This document shows, in pieces, positions 1 through 64,000 of a stretch of 64,000 nt of DNA (its first letter is position 1; each line of letters begins with the position of its first letter). Made by a program: the position numbers and the translations under genes. Source of the stretch: Posidonia oceanica (taxonomy: Eukaryota > Streptophyta > Magnoliopsida > Alismatales > Posidoniaceae); the NCBI GenBank assembly GCA_037176725.1, contig JAZBRS010000077.1, forward strand, positions 7,750,001-7,814,000. Direction: 5' to 3'. Under the pieces are notes generated by a model. That model made no database searches. It saw nothing but the letters and a program-made list of their open reading frames with translations, and was not told the DNA's origin.

Positions 1-393
1 TACAGCAACGGCCATGCAAGGACCATCAAGAGTGTACCAGAGGAGTACCAGAAGCTGTCTGAGCTGACGGATGATGCAGTGACTTGGCGAATCATCCCAT
101 CCGTAGCTGAACCCTTCACCGTCTTCTTCGATGCTCGCAACACGCGACTCGTGGTGCTGCCAGGATTCACCAGGGGTGTGGAGTACCACCCTATCCAGGT
201 CATGCGGCAGTTTGGCTTCCGACAGGGCACCTTTATTGATAGCACCGCGCCTAGGCTCATGCAGACCTACCCTCTTAGCACAACGGCAGCCACAACAGAA
301 CTAGCAGACCTGATGCGGCATGGAGTGAAGTCTACGGACATCGCAGCTGTGAAGGGCTCAGGATGCACTTTCGAGTATGTCACTGAGGTGTAG
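1..393 (+). pseudogene. 3' end of sense PMD/DUF7745-like ORF of element A
   Basis: The reading frame is open from base 1 and stops with TAG at 391-393, so only the last 130 codons are in the window. The protein is a close match to the minus-strand ORF at 54265-54700: both carry RGVEYHPIQVM(R/Q)QFG and HGVKSTDIAAVKGSGC. The pattern of an aromatic/proline pair, then VMRQFG.RQ, resembles the C-terminal RQFG..Q signature of the plant mobile domain (PMD) found in MAIL1/MAIN proteins and in transposons; the full copy in G looks DUF7745-like in its N-terminal half. It lies between where integrase would be (left of the window) and the 3' LTR, on the same strand as the LTR polarity. No lesion is seen in this piece, but the 5' part is not visible. 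Function in the element is unknown. The link to PMD is by motif memory, moderate confidence. Confidence 0.6.
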
Positions 394-1009
394 GGACTCT
401 GGCCCCTCAGTGAGATTCCTCTTGGTGCCTCCAGTTCCTAGACTCCTGGAAAGCAAAGAAGGCTCGACTCAACTAGGCATCTATGCAGTTGCTTGTTTGC
501 TTAGCTCTTTTGAATCATGCTGTATCTTTTTGGCCTAGCAGAGGCGTGTAACCAGAGATTCACTCAATACAAAGACATTTCACGCCACTCGTTTGTGTTG
601 CATGCCTTGCTTATTGCATATTTGCTCCTGCCAGGATGTTGCAGGACCCGCATCAAGCACTTCAGAGCATTAGCCCATGCAAGCAGCCTCAGTAAGAGAT
701 CTAGAGCAGTTCCCCCTGCGGGCACCATGCAACCCGCAGACTTAGCAAGGGAGTTACAGCAAAGCTTCCCTCGAGACCAACATGCACGCAAGAACCTCTA
801 CAAACCCATGCATCGCCGCAACCGCTTTTGCCCAGATCGCTCCAGGCTGGCATCCCTAACTGCTCGTTTGGCAAACGTGTCAATTTTGTCTGCATTTCCT
901 TGCTTTCTCGATACTAAGGGTGCTTCGGCTGTCCCCTGGTATCATCCCTGATACTAGGGGCATCTTTTTAGCTGCTCTCTGGTATCGCTTCCTCTCCTCT
1001 TTTCCTTCT
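394..1009 (+). other. Element A region downstream of the PMD-like ORF
   Basis: No credible gene. The stretch is homologous, in opposite orientation, to about 53800-54262 in element G. It holds the first copy of a phrase that recurs in this family (TCCCTAACTGCTCG near 850, again near 2290 and 2350) and a strong hairpin at 933-960. Probably 3' untranslated sequence of the element. Confidence 0.55.
933..960. repeat. Perfect-type hairpin, 12-bp arms
   Basis: CCCCTGGTATCA, a four-base loop TCCC, then TGATACTAGGGG (one mismatch). The equivalent site in element G (53773-53800) is a perfect 12-bp stem with loop AGGG, so the stem is kept while the loop changes. Confidence 0.8.
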
Positions 1010-1029
1010 TCTTGCTTGACTTCACTCCG

Positions 1030-2275
1030 TGCGGACGAAGTCCTTCGCCTGTTTCCTTGAGCGAGGTCAGGCCCGCTTGCTTCCTCGGGCGAGGACAAGC
1101 CCTGCTTGCCTCTGTGCAGATAGAGCCCTTGTCTGTTTCCTCAGGCGAGGATCAGACCCGCATGTTTCCTCGTGTGAGGACAAGCCTTGCGCAGCTCCGT
1201 ACAGATGGAGTTCCTTGTTTCCTCGGGCGAGGATCAGGCCCGCTTATTCCTCGACCGAGGATAAGCCTATGCGTGCCCCACTTGCTTCCTTGGGCGAGGA
1301 CAAGCCTTTTTTCCTTTCTTGCTTGCTTCCTCGAGCGAGGACAAGCCCTTTTTCTTTTCGCGTGACTTCGCTCCATGCGGACGGGGTCTCGCCTGCTTGC
1401 TTCATCAGGCAAGGACAAGCCTCTTTCTTCTTGCCTTATGTGCGACTCTGCTCCGTGTAGACGGGGTCCCGCCTGCTTGCTTTCTCGGGCAAGGACAAGC
1501 CCGCTTGCTTCCTCGTGCGAGGAGAAGCCCCCCTGCGGCTTCGCTCCGTGCGGACGAAGTCCTTCCTGTTTCCTCGGGTGAGGATCAGGCCCGCTTGTTT
1601 CCCCAGTCGGGGACAAGCCCCCGGGTGGCTTTGCTCCGTGCGGACGAAGTCCCCTGTCAGTTCCCTTGGGCGAGGATCGGACTGCTGCTTGCTTCCTTGG
1701 GAGAGGACAAGCCCCCTTTGGATTTCTGTCCACGCAGAATCCCCTGCTTGCTTCCTCAGGCAAGGACAAGCCTTTTCTGTCTCCGTTCGCACAGAGGCCG
1801 TGCTTGCTTCCTCGGGCGAGGACAAGCTCTTCTCGGACCCTGTATGCTCGGAGTCCTTCCCTGTATCCTCGTGCGAGGATCAACCCTTGCATGGCTTCAC
1901 TCTGAGCAGACGATGCCCACGCTTGCCCTCCCCCTTTCTTCCTTTCTTGTTTGCTTCCTCGGGCGAGGACAACCTATTCTCTAACCTCGTATGCTCGGAG
2001 TCCTTCCCTGTATCCTCGTTCGAGGATCAGCCCTTGCGTGGCTTCACTCCGGGCGGACGATGTCCACGCTTGCCTGCCCCCTTTCTTCCTTTCTTGCTTG
2101 CTTCCTCGAGCGAGGACAAGCTCTTCTCGGACCCCGTATGCTCGGAGTCCTTCCCTATATCCTCGTGCAAGGATCAGCCCTTGCGTGGCTTCGCTCCGGG
2201 TGGACAATGCCCACGCTTGCCTTCCCCCTTTCTCTTTCTTGCTTGTTTCCTCGAGTGAGGACAAGCTGCTTCTGT
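1030..2275. repeat. Array of GC-rich hairpin repeats (CCTCGGGCGAGG family)
   Basis: A dense array of short inverted repeats. The main unit is GCTTGCTTCCTCGGGCGAGG followed by ACAAGC: TCCTCG pairs with CGAGGA and outer GCTTG pairs with CAAGC. Mixed in are GACTTCGCTCCGTGCGGA followed by CGAAGTC and TATCCTCGTGCGAGGATCA, each also self-complementary. From 1807 the units are arranged in a higher-order repeat with starts at 1807, 1954, 2101 and 2246 (periods 147, 147, 145). Long ORFs through the array on both strands are by-products of the repeats. A mirror copy lies at 52190-53740. Confidence 0.85.
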
Positions 2276-2716
2276 TCCCCTAGGGGTTGGCAGCCCTAAC
2301 TGCTCGGTCGACAACAGTCAAATTGTCTAAACCCTTTGCTTGTTGGGCTTGCAGCCCTAACTGCTCGAATGCCAAGCCCGTCAATCTTGTCAGGTGTCCC
2401 TTTTGTGAGCTCGGACTAATCCCCGAACTCATGCATTGCACTGCAGCTTTATTTGCATCCCTTCCGCATCAGCACCGCATTCTTTTGCTAACAGCATCGC
2501 ATGATATAACTGCACCTGCATGCATTGCATCTGCACTGGCACGCATTAAATCCACATCAGCATTCACATCTGCATGTGCATTGTGGCTCTGAGTCATGAT
2601 TTCCGGTGCATCCGCCGGGTAAATGACTCACACCTACAGCAATTAGCACTCCTGCCGGCGTCAGGTAGGGTGTCTTGTCTACCCTGAGCAGCGGTCTCGC
2701 TACGCTTGACCTCGCT

Positions 2717-2730
2717 CAGGGAGGGGCATC
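2717..2730 (+). other. Polypurine tract of element A
   Basis: CAGGGAGGGGCATC directly precedes the LTR start TGAAGACACCCC. The same tract (reverse complement) lies next to the LTR of G at 51689-51702. It would prime plus-strand DNA synthesis. Confidence 0.75.
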
Positions 2731-2982
2731 TGAAGACACCCCATTCTAATAGCCTGGAAGTTGGTGATTTTCTCCTACAGGTTTGCTTGGACTCTGGGAT
2801 GGCCCTCTTTTTTAGACTAACCCATTTCCACCCAAAACCAAACCCAAGCCCTTACCTAAACACCGAAATCAAACCCAAACCCTTACCTAAACCCCAAAAC
2901 CTCAACCCAAGCCTTTTACACATTTTTCAAACCCTTTTAAGCCCAAGCCCAAGCCCATTTCAGCCTTTTGTCTCCTGGGCAT

Positions 2983-5278
2983 GTTGTACGCTGGCACGGG
3001 CAACGTCCAACATTGGACGCGTCTTGTGCTAGCGTCCAACGTTGGACACGTTCTGCTCTAGCATCCAACGACCCGGGTGCAGCAGCGGTTGCTCCGCCAC
3101 CTTCGGCTCACCTCCCATCCTCTCTGCCGCCCGTACGCACTTACTACCCATCCTCTCATGCACTCCAGGCCACCCACTAGCTGCCAAGGCCAAGTAAGTG
3201 CACTTACTAGCCAGCTTCTCCACCTCAGCCCCTTTCCCGCTCTCCTCCACCCTCACTGACTTCGACCGTGCTTCTCCTACCACCAGCGACTTTCGCCGGC
3301 CTTCTAACAAGTCCCACACCCCCTCCTGCCAACCCTCGTGGCCTTCATACACCCAAGAGCCCCTGCCAATGCCTACCAAGACCTGTAAATCCACCTACAA
3401 CCTCTGCCATCAGTGGAGGAACCCATGCACCCACTTCACAAAACAGCAACTTCCACCCGTTGCAGCACTCACCACACGAACCCTAGAGAGAATTGAACCA
3501 CTCCGAGAGCTAGAGCAAACTCCCACCTCCACTCTCGACCCTTCGGCACCCTCTCCCGTGCCCCTAGCAAGCCAAGCGACCTCGCCAAAGTCCGCCTGCC
3601 GCAAACTTCTGCAATGCTGGCGAAGAGCACGAACCACCGTTTCAGGCCGCGCAAGTGTTGGTTATCCATCCCTGAAGCTCATGCATGAGTGTTTGAGTGT
3701 TTCTAGATGATTTCCATGCTTTATTGCGCAGCACACACCCCTCCTCGCCTTGGTTTTCCGACCACGATGAGGAGGAGGTGGGTGGAGTAATCCACCCGTC
3801 TAATCTTGGCACCAAGCATACCACCATGCTTGTTGTCAATCACACTTGCTTACTTGCAAGTTTATTTGGAGTTTCGGATCGATTTGGCTGCTGTTCTTGA
3901 CCAAAAGGTTCGTCGCTTTGTTGGACGCACAAGCTGGTGCGTCCAACGTTGGACGCGGCAGTGGCCAGCGTCCAACACCCTGCCATGCCTTGTTTGCCTT
4001 TGCTCTCGCTTTAAAGTTTGCCATGCTTTGCTGTTGCTTGCCTTTTGTGAGGCCAAGCTGCATGCCTTCTTTACATGTTTTCAGATGCTATGCCATGTCT
4101 ACTTCCTTGTTTGGATCATGTCTTGAATCATTTTTGCATGCCTTAGTTCTACCTGCTATCTGCCTACGTTGGACGCTTGGGTGAGCCGCATCCAACATGT
4201 CTGCTAGCTCATATCTGCTGCCATGCTTGTATCTTGCTTCTTTTTGAAATTTATGCATGATCCATGCATATTTAGTGATGCCTGTCCCCTATGGCAACCA
4301 AGTTTAGACTTGTTAATCTCCTCTCAAGTTGCATGCTCTTTTTCTTGGGTTTTTACCCTTTACTCCTATGCATGTTCTTCCTTTCTTCTCTCTCATGGAT
4401 TATATGCTTGGTATGTATGCTTTTTTCTTGATCTGGCATGTCAACAGTAGCTTGCATGCATGTTAAGTGGAGTTTAGAGCTGAGCTCCCCCTTTGCAAGT
4501 GGGTTTTGCATTCTGCATGCGTTGGACGCCAGGGGCTTCAGCGTCCTACGTTGGACGCTGCTGTCACCAGCGTCTAACATCGCTACTCATTTGCTTTGGT
4601 TTTAAATATTTGCATGATGCTCTGATCTGTATGTTTGCATGATTTTTGTGTTTACTTGCTTGCTTAGCCTTCATAGCAATTGCTCCTCTGCTCTTATAGA
4701 TCATATGCTAAGTTTCAGGCAGAGGTCTTGTTTGTTTGTGCCTCCCAGGGCGTTGTACGCTGCTATTCCTGGAGTCCAACATTGGACGCTAGTCCAGCTC
4801 GCATCCAATGCTCTGTTTGAGCTTTATGCCTGGCACGCGTTGCAAATGTTGTTTCTTCTTGGTTTTTGCATATCCTCTACTTGTATGTTTAGCTTGTGCC
4901 TGCTTATAGTAGCCTAAACGCATGCTTCAATATTTTATTTATCATCTGTAAGCTTGCTTGCTCTGCTGTCCCTTGGCCTGTGATGGACACCTGTCTCTCT
5001 GGCGTCTAACGTTGGACGCCATGCCCAAGGGCGTCCAACGCCCTCCTTGTTTTAATTGCTGATCTTTGCTTGCCTCTTGCTCTGAATCAGCTTCTGTTTT
5101 GTTATCATGTTTGCCCTGCATGTCATGCACCTATCCTACTACATTTCTGCATCTGCATCGCATTCATATAGTTAAAATGCATCCTTTTTGAAAATTGCAT
5201 GCTGTTTGCCTCTAGCAGGTGTTGGATGCCAGCAATGCCAGCGTCCAACATTGGACGCCGGAGTTGCCAGCGTCCAAC
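2983..5278. repeat. Seven twin/triple hairpin blocks in LTR A
   Basis: Blocks lie at 2983-3069 (triple), 3920-3976, 4168-4196 (single), 4521-4578, 4752-4808, 4980-5039 and 5221-5278. Each hairpin is GTTGGACGC, a loop of about 10-11 bases, then GCGTCCAAC; tandem hairpins touch, which creates the 18-bp palindrome GCGTCCAACGTTGGACGC at the junction. Loops differ from block to block while arms are kept or change slightly (GTTGTACGC, GCATCCAAC, GCGTCTAAC). All seven positions recur in the same order in the LTR of G. Confidence 0.9.
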
Positions 5279-5399
5279 ACTTGCAGTTGGCTGAACGTGA
5301 TTTTAAAATGTCGATTTTGCTTTGCTCGTCGTTTTCCGCATTTTATTTCTCTTGATGCGTACTGCAACCCGCATGCATGCTACCTGACCCCTGTTTTGG

Positions 5400-5600
5400 T
5401 TTTGCATCTCGCTTTTGCATCGTTTCCCACACCTTTGCATCGTTTTCCATGCCTTTGCATCGTTCTCCGCTCCTTTGCATCGTTTCCCGAGCCTTTGCCT
5501 CTTTTTTCGCACCTTGCATCGATTTCCGCGCTTTTGCATCATTTCCCTTGCTTGCATCGTTTTCTGCACTCACACCGTTTTCTGTGCCCACTTTGGTTTA
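5400..5600 (+). repeat. ~20-bp tandem repeat (CTTTGCATCGTTTTCC type)
   Basis: Around eight to ten degenerate copies of a unit like CTTTGCATCGTTTTCCGCAC. Related stretches are seen in reverse orientation in B (about 11160-11380) and G (about 49015-49280), with different copy numbers and content. Confidence 0.75.
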
Positions 5601-6068
5601 TCCCTTGCATGTCACTTGCATTGCCTGGTTTTCCCCGCAGTTTTGTTTTATCGCCTGCATTTGCATTAGGGCTATGATGCTTACTGCCTCGGCGTTCTCA
5701 CGAACCAGGGTTTGCCTAGTTCGGAACACTAGCAGCGTTGCTGAGCACATAGATAGCACGTTTATTTCCCATCCATAGCAATCAGACATTCATTGCATCT
5801 GGGCATTAGGCAAGCATCTTCCTGCATTAGCGAGCGAGTTTGCCTAAGAAAGACCGACTCTTGGACATATCGGGGGTGCCTAACACCTTCCCCGTGCGTA
5901 ACTGGAGTCCTTGCCCTTCTCTTGGCCCGCAATGACCTTTCCTTCATCCTAGGCACGAGTCATAGCATAGCATCGCATTGTGTTGCATCGCGTCTCTTTG
6001 CATCCGGTTTTGCATGTCTTTTCATGCATTACCCTCGGTTTTCCCTGTCTCCCAATTTAATAGACCTG

Positions 6069-6082
6069 GTGGCGACTCCGAT
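6069..6082 (+). other. PBS-like motif inside LTR A
   Basis: TGGTGGCGACTCCG lies about 160 bp before the LTR end. It resembles the presumed true PBS of the family in element B (TGGTGACTCCACTGGGGAT). The same internal motif is present in LTR B (near 10686-10699) and in LTR G (CGGAGTCGCCACCGGGTC near 48494). Confidence 0.5.
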
Positions 6083-6234
6083 TTGTCTTATCATTTCTTT
6101 TTCTTCTTTTGCTAGTGTTTCCGAGTCAAGTTTCTTCCATCGGATCCTGCCGCATATAGTGAGCCTATTTTGATCGGTGCACGCAAGCTTTAGTATCGTG
6201 CATGGACAATCAAAATTTCAGGATTACTACAGTG

Positions 6235-7435
6235 ATAAACAAGGGTTGATTATGGTTAGTCCCCGCTGGAGGCAGTTCATTGCTCGAGAAAGTGATGACC
6301 TGTGGCTCTGCGAACATACCCATCATATTTTCCAGAGTTGAAGGCTCATTGGTTTGGGACACATGGGCGGCCTGGAACATGCTGAGAAAAGCTTCTCGGT
6401 GTTCGCGAGTAGAATTGATCAAGTCCTAGATGGATATGTCAGCCTTGACTTTTTTCAGCTGGGCCGTTATGTTAGCTGTAGGCTGGTCTTTTTTGGGAGG
6501 GGAGGTAGTGGCTCTTGTGGTAGGTTCTGTAGAAGCGGGATCAAGGGATTGGCCTACTGGTGGTTGGCTCAATAGTAGGGATTGGCCTGCTGGTGGTTGG
6601 CTCACAGGTGGAGTAGGTTCAGGGGGTTAGGCCTGGCTGCTGGGGCTACAGGTCGGGTTACTGGGGCGATGGGTCTGTACACCCTCCTCGATCGCGTGAC
6701 ATCCTCACACATTTCTGCAGCGTAGTCATAAGGAACGTGGTGGGTATCCTTGGTTAGGTTAATAACTAGGGGAGCACGAGCTGCGAGCTCGAGAGGGGCC
6801 GCAAGGGTATTTGCCGGTTGGCAGGCAGATGAAGGTTGTTGCTGGGGAGGCTGTGCTGGCTCTGGCTGGGGTTTGGCCTACAGGCAGATGGGGGGTTGAG
6901 CCTCTGGTTGTATGGTGGGCCTCGCGGTAGCACGCTCTGGCTTGGCATCCAGTCGGATCATGTGAATCCCTGACTCGGAGCTGGCAAGTGCCGCAAGATA
7001 GAGAGAAGGAGAAACAGGCACAGAAAGATCTTGAATAAGATCAGAAGAGTCCACCACAGACGTAGCAGGCCCAGAGGGGAAAAGAGAATGCACACCTGAA
7101 GTCCCCGCGCCTCCTAGGCCAGAATGCTCCGGCAAGGGCTGGTGGACGATACTTGGATTGTGGGGAGCTGTCCCTAATGCAGAGGGGGATGCTGGTGGAG
7201 GGGTGGATGAAGATGCTACCTCCTGAGTGTTGATACGGATGACCTTTCGGTCAATCAGGTCCTGCACGGCTCCCCGCAGAGTGAAATAATTATTCGTCGA
7301 GTGCCTGACTACTCGATGAAAATTGTAGAAGTGATCCGTCCTATACCACCTCAAAAGAGGGTTCGGTGGCGGGCGGATTTCAGGGAGCGTGAGGAGTGAC
7401 GCGACCTTAGGGAGGACGGCGCTCAGCGGCTCCAC
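6235..7435 (-). pseudogene. Element B gag C-terminus and start of retropepsin region (interrupted)
   Basis: The upstream part (7435-6878) contains FYNFHRVVRHSTNNYFTLRGA, aligned with FCDFHRAPGHSTNSCLTLQDA of element G, a degenerate zinc-knuckle-like CxxH...GHxxxxC motif in which B has lost cysteines and a glycine. A proline/alanine-rich linker follows. The segment at 6422-6235 reads STREHREAFLSMFQAAHV...ITFSSNELPP and matches the sequence that precedes the DNGS protease motif in G. It stops at the insertion of A, so the catalytic motif is outside the window. Several in-frame stops lie in the linker. Confidence 0.75.
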
Positions 7436-7537
7436 TAGCTGAGTGTAGTGGCGCTGAGGGTGAGGCTGTCTCTACCCTTGGTGCTGTCCTTGCCGGACCG
7501 GTGTGGCTGAGTAGACCGGTCGGGCGGTGGTAGTGAT

Positions 7538-8334
7538 CTATGGTGTGTGAGGTGCACTAGGTGTGGGTGCATACAATACCTGATTCGGGCCAGGAGGAGC
7601 TACCATGTGGACGGGAGCAACAGGAGAGTCGACGTATGCAACAGTGGGCCGCAGGAGATCCCTCCTCCTAGGGTTGTTGTTGTTGTCGCCGCCGTTATTG
7701 TTGGTGTTGTTGCTGCTACCGCCGCTGCTGAGGAGGTGGCTTGCTTGGCGAAGACAAAGAGCACCGGAAAATTGCCGCCCCAAAGGGTGCTCTCCACGCG
7801 TGTGCTGACCCGAATCAGAGATGCAAAACTAGTGACAACCTGGATGGCAAGCAGAGCCCCAGTAGATGGCTGCGCACCTCGAATTACAATCTCGATAGAT
7901 TCCTCGTCAGAGGGTCTATCACAAACTTGTGCAGCAAGGGCACGCCAGCGGCCGACGTACTCCCCGAATGGCTCATTATTTCTCTGTTTAAGGGCGAAAA
8001 GGTCCTCGTGCATAAGGACCAAGTTAAGGTTGAAGGAGTACTGTTCCAGGAATGCCCTGCCAAGGTCGTTCCAAGTCTTGATGCCGGCCATATCAAGTGA
8101 TGTAAACCACTTGAGGGCCGGGCCAGTAAGACTCTTCTGAAACAGGCAGATCAACAACCTGTCATCAGCCTGAAGCTGAGCCAAGTCTCCGCAATACACC
8201 TTCAAATGGGTGATGGGGCAGCCCCTAGCATTGTATTTGTCGAAGGCTGGGATTTTGAACTTCGGTGGGAGTACCGCCTCTCGAAAGCAACAGAGGTCCC
8301 GGAACTGGTAGGAGTGGAAGTCCATGCCCTGCAT
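7538..8334 (-). pseudogene. Element B gag core (retrotransposon gag domain)
   Basis: The minus-strand frame from 8334 contains FKIPAFDKYNARGCPITHL, then LFQKSLTGPALKWFTSLD and TWNDLGRAFLEQYSFN, the usual hallmarks of the plant retrotransposon gag family (PF03732-like: substrate-binding core, W-F motif, F...QY). Gag forms the particle that packages element RNA in the cytoplasm. The frame breaks near 7600 and continues in another frame past a Thr/Ala-rich stretch. A stop lies just upstream of 8334. No intact gag ORF remains. Confidence 0.8.
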
Positions 8335-8634
8335 TCAATGAAGTGCCTTCTCTAAAACGGCGAACCTGTCGTCATTGGACTCTAGAGTTACTACCGGAGG
8401 TGATGGGGCAGCAGGGGCAGGGACCACATACGCCGTCTAGGTCGCACCGAGGTGCACCTCTAGATCCACCATCACGTCGCCTGGTGATGCAACGGGATGA
8501 CCGGCGTACCCATGCAAATGTGTAGTGGGTGCTGTGGGTGGTGCAAAGTATGTAGGGGAAGGAAATTGCTGATGCACAAGATGAGGGTATGTAGGATGCT
8601 ATGCAGTGAATTGTGGAGATTGTGGGAGCAACAA

Positions 8635-9465
8635 CTACTGCAGTGGCACGATGCCAGGCAACGGGCCGGAGAAGTGCTGTGCTCGAACCAACCTGAGGGG
8701 CTGGCCACCAGGTGGGGGAGGTGCATGCTGTGCGGTGAATGAAATGTGTGCAGGGGGAGGCTGCGCCCCTATCACCGAAGCAGAGAGCAGCTGGGGTGAT
8801 GGCCGGGGCGGCAAGGCAACAGGGAATGCCTGGAGAGCAGGAACAGGATGCAGAGGGATCTCAGGTGCAGAAGGAGCTAGAGGAGGGCGGGCAGACAGAG
8901 CCATGTCCTGAAAGATCTGGGCAAGCTCTGCCAAGCGCTGGTACCACTCTTCAGGGGTCCCGTCCATGGGAATGCTGAATTGCAGTGCTGGCGGGGGGCC
9001 AGATGCAAGAGGAGAGGACTCGGACTGTCCAGGAAGATAGGATCCTATGGCAGGAGTCGCCGTAGCAGGGTGGGTGTCAGAAGTGACAAGGCCCAGGGAA
9101 GGAGGGGTCAGAGGCACCTCCGGAGCACGAGCATAGGTCACCAAGATGGGATCGGTGAATGGGTCCGGAGTAGCGTGAGTCTGCCAATGCCCTGCAGGAT
9201 GTTGGGGTGCCCTGGGCGATAGAGGGGGAAACCCTAGTGTCACCGGAGGCACAGGGGGAGTGGTAACGAGAGTCGGAGGGGCCGAAGCAGAAATCCCCTC
9301 CAGAACAATAGGAATAAACAGGGGCTCAAGGGTGCACTGGGCCATGGCTAACCGAGAGCGGGTAAGAATAGGGCTGCGACAGAAAGGTGAAGAACGACGC
9401 CTAGAAGGAGCTATATTCGTGAAGGCGAATAGCTTAGAAAAGGGAGGGTCAAAAACAAGCGACAC
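8635..9465 (-). pseudogene. Element B gag N-terminal region, Pro/Ala-rich
   Basis: An open frame of 276 codons on the minus strand. The likely original start is the MAQCTLEPL methionine near 9345, with more open frame upstream. The protein is rich in Pro, Ala, Leu and Ser, with one patch (GTPEEWYQRLAELAQIFQD) that looks like a short helix. It leads into the gag core after stops near 8630. No known domain is recognised; such disordered N-termini are common in long plant gag proteins. Confidence 0.6.
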
Positions 9466-9479
9466 AACAGAGGCGTTAG

Positions 9480-10505
9480 TGAAGAGAAGTACTCAAGCTC
9501 CGACAAGGGAACTCGCTCACTGATCTCTATTGCAAATAAAGCAAACAGGTGTTAGAACCTGAAAGAAAAAAAAGCAAATGTTTAGTTGGTGGTATGAATG
9601 CAATCATGTAGATGGTATGCTATCTAGCATGCTCTCTCTCACCAATCTAGTGTGTCCTAGTAAGTTGTCTACTTCGGACTCACAAGTGTGTGGGTCACCA
9701 ACTCGGTTAGAAAGTAAGGCTCCCGTCTAGACCCTGGCCTAGAGCTCAGGTATGACGGGTGGTGCAGTAGTGGCCTTGACCCTGCCTAAGCATGGGCTGT
9801 ATCCGCTAGTAGCACCGACGTGACCCCTGACAAGGAGGGACAGACAGATCGACTCGCCCTGTGCCAAAGCAACTGGACGAGAGACCGAGACTATCCTTCT
9901 CAGACTGATAGGTAGACTCAGATGAGAAGATGCATGCCCTATATGATGGTTCATGCAAAATGATTAAAGTTTTTTTTTTAATCTTGCGTGTTTATTAACC
10001 TAAGGGGTGAAGGTGTGTTAGCGTCTCTAGTTGATCCTAGATTTGACTTTTACTTGCTGTTTTTATTTGCCAAAGGGGGGAGCAACCAGTCTCTAGTTGT
10101 CCTTAAGCCTAATGCAAAATGGGAAGAAAATCATCCAAGCATGGCAAGCAAACAACACACATCATTGCAAAAAGCATGGGCATGGCATGTGCATGTGTAT
10201 GTGGACATGATATTGGAAAAAGAAACACTTAGCATGTCAAAAGGCAGGTATGCATGGCATGTGCAGGTGCAGTGGCATAACATTTGTGTAAAACAAAATA
10301 CTTAACACCCAAAAGGCATGCATAGTGTGCCAAGCAAGTATTTAGGCATGTAATGCGAAAAAATAAACCAGCGCAAGCAAACATGGCATAAAGCGAGTAA
10401 ATAAACAAGCAAGTAGGTAAGCAAGCAAGGCATGCAAAAGCATAAGGCAAGCAAAAGCGCAAAAAGCAAGCGGCGAGAAAGCCAAAACGAAAGTCGGAGT
10501 CTTGT
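9480..10505 (-). other. Element B leader between PBS and gag
   Basis: Untranslated leader of B. It has frequent GCATG/CAAGC-type repeats (10120-10490) and no credible ORF. Packaging signals would be expected here, but none can be named from sequence. Confidence 0.5.
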
Positions 10506-10524
10506 ATCCCCAGTGGAGTCACCA
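10506..10524 (-). other. Primer binding site of element B
   Basis: On the minus strand TGGTGACTCCACTGGGGAT starts one base after the LTR end (10526). It begins with TGG as expected for pairing with a tRNA CCA end. It is close to the TGGCGACTCC...TGGGGA form that I recall for Ogre/Tat elements (attributed to tRNA-Arg); the tRNA identity was not checked. Confidence 0.65.
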
Positions 10525-10525
10525 C

Positions 10526-11409
10526 TGTAGCGATCCTCGACGTTCGCGATCGTCCATGCATGCTGCCCAGAGCTCGCATGCACCGATCGGAATCAGGTTC
10601 ACTGTTAGCAGGTGGTCCGAGGAGGAAACTCAACTCAAAACACCAAAAACAGAGGTGAAAAGCCAAGGGAAAAAGAAAGAAAAGGGAGTCACCACCATGT
10701 CTATTAAGTCGGGAGACAAGGAAAACCGAGGAAATGCATGAAAAACATGCAAAACCACACAAAAAGATGCAATGCAATGCAATGCTATGCAAAGAAGATG
10801 ACTTGTGCCAAAGACGAGGGCAAAATGGTCATTACGGGCCAGAGAAAGGGTAGGAACTCCTGTTACGTGCGGGGAAGGTATAAGACACCCCCGACACGCC
10901 CGAAAAGTCAGTCTTTCTAGGCTAACTCGCTTGCATATGTCGGATATCGGCAATCGCTTGCCTTTGCTATACAGCCGTAGGCGATAGATGCCATGCTATG
11001 CTTTGCATGTTTTAACTGCTTAAAGTGCCTAAATGCCATGTATGGAAATTAAACGTGCTATCTATCTGCTCAGCAGCACTGCCAGTGTTCCGAACCTGGC
11101 GGACCTTGGTTCGTAAGAACTCTAGGCAGTAAGCATCACTGCCCTAATGCAAATGCAGGCGATAAAGCAAAACTACGAGGAAAACCATGCAATGCAAGCG
11201 GCATGCGAGGGATAAAGCAAAAGCGGGTGTGAGGCTAAAACCGTGGGAAAGCATGCAAGGCGAGGCACAAAACCAAAACAGGGTCCCAACAACATGCATG
11301 GGTGTCGTAGGCATGTACCGGGACCAACGAAATGCAAGGGGCGGCGATCAAAACGGATTCGACGCTTAAAACGGAGGTGCAACTTACTACAAGTGTTGGA
11401 CGAAGCTAT
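10526..11409 (-). mobile_element. Truncated 5' LTR of element B
   Basis: The left edge TGTAGCGATCC matches the LTR termini of A and G (TGTAGTAATCC as reverse complement at 6229 and 48342). Homology to those LTRs continues through the poly-GCATG and tandem-repeat part to the last hairpin-block remnant (GTTGGACG near 11396). It ends where element D begins; the remaining 2.5 kb or so is not found to the right within this window. Confidence 0.8.
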
Positions 11410-11620
11410 TATAGATATCCCGTTTTGGCACTCCCTTCATGTTAGTATAGTCTCTTGTATTAGGTCGCTCTTAGAAGCCCTCTACCCAATCCATAATGTC
11501 TCACTCAAGCCAAATGTTCCTCTCAAGTCCAAAATGCTATCCTTATCTAAGCCCCAAATGTCGGCAACCTGAGTGTTCTTCATGTCCTGACCAAATTTGG
11601 AAGTTGAACTGACTGAGGGT

Positions 11621-11931
11621 GTTGTCCGCTAGCTTCTCAGTGTACAACGTTGGTGCTAGTTCTCCAGTGGCTAACATTAGCCGCTAGTTTTCCAACGTCC
11701 AACGTGGGACCCAGTCAGCCCAAAGCTTTCCTTTTTTGGTCTAATCCAAAAATCGTTTTTTGCCTTCTTTGGAACCTGTTGACCAATCAAAGCCATCAAA
11801 GCTGAGTTTAAACACACTTAATGACTCCTTAATTAGAGAATCTTCTCTGATCCTGGCAGTTATGCCTCGGAGGTCGTTATACGCTGGGACTCCTACTTAT
11901 AACATTATACACTGGTTTTCTAGCGTATAAC
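11621..11931. promoter_or_regulatory. Hairpin modules upstream of the LTR D promoter
   Basis: A decayed triple block (11621-11705; arms GTTGTCCGC, GTACAAC, GTTGGTGC, GGCTAAC, ATTAGCCGC, ACGTCCAAC) and a twin block (11876-11931; GTTATACGC-N11-CTTATAAC and ATTATACAC-N10-GCGTATAAC). The twin ends 65 bp before the TATA box. The arms follow the rule RTTNNNCGC...GCGTNNAAC. Confidence 0.75.
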
Positions 11932-11995
11932 ACTTCTGAAATAGGAAATTCTGCTGACTTGGCATTTGTGTCCTTTTTTGTTCCTCCCCTGCTTC

Positions 11996-12003
11996 TATAA
12001 AAG
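11996..12003 (+). promoter_or_regulatory. TATA box of LTR D
   Basis: TATAAAAG inside CTTCTATAAAAGCAAGAG, at the expected place in the LTR; transcription should begin some 30 bp downstream, before the GGTTCAGGGCC stretch. The position corresponds to the TATAAATAGACCCC of LTR E. Confidence 0.7.
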
Positions 12004-12704
12004 CAAGAGTACCCCCACAGGGTTCAGGGCCAGATTTTTTGGAACTCACATACTCTCTTGAGATTAAGAAAATCTTAGAGAAGTGAGGTCCTTGAGAATT
12101 GAAAGAGAGAAGAGAGATTTTGAAAGGCGGAGAGTCTTCGAAAAGCTTGAGTGTCCCTTTGTCGTTGTTGGCTTCATGTCAACACAGTTTGCACCTTGTG
12201 CATAGATAAAGAGGACTCTATTTCATTATTTTCTTTTCATTTCTGATATCACATGTTTAATTCCATAGCATAATCAAACATTTCATTTTGAGTTCATATT
12301 TTGTTGTAGATAAGCATACATCTCTATTAGTTGCAACCGAGGGGATCAAACCCCTCAGGTACGTATTTCATTACGCTTTTTTTATTTTCTTTTCTACTTA
12401 TTCTGGATAAGTTACTACACATATTGATCCATCTTTGTATTGTTTTGTTTCTTTTGCTTTGCTAACGCTTGTCATAGAGGAAGAAAGAAGAAAGAAGAAA
12501 GAGCTCACCAAGCACGGGCACCCGCAACCACATCACATCTCCCCAAGGCGTCTCGAGGGCCGGCGAAAGCGAACTGAGAGTGGCGATCACACCAATTCCA
12601 TCACACGTGGAGTGACGGAGTTGAATACCAAAATGGGACCCCGAGAAAGAGCAAATAAAAAGCAAAACAAGCCTCTCCTCTCCCAAAACCCCATATCCAC
12701 AGTC

Positions 12705-12722
12705 TGGCGATCACGGTGGGAC
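12705..12722 (+). other. PBS-like site of element D
   Basis: TGGCGATCACGGTGGGAC. The same sequence with one change occurs in E at 39931 (TGGCAATCACGGTGGGAC). A shorter copy, TGGCGATCACA, lies about 130 bp upstream at 12575. The 3' half (TCCCACCGTG...CGCCA when reversed) resembles a tRNA T-stem/acceptor end, possibly tRNA-Arg; unverified. Confidence 0.55.
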
Positions 12723-12745
12723 GGCTAAAAGTACCCCCGTGCAAG

Positions 12746-13891
12746 GTGAGTAAGCCTTTCTTTCTTCTTCCTCCTCTATTATTGACATTCTTGGTTTAGT
12801 TTTAATTTCTTAATTTTTTCCATAAGTTTTAAGGTAGCGGTGAAATTCCTCGTAGTGTTTTGAGGCGCCGTGACCCTTTTTGTTTTTTCTTCTACGTCCA
12901 AATAACTGAAATCACCTCCCCCTTGTCTCTGGATTCTCGGGAGTGGAGGTGGTTTGTAAAAGTAATTGTTTTTCTGAAAAAAACTCTGTCAATATGTTAT
13001 ATGCATGATCTGGTGCGTCTAACATTAGATGCTGCAATATCCGTGTCTAACGACTACTGAACAGAGACCTTTCTATTTTAGATTTTTTCTTAGCTTTCTT
13101 TTTATAACTGGCCCAAAGACTGAGGTGTGAGGTGATCGGCTTTGCCGTAAGGACCGGAACCTTATTTTCCTTTGGGTGCTTTACAAAAAAAAAAAAAAAA
13201 CCAAATAAAAATTGAATCTTTTTTTGAATGACTTGCATGGCCCTGTTTAGGGAACTAATTTGATTGTGTCTTTTCTTGGATTACACAAAGTAACCACTTG
13301 AATCCTAAGCATCTCTGTTGCAAAGGACTTAAGAGAGGTGTTTGTGTTGTCACTTGCTTTCACAAGGGGCACTCTTCTCTCCCTTGCTCCGTGTGGAAGT
13401 AAGTTAGAAACCCAAGTCTAGATTTGCATTCTTCCCCCCTTCGGTGATTTGTTTATTTTGTTGTTGTTGATACGTGAGTGACCCGATCAATTCCGAGTAC
13501 ACTGAGCTCTACCTCTATGGGATAGGAACCTAAGTGTATTCGGGCTCCCCCTAGCATCCTCAGGAGTTGAGGTAGGGGGTAGTACCAAAAAAAAAAAAAC
13601 AAAAAATATTCACCGATTTTGTGTGGAGCCCTAGAAATTCCAAAAAAAAAAACCATACCTAAGTCTTAAGGAACCCAGAGAGCTACAGCAAGTTTAAAGC
13701 ACTAATCTCAAAGTGAAAGCAAAAATTAAAACCTTAAATCACTATTTGAAAGTGTTTCTATGCAGTTCTCTGAAACAGGGCATTAGCCACTGAGATGTCT
13801 GCGTCTAACGTTGCACGCAGTAGGTTCTGCGTCTAACGCATTCTCTGTGTGGCTGTTATATTTTAACTCCTTTGTGTGATTTGTTTGGCAG
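12746..13891 (+). other. Candidate leader intron of element D
   Basis: CCCCCGTGCAAG|GTGAGTAAG is a strong donor and TTGTTTGGCAG|GGGAAG a good acceptor, giving a 1146-bp T-rich intron. Element E has the equivalent donor CCCCCGTGCTAT|GTAAGT and acceptor at a similar distance although the intron bodies differ, which supports it. The intron contains two hairpin blocks (12996-13051 and 13782-13838). Removal would bring the PBS region close to gag. Not tested against RNA. Confidence 0.5.
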
Positions 13892-14019
13892 GGGAAGACA
13901 TTGAAAAACCCAAAATAGTGACAGTATCAGCTAAGGGTAGCTCTGTTTATTTTTACTTCTTTTTTAGGAATCTGTATTAAAATTTCCCAAGTTCTTGTAA
14001 TTTCCTTTTCTTTGCACTT

Positions 14020-14175
14020 GTAATCCTTCAAAAAAAAAAAGGAGAAAAGCAAAAAAAAAGGAAAAGCAAAAAAAAAGAAAAGAAAAATCATCAAAAATCA
14101 GAAAAAGCAAAAAACAGAGAAGCCAAAAAAAAGAGAGAGAAAAGCTGAAAAGAAAAGAGAAGACGAGAAAAGAAC
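14020..14175 (+). promoter_or_regulatory. A-rich tract before gag (element D)
   Basis: About 150 bp of A-runs broken by G and GC dinucleotides (GGAAAAGCAAAAAAAAAG type) ending 100 bp before the gag ATG at 14277. Comparable tracts precede gag in E (41215-41308) and the PMD-like ORF in G. A twin hairpin (14185-14242) stands between the tract and the ATG. Confidence 0.6.
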
Positions 14176-14276
14176 TGGAGGAACGTTGAACGCGTAGTTT
14201 ACTGCGTCCAACGTTATACGCCGCCGTTTGAGGCGTATTACGCCCTGAAGCCAATTCCATCTCCAAAGCTGCAACA

Positions 14277-16170
14277 ATGATGAAGCAAATCCTTGAAGCT
14301 GAACAACCAGAAAGAGAGAGGTCAGACTCAATAAGTACCTCGGGAGAGGAGCCTACAATCTACCATCCGATCACCGAAGAAGCCTTGGATCCGGACTCGA
14401 TCTAGTACAAAGCCATGTACCAGTTCTTAAATGAAGAGACATCAACCCCAACGGGGCCATGTCAGAACAACCTCCAGCAGCCACTCCATCTTGGTGAAGG
14501 ACAACGAAGGCCAGTTGCGGACCATACCCCTGAAGATCTATACCAGGGACAAAATGGCAACCCACCGCCGGACACAAACCACCTAGGTCAGGGTACAGCG
14601 CTCAACGGAGCTTATCACTCAAGGGCCAACCCCTTGATTCAGGAACACAATTACATGCCATATGGCGAGTACAAGGAAGGAGTCTATCCAAGACATCATC
14701 TCCCAACCACCTACGGCAGGCAATCAGCCTCGGCCAGATCATCACCACCATCAGGCGTCTCCCCAGCGATACGAGCAGGTCGCACCTCAACACTTCTGCA
14801 ACAGCTACCTCCATCAGCAGCAGAACCATCAGTCCTTCAACTCACATGTCCCGACCCCATCAGCCAGGATAGCAAGTTTGGATGAGATGAGAAAAATGCT
14901 CAGTGCATTAGGGGTACATACCCAGGCTCCGGCAAACTTTGATATGAGCCGGTTTCCCCCGTTCAGATTACCTCTGGGCTTCAAGTACCCGAAGACTCCC
15001 AAATTCAACGGAACCACTAACCCACTCAGTCACCTAGTGCAGTTCCAAATGGAGTCAACCCCCTACTTCCATGATTTGGGGCTTGTGGTACACCTGTTCT
15101 TCTACTCACTCGAAGGAGAGCCCATGGATTGGTTTCTCACTCTCTCCAAGGAAGACCTCAGCAGCTTAGATAAAATCAGAGAGAGCTTCCTCACAAAATA
15201 CCAGCACAATATAGACCCCAAGCCAACCTTCCACGACCTAAGCAAGGAGGTCATGAAGCAAGGCGAAAGCTGGGTGACATTCGCCAACAGATGGTGGGAA
15301 ATGGTGGCCAGATCAGGGCTGACCATTCCAAAGAGACAAGTGGTCCAGACCCTCATTGCAAACACTACTAGACCAATGAAGAAGGGACTCGTGAATGCTT
15401 ACTGTCCCAATGTGACGGCCTTATATGAAGTGGCAGCCTCTGTTAAAGAAAATCTGCATGAATTCATGGAGGAGCCAAAGAAGAGCCAAAAAGCACAGGT
15501 GGTAGAGGGAGTGACCGGAGTCGTCAACAAGATAGGCCCCACACCTAGGCCATTCGAACAAAGGGCTATACTAGCTTTATAGCAGCCAACCTGGAGCCAC
15601 CCTCCTCCCCAGCAACAGCAAGCATGGAGCCACCCTCCTCCTCAGCAACAGCCAACCTGGAACCACCCTCCTCCTCAGCAACAGCAAGCATGGAGCCGCC
15701 CTCCTCAGCAACAGCAGGCATGGAATAACCTTCCTCCTCAGCAACAAATCCACCCTATGTGGAATGCTCCCCGGCAGCAATGGACTAGGGGCAATCAAAA
15801 TGGCCAAGCCAACAAGAGAAATCCCCCCAACAACACTGGGAACGGGAGCGGTTATCACAATGTTCCCCCTCCATTGCCACGCAAAAAGGGAAGAAGAGAC
15901 CACTACCCTCCTCTACCAATCACACTGGCAGATATGTTCATAGAGCTAGAGGATGCAAAAGCAATCGAACTCCCACCAGTCAGGCCTGAATTGCTAAATT
16001 GTGATCGGAGCAAATACTGTCCGTTCCATAGGGTACATGGTCACGACATCAATGACTATTGGACCTTCAGAGACATAGTCTATGACATGGTAGAGGCAGA
16101 TGTGTTTGAATGGGATGTCCTGGTCAAAAGAGTCAAACAGAGAAAGCAGACAGGGACGTCTCAACAGGTC
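14277..16170 (+). pseudogene. Element D gag
   Basis: The start is ATGATGAAGCAAATCC at 14277, the first ATG after the A-rich tract. The frame has a TAG near 14403, a frameshift near 14650, and a stop at 15582. The gag core at 14880-15450 shows FKYPKTPKFNGTTNPLSHL, YSLEGEPMDWFLTLS and IRESFLTKYQHNI, then FANRWWEMVARS, all typical of plant Ty3 gag. From 15583 to 15745 a tandem repeat encodes QQQ..WSHPPP-like units. A zinc-knuckle-like motif, CPFHRVHGHDINDYWTFRDI (about 16018), has Tyr in place of the last Cys. Gag is the structural protein of the virus-like particle. Confidence 0.85.
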
Positions 16171-17385
16171 TACAGCGACCCTCTCCCCAAGCACCAAGTC
16201 ATGGCATTCCAGGATGAACAGCTCCCTAATCCACTAACATCAAAGGACTGGGATAACCATGTCATACCAGAAGAAGATTGGGACAGCCAAGCTGAGAATT
16301 GGGGAATAATCTCAGATGATGATTGGGGTAGTGAGGCAGATGAGGAACTAATAGTGATGGAGCTCCTTAGCCAGTTCAACCTCACAGCAGTAGTGGAGGA
16401 ACCACAAGAAGATATAGAGGAAGAAAGCCAAGTTCAAAAAGCCAATCAGCAATTTGAACGGGAAAATATAGTCTTCAAAGATTCAAAGCTTCCGCCCGCA
16501 CATAAGCAAGAGCTGCCGCTTGTCATCATAGTGGGTATCAATGATCATGTGCTGCAAGGAGTATTGGTTGACACTTGAGCAAGCCGAAGCCTCAGTTCTC
16601 TCTCCACACTCCGGAGCTTAGGGCTGAATGAGGGTGAGCTAGATAGAACTCCCTTTATGTGCACCGGGTTTGATCAAAAGGAGAAATTGGCACTGGGGAC
16701 AATGCCCATGGAAATCACAGTCGGTCCTTTGACCAGTATCACTTCGGTGATCATTATGAAGGAGGAAGTCCTGGAGGCACTCATCCTAGGGAAGTCTTGG
16801 CTAGTGGAGGTCGGGGCTATAGCATCTTCAGTTCATCAATTGCTAAAATTCAAATACCAAGGAGCGGTCGTCAGCATTCTAGCTAATCGACCAGGGATTC
16901 TATGCACATTCAAGATGCCCAAGCCACAAATTGCAACCCTTCGGGAAGAGGAGGAGTCACAACATCTGTCATGGAGAAAATCACCACTGTGGGATCCCAA
17001 GCTGCTGTTGCCACCAGTCTCCCCAATCTTCAGAGCAGCTAGGCCACCATCAAGTCAATTGCCGGCCCTCAACACTTCAGTACTCCGGAGCACTACTACT
17101 CCGTCATCCCCAATCTTCCGAGTGCCAACAGAGCAGCGAGCTAGGGCCACAAAGCCACCAGAGTTTAGCGGAGCTATACGGAGGCAATCCATCTTCACCT
17201 GGTCGCTCAAGAAGGGAGCATCCAATGACCCGTGCAAAGGAAATGAGGCTACTGCGCCCATCACTAGAGGAGGGAGGCTGTCGAACCGAATCGTACCACC
17301 AGTAGAGCAAATAGAGCCGGTCAGACCAGAAGTAGGACCTAGGTCGGCGGAATATGACATCCTTGAGCAATTAAAGAAGACGTAG
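16171..17385 (+). pseudogene. Element D first retropepsin-like domain (PR1) and linker
   Basis: An acidic linker (EEDWDSQAENWGIISDDDWG region, 16270-16350) leads to an aspartic protease-like domain. VIIVGINDHVLQGVLVDT precedes a TGA at 16576-16578, directly followed by ASRSL, so the active-site motif DT-x-AS is interrupted at the glycine position. Downstream MCTGFDQKE looks like the flap and LILGKSWLV (about 16780) like the second conserved hydrophobic-G segment. A Pro/Ser-rich stretch follows to 17385. Retropepsin cleaves the gag-pol polyprotein. This domain is distinct from, and upstream of, a second one; see findings. Confidence 0.7.
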
Positions 17386-18546
17386 GCCAGGATCTCGATC
17401 TATGACCTCATAAACAACTCAAGTCAACACCGGAAAGCTCTGCAAGAAGTGCTAGAGAGGGCCCAAGTTGCCCCAGATATGCCAGTGGAGGAACTCCATA
17501 TTATAGCTACAGTGGCCTTTGTAGAGCCTATCATTACCTTTGCTGATAGCGAGTTGGCACCAATAGAGAGGAGAAAGGCACCATTGAATGTAACCATTTC
17601 TATAAACAATCACTTAATTTCTGAAGTGCTCATAAATACTGGTGCATCAATGAACATTTGCTCGTTAAATACAATACGAGCCTTGGGCGTAAATGAGGCT
17701 TCCTTAACCCCCATTGATATGACAATTGCCGGGTATGATGACAGCAAAAGAAAAGCACATGGCAAGTGGACCACAAAGATAGGGATAGGACCAGCTTAGG
17801 TTCTAACCCAACTAATCATCATAGACATAAATGTCCCATATCAGATCATCCTGGGGAAACAATGGCTGGACAGTCTAAAAGGAGTATCATCTCCTCGGCA
17901 CCAATGCTTGAAATTCCCTCACGATGGGAAAATCATCAAGATAGCAGGGGACATACCAGGCCAAGAAGCAGAGGCAAATGTGATATACCTGTCACACCAG
18001 TTCAGTGTGCGAGAGAAGCTGACCCGTGCCGAAAAGGGCAAGAATGTAGTATCTATGGTCGAGCTAAGAGACAAGTGGGCCAGGCCTAGGTTATTTCACA
18101 AGAAGAAGGAACCTTCAAAAAGCAGAAGACCCTCCATGAATGTGGGATGGGAGATCATGAGGAGAATTGGCTACAAGGAAGGCCAGGACTTAGGCCCAGA
18201 AGGAAAGGAAATGAAGGAGCCAGTAAAGGCCTATGACAGAGAAGGAAGGGGAGGACTCGGTTTTGACCAGTTCCCCGACGGACGACCATTACAGTGGAAT
18301 CTACAAGGACATTTTACCAGTGTAGGGATATTCGACCCGAATTCATCCCCCTTGGGAAATATTATTTTGGCGCAATCAACCAAACACACTCTCCAAAGTG
18401 CAGAGGACACAGCCGACATAAACATTTCTGGCTTATTCCAAACACTTGAATTGCCAGCAGAGCATCACGAAGATCAGACTGCAAGGGAGTTGACAGCAGA
18501 GCCTCACGAAGGCCAGACTGTAGCAGCAGAGCCTCACGAAGGTTAG
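17386..18546 (+). pseudogene. Element D second retropepsin-like domain (PR2) with G-patch
   Basis: After YDILEQLKKT and a TAG, the frame continues with a segment found before protease in Ogre-type elements (ISIYDLINNSSQHRKALQEVL, then ITFADSELAPIE). The active-site region reads VLINTGASMNICSLN near 17630, with Asn where the catalytic Asp is expected. A TAG at 17797 splits the domain; IILGKQWLD follows near 17850. At about 18136-18266 a G-patch is recognisable: GWEIMRRIGYKEGQDLG...GRGGLGF. G-patches are RNA-binding glycine-rich motifs, also known after protease in some betaretroviruses and in plant gypsy polyproteins. The frame ends with a TAG at 18544, within direct repeats coding AEPHEGQT. 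Confidence 0.75.
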
Positions 18547-19600
18547 ACTGCAGAAGAGTTGCCAGCAGAGCCTCATGAAGGTCAGACTGCAACATCGCCA
18601 CCACCACTGTTAGGCGCACCGGCCCCCGAACCTCCGGATCGGCCACCTCTTTCTTCTTCTCCCTCTTCTTCCGGCACCGCCACTCCCGAACCTCCGGATC
18701 GGCCACCTCTTTCTTCTTCTTCCGGCACCGCCGCTTCCAAGCCTCCGACTCCTCTAGCTATGAACATCTCTTCCTCTTTGGAGCAAAGGCTAGGGCAAAC
18801 TCTACGCAAGTCACAACGACTCGTAGACAGGGTCTACCGCCTCACGACTGATCTCTCTGAAGGTCTGCAGCCTCAGAGACCTGATGTTGACCCCGATCCA
18901 GGGGCCGACCATGAGCTTCTCGAAGATGATGGGAACGTCGACCATGACGAGCCTGCCTAGAAAGGCTCCTACCTCTACTGATGGAGGTAACTCTAGGGGC
19001 ATCCCCCTAGATGCTGTAAATAAAACTTTGTTTACTTCTGCATTGTTTTCATTTCCTAGGAATAAAAGTAATTTGCTTTCTATTTTCAATAAGGGAGAGG
19101 ATCACCATGTTAGTTCTAGCAGCTCACGGTCAACTTCGACCACCGCTTCCAAAACTGTGCGCGTGTGTCAATACACGGAGGCATTGCCTCAGGAGCTGGC
19201 TACTGCTAACATGGTCTTCCTAGTAGAAGAATTTGATCGGTTTGGGAAATGTGCAGGAATAGAAGCATATGAGCTGGTTAGCTACAGTGATGAGGAAGAA
19301 GATCAAGAGGCCGACTCAGACCTCCTTAAGCACCTCATGGACAAATATGATGAGCAAACCAAGGTAGCTGAAGAAGAGACCGTGGAGATCAACCTGGGAA
19401 CCGTCGAAGAGCCAAAACCAATACTCATAAGTGCAAGTTTAAGCCCAAAAGAGCGGGAGGAAATGGTCCAAATCTTGAAAGAATTTGTGGATGTGCTGGT
19501 CTTCAAGTACGAGGATATGCCTGGTCTACAATCAGTCCTAGTGGAACACCTGCTTCCACTAAACTCTGGAACCAAACCCGTCAAGCAGAAGCTAAGACTG
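18547..19600 (+). pseudogene. Element D linker between G-patch and RT
   Basis: Low-complexity coding region. Two near-identical stretches coding PEPPDRPPLSSS (18625-18725) follow the AEPHEGQT repeats. A frameshift near 18900-18960 leads to an acidic frame (SYSDEEEDQEADSDLLKHL) and then to the N-terminal edge of RT, VEINLGTVEEPKPILISASL and EYEDMPGL-like KYEDMPGLQ. A 28-bp or so pyrimidine-rich insertion at 19604-19634 shifts the frame just before the RT. Ogre elements are known to have an intron in about this place, but I could not define one. Confidence 0.6.
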
Positions 19601-20453
19601 GCAAGCTCTGGTCTTCTCCCTCTTCTTCCTAAGGCCGGAACTCGCCCTCAAAGTCAAAGAAGAAATTGGCAAGCTCCATAAAGCGAAATTCATCAGGGTG
19701 GTTGTATACCTTAGTTGGGTCTCAAATATAGTACTAGTGGCCAAAAAGGATGGGAAGGTTCGGGTTTGCATTGACTATCGCAACCTCAACGCCGCCTGTC
19801 CCAAAGATGACTTCCCTTTGCCACATATTGACTTGCTAGTGGACAATACAGCAAGATTTGAGATGCTATCTTTCATAGATGGTTTCTCCGGTTACGATCA
19901 GATTAAGCTAGCAAAGGAGGACCAAGAGAAGACGTCGTTCATCACACCATGGGGGACATACTGCTATGTAGTCATGCCATTCAGTCTCAAGAACGCCGGC
20001 ACAACATATCAGAGAGCGATGATGGCCATCTTCCACGACATGATGCATGATTGCATGGAGGTGTATGTTGATGATATCTTGGTCAAATCAAGAACAAGGG
20101 AGGCACACTTTGAAGCACTAAGAAGGGTACTGAGCAGAGCAAGGCAATATCAGTTGAAAATGAACCCAAAGAAATGCATGTTTGGGGTAACTACCGGGAA
20201 GCTACTGGGCTTCATCATTAGCAAGAGAGGAATCGAGGTGGACCCACAGAAGGCTAGAGCAATAGCACCGATGCCTCCACCCCAAAACATCAAGGAGCTC
20301 AGAGGACTTATCAGCCGCTTATAGTTCATCAAGAGGTTCATCTCACAGCACGTAGATCGATGTAAGCTATTTTATGAGTTACTGAAAGAAGGGAGGGAAT
20401 TCACTTGGGATGAGAAATGCCAGAAAGCTTTTGATGAACTCAAAGCATACCTC
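19400..20453 (+). pseudogene. Element D reverse transcriptase
   Basis: The core frame 19698-20324 has all main RT blocks in order: VLVAKKDGKVRVCIDYRNLN, FPLPHIDLLVDN, LSFIDGFSGYDQI, TSFITPWGTYCYVVMPFSL-like block, NAGTTYQRAMMAIF, and the catalytic YVDD within VYVDDILVKS at 20065. The connection follows after a TAG at 20322. The catalytic YVDD is intact, but the frame is cut from its N-terminal part by the shift at 19604-19634, so the copy is not functional as written. RT copies element RNA into cDNA in the particle. Confidence 0.92.
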
Positions 20454-21320
20454 ATGAACCCCCTAGTCTTGTTAGCGCTTATGTCAGGGAAGCCTTTGCT
20501 ACTCTATATGGCAGTCACTACATCATCAATAGGGGTAGTGGTAGCTCAACATGATGATGATGGGAAGAAGGAAAAAGCTATCTACTATCTGAGTAGAACT
20601 TTCTTGGGTTATGAAGAGAAGTATACAGCTATAGAAAAGCACTGCTTGGCCTTGGTATGGGCATCTCAAAAGTTGAGACACTACTTCCTAGCCCATAAAG
20701 TCTATTACATCGCCAAAATGGACCCAATCAAATATATGTTCGAGAAGCCAGCCCTCTCTAGAAGATTGGCAAGGTGGCAACTCCTCCTCACTGAATTTGA
20801 CTTGCAATATGTGTCCCAAAAGGCGGTCAAGGGGCAAGCCATTGCAGATCACCTAGTAGAATTACCAATAGAAGATTATCCACCAGTCCGAACAGACTTC
20901 CCCGATGAGGAGATACTGGAAATACAAGCCACCGAGTCTCCCACTCGACAATGGACTCTCTACTTTGATGGAGCACTCAACAAACAAGGGGCAGGCATCG
21001 AAGTAGCACTTCTCACTCTAGAAGGAGTTTTCAATCCTCGAGCTGTACAGCTGAACTTCGCCGCAAATACCAACAATGTTGCAAAATACGAGGCCTTGAT
21101 CCTTGGATTACGCCTAGCACTGGAGCTAGGGGCAAAGCGGTTGAAACTCATCGGAGACTCCCAATTGGTTCTAAGACAAATTCTAAACAAGTATAGAACC
21201 CTCAACCCAAGGCTAGAAGAATACAAAGGCATTGCACGCCTCCTATTGCCGTAGTTTCAGCAAGTGGTGTATGTCCACACCCTCCGGAGTCATAACCTAC
21301 TAGCGGATGCTCTCGCTTCG
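20454..21320 (+). pseudogene. Element D dual RNase H (gypsy RNH plus second archaeal-type RNH)
   Basis: The first domain (LLLYMAVTTSSIGVVVAQ, AIYYLSRTFLGYEEKYTAIEK, ALVWASQKLRHYF) is the ordinary gypsy RNase H with a degenerate first Asp motif. About 110 residues later a second RNase H starts with RQWTLYFDGALNKQGAG, continues with TNNVAKYEALILGL and LKLIGDSQLVLRQ, and ends across a TAG with SHNLLADALASLAS. This second domain is the diagnostic of the Tat lineage. Its catalytic Glu motif reads AKYEA here, while G has AEYEA. It should remove the RNA template strand and the polypurine primer. Confidence 0.9.
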
Positions 21321-22740
21321 CTGGCTTCCTCAATCGAGTTCCCCATCAATATCCGGGAGCAAACAATAATGGTTCAGCAGCACGGGATTCCTGCCATTGA
21401 CTCAACTGAGTCATGGGCCGTGGAGCTTAGACAGAAAGCTGGGGAATCAAGGGTAGGCACATTTGAAGTTTGCTACAACATAGAGGATGACAGGAACCCA
21501 TGGTTCTTTGACATCCAGAACTACATTCAAGATGGGATCTTCCCCGACTACACAACTTCACAAGACAAAGAGGCAGTTCGGAGGATGGCTACAAGATACT
21601 TCATGAGAGCCGGGGTCCTTTTCAAAAGGTCTTTCAACGAAATAGAGCTGTGCTGTGTCACTTATGAGGAGGTTGAAGTTATCATTGGAGAAATGCATGA
21701 AGGCATATGTGGAGGACACATCAGCTCTCAATTCATGGCAAAAATGATACTACGCAGAGGGTACTACTGGCCCACAATGGAGGCAGATTGCGCAAACAAG
21801 GTGAGAAGGTGCAGGCAGTGCCAGATCCATGCAGACAGAATACATGCACCAGCATCAGAGTTGAATCTGACTCAAACGGTGTGGCCCTTCTCTATGTGGC
21901 CATTTGATGTCGTGGGCCCATTCGACACTGAAAAGCAGAATAGGTTCATCCTCACGGCCATTGAGTACTTCACTAAATGGGCTGAGGCAGAAGCGTTCAC
22001 TGAAATCAAAGCTTCAAATCTTTGCAAGTTCATGCGGAAGAATATCCTCTCAAGGTTCGGGATCCCAAAGAAATTGGTAGCAGACAATGGCGCAATCTTC
22101 GTATCCCAAGACTTCAAAAAGCTCTGTAAGAAGTTTAAGATTGAGTTGCATCATTCATCGCCATATTACCCCCAGGGTAATGGACAAGCTAAAGCTACTA
22201 ATAAAACGTTAATCCAAATCCTTAAGAAAATGGTAGGAGGAACCAAGGAACATGACTGGATAGATAAGCTAATTGATACCTTGTGGGCCTATCGAACCTC
22301 CATAAGAACGCCTACAGGCCAAATCCCGTTTGCGCTTACTTATGGTATGGAGATGGTAGTCCCATTTGAGGTCATGGTCCCCTCATCCAAAATACAACTC
22401 GACGATGAGGTAACTACCGAGGATAAGAGGCAATTATTAAGTCTATAGTTGGATTTGCTAGATGAGAAGCGGTTGCAAGCAGCTGAGCATGCATGCCTCT
22501 ACCAAGAACGACTTGGAAGAGCATATAAGAAGAATGTAATTGAACATAAATTCAATGTTGGTGAATGGGTGCTTAAAGAAATCCTTCCTCGCAAGCATGG
22601 GAAATTGAGACCAAATTAGGAAGGACCATACTTGGTGGTTGAGGCATATCCGAGCAATGCCTATTGTTTGGCCAAAGAGGATGGCACTAGGCTTGAATAT
22701 CCCTAGAATGCACTGCACCTCAAAAGGTATTACCCTTGAT
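21264..22740 (+). pseudogene. Element D integrase
   Basis: One long open frame (21264-22448) then the same frame to YYP* near 22740 with two TAGs. The zinc-binding HHCC is seen in MHEGICGGHISSQF...CRQCQIHAD (about 21690-21830). The catalytic triad gives Asp in WPFDVVGPFD, Asp in LVADNGAIF, and Lys instead of Glu in GNGQAKATNK (22185). The following WVLKE...GKLRPN segment is the usual C-terminal GPF/Y-like module, here GPYLV. I see no chromodomain. Integrase would insert cDNA in the chromosome; the Glu to Lys change predicts an inactive enzyme. Confidence 0.92.
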
Positions 22741-24099
22741 ATGCACACTGAGCCATTAGACTACCCGTGCTTAAGGGCCTACTGCTGTTGAAGCCTAGGA
22801 ATCATGCCTTAGCCTCACCCCACAAACACTTCATGGGAGAAGGAAAGGAAATGGTCCAACACTGAGATAGAGGCAAATCATAAGGAGCCCCCTCCCAGTT
22901 CATGAATAACAAGTCCATACACATCCCTCGAGTCAAACACGTTACCCTAGTACAAGTCGGGTAGGCGTCTAAGGCCAAAATCTAGAAGCGCAGAAAGAGG
23001 GGAGTGTACCAAATAAAAGAGTGTCTCGGTTCGTCAAGGAACGAGTATCCATTGACCGAGCACTCAAAAGGGGTGAGACTACTTGCCACAGTACCCAGAA
23101 AAGAAAGCAAAAAGAGTCAGAAAAGAAGGCAGCAAAGAAGCTGTCCATGTGTAAGAAAAGAAAGAGAATGGAAAAGAAAGCAGCAAAGAAGCTGTCCAAG
23201 AGTCAAAACTGAAAAGCTGGGGAATACTAAGTGCAGTAGGAATCAACCTTGAACTAGGAAGGGTTTAAGCTTCAAATCTTCGGCCGACATCTTAGGATAG
23301 GACATGGACTTTCCTTCCACCCACATCCCACACTGTACACATTAGAGGCAAGGGGCAGAGGCCTAGGTCTAGGGGCAGTTAGGTGCCAAAGCAAGCCTGA
23401 GGTATTTTCTGACTCTGAGATGCACAAGGGACCAAACTGTCAAGGTTTTGCAGCCATGAGGTCCCCAATTTCCCAACTTCCCAGAGGATTCTTCGTCTCA
23501 CATAAAATCAAAAATCCAAAAAAATGATAAAATCAAAATTCCAAAAAAAATGATAAAGTCAAAAATCCAAAAAAATGATAAAATCAAAAGCCAAAAAATG
23601 ATAAAATCAAAAATCCAAAAATAGCGAGTAGGGTAAAATCTACCCAACCAACATCACCTCATGAAACTGATAACAAGTAAGGCCAGTGATGCAAAAATCT
23701 AGGACATTTTACGACTCCGCGTCGTACTCGACCCCTCCTATTCAGGACGGTCACTTGGTATTCGCCTACGAGCTAAGACTGGGATCTCGAGAAGAGACAG
23801 TCCCTCGTCTAGCATATCATCTTTAAACAACAAAGTTGAGGCCAATACTTGTTATTCAAAACCTATGTTTCCCTTAACTTCTCCATTGCATTAAGACTTC
23901 TTTTTTCCCATTCATAGCATTAGGTTTGCTTAAAATATGCATTGTATATGGGTTGTTACCAAGTTTTCTATAACCATTTTGATTTCACAATGTTAAGGAT
24001 GTTTCTGAGTTTCCAGAAGTCACTTTGGACTAGGGGCAATAATACCCCTAGATAGATTAACAAATTTGCTGAGGTTGTGTAGGAGAACAGTTCGGGGGC
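22741..24099 (+). other. Element D 3' region with repeats
   Basis: No gene. It holds two copies of the motif GGCAGCAAAGAAGCTGTCC (23128-23146 and 23179-23200), an A-rich tandem repeat of AAAATCAAAAATCCAAAAAATGAT units (23505-23630), and a stretch AGTGATGCAAAAATC near 23690 that is conserved in E near 45220. This is probably 3' untranslated or spacer sequence between pol and the antisense genes. Confidence 0.6.
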
Positions 24100-24227
24100 G
24101 TTAAACGAGCAAATAGCAGCGTCCAACGTTGGACGCACTATCTGAAGCGTATAATGACCAACAGAGGGATATTGGATGCCTGATATCACGCGTCTTACGT
24201 TATAAGTGCCAGTCTGAGCGTCTTACG
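24100..24227. repeat. Two twin-hairpin blocks downstream of antisense gene 1
   Basis: 24100-24155 contains GCGTCCAACGTTGGACGC as its centre with GTTAAACGA and GCGTATAAT as outer arms; 24171-24227 has ATTGGATGC, GCGTCTTACGTTATAAGTGC and GCGTCTTAC. They lie between pol and the 3' end of antisense gene 1. Confidence 0.75.
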
Positions 24228-24410
24228 TTTTAACTGTGACTTAAACTGCAGAATTTGGACAAAGGGCCCTTGATCAAATATCAAAGCCACCAGAAAGTAT
24301 TTCTAAACTCAGAACAGTCCAAAACACATGAACAAGCATAAAAATGAAAGATATATTTATTCCCTTGAAAAGATACATGGTCCCCAAAAATAAAAGACTA
24401 CAATAATTGC

Positions 24411-25756
24411 CTATCTAATCATCTTCTTCCTTTTCCTGAGCAGCACGCCCGTCGCTTCCACCCACTCCTCTGGTTTGGGCAGTAGCTTTGAATACCACTT
24501 CCAGTGCGCATCCTCCCATGGTAGGCAGCAAGTCGAAGGAGTAGCTGATGGCCCCTCTGAATCATCATGGCGGTCCAGAGACAACCAAAGAACCCGAATG
24601 TAGTACACCATTACTGCATCAGATGGAAAACTGCGCTCTCGAACCCAAATACGAGGAATAAAGCTCAACCGAGGTGGCACCCCTTTCTTCTGCCCCACCA
24701 TCTCAAAGCATCGATGGGAGTTATACACCAAAAAGTGGGTGGGCCCTATCAACTCCAACTCAACTGAAGAACCGCGCGCCTGGTGCTTATGATAAAGAGA
24801 CGTCGAAGGCGTGGAGATGTCAATAAGGGCAGAGGACAAAGAGCAAACCCTTTCCTCAATCAAATCTGTCTTCACAGGCCCAAGCCTCAGGGAATGGACC
24901 TGCAGCCACCTGGAAAGAAGGAAAGGAGAGCCTACAAAATCCCCTCCGATGGAAACACTGGTCAGGCCAAGATATGTAGCGGCAAGAATGGCAACTGAAG
25001 GAGAATGCCAGAAGTGCTCAGTAAGGCCTATCAAGAACTCAGTATGATAGACATCGAAGGAGAAATCCTTGGTGACAAATAAAGTGAGGCCTCTAATCAG
25101 TAAATGTAGACACACCAACAGCTGATCCTAAGAGGCAGAGTCCTCAATCTGCCGGAAGCTGAAGTACAGATGCGCCAAGTTGAGCCTGCGACCTCTAATC
25201 ACTGGGAAGGTAGGCGGAAGGGTGAAGATACGGTCTATGAATGTTTGCATATCTGCTATTCCGTATGGCAATGGGAAGTCAATATCTGGCCGGGCCGCTC
25301 CAATTTGAGTCACACCAAGCAGGCCATGAACATGCTCTACTAGGATTGTCGCCTCACAACCCCCAAAGAAAAAAGTGTGAGTCTCAGGACTCTAGAAGGC
25401 ACATGAGGCATGAAGCAAGGGCCAGTCCAAGTTTGTGCCCAATAAATCCAAAAGTCCATCAAAGCATGTACGGGCCAAAACAGATTTCCTTTCTCGAGCC
25501 CAAAGCACCAAGTCCTTCACCCAAGTGGAGTAGTAGGGGAAGTCATTATCAAAGCAAGGTGTTTTGGTAAAATTGAGGATTTCCTACAAAGAAATTCGAA
25601 AGCATGAGAAACAAAGGAGTGTGAAGGGACCAATGAAGAAGATCATACCTTCCCTGTCTTGATAAGGGACATCATATGCCCTTCAATCTCTTCCAAAGGT
25701 TTTGTAACTCCCTTCTTGTTGTGCATGAAGACATTGGGAACTGAACTAGAAGCCAT
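24411..25756 (-). pseudogene. Antisense gene 1: PMD/DUF7745-like, two exons
   Basis: On the minus strand ATG at 25756 opens a 36-codon exon 1 (25756-25649) ending KTGK, then a 65-bp intron (GTATGATC...TTTGTAG) in phase 0, then exon 2 from 25583 to the stop at 24411. Exon 2 has one in-frame stop near 25128. It contains ETHTFFFGGCEATILVEHV and LLGV, matching the pattern THTFF...E..I..EEVSALLG of antisense gene 3, and later IGPTHFLVYNSHRCFEM shared with genes 3 and 4. This pattern is that of PMD-related transposon proteins. A TATA box lies 97 bp upstream of ATG. A captured host-like gene, on the strand opposite to gag-pol. Biochemical role unknown. Confidence 0.65.
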
Positions 25757-25852
25757 GAAAGCAAAAGAAAGAAAAGGAAGAAGCACAAATCAAGAAGAAA
25801 TCAGTAGGGAGGAAAGGGACAAGTATGCATGAAAATCAAAGGGGTGGCCAGG

Positions 25853-26103
25853 CTTTTATAAGCACAGAAGGGCCGTCGGAAATCCATCATGCAGGCATTG
25901 AGAGAATTTTGCAGTATTCCGGAAGATTAGCCAAGAATAGGAAAGGAAAGAAAAGTTTCTAGGCTCACTTCGTTGTACGCGAGACGGAGCGCGTCCAACG
26001 TTAGCCACGCTAGTTGAAGCGTATAACGTTTAGATCAGCTACCCGGCATTGGACACAGAGATTGAAGCGGATAACGTTGGCCGCACCAGATGAGGCGTAT
26101 AAC
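25853..26103 (-). promoter_or_regulatory. Promoter of antisense gene 1: TATA box and hairpin modules
   Basis: Minus-strand TATAAAAG at 25860-25853. Upstream of it are two twin blocks: 25972-26028 (GTTGTACGC-N10-GCGTCCAAC, GTTAGCCACGC...GCGTATAAC) and 26047-26103 (ATTGGACAC-N10-GCGGATAAC, GTTGGCCGC-N10-GCGTATAAC). The same arrangement is seen in LTR D. Confidence 0.7.
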
Positions 26104-26582
26104 GTTTTATCAGTGACTCAAGTTACTGAACTTGGTTGGATCACCCCCTAATCCGTGATTGAGTTGCTTGAACCTGTTTTACCCATCCCAGAGGTTTAAC
26201 TAAGATGAAATACACGTGTGACCGTTGGTTTCATATTTTTTGGACATCCGGGCCAGTCGAAATCTCTAGTTGCTCATTTCATCAAGTAAATGGCTCATTA
26301 AGGCATCGACGACTTCAAAAGACATTTTTAAGCTTCCAGGTGAAATCTTTCCTTATAACTATGTCATTTACATACTATTTCACTTGAGTATGCTGGTTTC
26401 AAGTTAATTTGGATTAAGGGCCATTATTTTACCATATTGGTTGCTTAAGCTCATTTTAACTTTGAGAAAGGTAATTTAAAAGAAGTGTTTGACAAGTTTG
26501 CTGAGTGTGCAGAAATCTATATCATTTCAAAATATACAATTGTTCTACAAGGTCACCGGGGCATACCCCTAAAGTACAAAAG

Positions 26583-29500
26583 CTAAGGAGTACTCTCTCC
26601 CTCACCCTCGGGAGCTGAAGTAGGAGTCGGAGAAGGGGCAGTAGGAGGACGAGGCGACTGCCGAACAGAAACGCCTGACGGAGCCCTGGAGACGGACCGA
26701 GAGTGGTGGCTGCCCGACCGGCGGCTCGGTACAGAAGGAACGGGCACCCCGAGCTTGGCACCAGCTGAAAAGGCAAACCTCCGGTAGTGCCCAAGCTCAA
26801 GCTCAAGCTGGGAGATAACCCCCGCCATGCCTTGAGAGGAGAAGCGACCAAAATGTCAGATACAAGCAAGGACATGGAAGACGTAAAGAAGCACTGAATT
26901 AAATCATACCACCTGAGATTGGGCAATCTCGGCATCCCTATCGGCAACCTGCTGCTCTAGCTCTCGGATCTGAGTACTGCTGGTGGCAACTGTCCCCTCC
27001 AACTCCTCCAACCTCCCGATAGAGCTGGCAACTATGAAGTCACCAGCCCACTCCCTCAACTCACTCTCTAAATAAGCAACCTACAAGCATTGGTGTCAGG
27101 ACCAAGGGAGTTTCAAAAGCAGAAATAAAATAAAGGCATGTTTACCTTCTCCTGGAGATGGAAGATCTCCTCTGAGCGGTCCAGAGGAGGGGCACTACTA
27201 GTCGAAGGCTGAAAAGAAGGACTCAAGTCAGTTACAATTCATAGTCAGACTATAAAGGCTACATGTGAAGATACCTAAGAGGTAGAGGCACGCAGGCGAT
27301 CAATCTCCCCGGTCAGAACAGAGAGCTGCTGAGTCAAGTGGAGCTCCTGCTGAGCCCGCTCATCCGCCGCCTTGAGCTGCAGAAGAAAGAAAGCAAGTCA
27401 GCCAAATTGAATTAACAGTCTACAAAATGAAATTCAGAAGCTCACCACTATCTCCAGCTGGGCTTGGGAAGACTGAACCACCTCCAGTAGAGCCGCACGG
27501 GACACCACCGCCTCCCCGGGATCTGTGTCCCCTAAAGGAAGGTTCCCGCGCCCAAGGAAGTGGGACCGGTGGAAGATCATCAAAGAAGAAAACTCTTGGT
27601 CTATCCACTCAGCCCACACCGCCTCGTCCTCCTTTGTGGCATCCGTCGGAGCAGAAGAACCACGACGGGCCCAGTCCAAGAGCTGTGGACCGTAGACATC
27701 CACCCAATGACGAGCACGGCTGCCCCCACCGCGTGTCTCTCGCCAAACTTGGTGAGGAGGAGGTAGAGGCTGAGCCTGTCGGTGCCCCAGCTGTCGTAGT
27801 GCCTTGCCAATCTGCTGGAAGTGACTGTGGTTCCAGCAGTGGATCCATACGTCCCGGTCGAAAATGGCCCGATCACGGGCAATCTTAGGGACATCAGCAT
27901 GCTCTCCCTCAGCATATGGACACCAAACCACCTGAAAGGAGCAATACATGTCAGCAAGTAGCATAAATAAATAAACAGAAGCTGAAATTAAAAGAAGCAA
28001 GTTACCTGAGCCAGGACAAGGAGCTCGAAAAGCAGACGACTGACATAGCAGTTGTCATCTGCAAGCTCAAGGGCCCGCTTAACAGCGCCCAAAATAGTCC
28101 CCGAGGAAAGGGGACACCGGTAGGAGGAACTGGAGGAGGGGCAGGTCGTAGAAAGGTGAAGTGGTCCCACGCCCACATCTGCATGCCAAACAAGGAAGCT
28201 GTTAGCAAGAATATAATATCCAATGCAAGCTTAAATATGCAGATTTTACCTGAAGGAATGACAGGTTCCCACCCAACTGGCGAGAACTGCCGGCAGTGAA
28301 GCGGAAGAGGGTGGAGTACAGGTGCACCAAGCTGGCCGCACCCCAAGCGTACTCTCCCACGCGCTCTAAGTCCGCCAGGAGAGGAAGGAACCACGCCGAG
28401 AGCTTCGAGAAGGAGTGCGAAAAGAGCACCTCCCCAAACAACATTAGGAGGAAGGCCCGCAGCTACTGGTCGACCTCGACACCTAGTCTGGCTACTGTCT
28501 CTGCCAGCTCACTAACTCGGCGAACCGCAGAAGTAATCACCACAAGCTGCTCCCCGCTCATGGCTAACTGACGTCCAACAAGCTCCTGCGCCAAGGCTGA
28601 GTAACCCGAGCACACCCGCCCCATCACTGGTCTGCCCGTGACTCGGAGACCAGTCAGCCGCACCATGTCCTCAAGGGAGAGGACAAACTCGCCCACCCTC
28701 ATGACGATCGAGCTTGTGCGGAAGTTCCACCACTCTGGGACCGCCTCCAAGAACATCGGACGGAAGGGAAAATCCGGGATGGACAGGAAATACCCAAATC
28801 CCATCTGATCCAGACGCTCCTGCTGGAAGGCAGCCAACAAGGCGTAGGACTGGCAGACCTGACCCCAGTAGCAATAGGTCACGGTCGGTGCTCAACTCTG
28901 CAAACAAGCAAGAGAATCATCAGTCAGGATGAAATAATTGAATAAAATGAGGGAACAATGAAAAGATGTCTACCTGCCCCCTCGAAGCTAGTGTGGCAGT
29001 GGCGTACTCTGATCGAGACACGTCCCTACGCGGTCCCGATGCCTACACCTCATCCCGAGGGATCTACTCCCGCCAGTAGTCCGGGGGATCCCTCGCATCG
29101 CCCTCTACCTCCCGTCGAACAAAGTCAACCATGTTCCGCCACCAACCGTCGTCCTCACCAAATTGCATGAGGAAGGGGTCGACCGGCCTCACCTCTGGCA
29201 CCTCCGCGGGCCCCGCCTCGTCTAGGAAAACCTCAGGCCTCGTCTCTGAGACCGTCTCCTCCGAATCCTTGTAACTGAAAGAACTACTAGAATCGGAGTC
29301 CACCGCCACTGTCGTCTCTATGGCCTCCCCGGAACCAGAGTCTGCCCCCACGGCATCCTCACTAGCTGTCGCCTCTGCCTCCACGGCATCGCCACCAGCT
29401 GCCACCTGGGCCTCTGTGGTACCACCACCAGCCGCCACCATTTTCGTCGCCTCAGGCCCTACGGCGTCACCACCGGCCTCCACCACCTCCACCGTAGTCC

Positions 29501-29759
29501 GGCCGGCCTCCACAGCCTCCCCAGGCACCATCCCAGCTTCAACCACCCCGGCCACCGTCTCCATAGCCGCAACACCGGCCCCGGCAGGTGCAGCCCTGCC
29601 TGCCACTGCCCAGCTGGTGGCCTCCGCAGCCCTCGCCGTCGCCTCCCCTGCAGTTGGGCCAACTGCCGGTGCCTCCGACGAAGGCTCGCCAAAGGGCGAA
29701 GGCCTCGTCCGAGCTCGTTTCGCCGTCTGGGTGTAGAAGTGAGAAATCCGCTTCTCCAT
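26583..29759 (-). pseudogene. Antisense gene 2: plant mobile domain (PMD) protein, about eight exons
   Basis: Exons read on the minus strand: 29759-28974, 28897-28250, 28178-28006, 27931-27446, 27376-27275, 27208-27146, 27080-26913 and 26830-26583, each with GT/AG borders. Exon 1 is Ala/Glu/Val-rich (low complexity). Exons 2-4 form a clear PMD: PEWWNFRTSSIVMRVGEF, LEDMVRLTGLRVTGRPV, EYAWGAASLVHLYSTLFR, QLGGNLSFLQ|MWAWDHFTF, WCPYAEGEHADVP and KALRQLGHRQ. Later exons code coiled-coil (LEELEGTVATSSTQIRELEQQ). In-frame stops in exon 1 and at the start of exon 2, a frameshift in exon 3 and TAG at the exon 5 end show decay. MAIL1/MAIN-type PMD proteins act in the nucleus on gene and transposon silencing; function here is inferred only. 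Confidence 0.75.
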
Positions 29760-29865
29760 CAAAGTATTCTCACCGGAATAAGAAGGAAGATCGTCGGAAA
29801 GCTCGCTGGCACCGGAGAAGAAGAAGAGAGGAGAAGCAGGTGACCACCCGTGGCGTAGGACGAGG

Positions 29866-30029
29866 GTTTTATACCTTTCAACGTTATCTGCATAAATTGC
29901 CGCGTCCAACACCTCGGGAAGAAAGAATGTTATACGCACGCTATGGCTCGTCCAACGTTTTGAGAGTTAAAACGTTAGCCGCTGGTTTCCCAGCGTACAA
30001 CATTGGTCGCTCCATTTTCAGCGTACAAC
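29866..30029 (-). promoter_or_regulatory. Promoter of antisense gene 2: TATA box and hairpin modules
   Basis: Minus-strand TATAAAAC at 29873-29866, 107 bp before ATG. Hairpin units follow at once upstream: 29883-29910 (GTTATCTGC...GCGTCCAAC), a GTTATACGC...CGTCCAAC unit, and a twin at 29974-30029 (GTTAGCCGC-N10-GCGTACAAC, ATTGGTCGC-N10-GCGTACAAC). The stems are not always complementary (GTTAGCCGC versus GCGTACAAC), but the outer AAC/GTT and GCG positions are kept. Confidence 0.7.
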
Positions 30030-30148
30030 GCTTTAAGTTCAGGGAAGTGTTCTGAATTCTGATGCTTTCATTCAACTCATACAAATTCATTCAAAAGAGA
30101 CCAAAGAGACGAAATAAATTTTATTGATGATAAATGACACATTTCTAA

Positions 30149-31507
30149 CTACATTTTCTGTCTTTTTGAAGGAAATTCAATGAACAACTTAGGCCACACA
30201 CCCTCGTACCAAGCGTCATAAGTTGCAAGAGAGATGGCTTCACGGTCCGCATTCGAGTTCTCCCATGCAGAAAGGACTCCGTTTTGCCCCTTCCCGTCCC
30301 AAGTACCAGCCTGATAGAAGACCTAGATGATGTCCCCATGGGTGTCTCTCAAGCGCGGGAGAATCATGTCGAAGAAGCGAGGCAAGGGAGGTATAGCCTG
30401 AGGAGTACCCAGCATCGAGAAGCATCGCTGAGGGTTGTACCTCACAAACTCGGTCGCCCCAATCAACGTTAGGAAATACTCTAGGTCAGACACTGTCCTG
30501 AAAGACGAGGGAGGACTGAAGGAGTCCATCTGCGACTTGACCTCACAAGCGCATAGACAACGAATGTACTCCTCCAATGGAAGGCTAGCATCAAGAGCAG
30601 GCAGAAGAAAATGCTCCTCCAACCAGCGCAAAACTAGGAAAGGCGAGCCGAAGAATGGTCCCCCGAGGCAGGTACTGGATAAGCCCCATATGGTAAAAGC
30701 CAAAACAGACTGACTCAAGCATTTCTCCGGATTGCGAACGCAGATGCAAATGAACTCAGCATGGTAGGCGCTAATGGTCAGGGCTTCATTTGGGAAGAGT
30801 ACCAGTCCCCCGATCAGAATAAAGACACATTCCAAGCAGGAAGCCTCAGAGTAGATGCTGTCGCGCTGTTTCCAGAAGAATTTCCACAAGGAGGAGAGTT
30901 TGATACAGCCATCTAGCACCAGGTCCTCCGGCACAACAACAGAGCCAAAGATGCGCTTTAAGAGAGAAAAAGAGCCTACCACCCCGATTGGCAAAAGGTA
31001 GGCATCCCTGCAGTAATTGGATAGGTTGGCCTGTCGAGTACCTAAAAGGGCGCTCACCTCCTCCAAAAGGATGTTCAACTCCCTTGAAGAAGAAAAGAAT
31101 GTGTGGATCAAAGGATTCCACAGCCCGCAAAGGTCGAAAAGCACCTTCCAGTCAATAGGCTGCCGCAACTGGTGAAGAGCTTGACAAAGACCAACCTCTT
31201 CCAAGCACTCCCGATACTTCTTCAAAGCCCAAGAGCGGAATTGTTGAACCCAGTCCAACTAGTAGGCTTTCGAGTCACGGTTGTTGTTGATAGAGGATAG
31301 GGGCTATGAAGTAAGAAAAATCAGCAGAGATAGAGAGATACGAGAATGGGAGTATGGGGCAATGATGAAAACGAGAAGTACCTTCTCATGCACCAAGAGA
31401 TTCGCCAAGTGATTAGGTATAGCCTCCAGCCGAAGTTGCACCATGTCGGAAGGAGAGGAGAAGACGGCCACTTGGAAGGCATGGCACGGGATATCGCTCA
31501 AATCCAT
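30149..31507 (-). pseudogene. Antisense gene 3: PMD/DUF7745-like, two exons
   Basis: ATG at 31507 opens a 42-codon exon 1 (MDLSDIPCHAFQ... to LLVHEK) ending at 31382. A 123-bp intron (GTACTTCTC...CCTACTAG) in phase 0 leads to exon 2 from 31258. Exon 2 is open for 311 codons, has one stop near 30323, and continues to TAG at 30149. It shows LWNPLIHTFFSSSRELNIL, LEEVSALLGTRQ, FGSPFLVLRWLEEHF, and FVRYNPQRCFSMLG, the latter aligned with FLVYNSHRCFEMVG of gene 1. It is the best preserved of the cluster, broken by a single in-frame stop. PMD-related by pattern, role unknown. Confidence 0.7.
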
Positions 31508-31598
31508 GAGGAGAAGCACAATTCCGAGCAAGTAAATAAATCAATAAAGAAAGGAAGATTGATGCTTTAACTACAAGATCCATGCCAAGAGGGGGGCT

Positions 31599-31789
31599 AA
31601 TATAGGCCGTGAAGCCTTCATCAGAATGGAAACCTAAAGAAAATCAGAGATTTACTGCCAAAACGGTGGTGCCCGAACAGGAAAGACAGCAGCTTGTCTC
31701 GCGACGTTATACACAGCCACCTTGCCGTCCAACGTTAGCCACGATGTTTGACGCATCCAACGTTGAACGCTAACAATCCAGCGTCCAAC
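31599..31789 (-). promoter_or_regulatory. Promoter of antisense gene 3: TATA-like box and triple hairpin
   Basis: Weak TATATT at 31604-31599 on the minus strand, 92 bp before ATG. A triple block at 31706-31789 has arms GTTATACAC, CGTCCAAC, GTTAGCCAC, GCATCCAAC, GTTGAACGC and GCGTCCAAC with 10-11 base loops. Confidence 0.6.
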
Positions 31790-32254
31790 AAATCAAAGCA
31801 GAATTGAGAGTGAATCAGCAAGCCCCGGAGCACAACCGGGCCAACAAAGCAAGCAAAGCCAAAGAAGCGAATGTACATCTCATGGAGATGCTCCCAATAG
31901 GAGCGAGCCCAGCTAGACAATAGCACCTGACACAGAAAATCCAAAGAACAACATTAATAACTCCCTAAAGAAGAAAAATAAACAAATAACTCAATAAGAA
32001 GCTAAACACATAAAATTGACCTCACTTGGCCTAGCTCTGCAAGCTCAGCTGCTGTCTGAGCTCTCTTGGGAGGAGGATAGCGAGGGACCTCGTCCAAACC
32101 AAGGCTGTCACCATCACTGCCACTCATCTCTGTCCTAGCGGGAGACGGTGCACGTGGACGCCTTGCCCGAAGCTTGCGAGGACGAGAGGAGCTCGCCCCC
32201 GCAGTAGAAGGACCTACCTCGTCCCTCCCAATCTCAACCTCCTCATCAGAAACC
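31735..32254 (-). pseudogene. Antisense gene fragment 5 (C-terminal exons)
   Basis: Two exon-like pieces on the minus strand: 32254-32026, after TATTCCAG, coding a polar, Arg/Pro-rich segment (RPRKLRARRPRAPSPA, then PKRAQTAAELAELGQ), and 31926-31735, after TTCTGTGTCAG, coding VLLSSWARSYWEHLHEMY. A GTGAGG donor ends the first. The 5' part is missing; AT-rich DNA follows. Its 3' end runs into the hairpin block of gene 3. Probably the tail of another antisense gene of the same cluster; no family recognised. Confidence 0.4.
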
Positions 32255-32279
32255 CTGGAATAGTGGCACAAGTAGAGTT

Positions 32280-33720
32280 TGGTCAGTCCAGGCCAAGTTA
32301 AGAATCAATCAATCAAAACATTAATTAGTCGTTAATCATTCCAATTAATCATTAATCAAAACATTAATTAATCATTTCAAATATTAATTAAACATTAATC
32401 AAAGCATTAATCATTTCGAAACATCAATCACTTCAAGATATTAATCAAACACTTAATCATTAATCACTTCAAACGTTTGAAACTCTGTTAATTAAACATA
32501 TAAACCCTTTTAGTTATCTAATAATTACTCACAACATTAAAAATTGCCTCAAATGTCTGAATATCACTTGAATTATCTAATTCTTTTAAATGAACAAAGC
32601 ACATGAACCATTTAAGAAACACAATCACCTCAGGTTTTTATTAATTAATTCAACATACGACAGTTAAATACAATATCGAATGAAATTAATCAAACTTTAC
32701 AAACACTAAGGTAAATATTTAAAACACATTCAGAAAAATTTTATGGCTCCACAAATCCACAAAGACGGAAAATACCACGCTAAAAATGCTTAATAAACAC
32801 AACCACATTAAAAGAAATTAAGAAAATTCCTTTTCGCCAATTCACCTTAAAAATTCGACTATTTCATGCTTTTTCAAATTCATTAACTTGCATTAATTAA
32901 TAAATAAAAAGTAAAATCCACCAACCTATCCTAAAGATCAATTTTCCTTTTTAAATAAGCAAACTTATCCTCTAATCTTAATTCACAAATTCTTCTCTAA
33001 GTAATTTATCCTAATAATCATTAATAATTTAAGTTTCCTTTCAAGGTAAACTTTCCTAATTTTAATTCAAAAATTAATCCATTAAATATTTTCTTTCATT
33101 AAACAATTCAATCCTCTTTTTAAGATCCAATAGAAAATTCTATTCTCCAAAATTCCACAAAATCATTGAACACATAATCATCAACTCAAAAATGAAACTT
33201 TATTTTCCAAAATTTTAGTCACTCATTATTTAATCCACAAAAACCCACAATAATATTTCTAAAAATAAACTATCCTCATCCATATAAATTCTTAAATCAA
33301 TCCAAGTACTATTCACAAAAATAAGAAACAGAATTTATCCCCAAATTAAAATCCTATCAAACAAAGACAAAAATCCATATAACATCCTAAATTACAAAAC
33401 ATTGCCCTATTTATAATATCATTCACAGAATCCACTGTTAAAATAAGAAAAATTCACTAATTTCAGCATCATTCACAAAAAAATTTGGCAAAGTTCCACC
33501 ATAAAAATTCCACTGAAAATTTAAGCATGCATTCAATTTTTACACAAAAATATTCTCCTTCATTCACGATGAGAAAATTCACAAAGAATCCATCTTGCAA
33601 GATTTTCCATTCAACATTCATTCACAATAAAATTTAACAAATCAACAGCCATAAAAATTTTTTCACAAACATTTTTCCTTTACAAAGACAAAATTTTCAA
33701 CATTAATTCAACATCCCAGT
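32280..33720. other. AT-rich spacer with TTAATCA-type repeats
   Basis: Very AT-rich DNA with many TTAATCA/ATTAATTA repeats (densest at 32310-32470). No ORF, no LTR end or known element seen. It separates the D-type antisense cluster from element F and is the likely place of an element boundary. Confidence 0.6.
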
Positions 33721-34469
33721 CACTGACTATCACGGCCGTCTACCCCTCTCCGGCCATCCACTGCCGCCCAACATCGCCGGCCACACCACACCTTGATACC
33801 CAACAGCAAATAAACATGGAGGAGAGGAGGAGAATACCTCCTTCACCGGCGAGCACCGCCGTCCGAGCCACCACCACTCGCACCACCTTCACTGCTGCTA
33901 CTCGCCATCAGGGGATGTGGAGGAAGACAGGCCACACTGCCGCCGCACCACTGGAGTCGTGCCGCACTGCCGGAGACCACCGTGCCGCCAAATCATCGAA
34001 GGGGAGAGCGGGGAAGCACTGGCAGGAGGAAAGAAGAGAGGCATGAGGCCAAAAGGGGGGGCAATGGTTTGGTTTTGTTACTTGACCTGCGCCTTGGTCG
34101 CCAAATCTAACGGCGACCTCTTTAAACGCCGCATTCTACGGTGACTTAACCTTTGGCTTCCTTAGGACGCCAACTTTCCCGCCTCAGTTTGAACCACTCC
34201 AGCAAAGGCCATGTCAGCACCTATCGCCATGAATAGCAACGACAAACTAGAAAATTTTTAAAATTAAGCATAACATTCCCACTTTCATTTAAATAGCAAT
34301 CCACGTCACCCTGTGTCGCCGAAAAAAGTGGCGACACACTAGAAACCCCCATTTAATTCAGGAAACTAATATGAAAATGAAATAAAACGCTATTTATTCA
34401 CGTCCGACACATAAAACAGACTATCGCCCTGAACATTGAAATTTAAAAAAAAAACAAAATAAAGATAAT
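33721..34469. other. GC-rich patch and GGCGAC-type hairpins (element F side)
   Basis: A GC-rich patch (33730-34060) in CCGCC/GCCGG style, with a small open frame I do not trust. Two perfect hairpins follow: GGTCGCC-AAATCTAAC-GGCGACC (34096-34118) and GTGTCGCC-GAAAAAAGT-GGCGACAC (34313-34337). They are of the E/F motif type, which suggests that element F has begun by here. Confidence 0.55.
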
Positions 34470-35838
34470 CTAACTATACATTGCTATGCTCATATAGCTG
34501 AGGCCGAGCATCTTCAGGAACTCTAGTCTATCATTAGCATACTTCTGGGGAGTAGGACGAAGCCGTGCATACCACTTCAAGTACCTGGACTCCTGTAATT
34601 CCCGAGAAGTCTCAGAAAGCCGAGTCGCACTCAGAGACACCCTCCAGCCAATATGAACCCAACGGGCTATATACTCCATGACCATCCTCTCATCATGATC
34701 ACCGTCCTCCTTGTGAACATGGATCAGAGGAGTCAGCACTGCATCAGCCTGAATAGTAAGCTCCTGATTCAGCAGGCAGGGGCAACGGTGGATGGGATAC
34801 AGCACAAAAGACGTAGCCCCCACCAAGACAAGCTCAAGATGGCTATGGGTCAGGCTCATCACCCGGGCCTTATGAGCTCCAGGCAGCTTTGGCACAAAGT
34901 CAAAGTCCTGCAATGACAAGCGGCCAAGGTGAAAAATACAGTCATAAAAGCTCAAGCTAGCAAAATCTGCATAGCTGCAGCAGTGGAACATGAACCACCT
35001 GTGCTATAGAAGTGGAGAGCCAAAGAACTTCCCTGAACAAGAAGCACTAGCAAGTCCCTCCATGGTGTATGCCAACACAGCAGGAGCCAAGTATAAGTCT
35101 GGTCAAACAGCTACTAGCATCAGGACATCCACGTGGTGCAGATCCAGTGTAAAATTTTCATCAGCAAACAATGCAAGCCCACCAACAGCTATGAACAGAC
35201 AAGTCCTCAGTTCAGTCTCAGCAAACTGCCGGGTACTAAGGATCTCCCACAAGCCTCGAAGGAAGAGCCTCCCCGAGTGCATTAAAGCTTTACTGGCTTC
35301 CTGATCTTTTGCTAAGTACCAACCTATCTTCTTGGAGCCTACAGTCTCAACAGAGATGGCAAAGCGATTTTCTACTACTTCAATAGATTCCGCTGTTAAC
35401 CCAAGCAAAGAAGATACCTCCTCACATGAAATCAAAGTCTCCCTACAGGGAAGGTGGAAGGTGTTGGAGGAACTATTCCAGAAAGCCACCAAGGCATGCA
35501 GCAATCGCCAAGGCAAAGGGGTACGGATCAAATCAAGGAGCTTGTCAAAGCCACTGGATCCGAAAAGATGCCTATTATCCTCTGCCCGGTTGATCAAACT
35601 AGACACCCAAGGTAGAGTATACCGGAACGAATTATGGAAATTCGAACATCCGGTAAGGTTTACTACAGCCTGTAAAAAGCCAACAGTTAGAAACAAAGCC
35701 ACAAGCAAAGCATACAAGGACAAAGAAGAGAAGGAGAGAGCATACCTGATCATCACGAATGGCTTGCATCAAGTGGTTGGGGATATCAACCACCCTCTCC
35801 ACGGTGAAGGTTCAAGAAGAGAAAGAAGGAAGCTTCAT
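34470..35838 (-). pseudogene. Antisense gene 4: PMD/DUF7745-like, two exons (element F)
   Basis: ATG at 35838 opens a 31-codon exon 1 (35838-35746; TGA at codon 9) ending IPNHLMQAIRDDQ, which matches IPNHLANLLVHEK of gene 3. A 76-bp intron (GTATGCTC...TTTTTACAG) in phase 0 leads to exon 2 from 35669. It contains SSSNTFHLPCRETLISCEEVSSLLG, parallel to genes 1 and 3, and SFVLYPIHRC in place of FVRYNPQRC. Stops near 35103 and 34992 break it. The conserved intron place shows that genes 1, 3 and 4 descend from one captured two-exon gene. It belongs to F because its promoter hairpin is of the GTCGCC...GGCGAC type. Confidence 0.65.
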
Positions 35839-35896
35839 GGTCAAAGGGAGAGGATTAATTCTACAGAATGTCCCCTAGAAGACGAGTACGGCCTCC

Positions 35897-35988
35897 TTTT
35901 ATCCCCTCCTATCTAGAAAAATGGAGGATAAAGTGGATTCTGAGACAAAATAGCCAGAAGATTGCGCGTCGCCCCCGCACCCGGCGAC
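35897..35988 (-). promoter_or_regulatory. Promoter of antisense gene 4: TATA-like box and GTCGCC hairpin
   Basis: Minus-strand GATAAAAG at about 35902-35896, some 60 bp before ATG. The hairpin GTCGCC-N9-GGCGAC lies at 35968-35988, about 65 bp further upstream. Same arrangement as genes 1-3 but with the E/F family motif. Confidence 0.55.
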
Positions 35989-35999
35989 TGGAACATTAA

Positions 36000-36887
36000 G
36001 ACAGACCATCCTTTGCACACTATCACGAACGATGATTCTGCCAAACTGCGAACTAAAAGCAAAGCTGAGGAACGAGCCCCTGCCTTAAAACTCACACCGT
36101 GTCCACTGACACAACTGCTGCGACTAAAAGACGAAACATCGATTTGGCAGGTGAAGGGTTCACTCCCTCACCCGATTCTCTATGCATAGAGCCTCTTTAC
36201 TTGCCAAGTCGAGATGTGGGACGACGGTCCTTTCCTGAGAGTACCGGCCACACTCGAGGACGGAAAACACTTGACCACAACAAATGGCATTCATTCATTT
36301 TACATATGTCCATATGGTTTGGGACCAATCGTACCCTGCCGGCCTAACCTAGCATATGGACCATTCATTGCATCGTATGTTGACCTTGCATTATCATTGT
36401 TTATTTGAATCATGCATCCATAGATTTTCTCATATCATTGGAAGTGGAGCACGAACGAAGCAAAATGACCTTCAAGAGTGTTAGAAACCCTTAGGACATG
36501 TGATTCTCCTAGAGCCAACCTAGTTCCTACCTATCCTTTTATCAATTCTAATCCGAGTAAAGTCTCAAACAAGATGCCAAACTCCTTTCGATTGTGTCGG
36601 GATAAAACCCCACGATTTCCTCCTTAGTTCCTGCCCCGTTGGAGCACCCTTACATGGTTGACCTGGTCATGACATCGGCTGCAACGCATAGTTCCAAAAC
36701 CGACTTGACCCCTCCATGCCTGAGTCTCCAATATGATGGCAGTTTAAACCTTTTTTTATCATTCCTTTGGCTACCTTGACGGCAAATTGTTTGAGACAGA
36801 TCTCCCATTTTCAGGAAATGCTCAATAGGACATCGTTCTTACCTTGGAACCGATCTTGTTCCAAGATCATCTCCAAGGAGGGACATC
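36000..36887 (+). other. Element F 3' untranslated region and polypurine tract
   Basis: Homologous to the end of E (36130-36887 with about 45630-46423): both have AAGGGTTCACTCCCTCACCC and the phrase CATATGTCCATATGGTTTG. It ends with the polypurine tract CCAAGGAGGGACATC (36873-36887) against the LTR start. A perfect hairpin, CTTGGAAC-N7-GTTCCAAG, lies at about 36843-36865. Confidence 0.75.
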
Positions 36888-38481
36888 TGTAGATATCCCA
36901 TTTTTGCATTTCTGAGAGTTCATAGAGGATAGGAACCTTGAGGCACCCCATATCACATAACTAAGGCTTAATAACACATTTTTTCCAGATTTTCCGTGAT
37001 TTGTTTAAAGCATCGCTTGATTTTACTCGACTCAAGGTTGTTAGTTGTGGCATAGCTAACGCACTCAGACTCGTGGCAAGTCCAAGTACCTTGAGTATCC
37101 TTTTTTCCACTCAAATCAGTGGCAGATTTGAGTTAAAGAAGATGTTTATATGATTTCATGAGATTTCTAAAGTTTTCTGGGCTTTTATCATGTTTCTCTA
37201 GATTAACATAAAAGACAGGGTTAAAAATGCAAAAGACCTAGCTAGTTGCCTCCCAGAGCGGCGACACAGCCAGACGCCTTTCAGAGGGGCAACTGGACTG
37301 TGCAAGCGCCTATGTGCGAGACGACTAGCAACCAGCCTCTCTCTATAGCTTAAACAATCAATATCCTGGGCATTAATTTAACATGTAGGGGCTTTATAAA
37401 TTATTATAACGCTTTTTCCGTAAATTATCGATATTTCCGTGATTTTCAAATCTCTAATATATGATATAACACAAAAAATCATATAATCAATTAAGGAATA
37501 ATCTAGAAAATCCTAGGTGGCTTCCAAATTAAGACCTAGATTTTTTAACACGTTTTTCAATCTAAGATTTATCTCTTAAAAATCAGTAGCATATTTAGGA
37601 TTTACTTCCTTAGAATTAGAAGCATATCTAGATTTGGCCTAGAATTGTGCAACAGCTAGGCGCCTGTGTGACAGGCGACTAGCTGATGTGGACTCCGCTT
37701 GACCTGCTCTTACGGAATTTCCACGGCATTTCCACGATCTTTTCGGGAGATATTTGTGCGAGTCGCCTGCCTATGGGGCGACTAGCCATAAATATCAGTG
37801 GCTTCTTCTAGAAGCTTCTAAAACCTTCCTAGATATGAGCCACCCATGTCCCACAAGCTTACAAATAGACCCCGTGAGTCGGTGCTCAAGAGGAGGAAAT
37901 TCAGGAAGAGGAGGAAATTGATTAAAAAGGAGGCTTTTTTTAGGGTTTAGGAGGAAATTCATTAACAAGGAGGCCAATTAAAAGGGTTTAAGGAGCCAAA
38001 TCTGTAAGCAAAGAGTCATCTTCTAAGAGAGAAACCCTAGCCTCCACCTTCTATTCAGAAACCTAGAGATCCCAAGGATACCCGGAGCTCCAACTGTGCC
38101 TCCACTTCCTCATCCCACTACATACAGCACGAGGGTGAAGGGAGTATCGTCTTCCATTCTCTTTATTTTCATTATTGCATTCTTTAGATTAGATTCATAG
38201 CATATGCACGTGGGGAACAACCCCCGGTTAGTATTAGTTGCATTTATTTACGTTATTTCTTGCTTATTTGATCGATTTACTACACACGGACTTATCTAGA
38301 TCTTCTGTCACTTGTTTTTTTGAAGGAAAAGAACCCACTCATGTAATACGAGGACGCCGCTAAACGACACCCTGTCGTCGATCCAGTGAGCCGACTACCC
38401 ACATCATCATCATCATCTCCCTAGGCACCTTGTCCGCCCATTGACGAGTGGCGATCACATCAAGTCGTCGACGTACGTGGA
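36888..38481 (+). mobile_element. 3' LTR of element F
   Basis: It starts TGTAGATATCCCATTTTTGC after the polypurine tract and ends near ...GACGTACGTGGA, 3 bases before the next LTR. It is about 1.6 kb. Family hairpins: 37241-37332 (AGTTGCC, GGCGACA, GGCAACT), 37653-37685 (CAGCTAGGCGCCTGT-GTG-ACAGGCGACTAGCTG type, nearly perfect long stem) and 37761-37783 (AGTCGCC-N9-GGCGACT). The TATA place has TACAAATA near 37861, so the promoter may be weakened. Confidence 0.85.
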
Positions 38482-38484
38482 AGC

Positions 38485-39882
38485 TGTAGATATCCCATTT
38501 TCGCATTTCCAGAGTTCATAGAGGATAAGAACTTCTGAGGCACCCAGATCACACAACTAAGGCTTAAATAACACATCTTCCAGATGTTCCTTGATCTGCT
38601 TAAAAACAATGCTTGGTCCTACCTGACTTAAGGTTGTTGGTTGTGGCAGAGTTGACGCACTCAGACTCGTGGCAAGTCCGAGTACCTTGAGCACACTTTA
38701 TCCCACTCAAATCCGTGACAAATTTGAGTCAAAGAAGATGTTTTTATGATTTCATGAGATATCTGAAGTTTCCCGGCCTTTTATCTTGTTTCCTCTGGGC
38801 AAAACCTAAAAGCTAGGGCTAGAAATGATCTGAGCTTGCTAGTTGCCAGCTGGGAAGGTGACTAAGTTAGTTGCCAGCTGGGGAGGCAACTAAGTTAGTT
38901 GCCAGTTGAGGAGGCGACTAACTCAGTTGCCAGTTGGGGAGGCGACTAAGTTAGGCGCCACACTAGGCAGCTACTAACTGTTGTGGGCTCCATTAACCGA
39001 ATCGAACGGTTATTTTTGGTGGTTGTGTCCCATGATCCCCTCAACAGCTAGGCGCCAACCTAAACGATGGCTAACCTCTAGACACCAACCTAACTGGCGA
39101 CTAACGATCGTGGCCTCTATCAACCGAATTTCTACGGTTTTCCACACGTTTGTTTGGCCGATTGCTGGTCTTAGTTGCCTACCCATGTGGCGACTGGCCA
39201 TAACTGCCACTTTTTCTAGAAATTTCTATGTGTTAACCACCCACACCCCTTGGAGTCTATAAATAGACCCCGTGGGTCAATGTGTTTGAACCCCCAGCCA
39301 GTTGTGAGGAAAACCTATCTTGGAGAAATTCCCTTTGGGTTTTTAGGGTTTTGAGCTTCCACCTTCAAATAGCTAGAGTTTCCAAGCCAAAAACCCTAGT
39401 CTCCACCTTCAACAGAGAAACCCAAGATCCTAGAGATCACTACATCCCAACTACGATTCCAGAGATCTCGATCCTAGCCGGAGCTCCAACCGTGCCTCCA
39501 CTTCTACTCCACTGCATACAACACGAGGGTGAAGAGAGTATCTTCTTCCAATCTTTTTCATTTCATATTGCATTCCTTAAAATAGGACCCATAGCATATG
39601 CAAGCGGGGAACAACCCCCGGTTAGTATTAGATCTATTTGTTTCTAGTATTCTCTATTCATCTTTGTTATCATTTACTACACACCAACTTATCTATATCT
39701 CTTGTTTTTGTTTATTTGTTTTGAAGGAAAGGAATCGCTTACGTAACACGAGGGAGCCGCTAGACGACATCCAGCCGTCGATCTAGTGGTCTGAGGACCT
39801 ACATCTTCATAATCTCCCCGAAGGTGTCTTGTCTACCCAAAGGCGAGTGGCGATCACAACAAAAGTTGACGACGTACATGGA
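38485..39882 (+). mobile_element. 5' LTR of element E
   Basis: It starts TGTAGATATCCCATTTTCGC and ends ...GACGTACATGGA by comparison with the 3' LTR. If the PBS-like site at 39931 is the real one, the end could be at 39926 (TCCACA). It holds a run of AGTTGCCAGYTGGGGAGGCGACT repeats (38855-38960), another pair AGTTGCC-N9-GGCGACT (39173-39195), and TATAAATA at 39258-39265, 62 bp further on. TGGCGATCACA, a PBS-like motif, is at 39848. Confidence 0.85.
39258..39265 (+). promoter_or_regulatory. TATA box of LTR E
   Basis: TATAAATA within GGAGTCTATAAATAGACCCC; the same box is at 47167-47174 in the 3' LTR. The family hairpin AGTTGCC...GGCGACT lies 62 bp upstream. Confidence 0.75.
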
Positions 39883-39930
39883 TGCGCAGACATCTTCTTA
39901 AACACCCCCCCAAATCCACATCCACAGGAG

Positions 39931-39948
39931 TGGCAATCACGGTGGGAC
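39931..39948 (+). other. PBS-like site of element E
   Basis: TGGCAATCACGGTGGGAC, nearly identical to the site in D at 12705. It lies 48 bp beyond the LTR end as defined by the 3' LTRs of E and F, which is unusual; see findings. Confidence 0.55.
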
Positions 39949-39974
39949 TCGGCTTTAGCCAACCCCCGTGCTAT

Positions 39975-41085
39975 GTAAGTAATTCCTTTCCTTCCTTTCC
40001 ATTATTTTTAAAGATCTAGGTGTAGTTTTGGTTCGGGTGATCGTGCGATTAGGTTTTCACAACTCCCAAGCCTTTATCAGTTTTTTTTTATATCTGTTTT
40101 CGACGTCAGTAAAACCCAAAGCTCCAACAGCTGGGTCTGTTTTACTGAGGTCAGAAGACTCTGCACTGAGCCACTGTCCAAGGAGCATCTGTCCTAGTCG
40201 CACCTCCAGGAGGCGACTGACAGAGGCACCATTGCAACAGGCGACTCATCCTAGTCCGTTTTTTTACTGCAGATCATTAGTTTTTCTGTAATTTGTGTTG
40301 TATTTTTGGATCTACAGTTACATAAAAAATTAAAAACAACTATTCCTGTCCACTATGTTTTAGCTTTTTAATGGTCTCTAGATTTGTTGTGTCCACCCTT
40401 AAGGTGGAAACTAATTGTTTTATATTAAAGTTAAAGTTCCTTGAGGAAGTCTTCCTCTAGCTAGAACAATTAACCAGAGCGAACCCGGGCCAGTGCAAGT
40501 CGCTCTCCCATACTCAGTGTTAATTGCAATAGTTAGATCAAGATCTCAAGGTGTCCTAAGTGTTATTATTGACTCCTCTTTCTCCCTGAGTCAATATTAA
40601 AACTTGGTAGATACTTTACACTTTAATATTTCGTATTTATTTGTTGTTTTGTGGTTTGACTAAGTGCCGAGCCTAAGGACAGAATCCTAGGTGGAGGGTC
40701 CCTCTTTAGAGAGACAAGCCCCCTATCTAGTCCCTCTTGGTGGACCCTAACGAAGGTCAAGGAGTGGTACCTGAAAGCAAAAATCCCATTTACTTGTGAC
40801 ACACACGTAGGTTTAATTAATCGACTAATTAAACACTTAAACAAGTAAAAGCGGCGCTCTATTTGAAACATCATTTCACTTTTTTTCCTGACTGTTGCGT
40901 GGTCAGTCCAAGACAGACCTGGTTTGCTGACTGAACAGAGGCATAGTCGCTTGTTCGGAAGGTGCCTCGCTCAGCCGCTTGTGCAAACGATGACTTGTTT
41001 GGCTGCCTGTTCTACAGGCGACAGTAGGGAAACCTTTTAGTTTCAAAGTGCCTTGCTTGCAAGAATTTAGTTTTACTGTTCACAG
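39975..41085 (+). other. Candidate leader intron of element E
   Basis: Donor CCCCCGTGCTAT|GTAAGT and acceptor TGTTCACAG|GATTG (or GATTGCAG at 41093). It sits at the same place as the candidate intron in D and again holds family hairpins: AGTCGCACCTCC-A-GGAGGCGACT near 40197-40220 and AGTCGC/GGCGACAG elements at 40940-41030. Confidence 0.5.
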
Positions 41086-41214
41086 GATTGCAGGCATAAA
41101 CTATTTCAGTTTCTGTTTATTTCTCTTTATTTAATCAAGTCTTTATTAATTAGTATATTGAGTCTGTAATTTCTTTCTTAAAATCTCCTATAATAGTCTG
41201 AAATAGTCTGATGG

Positions 41215-41308
41215 AAGAAAAAAAGAAAGAAGAAAAAAAAAGTAGAAAGAAAGAAGAGAAAAGAAAGAAAAGCAAAAGGAAAAAAAAAAGAAAAGAAAAG
41301 AAAAAAAA
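41215..41308 (+). promoter_or_regulatory. A-rich tract before gag (element E)
   Basis: About 95 bp of AAAGAAAG/AAAAAAAAG purine sequence ending 12 bp before the gag ATG at 41321. Matches the place of the tract in D. Confidence 0.65.
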
Positions 41309-41320
41309 CACAATCTTATA

Positions 41321-43890
41321 ATGGAGGCTTATCAAGAGCGTATCAATATGACATCCGCATCTACCTTCACCTCCATGGCGCAACAGACCCTAGGCCCAGA
41401 TGGGTTCTTCTTATTCAGAGCTTCAACTCCACAAGCAGAGGAGCCAGAAAACCCTAGTTTCTTGCAAGCAATGGGCCGGTCATGTGAAGAAGAAAGAGAA
41501 ATAAGCTACTCCCGACCATGGAGTGTCCCGTTTGAGCATACAATTCCCAGGGTAACCTCCCTAGTAGTGCCACCTACATCGACCGCTTCCTATCTGTCTG
41601 AGGAAGCGACTAATGAGATCTATCGACCCCTGGCACGGCACCACCATCCCTCACTTAGAAGCCCGCAAAATCCACACGCTCACCAACCTTCTTTCCTAAA
41701 CCCTCACCAAAATCCATTAACCACGCCCACTCACACCTACACATACACCACGCCACTAAACTCCACTATAAATTTCCCTACTCAAAATTCATTCACACAA
41801 TACCACGCAATGCCAACCTATCCTTCCATGCATCAAACCATGCCATCACACACAACCTACCCTTTCATACATCCAACCCTGCCATATACAACTCACTACT
41901 CACCACAACCTCCCGCTAACACACAATCATACTACACTCCACATCACACCCAACCCTTCTCTCCACCATACGACCCTCTATCACCACAGTTCCACCAAAC
42001 ACATGGGCACCTAAACCAGGGGCAACAAGCCGTGCCAGGACAGGACATCAAGAGAATGATCTCTGAAGCAATCACTGAGGCGGGAGTTACAACTAAAGCA
42101 CCGATAGGGTTTGACACGTCAAAATTTCCTCATTTTGTTCTTCCACTTGGATTCAAAATGCCAAAAATGAGGAAATACAGTGGAATAGAGGATCCAAGGG
42201 GCCATCTAGCCACATTTGCCATGGACGCTCTACCCTATCAATATGACAATGGGCTTATAATCTACCTCTTCTTTAAAAGCTTGGAAGGAGAAGCACTGGG
42301 ATGGTTCAACACGCTCACAGCGTATGATCTTAGTGACTTCAAGATGGTCCAAGAGAAATTTCTGCGCCAATATGTCCATCGCATCCAGCATGAGCCTACA
42401 ATGAGAGACCTCCTCACTGAAAAGATGAAACCAAATGAGGAGTTCTCCACTTTTGCAAGTAGATGGAGAGACATGGCTGCAAGATCTAAATGCTATATTC
42501 CTGAAAACCAAGCTGTCGAGATCATCGCCCGAAACACTACAGGAGCACTTAGAACAGGGCTACTAATGAGTGACCTCTAGACATACCCTCAGCTACATGA
42601 GCGTGCTGCAAGAATACTCCGTCACAGAGAAGATCTACCATTCTTAGAGCTCGAGGGAAAGGGCAAGAAGAAGAGCACTGGCTATACGCTTGAAGGGATC
42701 ACGGGTGACATGGCCTAGGTCTCAATTCAACAAAGGCAGAAGGGCCAACACCAGTCTGAGCAATCACTCCTGGCCAAAGGGCAACTGACCCAGTATCAGC
42801 CAGAGCCATACCTAAGCCAACCAACGCAGTACTAGGGGCAATTAGTGCAGCCAATACAGCACGAACAACAACAACCACCTGATTATCCAGTACATGCCCA
42901 GCAAAGATACCAAGGGCAACGGCAGGGGCAAAGGAACTATCACAGCATCCCTCCTCCATGAAGCTACAAAGGCCCTCAGAGGCAAAACTATCCTCCGCTT
43001 CCTGAATCAATCCCCAATACATTTAGGATGCTGGTTGAGAGTGGAGATCTACAGCTCCTAGAGCCCAGTCCGAGCTACCCAAACGCTAATATGGCCAAGC
43101 ATTACCCTTATCATCAGAACAATGGGCACACCCTTGAAGAATGCTTCATCATCAAAGATAAAATACATAATCTTAATGACAAGGGTGATATCATGTGGCC
43201 TGAGCTCAAAGCAAACTAAAGGCGGCTCAAGAAGGGCAGCAGGTGATGCAGACACATCAAGAGCCCTTGGTCAACTACCAAGTAGATCATGCAGATGCAG
43301 AGATCATCTTATCAACTGCTCGGGCTGAGTTCACGTCCATCCAGTGCATACCAGGAAATCTAGAGTAGAGCCCATCCAACGAAGGGGACCTTGATTCCCA
43401 TGTACTCCAGGACTTAACAAAGGAAGGCTACTCACCCATCTATGATGAGTACACTGACCCAGACTGGTGCAATGAAAAGGCAGTGGACTCTCAGATGTTC
43501 CAAGACATAATTCAAGAAAGCCAGTCGCCCATCTACAATGAGTATGCGGATTCAGACTGGTGTAAAGCATAAGCTGCACTCAGTTCACTCTGCCAAGCTC
43601 CCCAAGTAGCACAAACAAAAGCTGATCCTCCTCCCAAGCCGCCCGTTCCTACAAACGGACACACTAGGGGCAGTCATGAATGCTATAGTTATGAGGGAGA
43701 GGTTAATATAGAGCCCAATGGAAACATCAACGGTTACATCCTAAGGAGCTCCAATGTAAAAGACAAAGCCACCAGGGGCACACTGCCTGAAACGGGTCGA
43801 GACGAGTCCAACTTTGACCCTCTGAAAGCAAGGACTGGGCGCAAACCAAAAGAAAGACAAGAACATGCGCCACATGCACCTGACTAATTA
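41321..43890 (+). pseudogene. Element E gag
   Basis: ATG at 41321 opens 419 codons. Residues about 95-245 are Pro/Thr/His/Tyr-rich (HQPSFLNPHQNPLTTPTHTY). The gag core follows with FKMPKMRKYSGIEDPRGHL, KSLEGEALGWFNTLTAYDL, VQEKFLRQYVHRI and FASRWRDMAARS. The frame goes on past stops at 42578, 42716, 42832 and 42959 through a Gln-rich stretch to a zinc-knuckle-like YPYHQNNGHTLEECFIIKDK (43105). After a shift there are two copies of SPIY(D/N)EY.D.DWC (43435 and 43528). It ends near 43890. Fewer lesions than in D. Gag alone could be packaged in particles of a related autonomous element. Confidence 0.85.
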
Positions 43891-46409
43891 ATGCCAGGGG
43901 CAGACTTCCATAGTCACCCCTCAGGTAAGCCCCTTATCTGGGAAGGGAGGTGTAAAGTTCCACTGAACCTGACTAAGGGCAGTGGTTAATTCGATTAAAA
44001 CATGTAAATAAGACATTTTTCTTTCTGTACTCTATTTTCCTTTATTTTTTCTTTATTTGGTATCTAATGCTAAGTTAGATTATAGAATAAAATAAATAAA
44101 AATGATTGATGAGTGTGGACTATACCTAACAACTTGAGGCATTAAGCAGAACTGCCAAAATATTACCTAAGTTTCCTAAGCAGAGACCGTGACATCCAGG
44201 GAAGGTCCAACCACTGGTTGTAACAACCTAAAGGCATCTTTAGATCCGTGGGAGTTACATACAATACACCCTTAATTAGCATGCCTAACTCTAGAAGGAA
44301 CCAAAGACCAAGTCCTAGTCAAGGAAAGAAAGTTGCATCCTAAATAGAAAAGGAACTGAACAACTAGGGTAACCTCAACCTTGTCCTGTCTGCACATACA
44401 CTTGCACGGGGAGGTAAGAGAAAGGCAAGCTCGGAGCAAAGGCTTATGGTACGAACCACTTGCCAATTAACTTAGAAAGCATCCAGAAAAGATGGCAGCA
44501 AAAATTGCCCAAACGGAGAGGAAAGAAGGCAGCAAAGAAGCTGTCCAAGTGAGGAACAAATGAAAAGAGACAGTAAAAGAAACTGTCCAACTAAAAGAGG
44601 TCAGCAAATAGCTGTCCAAAGAGAGGAAAAGGAACATGGCAAAAGCTGTCTATGTGTCTAAAGCATAAATCCTAGAAAGACGCATTAAGGGCCAAGGAAA
44701 GGCAAGTGGAATTCAAGACCTGAGCCAAAGTCGAGAGCTTATTGCACTTCAAGCCTCCTCCACCTATCTCACTCACAGACAAGAGGCAGGGAATCCTAGA
44801 AGTTCAGGGACTGATTAAACAAAGGAAACAACAATCAAACCAAGGCTAGTATGAGGTTCTAAGTTCTCAACAGACTAGGCATGTTAGAAGGGAAAGCTCT
44901 CTCACCCTAGATAATACCAGGCAATGTTGCAAAAGCTGTGAGTAGACGGTTATGACCACACTCATCAATCCCAAAAACTACCAAAAAAATCAGAAAATCC
45001 AAAATACAAAAAAATAGAAAGTCCAAAATACCAAAAAAATTAGAAAATCCTAAAAAACCACCAAAAACATCAGAAAATCCCAAAACACCAAAAAATCAAA
45101 ATTCTAAAAATTCAAAAAATTAGAAAAACTCAAGAAAAACCAACCAAAAAGAAGTACCATCCATCCTACATGCAAGTGAAAACTTAGTAAGTAGGGAAAT
45201 TGGAATTAGTCTGGTCGGTGATGCAAAAATCATTCACCTCGGGTTTGGAGTCAACGTCCTACTCAAGCGTATCACACGGCTTGGGTGCATTTTCTCAACA
45301 AAGACATTGCTTCTGCAATAATCTTTAGAGCATCTACGGATGACTCACAATCGGCGCTTACTGGGCTCTGATTTTCCATCTCTCCGCTGAGGCCAAGACT
45401 AATTCCCTCCACCTAGTTCCCAAGCATGTTGATTAAGAGATTACTTTGCCCCCTATGCAAGTATAACTTAGTCAATCACCCTAGGAACTGGGAAAGGTTC
45501 ACCTGTGATTACTAACATCTTTTGTTAAGTGTGCAGGTACAAAGCTTACAACATAAAGAATGAGCTCATGCCTAAGGGGCTCATATACTGTGGAAAGGCA
45601 CGTCCACTTTGACTAAAAGGCAAACCCCGGTTTGGCAAAGGAAGGGTTCACTCCCTCACCCGGTTCTTTAATCATAGAAGTCCTTTATTTGCCAAATCGA
45701 GCTGTGGGATGACGGTCCTTTCCCGAGAGTACCGGTCACACTCAAGGATGGAAAACACTTGACCACAACGAATTGCATTCATTCATTTTGCATATGTCCA
45801 TATGGTTTGCGACCAACCGTACCCCACCAGCCTAACCTAGCACATGGACCATTCATTGCATCGTATGTTGCATTTGCATTTGTTTGCTTGAACCATGCAT
45901 CCATGCATTTTCTCATATCATTGGAAGTGGAGCACGGACGGAGCATTGTTTTTCAAAAGTGTTAGAAACCCTTAGGACATGTAATTCTCCTAGAGCCAAC
46001 CCAGTTCCTACCAATCCTTCTATCAATTCCAATCCGAGTAAAATCTCAAACATGACGCCACAAGAGCACTCCTTTTCGATCGTGTAAGGGTCCTGCCCCA
46101 CGATTTCCTCCCTAGCTTCTGCCCCGTTGAAGTACATCTCTACATGGTTGACCTAGTCTTGACATCGGCTGCTCATATAGCTCCGACTTGACCCCTCCAT
46201 GCCTGAGTCTTCGATATGACGGCAATTAATCGAACCACCCGGCTGTTCAACAATCTCCCGACACCGAATCAGTTCACCCCTTCTTCCTTTTTTATTATCT
46301 TCCTTTATCTCTTGTGGCGGATTGTTTGAGGTGGAGCTCCCCTTTTCAGGAAATGCTCAATGGGACATTTGTTCTTACCTTAGACTCAATCTTGTTCCAA
46401 GATCAACTC
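43891..46409 (+). other. Element E 3' region with repeats
   Basis: No gene. It holds five copies or partial copies of the motif (G)GCAGCAAAGAAGCTGTCCAA at 44494, 44528, 44568, 44600 and 44639, and an A-rich tandem repeat (CAGAAAATCCAAAAACACCAAAAAA type) at 44975-45130. Both features have counterparts in D at the same relative place. Past 45630 it matches the 3' region of F. Confidence 0.65.
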
Positions 46410-46423
46410 CAAGGAAGGGCATC
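46410..46423 (+). other. Polypurine tract of element E
   Basis: CAAGGAAGGGCATC directly before the 3' LTR start TGTAGATATCCC. Confidence 0.75.
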
Positions 46424-47791
46424 TGTAGATATCCCATTTTTGCATTTCCCAGAGTTCATAGAGGATAGGAACTTCTGAGGCACCCAGATCACACAACTAA
46501 GGCTTAAATAACACATCTTCCAGATGTTCCTTGATCTGCTTAAAAACAATGCTTGATCCTACCTGACTTAAGGTTGTTGGCTGTGGCAGAGCTGACGTAC
46601 TCAGACTCGTGGCAAGTTCGAGTACCTTGAGCACACTTTATCCCACTCAAATCCATGACAAATTTGAGTCAAAGAAGATGTTTTTATGATTTCATGAGAT
46701 ATCTGAAGTTTCCCAGCCTTTTATCTTGTTTTCTCTAGGCAAAACCTAAAAGGGGCTAGAAATGATCTGAGCTTGCTAGTTGCCAGTTGGGAAGGCAACT
46801 AAGTTAGTTGCCAGCTGGGGAGGCGACTAATTCAGTTGCCAGTTGGGGAGGCGACTAAGTTAGGCGCCACACTAGGCAGCTACTAACTGTCGTGGGCTCC
46901 ATTAACCGAATCGAACGGTTATTTTTGGTGGTTGTGTCCCATGATCCCCTCAACAGCTAGGCGCCAACCTAAACGGTGGCTAACCTCTAGACCCCAACCT
47001 AACCGGCGACTAACGATCGTGGCCTCTATCAACCGAATTTCTACGGTTTTCCACACGTTTGCTTGGCCGATTGCAGGTCTTAGTTGCCTACCCATGTGGT
47101 GACTGGCCATAACTGCCACTTTTTCTAGAAATTTCTATGTGTTAACCACCCACACCCCTTGGAGTCTATAAATAGACCCCATGGGTCTATGTGTTTGAAC
47201 CCCCGGCCAGTTGTGAGGAAAACCTATCTTGGAGAAATTCCCTTTGGGTTTTTAGGGTTTTGAGCTTCCACCTTCAAATAGCTAGAGTTTCCAAAACAGA
47301 AACCCTAGTCTCCACCTTCAACAGAGAAACCCAAGATCCCAGAGATCACTACATCCCAACTACGATCCCAGAGATCTCGATCCTAGCCGGAGCCCCGACC
47401 GTGCCTCCACTTCTACTCCACTGCATACAGCACGAGGGTGAATGGAGTATCTTCTTCCAATCTTTTTCATTTCATATTGCATTCCTTAAAATAGGACCCA
47501 TAGCAGATGCATGCGGGGAACAACCCCCGGTTAGTATTAGATCTATTTGTTTCTAGTATTCTCTATTCATCTTTGTTATCATTTACTACACACCAACTTA
47601 TCTATATCTCTTGTTTTTGTTTATTTGTTTTGAAGGAAAGGAAATGCTTACGTAACACAAGGGAGCCACTAGATGACATCCAGTCGTCGATCTAGTGGTC
47701 TGAGGACCTACATCTTCATAATCTCCCCCAAGGTGTCTTGTCTACCCAAAGGCGAGTGGCGATCACAACAAAAGTTGACGACGTACATGGA
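46424..47791 (+). mobile_element. 3' LTR of element E
   Basis: Near-identical to 38485-39882, with somewhat fewer copies in the AGTTGCCAG...GGCGACT stretch (46785-46870). It ends at ...GACGTACATGGA and passes at once into integrase-coding sequence of another element. Confidence 0.85.
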
Positions 47792-48341
47792 CTCAAGAGA
47801 TTGCATCGAGGAGCGGGTGGTTCTTACATGGCAAGCTTATCTGTTCGCCCCAAGCTGTTGCAGTTCATCATTGCCTGTCAGCAGATGGACCCTTTCATTC
47901 AGGCGATTGTGGAGAAGATGGAAGCTGGGGATGCACCTGATTTCTCTTTCGGTGTATACAGGGAGTTGAGTGATCAGCACCTGTATGTGCCCCAGCATGA
48001 GGAGGCCAGGCGGAGGCTACTAGACAAAGCCCACAGATCCAAGTACACTGTACATATGGGGACTACGAAGATGTACCAAGATCTAAGGAGGAACTTTTGG
48101 TGGCCTGGCATGAAGAGAGAAGTGGCAGACTATGTGATAAAGTGCATGACTTGCCAGCTAGTCAAGGCAAGGCATCAGAGGCCTGGAGGGATCTTGCAAC
48201 CGCTGGACATTCCTGAATGGAAATGGGAACACATCTCAATGGACTTTGTGATTGGGTTGCCGCGTACAGTGATGAAGAACGACACCGTGTGGGTGATCGT
48301 AGACCGACTAACCAAGTCAGCTCATTTTCTTGCAATCCAGG
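47792..48341 (+). pseudogene. Tekay/Del-like chromovirus integrase fragment
   Basis: The + frame from 47792 reads MASLSVRPKLLQ, then LYVPQHEEARRRLLDKAH, the HHCC zinc finger HRSKYTVHMGTTKMYQDL...CMTCQLVKARHQRP, and the core start WEHISMDFVIGLPRT, DTVWVIVDRLTKSAHFLAI. This is the end of the RNase H-integrase linker and the start of integrase of a chromovirus of the Tekay/Del type, a different lineage from all others here. Only the first catalytic Asp (MDF) is present. It is cut on the left by the LTR of E and on the right by the LTR of G. The frame has no stop in this piece. Confidence 0.88.
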
Positions 48342-51300
48342 TATAGTAATCCTGAATTCTAATCGTCCATGCACGTTACCAAAGCTTGTGTGCACCGATC
48401 AAAATAGGCTCACTATATGTGGCTGGATCCGAGGGAAGAACTCGACTCGAAAACACTGGCAAAAGAAAAGAAAAGAAATGATAAGACAATTCGGAGTCGC
48501 CACCGGGTCTATTAAATTGGAAGACAAGGAAAACCAGAGGTTAAGCATGAAAAGACATGCAAAACCGAATGCAAGGAGGGGCAAAGGGATGCAACGCTAA
48601 TCTAAGCTATGCTATGCTACTATGCTATGCTACGCTATGCTATGACTCAAGCCTAGGATGAAGGAAAGGTCGATGCGAGCCAAGAGAAAGGGCAAGGACT
48701 CCTATTACACACGGGGAAGGTGTTAGGCACCTCTGATACGTCCGAGAGTCGGTCTTTCTTAGGCAATTTCGCGCTATGCAGGGAATTGCGAGCCTAATGC
48801 CTAAATGCCATACATGCTTACCTGCTATGCATTGGAAATAAACGTGCTATCTAAGTGCTCAGCCACGCTGCTAGTGTTCCGAACTGAGCGGACCCTGGTT
48901 CGTGAGAACTCCTAAGCAGTAAGCATCACGGCCCTATATGCAGATGCAAAGCGATAAAGCAAAAAGGCGGGAAAACCAAGCAATGCAAGCGACAGGCATG
49001 CGATAAAACAAAACAGGTGCGGAAAACGGTGCAAGAATGCAGAAAACAAGGCAAGGTGCGCAACACAATGCAAAAGGCAGAAAGCGATGCAGAAGGGGTG
49101 CGGAAAACCATGCAAAGGAGCGAGAAGCGATGCAAAAATGCGGAAAATGAGGTAAAGTGCAAAAAACGAGGCAAAGCGGGGTGCAAAATCAGAACAAAGG
49201 GGCGGGCAACATGCATTAGGGTTACAGCAAACCAAAGAAGCGAAAAAAGTGCGAAAAACAGCAAACGATGCGAAATCGGCACTGTAAAATGGCTGTCAGC
49301 CATCTGCAAGTATTGGACGCTGGCAACACTAGTGTCCAATGTTGGACGCTGGCAGAGTCGGCGTCCAACACCTACTGCAGACAGACAACATGCAATTTTT
49401 GGTAAAACGATGCAAACTAGCTATATGGATGCAATAAAGATGCAAAATGCAACTAAATGGGTGCTAGACATGCAGATCTATCCTAACAGAAAGATAGAAG
49501 AGGGATCAGAACAAGGGACATGCTAGAATCAAGGATCCAAGCATGTAGGTTGTTGGACGCCTGTATGCTGGGCATCCAATGTTAGACACCAGAGTGGCTG
49601 GCGTCCAACACAGAACAGAAGACAGAGGAGAGAAAAGAAGCATACAAAAGCAAAATAAAAATGGGTGCATGCATTTGGGGTTCTGGAGATGAACATGGGG
49701 CAAGCATACAGGCAAAGGATCACAAAATAAAATCAAACAGGCCTTACCTGTGGCAAGTGCCAGGCCAGAGGCACAACCAGGGTGTTGGACGTGAGCTAGG
49801 CCCGCGTCCAACGTTGGATGCCAGCACCAGCAGCGTACAACGCTCTGGGAGGCACAACACACAAAAAGCATGCATAAACAAGCAAATAAATTAATGGAAG
49901 CTTAAGAACAGCTGCTATCGAAACTAAACATGCATAAGAACTCAGGAGGCAAGTAAACAAGGAGATCAGACAGGCATGCAAGCTTTAAACAAATGCATGA
50001 GAAGCCAGGACGTTGGACACTAGAGCCAGCAGCGTCCAACGTTGGACGCTGAAAGCTCTGGCGTCCAATGACCCAGACATGCAAACTCACCTGTTCTAAA
50101 GGGGGAGCTCAGCTCTACCCCACCTATATGCATGCAAACATATTAAAAGCATGTAGGAAACTAACAGGAGCAAGCACAGTAGTCATTTGAGCCAAGGAAA
50201 GCAAGTAGGGAAGAACATGCATAATAGAAGAAAGCTTAAAACTTTGCAAAATAAAGTAAACAACTTAGATAAATCCTAGCAAACCTAAACATGGTTGCCA
50301 TAGGGGCCAGGCATCTCTAAGCAAGCATGGATGAGATTATAACATCAAAAATCTGCATGATGTAGGCATAGCAGCAAAGCAAAGCAAGTAGATATGTTGG
50401 ATGCTAGGTGAACCACCGTCCAACATTGGACGCGGCTCACCCTGGCATCCAACGCAGGCAGGAGACAGACTGAACTTAAAGCATGCTAAAAGGCCTCAAA
50501 CAAGCATGGAATAAATTAGGAAGCATGGCACAGCATCAGGAAGCATATGGCACATATTTGCAAAAAAGCATGCAAAGGAAAAGCATGGGAAGCATTCAAA
50601 CAAGGGCAAAGCAAAGCAGGCCGTTGGACACCGACCTATGCCACATCCAACGTTGGACGCACCAGTTGGTGCGTCCAACACACTGAACTCCCTCTTGGAT
50701 GTGAATCACGTCCAAAAGGAGCTAAAAACTTGTAAAAAAGGCATGGAGACACTCTACTATGCATGCACGACTACAGGGGGTAGGGAACTAACCTTTGGAA
50801 GCCCTGAGACGGTGGCTCCACCAAGTTCGCCGGAGTTGCAGGTGTGCTGCGGTAGCAAGTTCGGCGAGGTCTCCTGGGCAGCTCGGAGCACCGGAGGAGC
50901 TAGCAACGGGTTGCAGATGAAGAGGGGAGTGCCTTCTACGCTATGGAGGTGGGAATTCTCTCGTTGGCTCTGTGTGGTGACTGTGGCAATGGGTTGAACA
51001 TTCAGTTTTGTTGCAAAAATGGCATGGGTTCTTGAGCTTGGCAGAGGATTTACAGGCCGAATTTTGACGAACCCAGGTGCTGGCAGGTGCGGGTGAGAGT
51101 GTGGAGGCCATGTGCAATGTCAGAGGTGGGTGTGGGCATTGGCAAGAGGCCGGCGAAGGCGAGGCGGTGGCTGACACGACCGGCGAAAGACAGGCCTGTC
51201 AGTGAGGTGAGGAGAGCAGGTTTTGGGCTGAAATAGAGGAGAGATGGGTAGTAAATCAAGCTTGGAAGGTAGTGGATGGCGTGGAGTGGAGGAAGGGACG

Positions 51301-51688
51301 GGTAGTAAGTGTGGGGAGGCGGTGGAGTGGACGGCCGGTGAGCCGAAGGGGGCGGAGCTGCCGCTGCTGCACTCGAGTCGTTGGACGCTAGACCAGCGGG
51401 CGTCCAACGTTGGATGCTGGCACAGGCCGCGTCCAACGTTGGATGCTGCCTGTTCCAGCGTCCAACACACTCAGGTGGCCAAAGCTGCAAATGGGCTTGG
51501 GCTTGGGCCTAGAAGTGTTGTAAAAGGTGCAAATGGCTTAGGCAAGGGCTTCTAGGGCTTGAGCAAGGTTTTGGGCTTGGGAAATGGGTTAGGAAAGGGG
51601 TTTGAAAAAAAGGATGCCATTCCAGAGTCCACACACGAGCCTGCAAAAGAACAACCAACTTCCAGGCTATCAGAATGGGGTGTCTACA
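48342..51688 (-). mobile_element. 3' LTR of element G
   Basis: The minus-strand start TGTAGACACCCCATTC is at 51688 and the end GGATTACTATA at 48342; about 3.35 kb. Co-linear with the LTR of A. Seven hairpin blocks are kept (see next entry). A GC-rich stretch (50790-51400) matches 3060-3700 of A, and 49015-49280 holds the GCATCG/GGAAAACG tandem repeats. Confidence 0.9.
49312..51466. repeat. Seven twin/triple hairpin blocks in LTR G
   Basis: Blocks at 49312-49369, 49552-49609, 49783-49841, 50012-50069, 50396-50453, 50623-50679 and 51380-51466 (triple). They mirror those of A in order, and the triple is at the 5' end of the LTR in both. The unit is GTTGGACGC-N10-GCGTCCAAC. The block at 50396 is a twin where A (4168) has kept only one hairpin. 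Confidence 0.9.
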
Positions 51689-51702
51689 GATGCCCCTCCC
51701 TG
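51689..51702 (-). other. Polypurine tract of element G
   Basis: Minus-strand CAGGGAGGGGCATC directly before the LTR start. Confidence 0.75.
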
Positions 51703-52189
51703 AGCGAGGTCAAGCGGAGCGAGACTGCTGCTTAGGGTAGACAAGACACCCTACCTGATGCCGGCGAGAGCGCAAACAACTGTAGGCGCGAGTCATTCGT
51801 CCAGTGGGTGCACTGGAAGACATGACCCAAAGCCACAATGCAGATGCGGATGCGAATGCCATGCGTGCTGATGCAATGCTACGCGTGCTAATGTAGAAGT
51901 TAGTACAGAGGTTATGTTAGTGCAGATGTAATGCATGCTGATGCAGTTATTTACTATGCAATGCTGTTAGTAAAAGAATGCGGTGCTGATGCAGAGGTGA
52001 TGCAAAGAAAGCTGCAGTGCAATGCATGAGTTCGGGGATTAGTCCGAGCTCACAAAAGAAATGCTTGACAAGACTGACGGGCTTGGCATCCGAGCAGTTA
52101 GGGCTGCTAGCCCAGCAAACAAAAAGGGGGAGACAATTGGACGGCTGTCGACCGAGCAGTTAGGGCTGCCAGCCTATAGAAAAAAATAG

Positions 52190-53740
52190 GAGCAACTTGT
52201 CCTCGCCCGAGGAAGCAAGCAAGAAAAGAAAGGGGGTTGGCAAGCGTGGGCATCGTCCACACGGAATGAGGCCACGCAAGGGCTGATCCTCGCACGAGGA
52301 TACAGGGCAGGACTCTGAGCATACGGGGTCCAAGAAGAGCTTGTCCTCGCCCGAGGAAACAAGCGAGGGATTCCGTGCGGACGGAATCCAAAAAGGGGCT
52401 TGCCCTCGCCTGAGGAAGCAAGCAGCAGTCTGATCCTAGCCCTAGGGGACAAACAGAGGGCTCGTCCCCAACCAGGGAAACGAGCAGGAGGGAAAGAAGA
52501 AACAAGCTTGTCCTCGCCCGAAGAAGCAAGTGCGCGGGACCCCGTCCACACGGAGGGAAGTCACGCAGAAAGGAAAAAATGCTTATCCTCGCCTGAGGAA
52601 TCAAGCAGGAGAGGCAAAAGAAAGAAGCTTGTCCTCGCCCGAGGAAGCAAGCGCGCGGGACCCCGTCCGCACAGAGGGAAGTCACACAGAAAAATAAAAA
52701 GGGCTTATCCTTGCACGAGGACAAGCAGGAGGGGCAGAAGAAAGAAGCTTGTCCTCGCCCAAGGAAGGAAGCACGCGGGACCCCGTCCGCACGGAGGGAA
52801 GTCACACAGAAAAAGAAAAAGGGCTTATCCTTGCACGAGGACAAGCAGGAGGGGCAAAAGAAAGAAGCTTGTCCTCGCCCGAGGAAGCAAGCGCACGGAA
52901 CCCCATCCGCACGGAGCGGAGCCACACAAAACGAAAAAAGACTTATCCTTGCACGAGGATAAGCAAGAAAGACAAAAGACTTATTCTCGCATGAGGATAA
53001 GCAGGAAGGGAAAGAGGGAGGGCAAGCATGGGCATCGTCTACACGGAGCGAAGCCACGCAATGGCTGATCCTCGCATGAGGATACAGGGCAAGACTCCGA
53101 GCATACGGGGTCCGAGAAGAGCTTGTCCTCGCCCGAGGAGCAAGCAGGGGCGCGCATACGCTCATCCTTGGTCGAGGAGTAAGCGGGCCTGATCCTCGCC
53201 CGAGGAACAGGGAAACTCCATCCTCATGGAGCTGCGCAAGGCTTGTCCTTGCCCGAGGAAGCAAGCTAAAAAGGAAAAAGGCTTGTCCTCGCCTGAGGAA
53301 GCAAGTAGGAGGGATAGGAGAAAGAAGCTTGTCCCCGCCCAGGGAAGCAAGCACGCGGGACCCTGTCCGCACGGAGGGAAGTCACGCAGAAAAGGAAAAA
53401 GGCTTATCCTCACACGAGGACAAGCAGGAGGGGCAGAAGAAAGAAGCTTGTCCCCGCCCGGGGAAGCAAGCATGCGGGACCCCGTCCGCACGAAGCAGAG
53501 CCATGCAAAATGGAAAAAGGCTTGTCCTCGCAGGAGGACAAGCAAGAAAGACAAAAGACTTATCCTCGCACGAGGATAAGCAGGAAAAGAAAGGAGGCGG
53601 GCAAGCGTGGGCATCGTCCGCACGGAGCGAAGCCACACAAGGGCTGATCCTCGCACGAGGATACAGGGCAGGACTCCGAGCATACGGGGTCCGAGAAGAG
53701 CTTGTCCTCGCCCGAGGAAGCAAGCAAGAAAGGAAAAAGG
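52190..53740. repeat. Array of GC-rich hairpin repeats (mirror of 1030-2275)
   Basis: Units of GCTTGTCCTCGCCCGAGG followed by AAGCAAGC, GGACCCCGTCCGCACGG, and ATCCTCGCACGAGGATA, all self-complementary. More copies than in A, with a block of about 120-130 bp repeated at 52620-52900. ORFs of up to 421 codons run through it on either strand and are not taken as genes. Confidence 0.85.
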
Positions 53741-53772
53741 GAAAGCGATACCAGAGGGCAGCTGAAAAGATG

Positions 53773-53800
53773 CCCCTGGTATCAAGGGTGATACCAGGGG
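53773..53800. repeat. Perfect 12-bp hairpin of element G
   Basis: CCCCTGGTATCA-AGGG-TGATACCAGGGG. Counterpart of 933-960. Confidence 0.85.
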
Positions 53801-54264
53801 ACAGCCGAAGCGCCCTTAGTACCAAAACAAAAGAAAATGCAGACAAAACTAACGTGTTTGCCAAGCGAGCAGTTAGGGGTGCCAACCTAGAGCAAACTGG
53901 GCAAGTGCGGTTGCGACGGTGCATGGATCGGCAGGGTTTCTTGCGTGCATGTTGACTACAAGGGGCTTTGCTGCAACTCTCTGCTAAGGTTGCTGATTGC
54001 ATGGTGCTTGCATGGGGAAACTGTGCTAGATTTCTTGCGGGGCTGCTTCAGGTTGTCTGCATGGGCTAATGCTCTGAAGTGCTTAATGTAGGTCCTGTAA
54101 CATCCTGACAAGAACAGATATGCTGATAGGCAAGGCATGCAACACAAACAAATGGCGTGAAACGTTTTTGTATTGAGTGAATCTCTGGTTACACGCCTCT
54201 GGCAGGCCAAAAAGATACAACATGATTCAAGAAAAGCTATACAAGCAAACAACTGCATATGTGC

Positions 54265-55530
54265 CTAGTTACGCTGGGCCTTCTTTGCTGGGCGGGAGTC
54301 AGAAAACTGGGGGGCGCCTGGAGGGATCTCGCTGAGTGGCCAGAGGCCTTGCACCTCGGAGATGTACTCAGAAGTACATCCCGATCCCTTCACAGCTGCA
54401 ATATCAGTGGATTTGACCCCGTGCCGCATCAGGTCTGCTAGCACTGTTGTGGATGCTGTTGTGCTGAAGGGGTATGGCTGCATGAGTCTGGGCGCGGTGC
54501 TATCAATGAATGCGCCCTGCCGGTAGCCAAACTGCTGCATAACCTAGATAGGGTGGTACTCCACACCCCTGGTAAATCCAGGCAGTACCACGAGCCGCGT
54601 ATCACGAGCATCGAAGAAGACAGTAAAGGGCTCTACTGCAGATGGGATGATTCGCCAAGTTACTGCATCATCTGTCAGCTCAGATAGCTTCTAGTACTCT
54701 TCTGGCACAGTCTTTATAGTTCTTGCATGGCTGCTGCTGCAGTATGTTTCAATGGCATGCCTCTGAGGGCGCAGGAGGTCCATCTCCAGGTGTGCAACTA
54801 GCCAGATCTGCACAAGCACTCCGTAGCCGTGGAACTGACGGCAGCGGTGCACAACGCGGTCCAGCCCGCGGTATGTTTCTACGAGGACGACTGGTGCCAG
54901 GTCAATGTGCCGGGTCACCACTGCAAGTGCAATCTCGGCAATCTCGATTGCAACCGTCATCCTGCCATGCATGAAGATCAGCTCGCCTAGGAAGCGAGTG
55001 ACGAATCCTTGGAGCCACAGCTTGTCTTCAAGTTCGACGCGCTTGTTCATTACAGCATCAAAGTACTCTAGGCGAAGAAGGGGCATGGGCCCGCTAGTGC
55101 AGATAAGTTTTTGCTAGACGCATTTTGCAGAGAGCCCAGTCAGCTGGCTCAAGACTACCGTGTATCTATCGCACCTCATGAAGATCGGGGGTCCCATAAT
55201 TGCAGAGAAGCCGCAGATCCAACGCACCTCTTCAAGCGTAGGAGTCAGCTCCGTCCTGCCGAAGCGGAAGATGTGGTGCGCTGGCTTCCAGAATCTTGCT
55301 GCTGCGCATAGGAGGTGCCGACTTACTTCAACATCTGCTGCCTTTAGGAGCTTAGAGGGGATACCCCAAGTGCGCAGCCTCTCGCGATCAGCTTCAGTGA
55401 GTTTGCCAACCCACTCTCGCAAGGTATCTGAGCAGTGCATGGGGGTGACCAGGGTTGGATAGCCCATCGTAGGAGTGTAAGTGCAAGCTGCTGATGCAGA
55501 AGGCTTGAGTACCTGTAATCAGAGTTGCAG
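54265..55530 (-). pseudogene. Sense PMD/DUF7745-like ORF of element G
   Basis: The minus-strand frame is open from an acceptor-like CTGATTACAG (near 55517) through ATG at 55467 to TAG at 54265, about 420 codons with three in-frame stops (near 55114, 54691, 54541). It contains AAARFWKPAHHIFRFGRTELTPTLEEVRWI, typical of DUF7745-like transposon proteins (LTPTLEE), then a central part, then RGVEYHPI.VMQQFGYRQ, close to the RQFG..Q end of PMD proteins. It lies between IN and the hairpin array on the same strand as pol. A short upstream exon may exist, as in the antisense genes. No membrane segment, so not an envelope gene. Confidence 0.65.
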
Positions 55531-56259
55531 TTTGTCAGATCAGGTATAAGCATACAACACTTGGCAGGTAAAGGGGCATCATTTCAAAATTAACACAACA
55601 GACTTAGTAGGTTTAACAGTTAGCATTCAGAGTGCAGATGTTCAAACACATTCAGACTAAGGCAGCTCTACTGGGGCAAGTGGTTGGTCGGAGCTTTGGA
55701 CCAGTGCAATTTGGAGAAGGTCGGCGCATGCTTGACAGGAGTACTGTCTCAACGCCAGGCCAATTCTTGCAGAGCGGGAAGATAGGAGGAAAAGGAAGGA
55801 TTTGTGCTATGCATGCATGCATGGTTTATGCTTGGTACGTGCAGATACGTGCAAGGTTTATGATAGACGCTATAGATATATGCATGATTTTGCTTATATG
55901 CTGTGGCCCTCAACATAAAGAGTGCTTGGTGCCTACTGCAGAGGAACAGAGGGGTCCCTGACTCACTGGACTATACTCAGACTCTTAACTTACTGGTGGC
56001 ACTCAGGGAAGGGGTATTTGCAGTGCGGAGGTGGTGGGTGGTGAGGACAGGCTCCAGACCAAGCTCCCAAGGACCTACACCTACTCTTTTGCATCGTTTT
56101 GGCTCCCTCATAGGCATGTAGGTTTCCCCTATCCCTATCTTGGAGGCAGCAGGCACCTGGATGGAGCTGGGGAGCTGCTTGCTAGGCCTTGCTGGGTTTG
56201 AAGGCTTTACAGGGTTTGTGGATTCCCCAGGCGCAAGTTTTTGCTTATCTCTAAGGGAT

Positions 56260-56395
56260 GGTGTCGCTTGCTTTTTTTCTTTTTGGAGTTGCTTCTTATT
56301 TTGGCTCCTTCTCTTTTTTTTCTTGCTTTTCCTTTTTCTTTTCTTTTTTTTTGCTTTGCTTTTTCCTTTTCTTCTTCTTCTTTTTTTGCAAGCTT
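56260..56395 (-). promoter_or_regulatory. A-rich tract between IN and PMD-like ORF (element G)
   Basis: On the minus strand AAAAAGAAGAAGAAGAAAAG and similar purine runs over 130 bp. A Lys-rich open frame (KKKKRKRKSKKKKRR) runs through it, which I take as an artefact. It resembles the tracts that precede gag in D and E but stands some 0.8 kb before a non-gag ORF. The rest of 55531-56976 shows no gene. Confidence 0.55.
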
Positions 56396-56976
56396 CTGCC
56401 ATCCTAGGCATAGAGGTAATGGGCGCTAGAGTTTTGAAGTGGATCTGGGGCTCCCAGGTGCTAAGTGATGGATCATCCCCGAAGCAGTTCGGAGGGACAG
56501 GGTTATGCTACACGCCTCTATCTCTAGGGCCTGCTCCTGCCCTCGCCTTCTGTTTGCTTTTGTTTTGTGCCCAAGCTCAGACATACTCTTTTATGCTCAC
56601 ATTTGCTCACGCCCTAGCATTTTATCTCCCTCGGGAGGTGCAAGTCCTAATGGGTTTGGTTGTTTTGCCTATTCTCACTTGAAAGGTGGCTCCCTCACTA
56701 GCTAAGATGCCTAAGTAGTGTCAGGTGAGGCAGGATAGACTCCTTCCAAAGCAGGCAGCACGTCCGATTTCATCATCGGGCCAAAATGCAATGCATGATT
56801 TTTGTAGGAATTTTTTATTTTTGCTAGAGGTATGCAGGGAGTGATAAAGAGTGCAAGGATATATGCAGAGAATGCGGGAATGCAAGGGACGAGATTGGAA
56901 TGCAAGGAGGATGTACAAGGAAGAGAAGATGCAAAGGGTAGGATGGAAGGAAATGCTCTGCAAGGATGGGGCCAGG

Positions 56977-58392
56977 CTACTGATAGTACTTCTTGAGATA
57001 GCATGCATTGACCGGCTCTGACTGCCCAGTCTGGTCCATGTCCTCAAGAATAGCTACGCCGCCTAAGAATGCTTTCTTGACCACAAAGGGGCCACGCCAA
57101 TTGGGTCAAAATTTGCCTCGATCGTCTAGCAGGTGGATAGCTCGCAGAACAAGGTCACCTGGCTGGAAGCTCCTTGGCCGTACCTTCTTCAGGTACACTC
57201 TTGCCATCCGTTTCTGGTAGCAACGAGCATTGTGCATTGCTTGCAATCTGCGCTCGTCAATCAGGTTGAGCTGGGCACAGCGGTCCTCGACCCATTCTGC
57301 TTCTTCCAACTCTGCTTCTCGCAGTATTCGCAGTGAAGGGATCTCCACTTCGACAAGTAGCACTACCTCCATGCCATATGCTAGCGAATAAGGGGTTGCT
57401 CCTGTAGAGGTCCGCACTAATGTTCTGTATGCCCAGAGTGCGTACGGGAGCTTATCATGCCAGTCTCTGTGGGTTTCTGCCATCTTCTTCACTATCTTCA
57501 CAATGTTTTTGTTGGTAGACTCCACTGCTCCATTCATTTGCGGCCGGTAAGGCAAGGATCTATGATGTTTGATCTGGTGCTTCTGCAGGTATTCCTCGAT
57601 CCTCTTTGCAATAAAGTTGGAGCCATTGTCAGAGATGATAGCATGCGGCACCCCATATCGGGTGACAATGTTGTTTCTGATAAACTTCTCTGTCACCGCA
57701 ATTGTGACCGCCTTGTAGGAGGCTGCTTCCACCCACTTAGTGAAATAATCTATCGCTACCAGGATGAAGCGATGACCATTCGATGCTGCAGGGTGTATAG
57801 CGCCGATGATGTCCATCCCCCAAGTGGAGAAGGGCCATAGCGAGGACATGCTGTGCAGTTCCTACGGGGGTGCGTGCATAAGATTACCATGGATCTGGCA
57901 GTTGTGGCATCTACGCACAAACTGGCAGTAGTTTGCCTCCATGGTTGACCAGAAGTAGCCTTGCAACATTATCTTCTTGGCCAGCAGCACTCCATTCATA
58001 TGCGGACCACAAGTCCCTGCATGGACATGGAGCATAAGGGTGTCGGCCTCTGACTTGCTTAAGCAGCGCAGGTGCATCTAGCTGTATGATCTTCTGTATA
58101 GCTGCCCTACCCCTAATACATACTTTGACGCTAGACGCGCCAAAGTTCTTCTATCTGCCACTGAGGTGCCAGGCGGGTGGCTGCCAGACTCGAGGAATGC
58201 TTTGATATCACAGTACCAAGGCTGTTCTTCTGCTGAATCTGCCTCCTCTATGCTCATACAGTGCGCAGGCTGCTCCATGCATGTAACTGATACATCCACT
58301 GCTCGATCCTCAGGTATAGTGAGCGAGGACGCCAAGGTTGCCAACGCATCTGCATATGCATTCCTTGCTCTGTTCATAGCGGATGCTTGCAA
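56977..58392 (-). pseudogene. Element G integrase
   Basis: Zinc finger HVHAGTCGPHMNG...CHNCQIHG at 58045-57880, then after a stop near 57860 the core from 57849. The catalytic residues are all present: WGMDIIG, ISDNGSNF and NGAVESTNK. The C-terminal part (FQPGDLVLR...WRGPFVV) runs past a stop near 57100 to CYLKKYYQ and TAG at 56977. The upstream piece 58392-58078 (NAYADALATLAS) carries the end of the second RNase H and the linker. Unlike D, the DDE triad is complete, but two stops interrupt the frame. Confidence 0.92.
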
Positions 58393-59190
58393 ACTGCTCT
58401 ATCAGCTTCAACAGGTGTTCGTGATATGGCACTAACTTTGGATCCTTTGTTCTCCAATCGCCATTCACTTGGGAAATCACCAGCATGGCATCGCTGTGCA
58501 CTTGCAGCTTCTGTGCCTCATGCTCAAGTGCGACCTTCAATCTCAGAATGCATGCTTCATATTCTGCTTCGTTGTTAGTGCATTTGAAGGTCAGCTTCCT
58601 TGCAAAGGATATCATCTCCCCTGCGACGTGGTCAGCACCACGCCTATGCCTCGACCCTTCTTGTTGACAGCGCCATCAAAGTAGAGCTGCCATTGCCTTA
58701 AGTCTTTAGGGTCCTCCTCAGAGTCTTCCATTGCAAAGAGGATATCCTCATCGGGGAACTGCGTCTGGAGAGGTTGGTATTCAGGCAAAGCAAAGTCTGC
58801 AAGGTGATCTGCCATGGCTTGGCCCTTCATGGCGCGCTGCGTGACAAAGGTGATGTTGTACTGAGACAACAACACTTGCCACTTGACGCATCTGCCTACC
58901 ATTGCTGGTTTCTGGAAGAGGAACTTGATGGGGTCATGTCGGCATAGGAGCCGGACTGGGTATGCCATCATGTAATGCCTCAGCTTCTGTGCAGCCCAGA
59001 AGAGGGATAGGCAGATCTTCTCCATTGTGCTATACCTGGCTTCGCAATCATGGAATTTCTTGCTCAGGTAATAAATTGCATGCTCCTTTCTACCAGACTC
59101 ATCATGCTGGCCCAAGACGGCACCCATAGAATGCTGGGTGGTAGAGAGGTAAAGAAGTAGAGGTCTCCCAGGCGTGGGAGGGACCAACAC
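58310..59190 (-). pseudogene. Element G dual RNase H
   Basis: First RNase H: LLLYLSTTQHSMGAVLGQ, AIYYLSKKFHDCEARYSTMEK, LFWAAQKLRHYM. Second RNase H: RQWQLYFDGAVNKKGRG, then after a frameshift near 58612 TNNEAEYEACILRL (catalytic Glu kept) and LQVHSDAMLVISQV. A further shift near 58380 leads to the ADALATLAS end. The pair marks the Tat lineage. Confidence 0.9.
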
Positions 59191-59199
59191 AGGAGGCTT

Positions 59200-60230
59200 G
59201 GTCAGAAGCTGCTTGATTTTGTCGAGGGCGGCCTGGCACTCTTCACTCCAGCTGATTTGTGCATTCTTTTTCAGGAGCTTGAAGATCGGTTAGCATATAG
59301 GCGTGAGCTGTGCAATGAACCGACTGATGTACTGCAGGCGTCCGAGCAGGCCTCGGACTTCTTTCTCTGTCCTGGGGGGTGGCATATCCACGATGGCTTT
59401 GGCCTTCATCAGGTCCACCTCAATCCCCCTCTGGCTAACATTGTAGCCTAGGAGCTTGCTAGAAGATACCCCAAATACGCATTTGCTGGGGTTAAGGCGC
59501 AGCTTGTACTTTCTTAAACGGTCAAAGAGTTTCCGTAAGCAGGCAAGATGATCCTCCAGCTCTTTGGTCTTGGCAATCATATCATCCCCGTATACCTCAA
59601 CTTCCTGATGCATGAGCTCGTGGAAAAGTGCAGTCATGGCCCTCTGATAGGTTGCGCCGGCATTTTTCAGCCCAAATGGCATAACTTGATAGCAGAAGAC
59701 ACCCCAAGGGGTGATGAATGATGTTTTCTCCATATCTTCCACTGTCATTCTAATCTGATTATAGCCAGAGAAGCCGTCCATAAAAGAGAGCATTTTGTGT
59801 CCTACAGTATTGTCGACCAGGATGTCAATGTGCGGCAATGGAAAATCATCCTTGGGACTCACCTTGTTCAGGTCCCGATAGTCAATGCACATGCGGACTC
59901 GTCCGTCCTTCTTAGGTACTGGGACGACATTTGCAAGCCATTCAGGATAAAGGACGACCTTGAGGAAGTTAACACCGTGCTGCTTCATGATCTCTTCTTT
60001 GATCATAAGTAGCCACTGCGGTCGCCATCACCTTAGCTTCTGCTTTACTGGCCTTGCATCCGGGTGTAAGGGCAGGTTATGCACAACTATCTCAATGTCG
60101 AGGCCAACCATGTCCTCGTAGCTCCAGGCAAAGACATCCACATACTCCTTCAAGAATGCGATGAATTCTGCTCTAGCCTGGGGTGACAGAAGGGCGCTGA
60201 TGCGGACCTCTCTGACTTCTTCTGCTATGC
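59200..60230 (-). pseudogene. Element G reverse transcriptase
   Basis: Blocks in order on the minus strand: VVPVPKKDGRVRMCIDYRDLN, FPLPHIDILVDN, LSFMDGFSGYNQI, TPWGVFCYQVMPFGLKNAG, TYQRAMTALFHELM, then VEVYGDDMIAK at 59580. The catalytic box reads YGDD where plant gypsy elements have Y/FVDD. The region upstream (REVRISALLSPQARAEFIAFL, SYEDMVGLD) is in another frame, with stops near 60020. A stop follows LTPIC near 59290. Confidence 0.92.
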
Positions 60231-62263
60231 CAATGCTGACAACCTCTGTCTCCTCCTTGACATGGAGGTTGGGGCCTTCTAGATCGTCGTCGTGGGGCCG
60301 GAACTTAAGCGATGGTCATCATTCTCACCTTCGCCTGCATCATCCGCCTCTCCATATGCAATAAGCTCCGAGAGGATCTCCTTCTCAAAGGTGGGATCTG
60401 AGATATCGAAGGAGTGCAAGTGTTCCGCTGCTTGGCCCTGGTGACGCTTCAGGATGGTCACGCATACCCGAGTGTTTTTATGCCCTCGGTGCGCAACCTC
60501 CGTCCTGGCAAGCTCCTCAACTGGTTCTGCCTGCTCTGTCTCTGCTGATTCTGTTAATTCTACTGCTGCTGACTGTACTGCTGGTGACTGCTGCGCTGCT
60601 ATCTGTGCATATTGTGCCGCTACCGATGCATGCTGTACTACCGCTACTTGCGCATATTGCTCTGCTACTACTGCATGCTGCTCTACTAATATAGGTGCAT
60701 GGTGCTCTACTACTACTGCATGAGACACTACTTCTACTGCATGGGGCTCTACATGGGACTCTGCATGGGACTCTCCTACTTCTGCATGTGCTCTGCATGG
60801 GGCTCTGCATGGGACTCTACATGGGGCTCTGCATGGGACTCTGCATGGGGCTTTCCTTCTTCTGCATGGGACTCTCCTTCTTCTACATGGGACTCTGCAT
60901 GTTGTACCACTACTACTTGCTGTGCTGCTGGTATCTGCTGTGCGGTTGCTTCCTCTGCATGCTCTGGCATGCTTGCCAAGGGAATATCAAGCCAGCAGCT
61001 GATCAGAGTATTGCCGCCTGCTGCATTGTCTAAGTGTGGTATGCGCTGCACAAACCATCAAGACCCACCCCCTGGTTGCAGGGTGATCAGCTCATCTGGT
61101 CTGACGGGTGCCTCCAGCGTTAGATCTTCCTCTAGGACCATGATAGAGGGATCTATGGCCACGGCCTTCCCCTTCCTTTGCGCAGTCTCATGCTCAACCA
61201 CGTCCTGTGCCAGCGACGCGAGCTGCTCCTGGAACAACTACTCCAAGTCTCCCATGGAGAAATCAATTTGAGCATCAGTAGCCACTCCTGCCTCCTCATC
61301 CGAGGGTGAGTCGACGTAATAAGCGACTGCTGGACTTGCGGCCGGCCCTAGCTCTCCTTCTGGGCTTTCTGCTGCTTAGGGCATCTGCTTGGCTGCTGCT
61401 GGATATGCTGCCAGGATCACTGCTGGTGCTGGCGGGGAGGCACAACTGCTCTTCTGAGGAGCCAATGGCTGGACCGCCATGCTTGGGGATGAAACGCCGG
61501 TGCCCGTGGGTGACAGTGGTGGTCTCCCGGTAGCAGCGGTGAGAATCTTCCGCATAGCAAGATCTACTGAGGCTGACAGCGGTGTGCCTGACAGAGCCGC
61601 CCGGCTTGCTTGTGGTGCTATCAATGATGTGGGCTGAGTCACGCTGTCACCTGATCCGACTGACTGTGCCGCTTGAGAAAGTGATTTCCAAGCTGGTGCG
61701 GCTGCGGCCACAGGCTGACTACTGGATAACATCGATGGGCGTGCTTCTGGCTCTAGTGCTGCAGCTACGACTGTTGGCAACTTTGGTGATGCTGCAGGAA
61801 GAGGAGAAACTATCAGCCCTGCCCTAGGGTTTGCCAAATCTGTTGCTTCATTGGTGAGTGCTAAGCAAACTGACCGGGACATAGTCGCGCTAAGTTGGTC
61901 CTTGCTACTGGTTGGGGCTGCCTCAACTATACCAGACTCCTCCTCATCTGAGTAATAGTCCTCGATGCAGACCCATTCTTCTTCTAGCAGCTGAGAACTT
62001 GGGCATAGCGCCTGCTGTGCTGAGGCTTCACTGCTGTTGGATTCCAGGATGCCTGCACTGGTGAAGTTAGTGAGGTCCTGCGGAATAGCCATCCTCTGAT
62101 CCTTGGGCAGCATGCATCTGTCTTTGCTGGACTGCAGATCATATCCAAGGCCTTCAGACTCTCTTCACTCTGCTGCTTGGACTGGCTTAGTGATTCCCTG
62201 GCCGTATCACCCGAGCGGTGCTCCTTTGACATAGCCCCACCTGTGACAGACATTTTCGACCAT
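60231..62263 (-). pseudogene. Element G linker region with His/Ala/Glu repeats
   Basis: Pieces of one polyprotein frame: 62113-61376 (Ala/Pro/Ser-rich, with EEEWVCIEDYYSDEEES near its start), 61375-61052, 61051-60776 and 60728-60279. The stretch 60690-60905 encodes tandem ESHAEPHAESHVE-like repeats from TGCATGGGRCTC DNA units, followed by a QYAQ/EQHA-type repeat (60580-60700). No domain is recognised. In D the same place holds G-patch, AEPHEGQT and PEPPDRPP repeats, so the linker evolves by local repeat expansion. Confidence 0.6.
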
Positions 62264-64000
62264 CTAGAAGGGGTTGCTGTGAACGGCCAAGGAGTTGACA
62301 CGTTCAAGATCAGGTACAAAGCTAACCAGCTCGCACCAATTAACTCGATACAAAGCAGCTGAAAGTTCAGGGTCAAAAGGGATTGTATGCGAAGAGATAG
62401 GTGCAACCACCTCGATCCGCTCTTTCTCGAAGTTTTCCGCCATTACAACGATAACATCGTCGCCATGGCGAAACTTGATCATGCGGTGGAGGGTTGAGGG
62501 GATGACCTGATGCTTGTGAAGCCAAGGGTGCCCAAGCAAGAAGTTAAAGTTAGGCTCCAAGTCAACAATGTAGAACTCCACATCGAAGGCGACCGGGCCA
62601 ATGATCAAAGGAATAATCAGAATCCCTAGAGCGTCATGGTGCGTATTATCAAAAGCTGTCATTCCCTTTATCGCCGGAGTGATATCCTCAGCTTTGAATC
62701 CGAGCCTGGTTGCAGTGCGCAACAGACAGACATTAAGGCCTGACCCGTTATCAACCAGTGATAGGGGAATGCGGAAGTTTTTGTATTGCACCGTGACAAA
62801 CAAGGGTTGGTAATGATTAATCGGAGGCAGCTCATCGCTCGTGAAAGAGATGATCTGCGGCTCTGCAATAACGCCAACCATGCTTTCCAGGGCCGCAGGC
62901 TCTATGGCTTGGGACACACGGGTAGCTTGGAACACCTGGAGGAAAGCCTCACGGTGTTCGGAAGAGGAGTGTATAAGGTCCCAAATGGAAATATCAGCTT
63001 TAACCCTCCTAAGCTGGGAAGTGATGTCTGTTTTGTTGTGCGGCTTTCTGGCAGCAGGAGGGAGTGCTCTGGGGGTTGGCTCTACCGGACTAGGCACAGG
63101 GGGCTGGCTTCATGCTGGGGGTGCTGCAGGCTGGCTTGCTGGTGGAGATGCAGCGGGTGTTGGACGGCTGGGCCTTACCACTGGTGCTGCGGGCTGGTAT
63201 ACCCTCCTCGATTGTGTGACTTCTGCACACGTTTCCATGGCGTAGTCATAAGGTACGCGATGGGGGTCCTAGGTTAAGTCAATAACCGTAGGGGCCCGTG
63301 CTTCGAGCACGAGAGGGGCTACTGGAGGGTTGGCTGGGCAATAGGGCAGGGGGTGCTGGTATTGGTAGGTTGTAGGAGGCCCTGGCTGGGACCAGGCTAA
63401 CAGGCTGACTGGGGGCCTACCTAAATAGGAGGCTGGGGTCTGGACCTGAGGTCTGGCTTGAAGGTATACAGGGGCAGGGGCCTGAGGATGCATGGTAGGG
63501 CGAGCAGCGGAGCGCCCTGGCCTGGCACGCGGTCGGATCATATGGACTCCCGACTCGGAGCCAGCAACGGTGGCACGATAAAGAGCAAGAGGGAAGGGCT
63601 CCGAGACATAATGAATGAGCTCGGAGGGGTCTACCACAGACGTAGCAGGCCCGGAGGGGGAGAGAGAATAGATTCTCGAGGTCCCCGCGCCTCCCGGATT
63701 GGGATGCTCCGGAAGGGGCTGGTGGACAATGCTAGGATGAGGGGGTGCTAATGCAGATGCAGGGGCTAATGCTGATGGGGGGACAGAAGATGGTGCCTCG
63801 TGCGTGTGGATCGAGATCGTTCCCGACTCGATCAGATTCTGGATGGCATCCTGCAAAGTGAGGCAACTATTCGTCGAGTGCCCGGGGGCTCGATGAAAGT
63901 CACAGAAAAGGTGTGCCTTATGCCAATGCGGAATTGGATTTGGCAAAGGGCGTGCCTCAGGAAACCTCAGAAATGTCGCAACCTTGGGGAGGATGCAGTT
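62264..64000 (-). pseudogene. Element G gag C-terminus and retropepsin
   Basis: The frame is open from the window edge to a stop near 63269 and then goes on, past a second stop near 63110, to 62264. FCDFHRAPGHSTNSCLTLQDAI (about 63895-63840) is a zinc-knuckle-like motif. ISIWDLIHSSSEHREAFLQVF, IISFTSDELPP and the active-site LSLVDNGSGLNVCLL (about 62750) make the retropepsin; DNGS is usual for Ogre-type elements. YIVDLEPNFNFLLGHPWLHK (about 62550) is the second conserved segment. There is a single protease here, unlike D. Confidence 0.88.

Follow-up and report, generated by a model that had tools for sequence, protein, structure and literature searches.

Each Sirevirus has at least eight palindromic, CpG-rich RM boxes; they lie ahead of the TATA box in the LTR, with further copies upstream of the ENV gene and a sequence that varies by element around a fixed core (Bousios et al. 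2010, PMC2829016). The part of that paper available to us describes Ty1/copia elements, a CGG-CCG core in all but one element and ENV as an extra gene, and gives no 28- or 29-bp phase for the boxes. VANC proteins are encoded by VANDAL transposons and target short, family-specific motifs in noncoding tandem repeats; according to the accessible text, related VANDAL families have different motifs, binding was established by ChIP-seq and EMSA (PMC5735166, PMC10398659), and the word 'palindrome' is absent from the former paper. Angiosperm Gypsy elements encode PMD-A genes, for which the available text describes no cis motif (Ikeda et al. 2017, PMC5418596). In Retand and related gypsy elements, a long region between pol and the 3′ LTR holds antisense ORFs with tandem arrays nearby, the antisense gene23 of Grande has a promoter of its own, and nearly all Retand-type clusters carry TRP28; palindromic arrays common to LTR and antisense promoter are not described in the portions at hand (PMC11963269, PMC7264820). 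For MAIN and MAIL1, the initial annotation had named action through a promoter DNA motif. The link is weaker than that: the accessible text of Nicolau 2020 (PMC7156037) reports that genes down-regulated in that study are enriched for a promoter motif, 'DOWN', without deciding whether it is recognised directly, and the single example compared, that of MORC1 in part of PMC9899485 (CATGCAGTTT), is by eye unlike both motifs described here.

PMD genes have no known role in gypsy elements, and how the PMD proteins of Arabidopsis bring about transposon silencing is not yet understood. Titles and abstracts of the literature searched contained no published link between PMD genes and an LTR motif. One of the half-site strings described below occurs in the text of 2,721 papers, and the 20 listed look unrelated by title.

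The window (the whole stretch of DNA analysed, 64,000 nt) contains gypsy-type elements with antisense PMD-like genes. Palindromic modules had been noted upstream of TATA in LTRs D, E and F and in antisense genes 1-4, and both coordinates and shuffles bear this out. The modules are phased arrays of palindromic half-sites rather than lone sites, with a phase of 28 bp in D and E/F and of 29 bp in a third family, A. They also occur in the leaders of D and F and in the interval that separates pol from the antisense genes, so that they are not simply promoter-proximal. The features of element D and genes 1-3 are as follows (TATA boxes throughout were called from sequence alone).

11411..12690, plus strand: LTR D, starting TATAGATATCCC, approximate ends as read, with 18-31 bp matches to the ends of LTRs E and F
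11621..11931: U3 of LTR D, holding a phased array and modules of D type, TATAAA at 11996
12996-13051, 13801-13837 and 14185-14241: three D-type arrays in the D leader, after LTR D
19596..22448, plus strand: element D pol with RVT_1, RNase H, RVT_3 and integrase
24100..24226: D-type array in the interval from pol to gene 1
24411..25760, minus strand: gene 1, antisense, PMD-like, approximate ends, homologous to gene 3 (E 2e-25)
25972..26103: half-sites of the D-type array upstream of gene 1, minus-strand TATAAA from 25860
26522..29760, minus strand: gene 2, antisense, PMD, approximate ends (Pfam PF10536, E 8e-10)
29880..30029: D-type array upstream of gene 2, TATAAA from 29873
30323..31520, minus strand: gene 3, antisense, PMD-like, approximate ends
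31706..31789: D-type array upstream of gene 3, sites at 31731-31789, weak TATATT from 31604

With RVT_1, RNase H and RVT_3 before integrase, element D has the gypsy domain order. An extra RVT_3 behind RT-RNase H is diagnostic of the Tat-like gypsy lineage, and element D has this additional archaeal-type RNase H. In LTR D, GCGTATAAC at 11923-11931 is separated by 64 bp from the TATAAA (65 bp as given initially), and D half-sites in 28-bp steps recur in a further copy (L094). Upstream of gene 2, the nearest site is an AACGTT core alone, and exact half-sites start at 29902. The E-type arrays accompany gene 4 and elements E and F.

34096-34148: weak array in the interval from pol to the antisense gene
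34470..35840, minus strand: gene 4, antisense, PMD-like, approximate ends, Pfam PMD match below cut-off
35968..35989: E-type module upstream of gene 4, GGCGAC/AGTCGCC, GATAAAAG from 35903
36887..38483, plus strand: LTR E, taken to be a 3′ LTR, with an E-type array at 37244-37296 and a module at 37761-37783
38484..39887, plus strand: 5′ LTR of element F, E-type array at 38841-38961 and module at 39173-39195
40196..40248: leader of element F, E-type array
46423..47791, plus strand: 3′ LTR of element F, 94.6% identical to the 5′ LTR, E-type array at 46778-46870

The module of LTR E consists of AGTCGCC at 37761 and GGCGACT at 37777, with a weak ACAAATAG at 37861; that of LTR F consists of AGTTGCC at 39173 and GGCGACT at 39189, with TATAAA at 39258.

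As a chance baseline, 60 dinucleotide shuffles of the window were used. The D half-sites GCGTNNAAC/GTTNNACGC occur 57 times (shuffled mean 3.1, maximum 8), full D palindromes six times and same-strand D pairs spaced 27-30 bp 12 times (both 0 when shuffled), and GGCGACT/AGTCGCC 18 times (mean 4.7, maximum 9). Among the 15 same-strand D pairs no more than 60 bp apart, five are spaced 28 bp and seven 29 bp, the rest being 16, 21 and 58 bp; for GGCRACT/AGTYGCC, 10 of 11 pairs less than 56 bp apart have a spacing of 28 bp.

Across the genome, the pattern of the D array is matched 79,128 times and its reversed control 0 times, and the E pattern has 30,567 vs 505 in the control. In the 100 matches listed for each, which are the first places only, on contig C1, the D gap was 10 or 11 bp in all 100, though 1-30 were allowed, and the E period was 28 in 62 and 32 in 27. 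Mixed D/E arrays are few (1,390 vs 566), and many of them, among the matches listed, read AGTCGCC-N9-GGCGTCTAAC. D GCGTCTAAC and E GCGACTAA can probably be aligned, and a continuum between the two half-sites was considered and rejected: the in-between form GCGRCTAACGTTAGYCGC in D geometry accounts for just 44 arrays, so that the D and E types look discrete. The bZIP T-box is AACGTT; it was ruled out as an account of the E type, which lacks ACGT.

Among copies, which are families of related insertions and so not independent, phased arrays stand upstream of gene 1 in 7/8 (further copies), gene 2 in 24/30, gene 3 in 27/30 and gene 4 in 41/42. All eight gene 1 copies have at least two half-sites (two, out of phase, in L086), and the exact half-site is absent from two of the 30 gene 3 promoters (L013, L026). 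For gene 4 the phased module is of the E type and the D type occurs in 0/42; the one miss, L047, has an upstream sequence that fails to align with the others. As claimed at the outset, motif type follows element family, D vs E/F; copies outside the window show this as well as those inside it. Between gene-4 subfamilies (L039 and L047 omitted), half-sites are 82% identical vs 44% for spacers (permutation p 5e-5); within D the contrast is weaker (0.80 vs 0.73, p 0.023). In the window copy of gene 4, a premature stop interrupts the first exon, and the module is one 28-bp unit shorter than in most copies. Values of dN/dS, biased downwards because copies were chosen by protein similarity, are about 0.13 for gene 3 (30 copies) and 0.17 for gene 4, which suggests that the proteins matter to the elements.

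Against the PF10536 gathering score of 34.9 bits, gene 2 passes (38.9) and gene 4 falls below (25.1), and genes 1 and 3 have no Pfam match at all; genes 1, 3 and 4 are linked by BLASTP homology. Pfam found neither a known DNA-binding domain nor TRP28 (PF04195) in ten ORF pieces of genes 1-5, lying beyond the first exons and, in gene 2, short of the 3′ part; the lack of a DNA-binding domain in these pieces counts against the explanation favoured below. The third family differs in its gene.

48344..54739, minus strand: family A 3′ region with D-type half-sites, arrays at 49312-51466; second copy at 3-6229
54691..55518, minus strand: parts of the family A gene 5, PMD/DUF7745-like but under the cut-off of either model, in the same orientation as pol

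The half-site of family A is that of D, mostly spaced 29 bp (2983-5278 and 49312-51466). Its gene 5 is a more distant PMD (PF10536 22.3 and 22.4 bits, below the gathering score; BLASTP E 0.003 to gene 4 and 0.056 to gene 3), and no array lies upstream of it in 5/5 copies (the window copy and 4/4 further ones). Seven PMD loci of another group (L002-L008) have no D or E half-site within 3.6 kb. Both cases speak against a strict pairing of PMD clade with motif type, and they also run counter to the explanation favoured below.

RM boxes and VANC targets are the nearest precedents. Like RM boxes, the palindromic boxes described here are clustered in the LTR upstream of TATA; unlike them, they have the half-sites GCGTNNAAC and GGCGACT in place of the CGG-CCG core, belong to gypsy-type rather than Ty1/copia elements and also stand in the leader and upstream of antisense PMD-like genes. 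The likeness to VANC targets lies in short, family-specific motifs repeated in noncoding element regions, with the reservation that family A has the D half-site. The present case is set apart by PMD-like genes beside a gypsy-type pol, by a fixed 28/29-bp phase and by arrays known from their sequence only, in retrotransposons. PMD genes are carried by gypsy elements here as in the report on PMD-A genes (PMC5418596, in the part available), although genes 1, 3 and 4 lack a Pfam match or fall below its cut-off.

The arrays are well supported as putative family-specific binding sites. Their reader could be either a PMD protein or a host factor, both options being live. The first interpretation, in which PMD proteins and motifs would form co-evolving pairs that keep the element and its PMD genes active, is supported in part, through the agreement of motif type with family and the conservation of half-sites over spacers. 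The best explanation, to which we give nearly an even chance, is that they are phased cis arrays for an element-made, multimeric factor that activates both genes and LTR. Each family possesses arrays of dyad half-sites in a 28- or 29-bp phase, on which a sequence-specific factor would bind DNA as a multimer at fixed spacing. The arrays stand at the transcription units of the element: the LTR promoter, the pre-gag leader and the promoters of the antisense PMD-like genes that it carries. The factor would be encoded most simply by one of these genes, which may switch on, or keep unsilenced, themselves and the LTR. Factor and sites would diverge jointly, separating D from E, and elements that are non-autonomous, F among them, would be regulated in trans. 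The arrays could also serve host transcription factors as enhancers, a role proposed for the Sirevirus palindromes, with one factor for D and A, a related one for E/F and the PMD genes merely as extra units under the same enhancer; this is a good possibility, short of probable. It would explain why D and A have a common half-site despite distant PMD genes and why element F has arrays, yet only gag among internal ORFs >120 aa, and Sirevirus palindromes stand upstream of TATA and of ENV with PMD unmentioned in the available part of PMC2829016. A host factor would nevertheless have to accommodate D and E/F motifs that differ, with few mixed arrays, despite short LTR-end matches and the homology of genes 3 and 4, and the roughly 79,000 D matches would tie up much of it.

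That the arrays are bound by a repressor appears improbable, whether this be a silencing factor of the host or an autorepressor that the element encodes to limit copy number. MAIN and MAIL1 do work in silencing, according to the accessible text of PMC5418596 and PMC7156037, and the half-sites contain CpGs, which are possible methylation targets; yet sites for a host repressor should tend to disappear from elements, and the half-sites are conserved. Upstream of gene 4 (L047 excluded), CpGs are kept in 0.75 of copies inside half-sites vs 0.53 outside (p 0.017), a weak contrast of 4 vs 17 columns that is not significant for gene 3 (p 0.46). Very improbable, in our view, is that the arrays are roleless tandem repeats generated by slippage and element amplification. 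Gene-4 upstream copies do differ by complete units, of 28 bp in one case (window vs L040) and of 36 bp in another (L059, L067), but half-sites stay while spacers diverge, and one half-site occurs with unlike spacers at several places within a single element and in two families.

Extending the element-made factor to TE PMD proteins as sequence-specific activators or anti-silencers on phased operators, diverging with these operators between families, is a doubtful step; they would be a retrotransposon counterpart of VANC and a clue to the origin of MAIN/MAIL1. With its own version of the site, each gypsy family has an apparent private control switch, a possible retrotransposon instance of cis-trans divergence among element families. 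With a candidate operator beside PMD genes that is exact, abundant and specific to the family, binding by the domain can be assayed directly, and the roughly 79,000 phased matches in this one genome form a large store of potential regulatory DNA.

A search with the gene 3 protein returned four short relatives only, and a structure model of gene 3 from an 8-row alignment (pLDDT 40) was too poor for use. A right half-site specific to E2 and common to LTR and gene-4 promoter was withdrawn as an artefact of opposite-strand comparison; with strands matched, L081 shows no clear difference from LTR E. L081, one further element, has E half-sites in both its LTR and its gene-4 promoter, with other spacers. 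Genes 1, 2 and 3 are found together in other copies, e.g. at C59:26036422 and 26040475, at C27:16406431 and 16408318 and at C3:39363616 and 39369571.

The initial annotation had described palindromic modules of two types, matching the element family, upstream of TATA boxes in LTRs and in four antisense genes, and the sites were found at these places, in numbers above chance. These modules form arrays of constant phase. The D unit was GCGTNNAAC-GTTNNACGC with a spacer of 10 or 11 bp, and the E/F unit was AGTYGCC-N9-GGCRACT. The window contained 57 D half-sites (shuffled mean 3.1), six full D palindromes (0 in shuffles), and 18 E half-sites (4.7 in shuffles). Same-strand D pairs at most 60 bp apart were spaced by 28 or 29 bp in 12 of 15 cases, and E/F pairs less than 56 bp apart by 28 bp in 10 of 11. 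The arrays were located as follows:

Element D: LTR U3; leader (three); after pol (one); upstream of antisense genes 1, 2, and 3
Element E: LTR; upstream of gene 4 (34470-35860)
Element F (38484-47791): both LTRs; leader
Family A, two 3′ regions in opposite orientation (3-6229; 48344-54739): a run of D half-site arrays along the region, mostly 29 bp

The pol domains of element D follow the gypsy order (RT, RNase H, RVT_3, integrase). In L094, a further copy of LTR D, D half-sites were spaced in 28-bp steps, and the E-type relative L081 carried E arrays with different spacers both in the LTR and ahead of gene 4. The sole internal ORF of element F longer than 120 aa encodes a gag domain and its LTRs are 94.6% identical; it looks like a non-autonomous element bearing strong E-type arrays. 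Internal tandem repeats (at ~1-2.3 kb and 52-54 kb of the window) lie beside the 29-bp arrays of family A.

Pattern searches covered the whole genome (2.96 Gb, window included). The D pattern GCGTNNAACGTTNNACGCN{1,30}GCGTNNAAC matched 39,569 + 39,559 times genome-wide and its reversed control 0 times; among 100 matches listed (73 separate places), the gap was 10 in 50 and 11 in 50. For the E pattern AGTCGCCN{1,30}AGTCGCC, 15,159 + 15,408 matches were obtained (control, 256 + 249), with a period of 28 in 62, 32 in 27, and other values in 11 of the 100 listed. Many of these 27 period-32 arrays had a GGCGNC-like half-site 16 bp past AGTCGCC. A pattern mixing D and E half-sites yielded 713 + 677 matches versus 297 + 269 for its control; thus, the two types rarely mix. 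A minor argument from the E2 right half-site was withdrawn, which left the overall assessment unchanged.

Upstream of gene 1, at least two D half-sites were present in all eight copies and phased in seven. Phased D arrays preceded gene 2 in 24 of 30 copies and gene 3 in 27 of 30, and a phased E module preceded gene 4 in 41 of 42 copies, none of the 42 having a D half-site there (the window copy is counted among the 30 and the 42). No array was found upstream of gene 5 (family A), either in the window copy or in four further copies read; L085, a copy of this gene, had a single lone E half-site.

Homology links genes 1, 3, and 4 (E 2e-25 for 1 vs 3, 2e-17 for 3 vs 4), gene 2 is PMD by Pfam, and the order and spacing of genes 1, 2, and 3 recur in several other copies. 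Values of dN/dS were 0.13 for gene 3 (30 copies) and 0.17 for gene 4 (42 copies), both biased low by the choice of copies by protein similarity; the matched exon of gene 3 was stop-free in 17 of 30 copies, and gene 4 in 26 of 42. In the window's gene 4, the first exon contains a premature stop, and the array is one 28-bp unit shorter than in most copies. Between three gene-4 subfamilies (32, 5, and 3 rows, excluding L039 and L047), identity was 0.82 in half-site columns, 0.44 in spacers, and 0.63 in flanks (permutation p 5e-5). In the D family, the contrast between half-sites and spacers was smaller (0.80 vs 0.73, p 0.023). Differences between copies amounted to entire units of 28 or 36 bp.

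With half-sites conserved and spacers free to vary, these fixed-phase dyads resemble arrays for a multimeric DNA-binding protein. Since arrays occur both at the LTR and at the element's own genes, they point to a regulator common to both. Were it encoded by one of these genes, the loop would be closed, and the element would drive and protect itself; site and protein would then diverge between families, as described for VANC (PMC5735166, PMC10398659). Nearly as likely, the arrays serve a host factor: Sirevirus palindromes sit upstream of TATA and of the ENV gene (PMC2829016), and families D and A have a half-site in common despite distant PMD genes. The initial proposal that motif type follows family held for D (genes 1-3) versus E (gene 4) in the copies; family A, sharing the D half-site, is a reservation. 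The wider interpretation of co-evolving motifs and PMD proteins is partly supported: family-linked arrays at LTRs and PMD-like genes stood, and the pairing of motif with PMD clade is tentative, family A being the clearest counter-example. The original observation is confirmed and extended, and, as far as the literature searched shows, phased, family-specific palindrome arrays that occur both in the LTR and at the promoters of antisense PMD-like genes carried by the same element are a new combination.

Seven PMD loci of another group, from a series on contig C62, had neither D nor E half-sites within 3.6 kb. The best PMD match, L001 (C75:7964234-7968319), is full-length and open, with a single lone D half-site and without phased arrays, and is possibly a host gene; a 24-bp tandem repeat lies near the match, 3′ of it with respect to its strand. 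The C62 matches (~0.37-1.86 Mb) share a strand, and in many the matched stretch is open; spaced in part by ~25.4 kb (e.g. 1410268, 1435725, 1461150), they look like a large tandem array.
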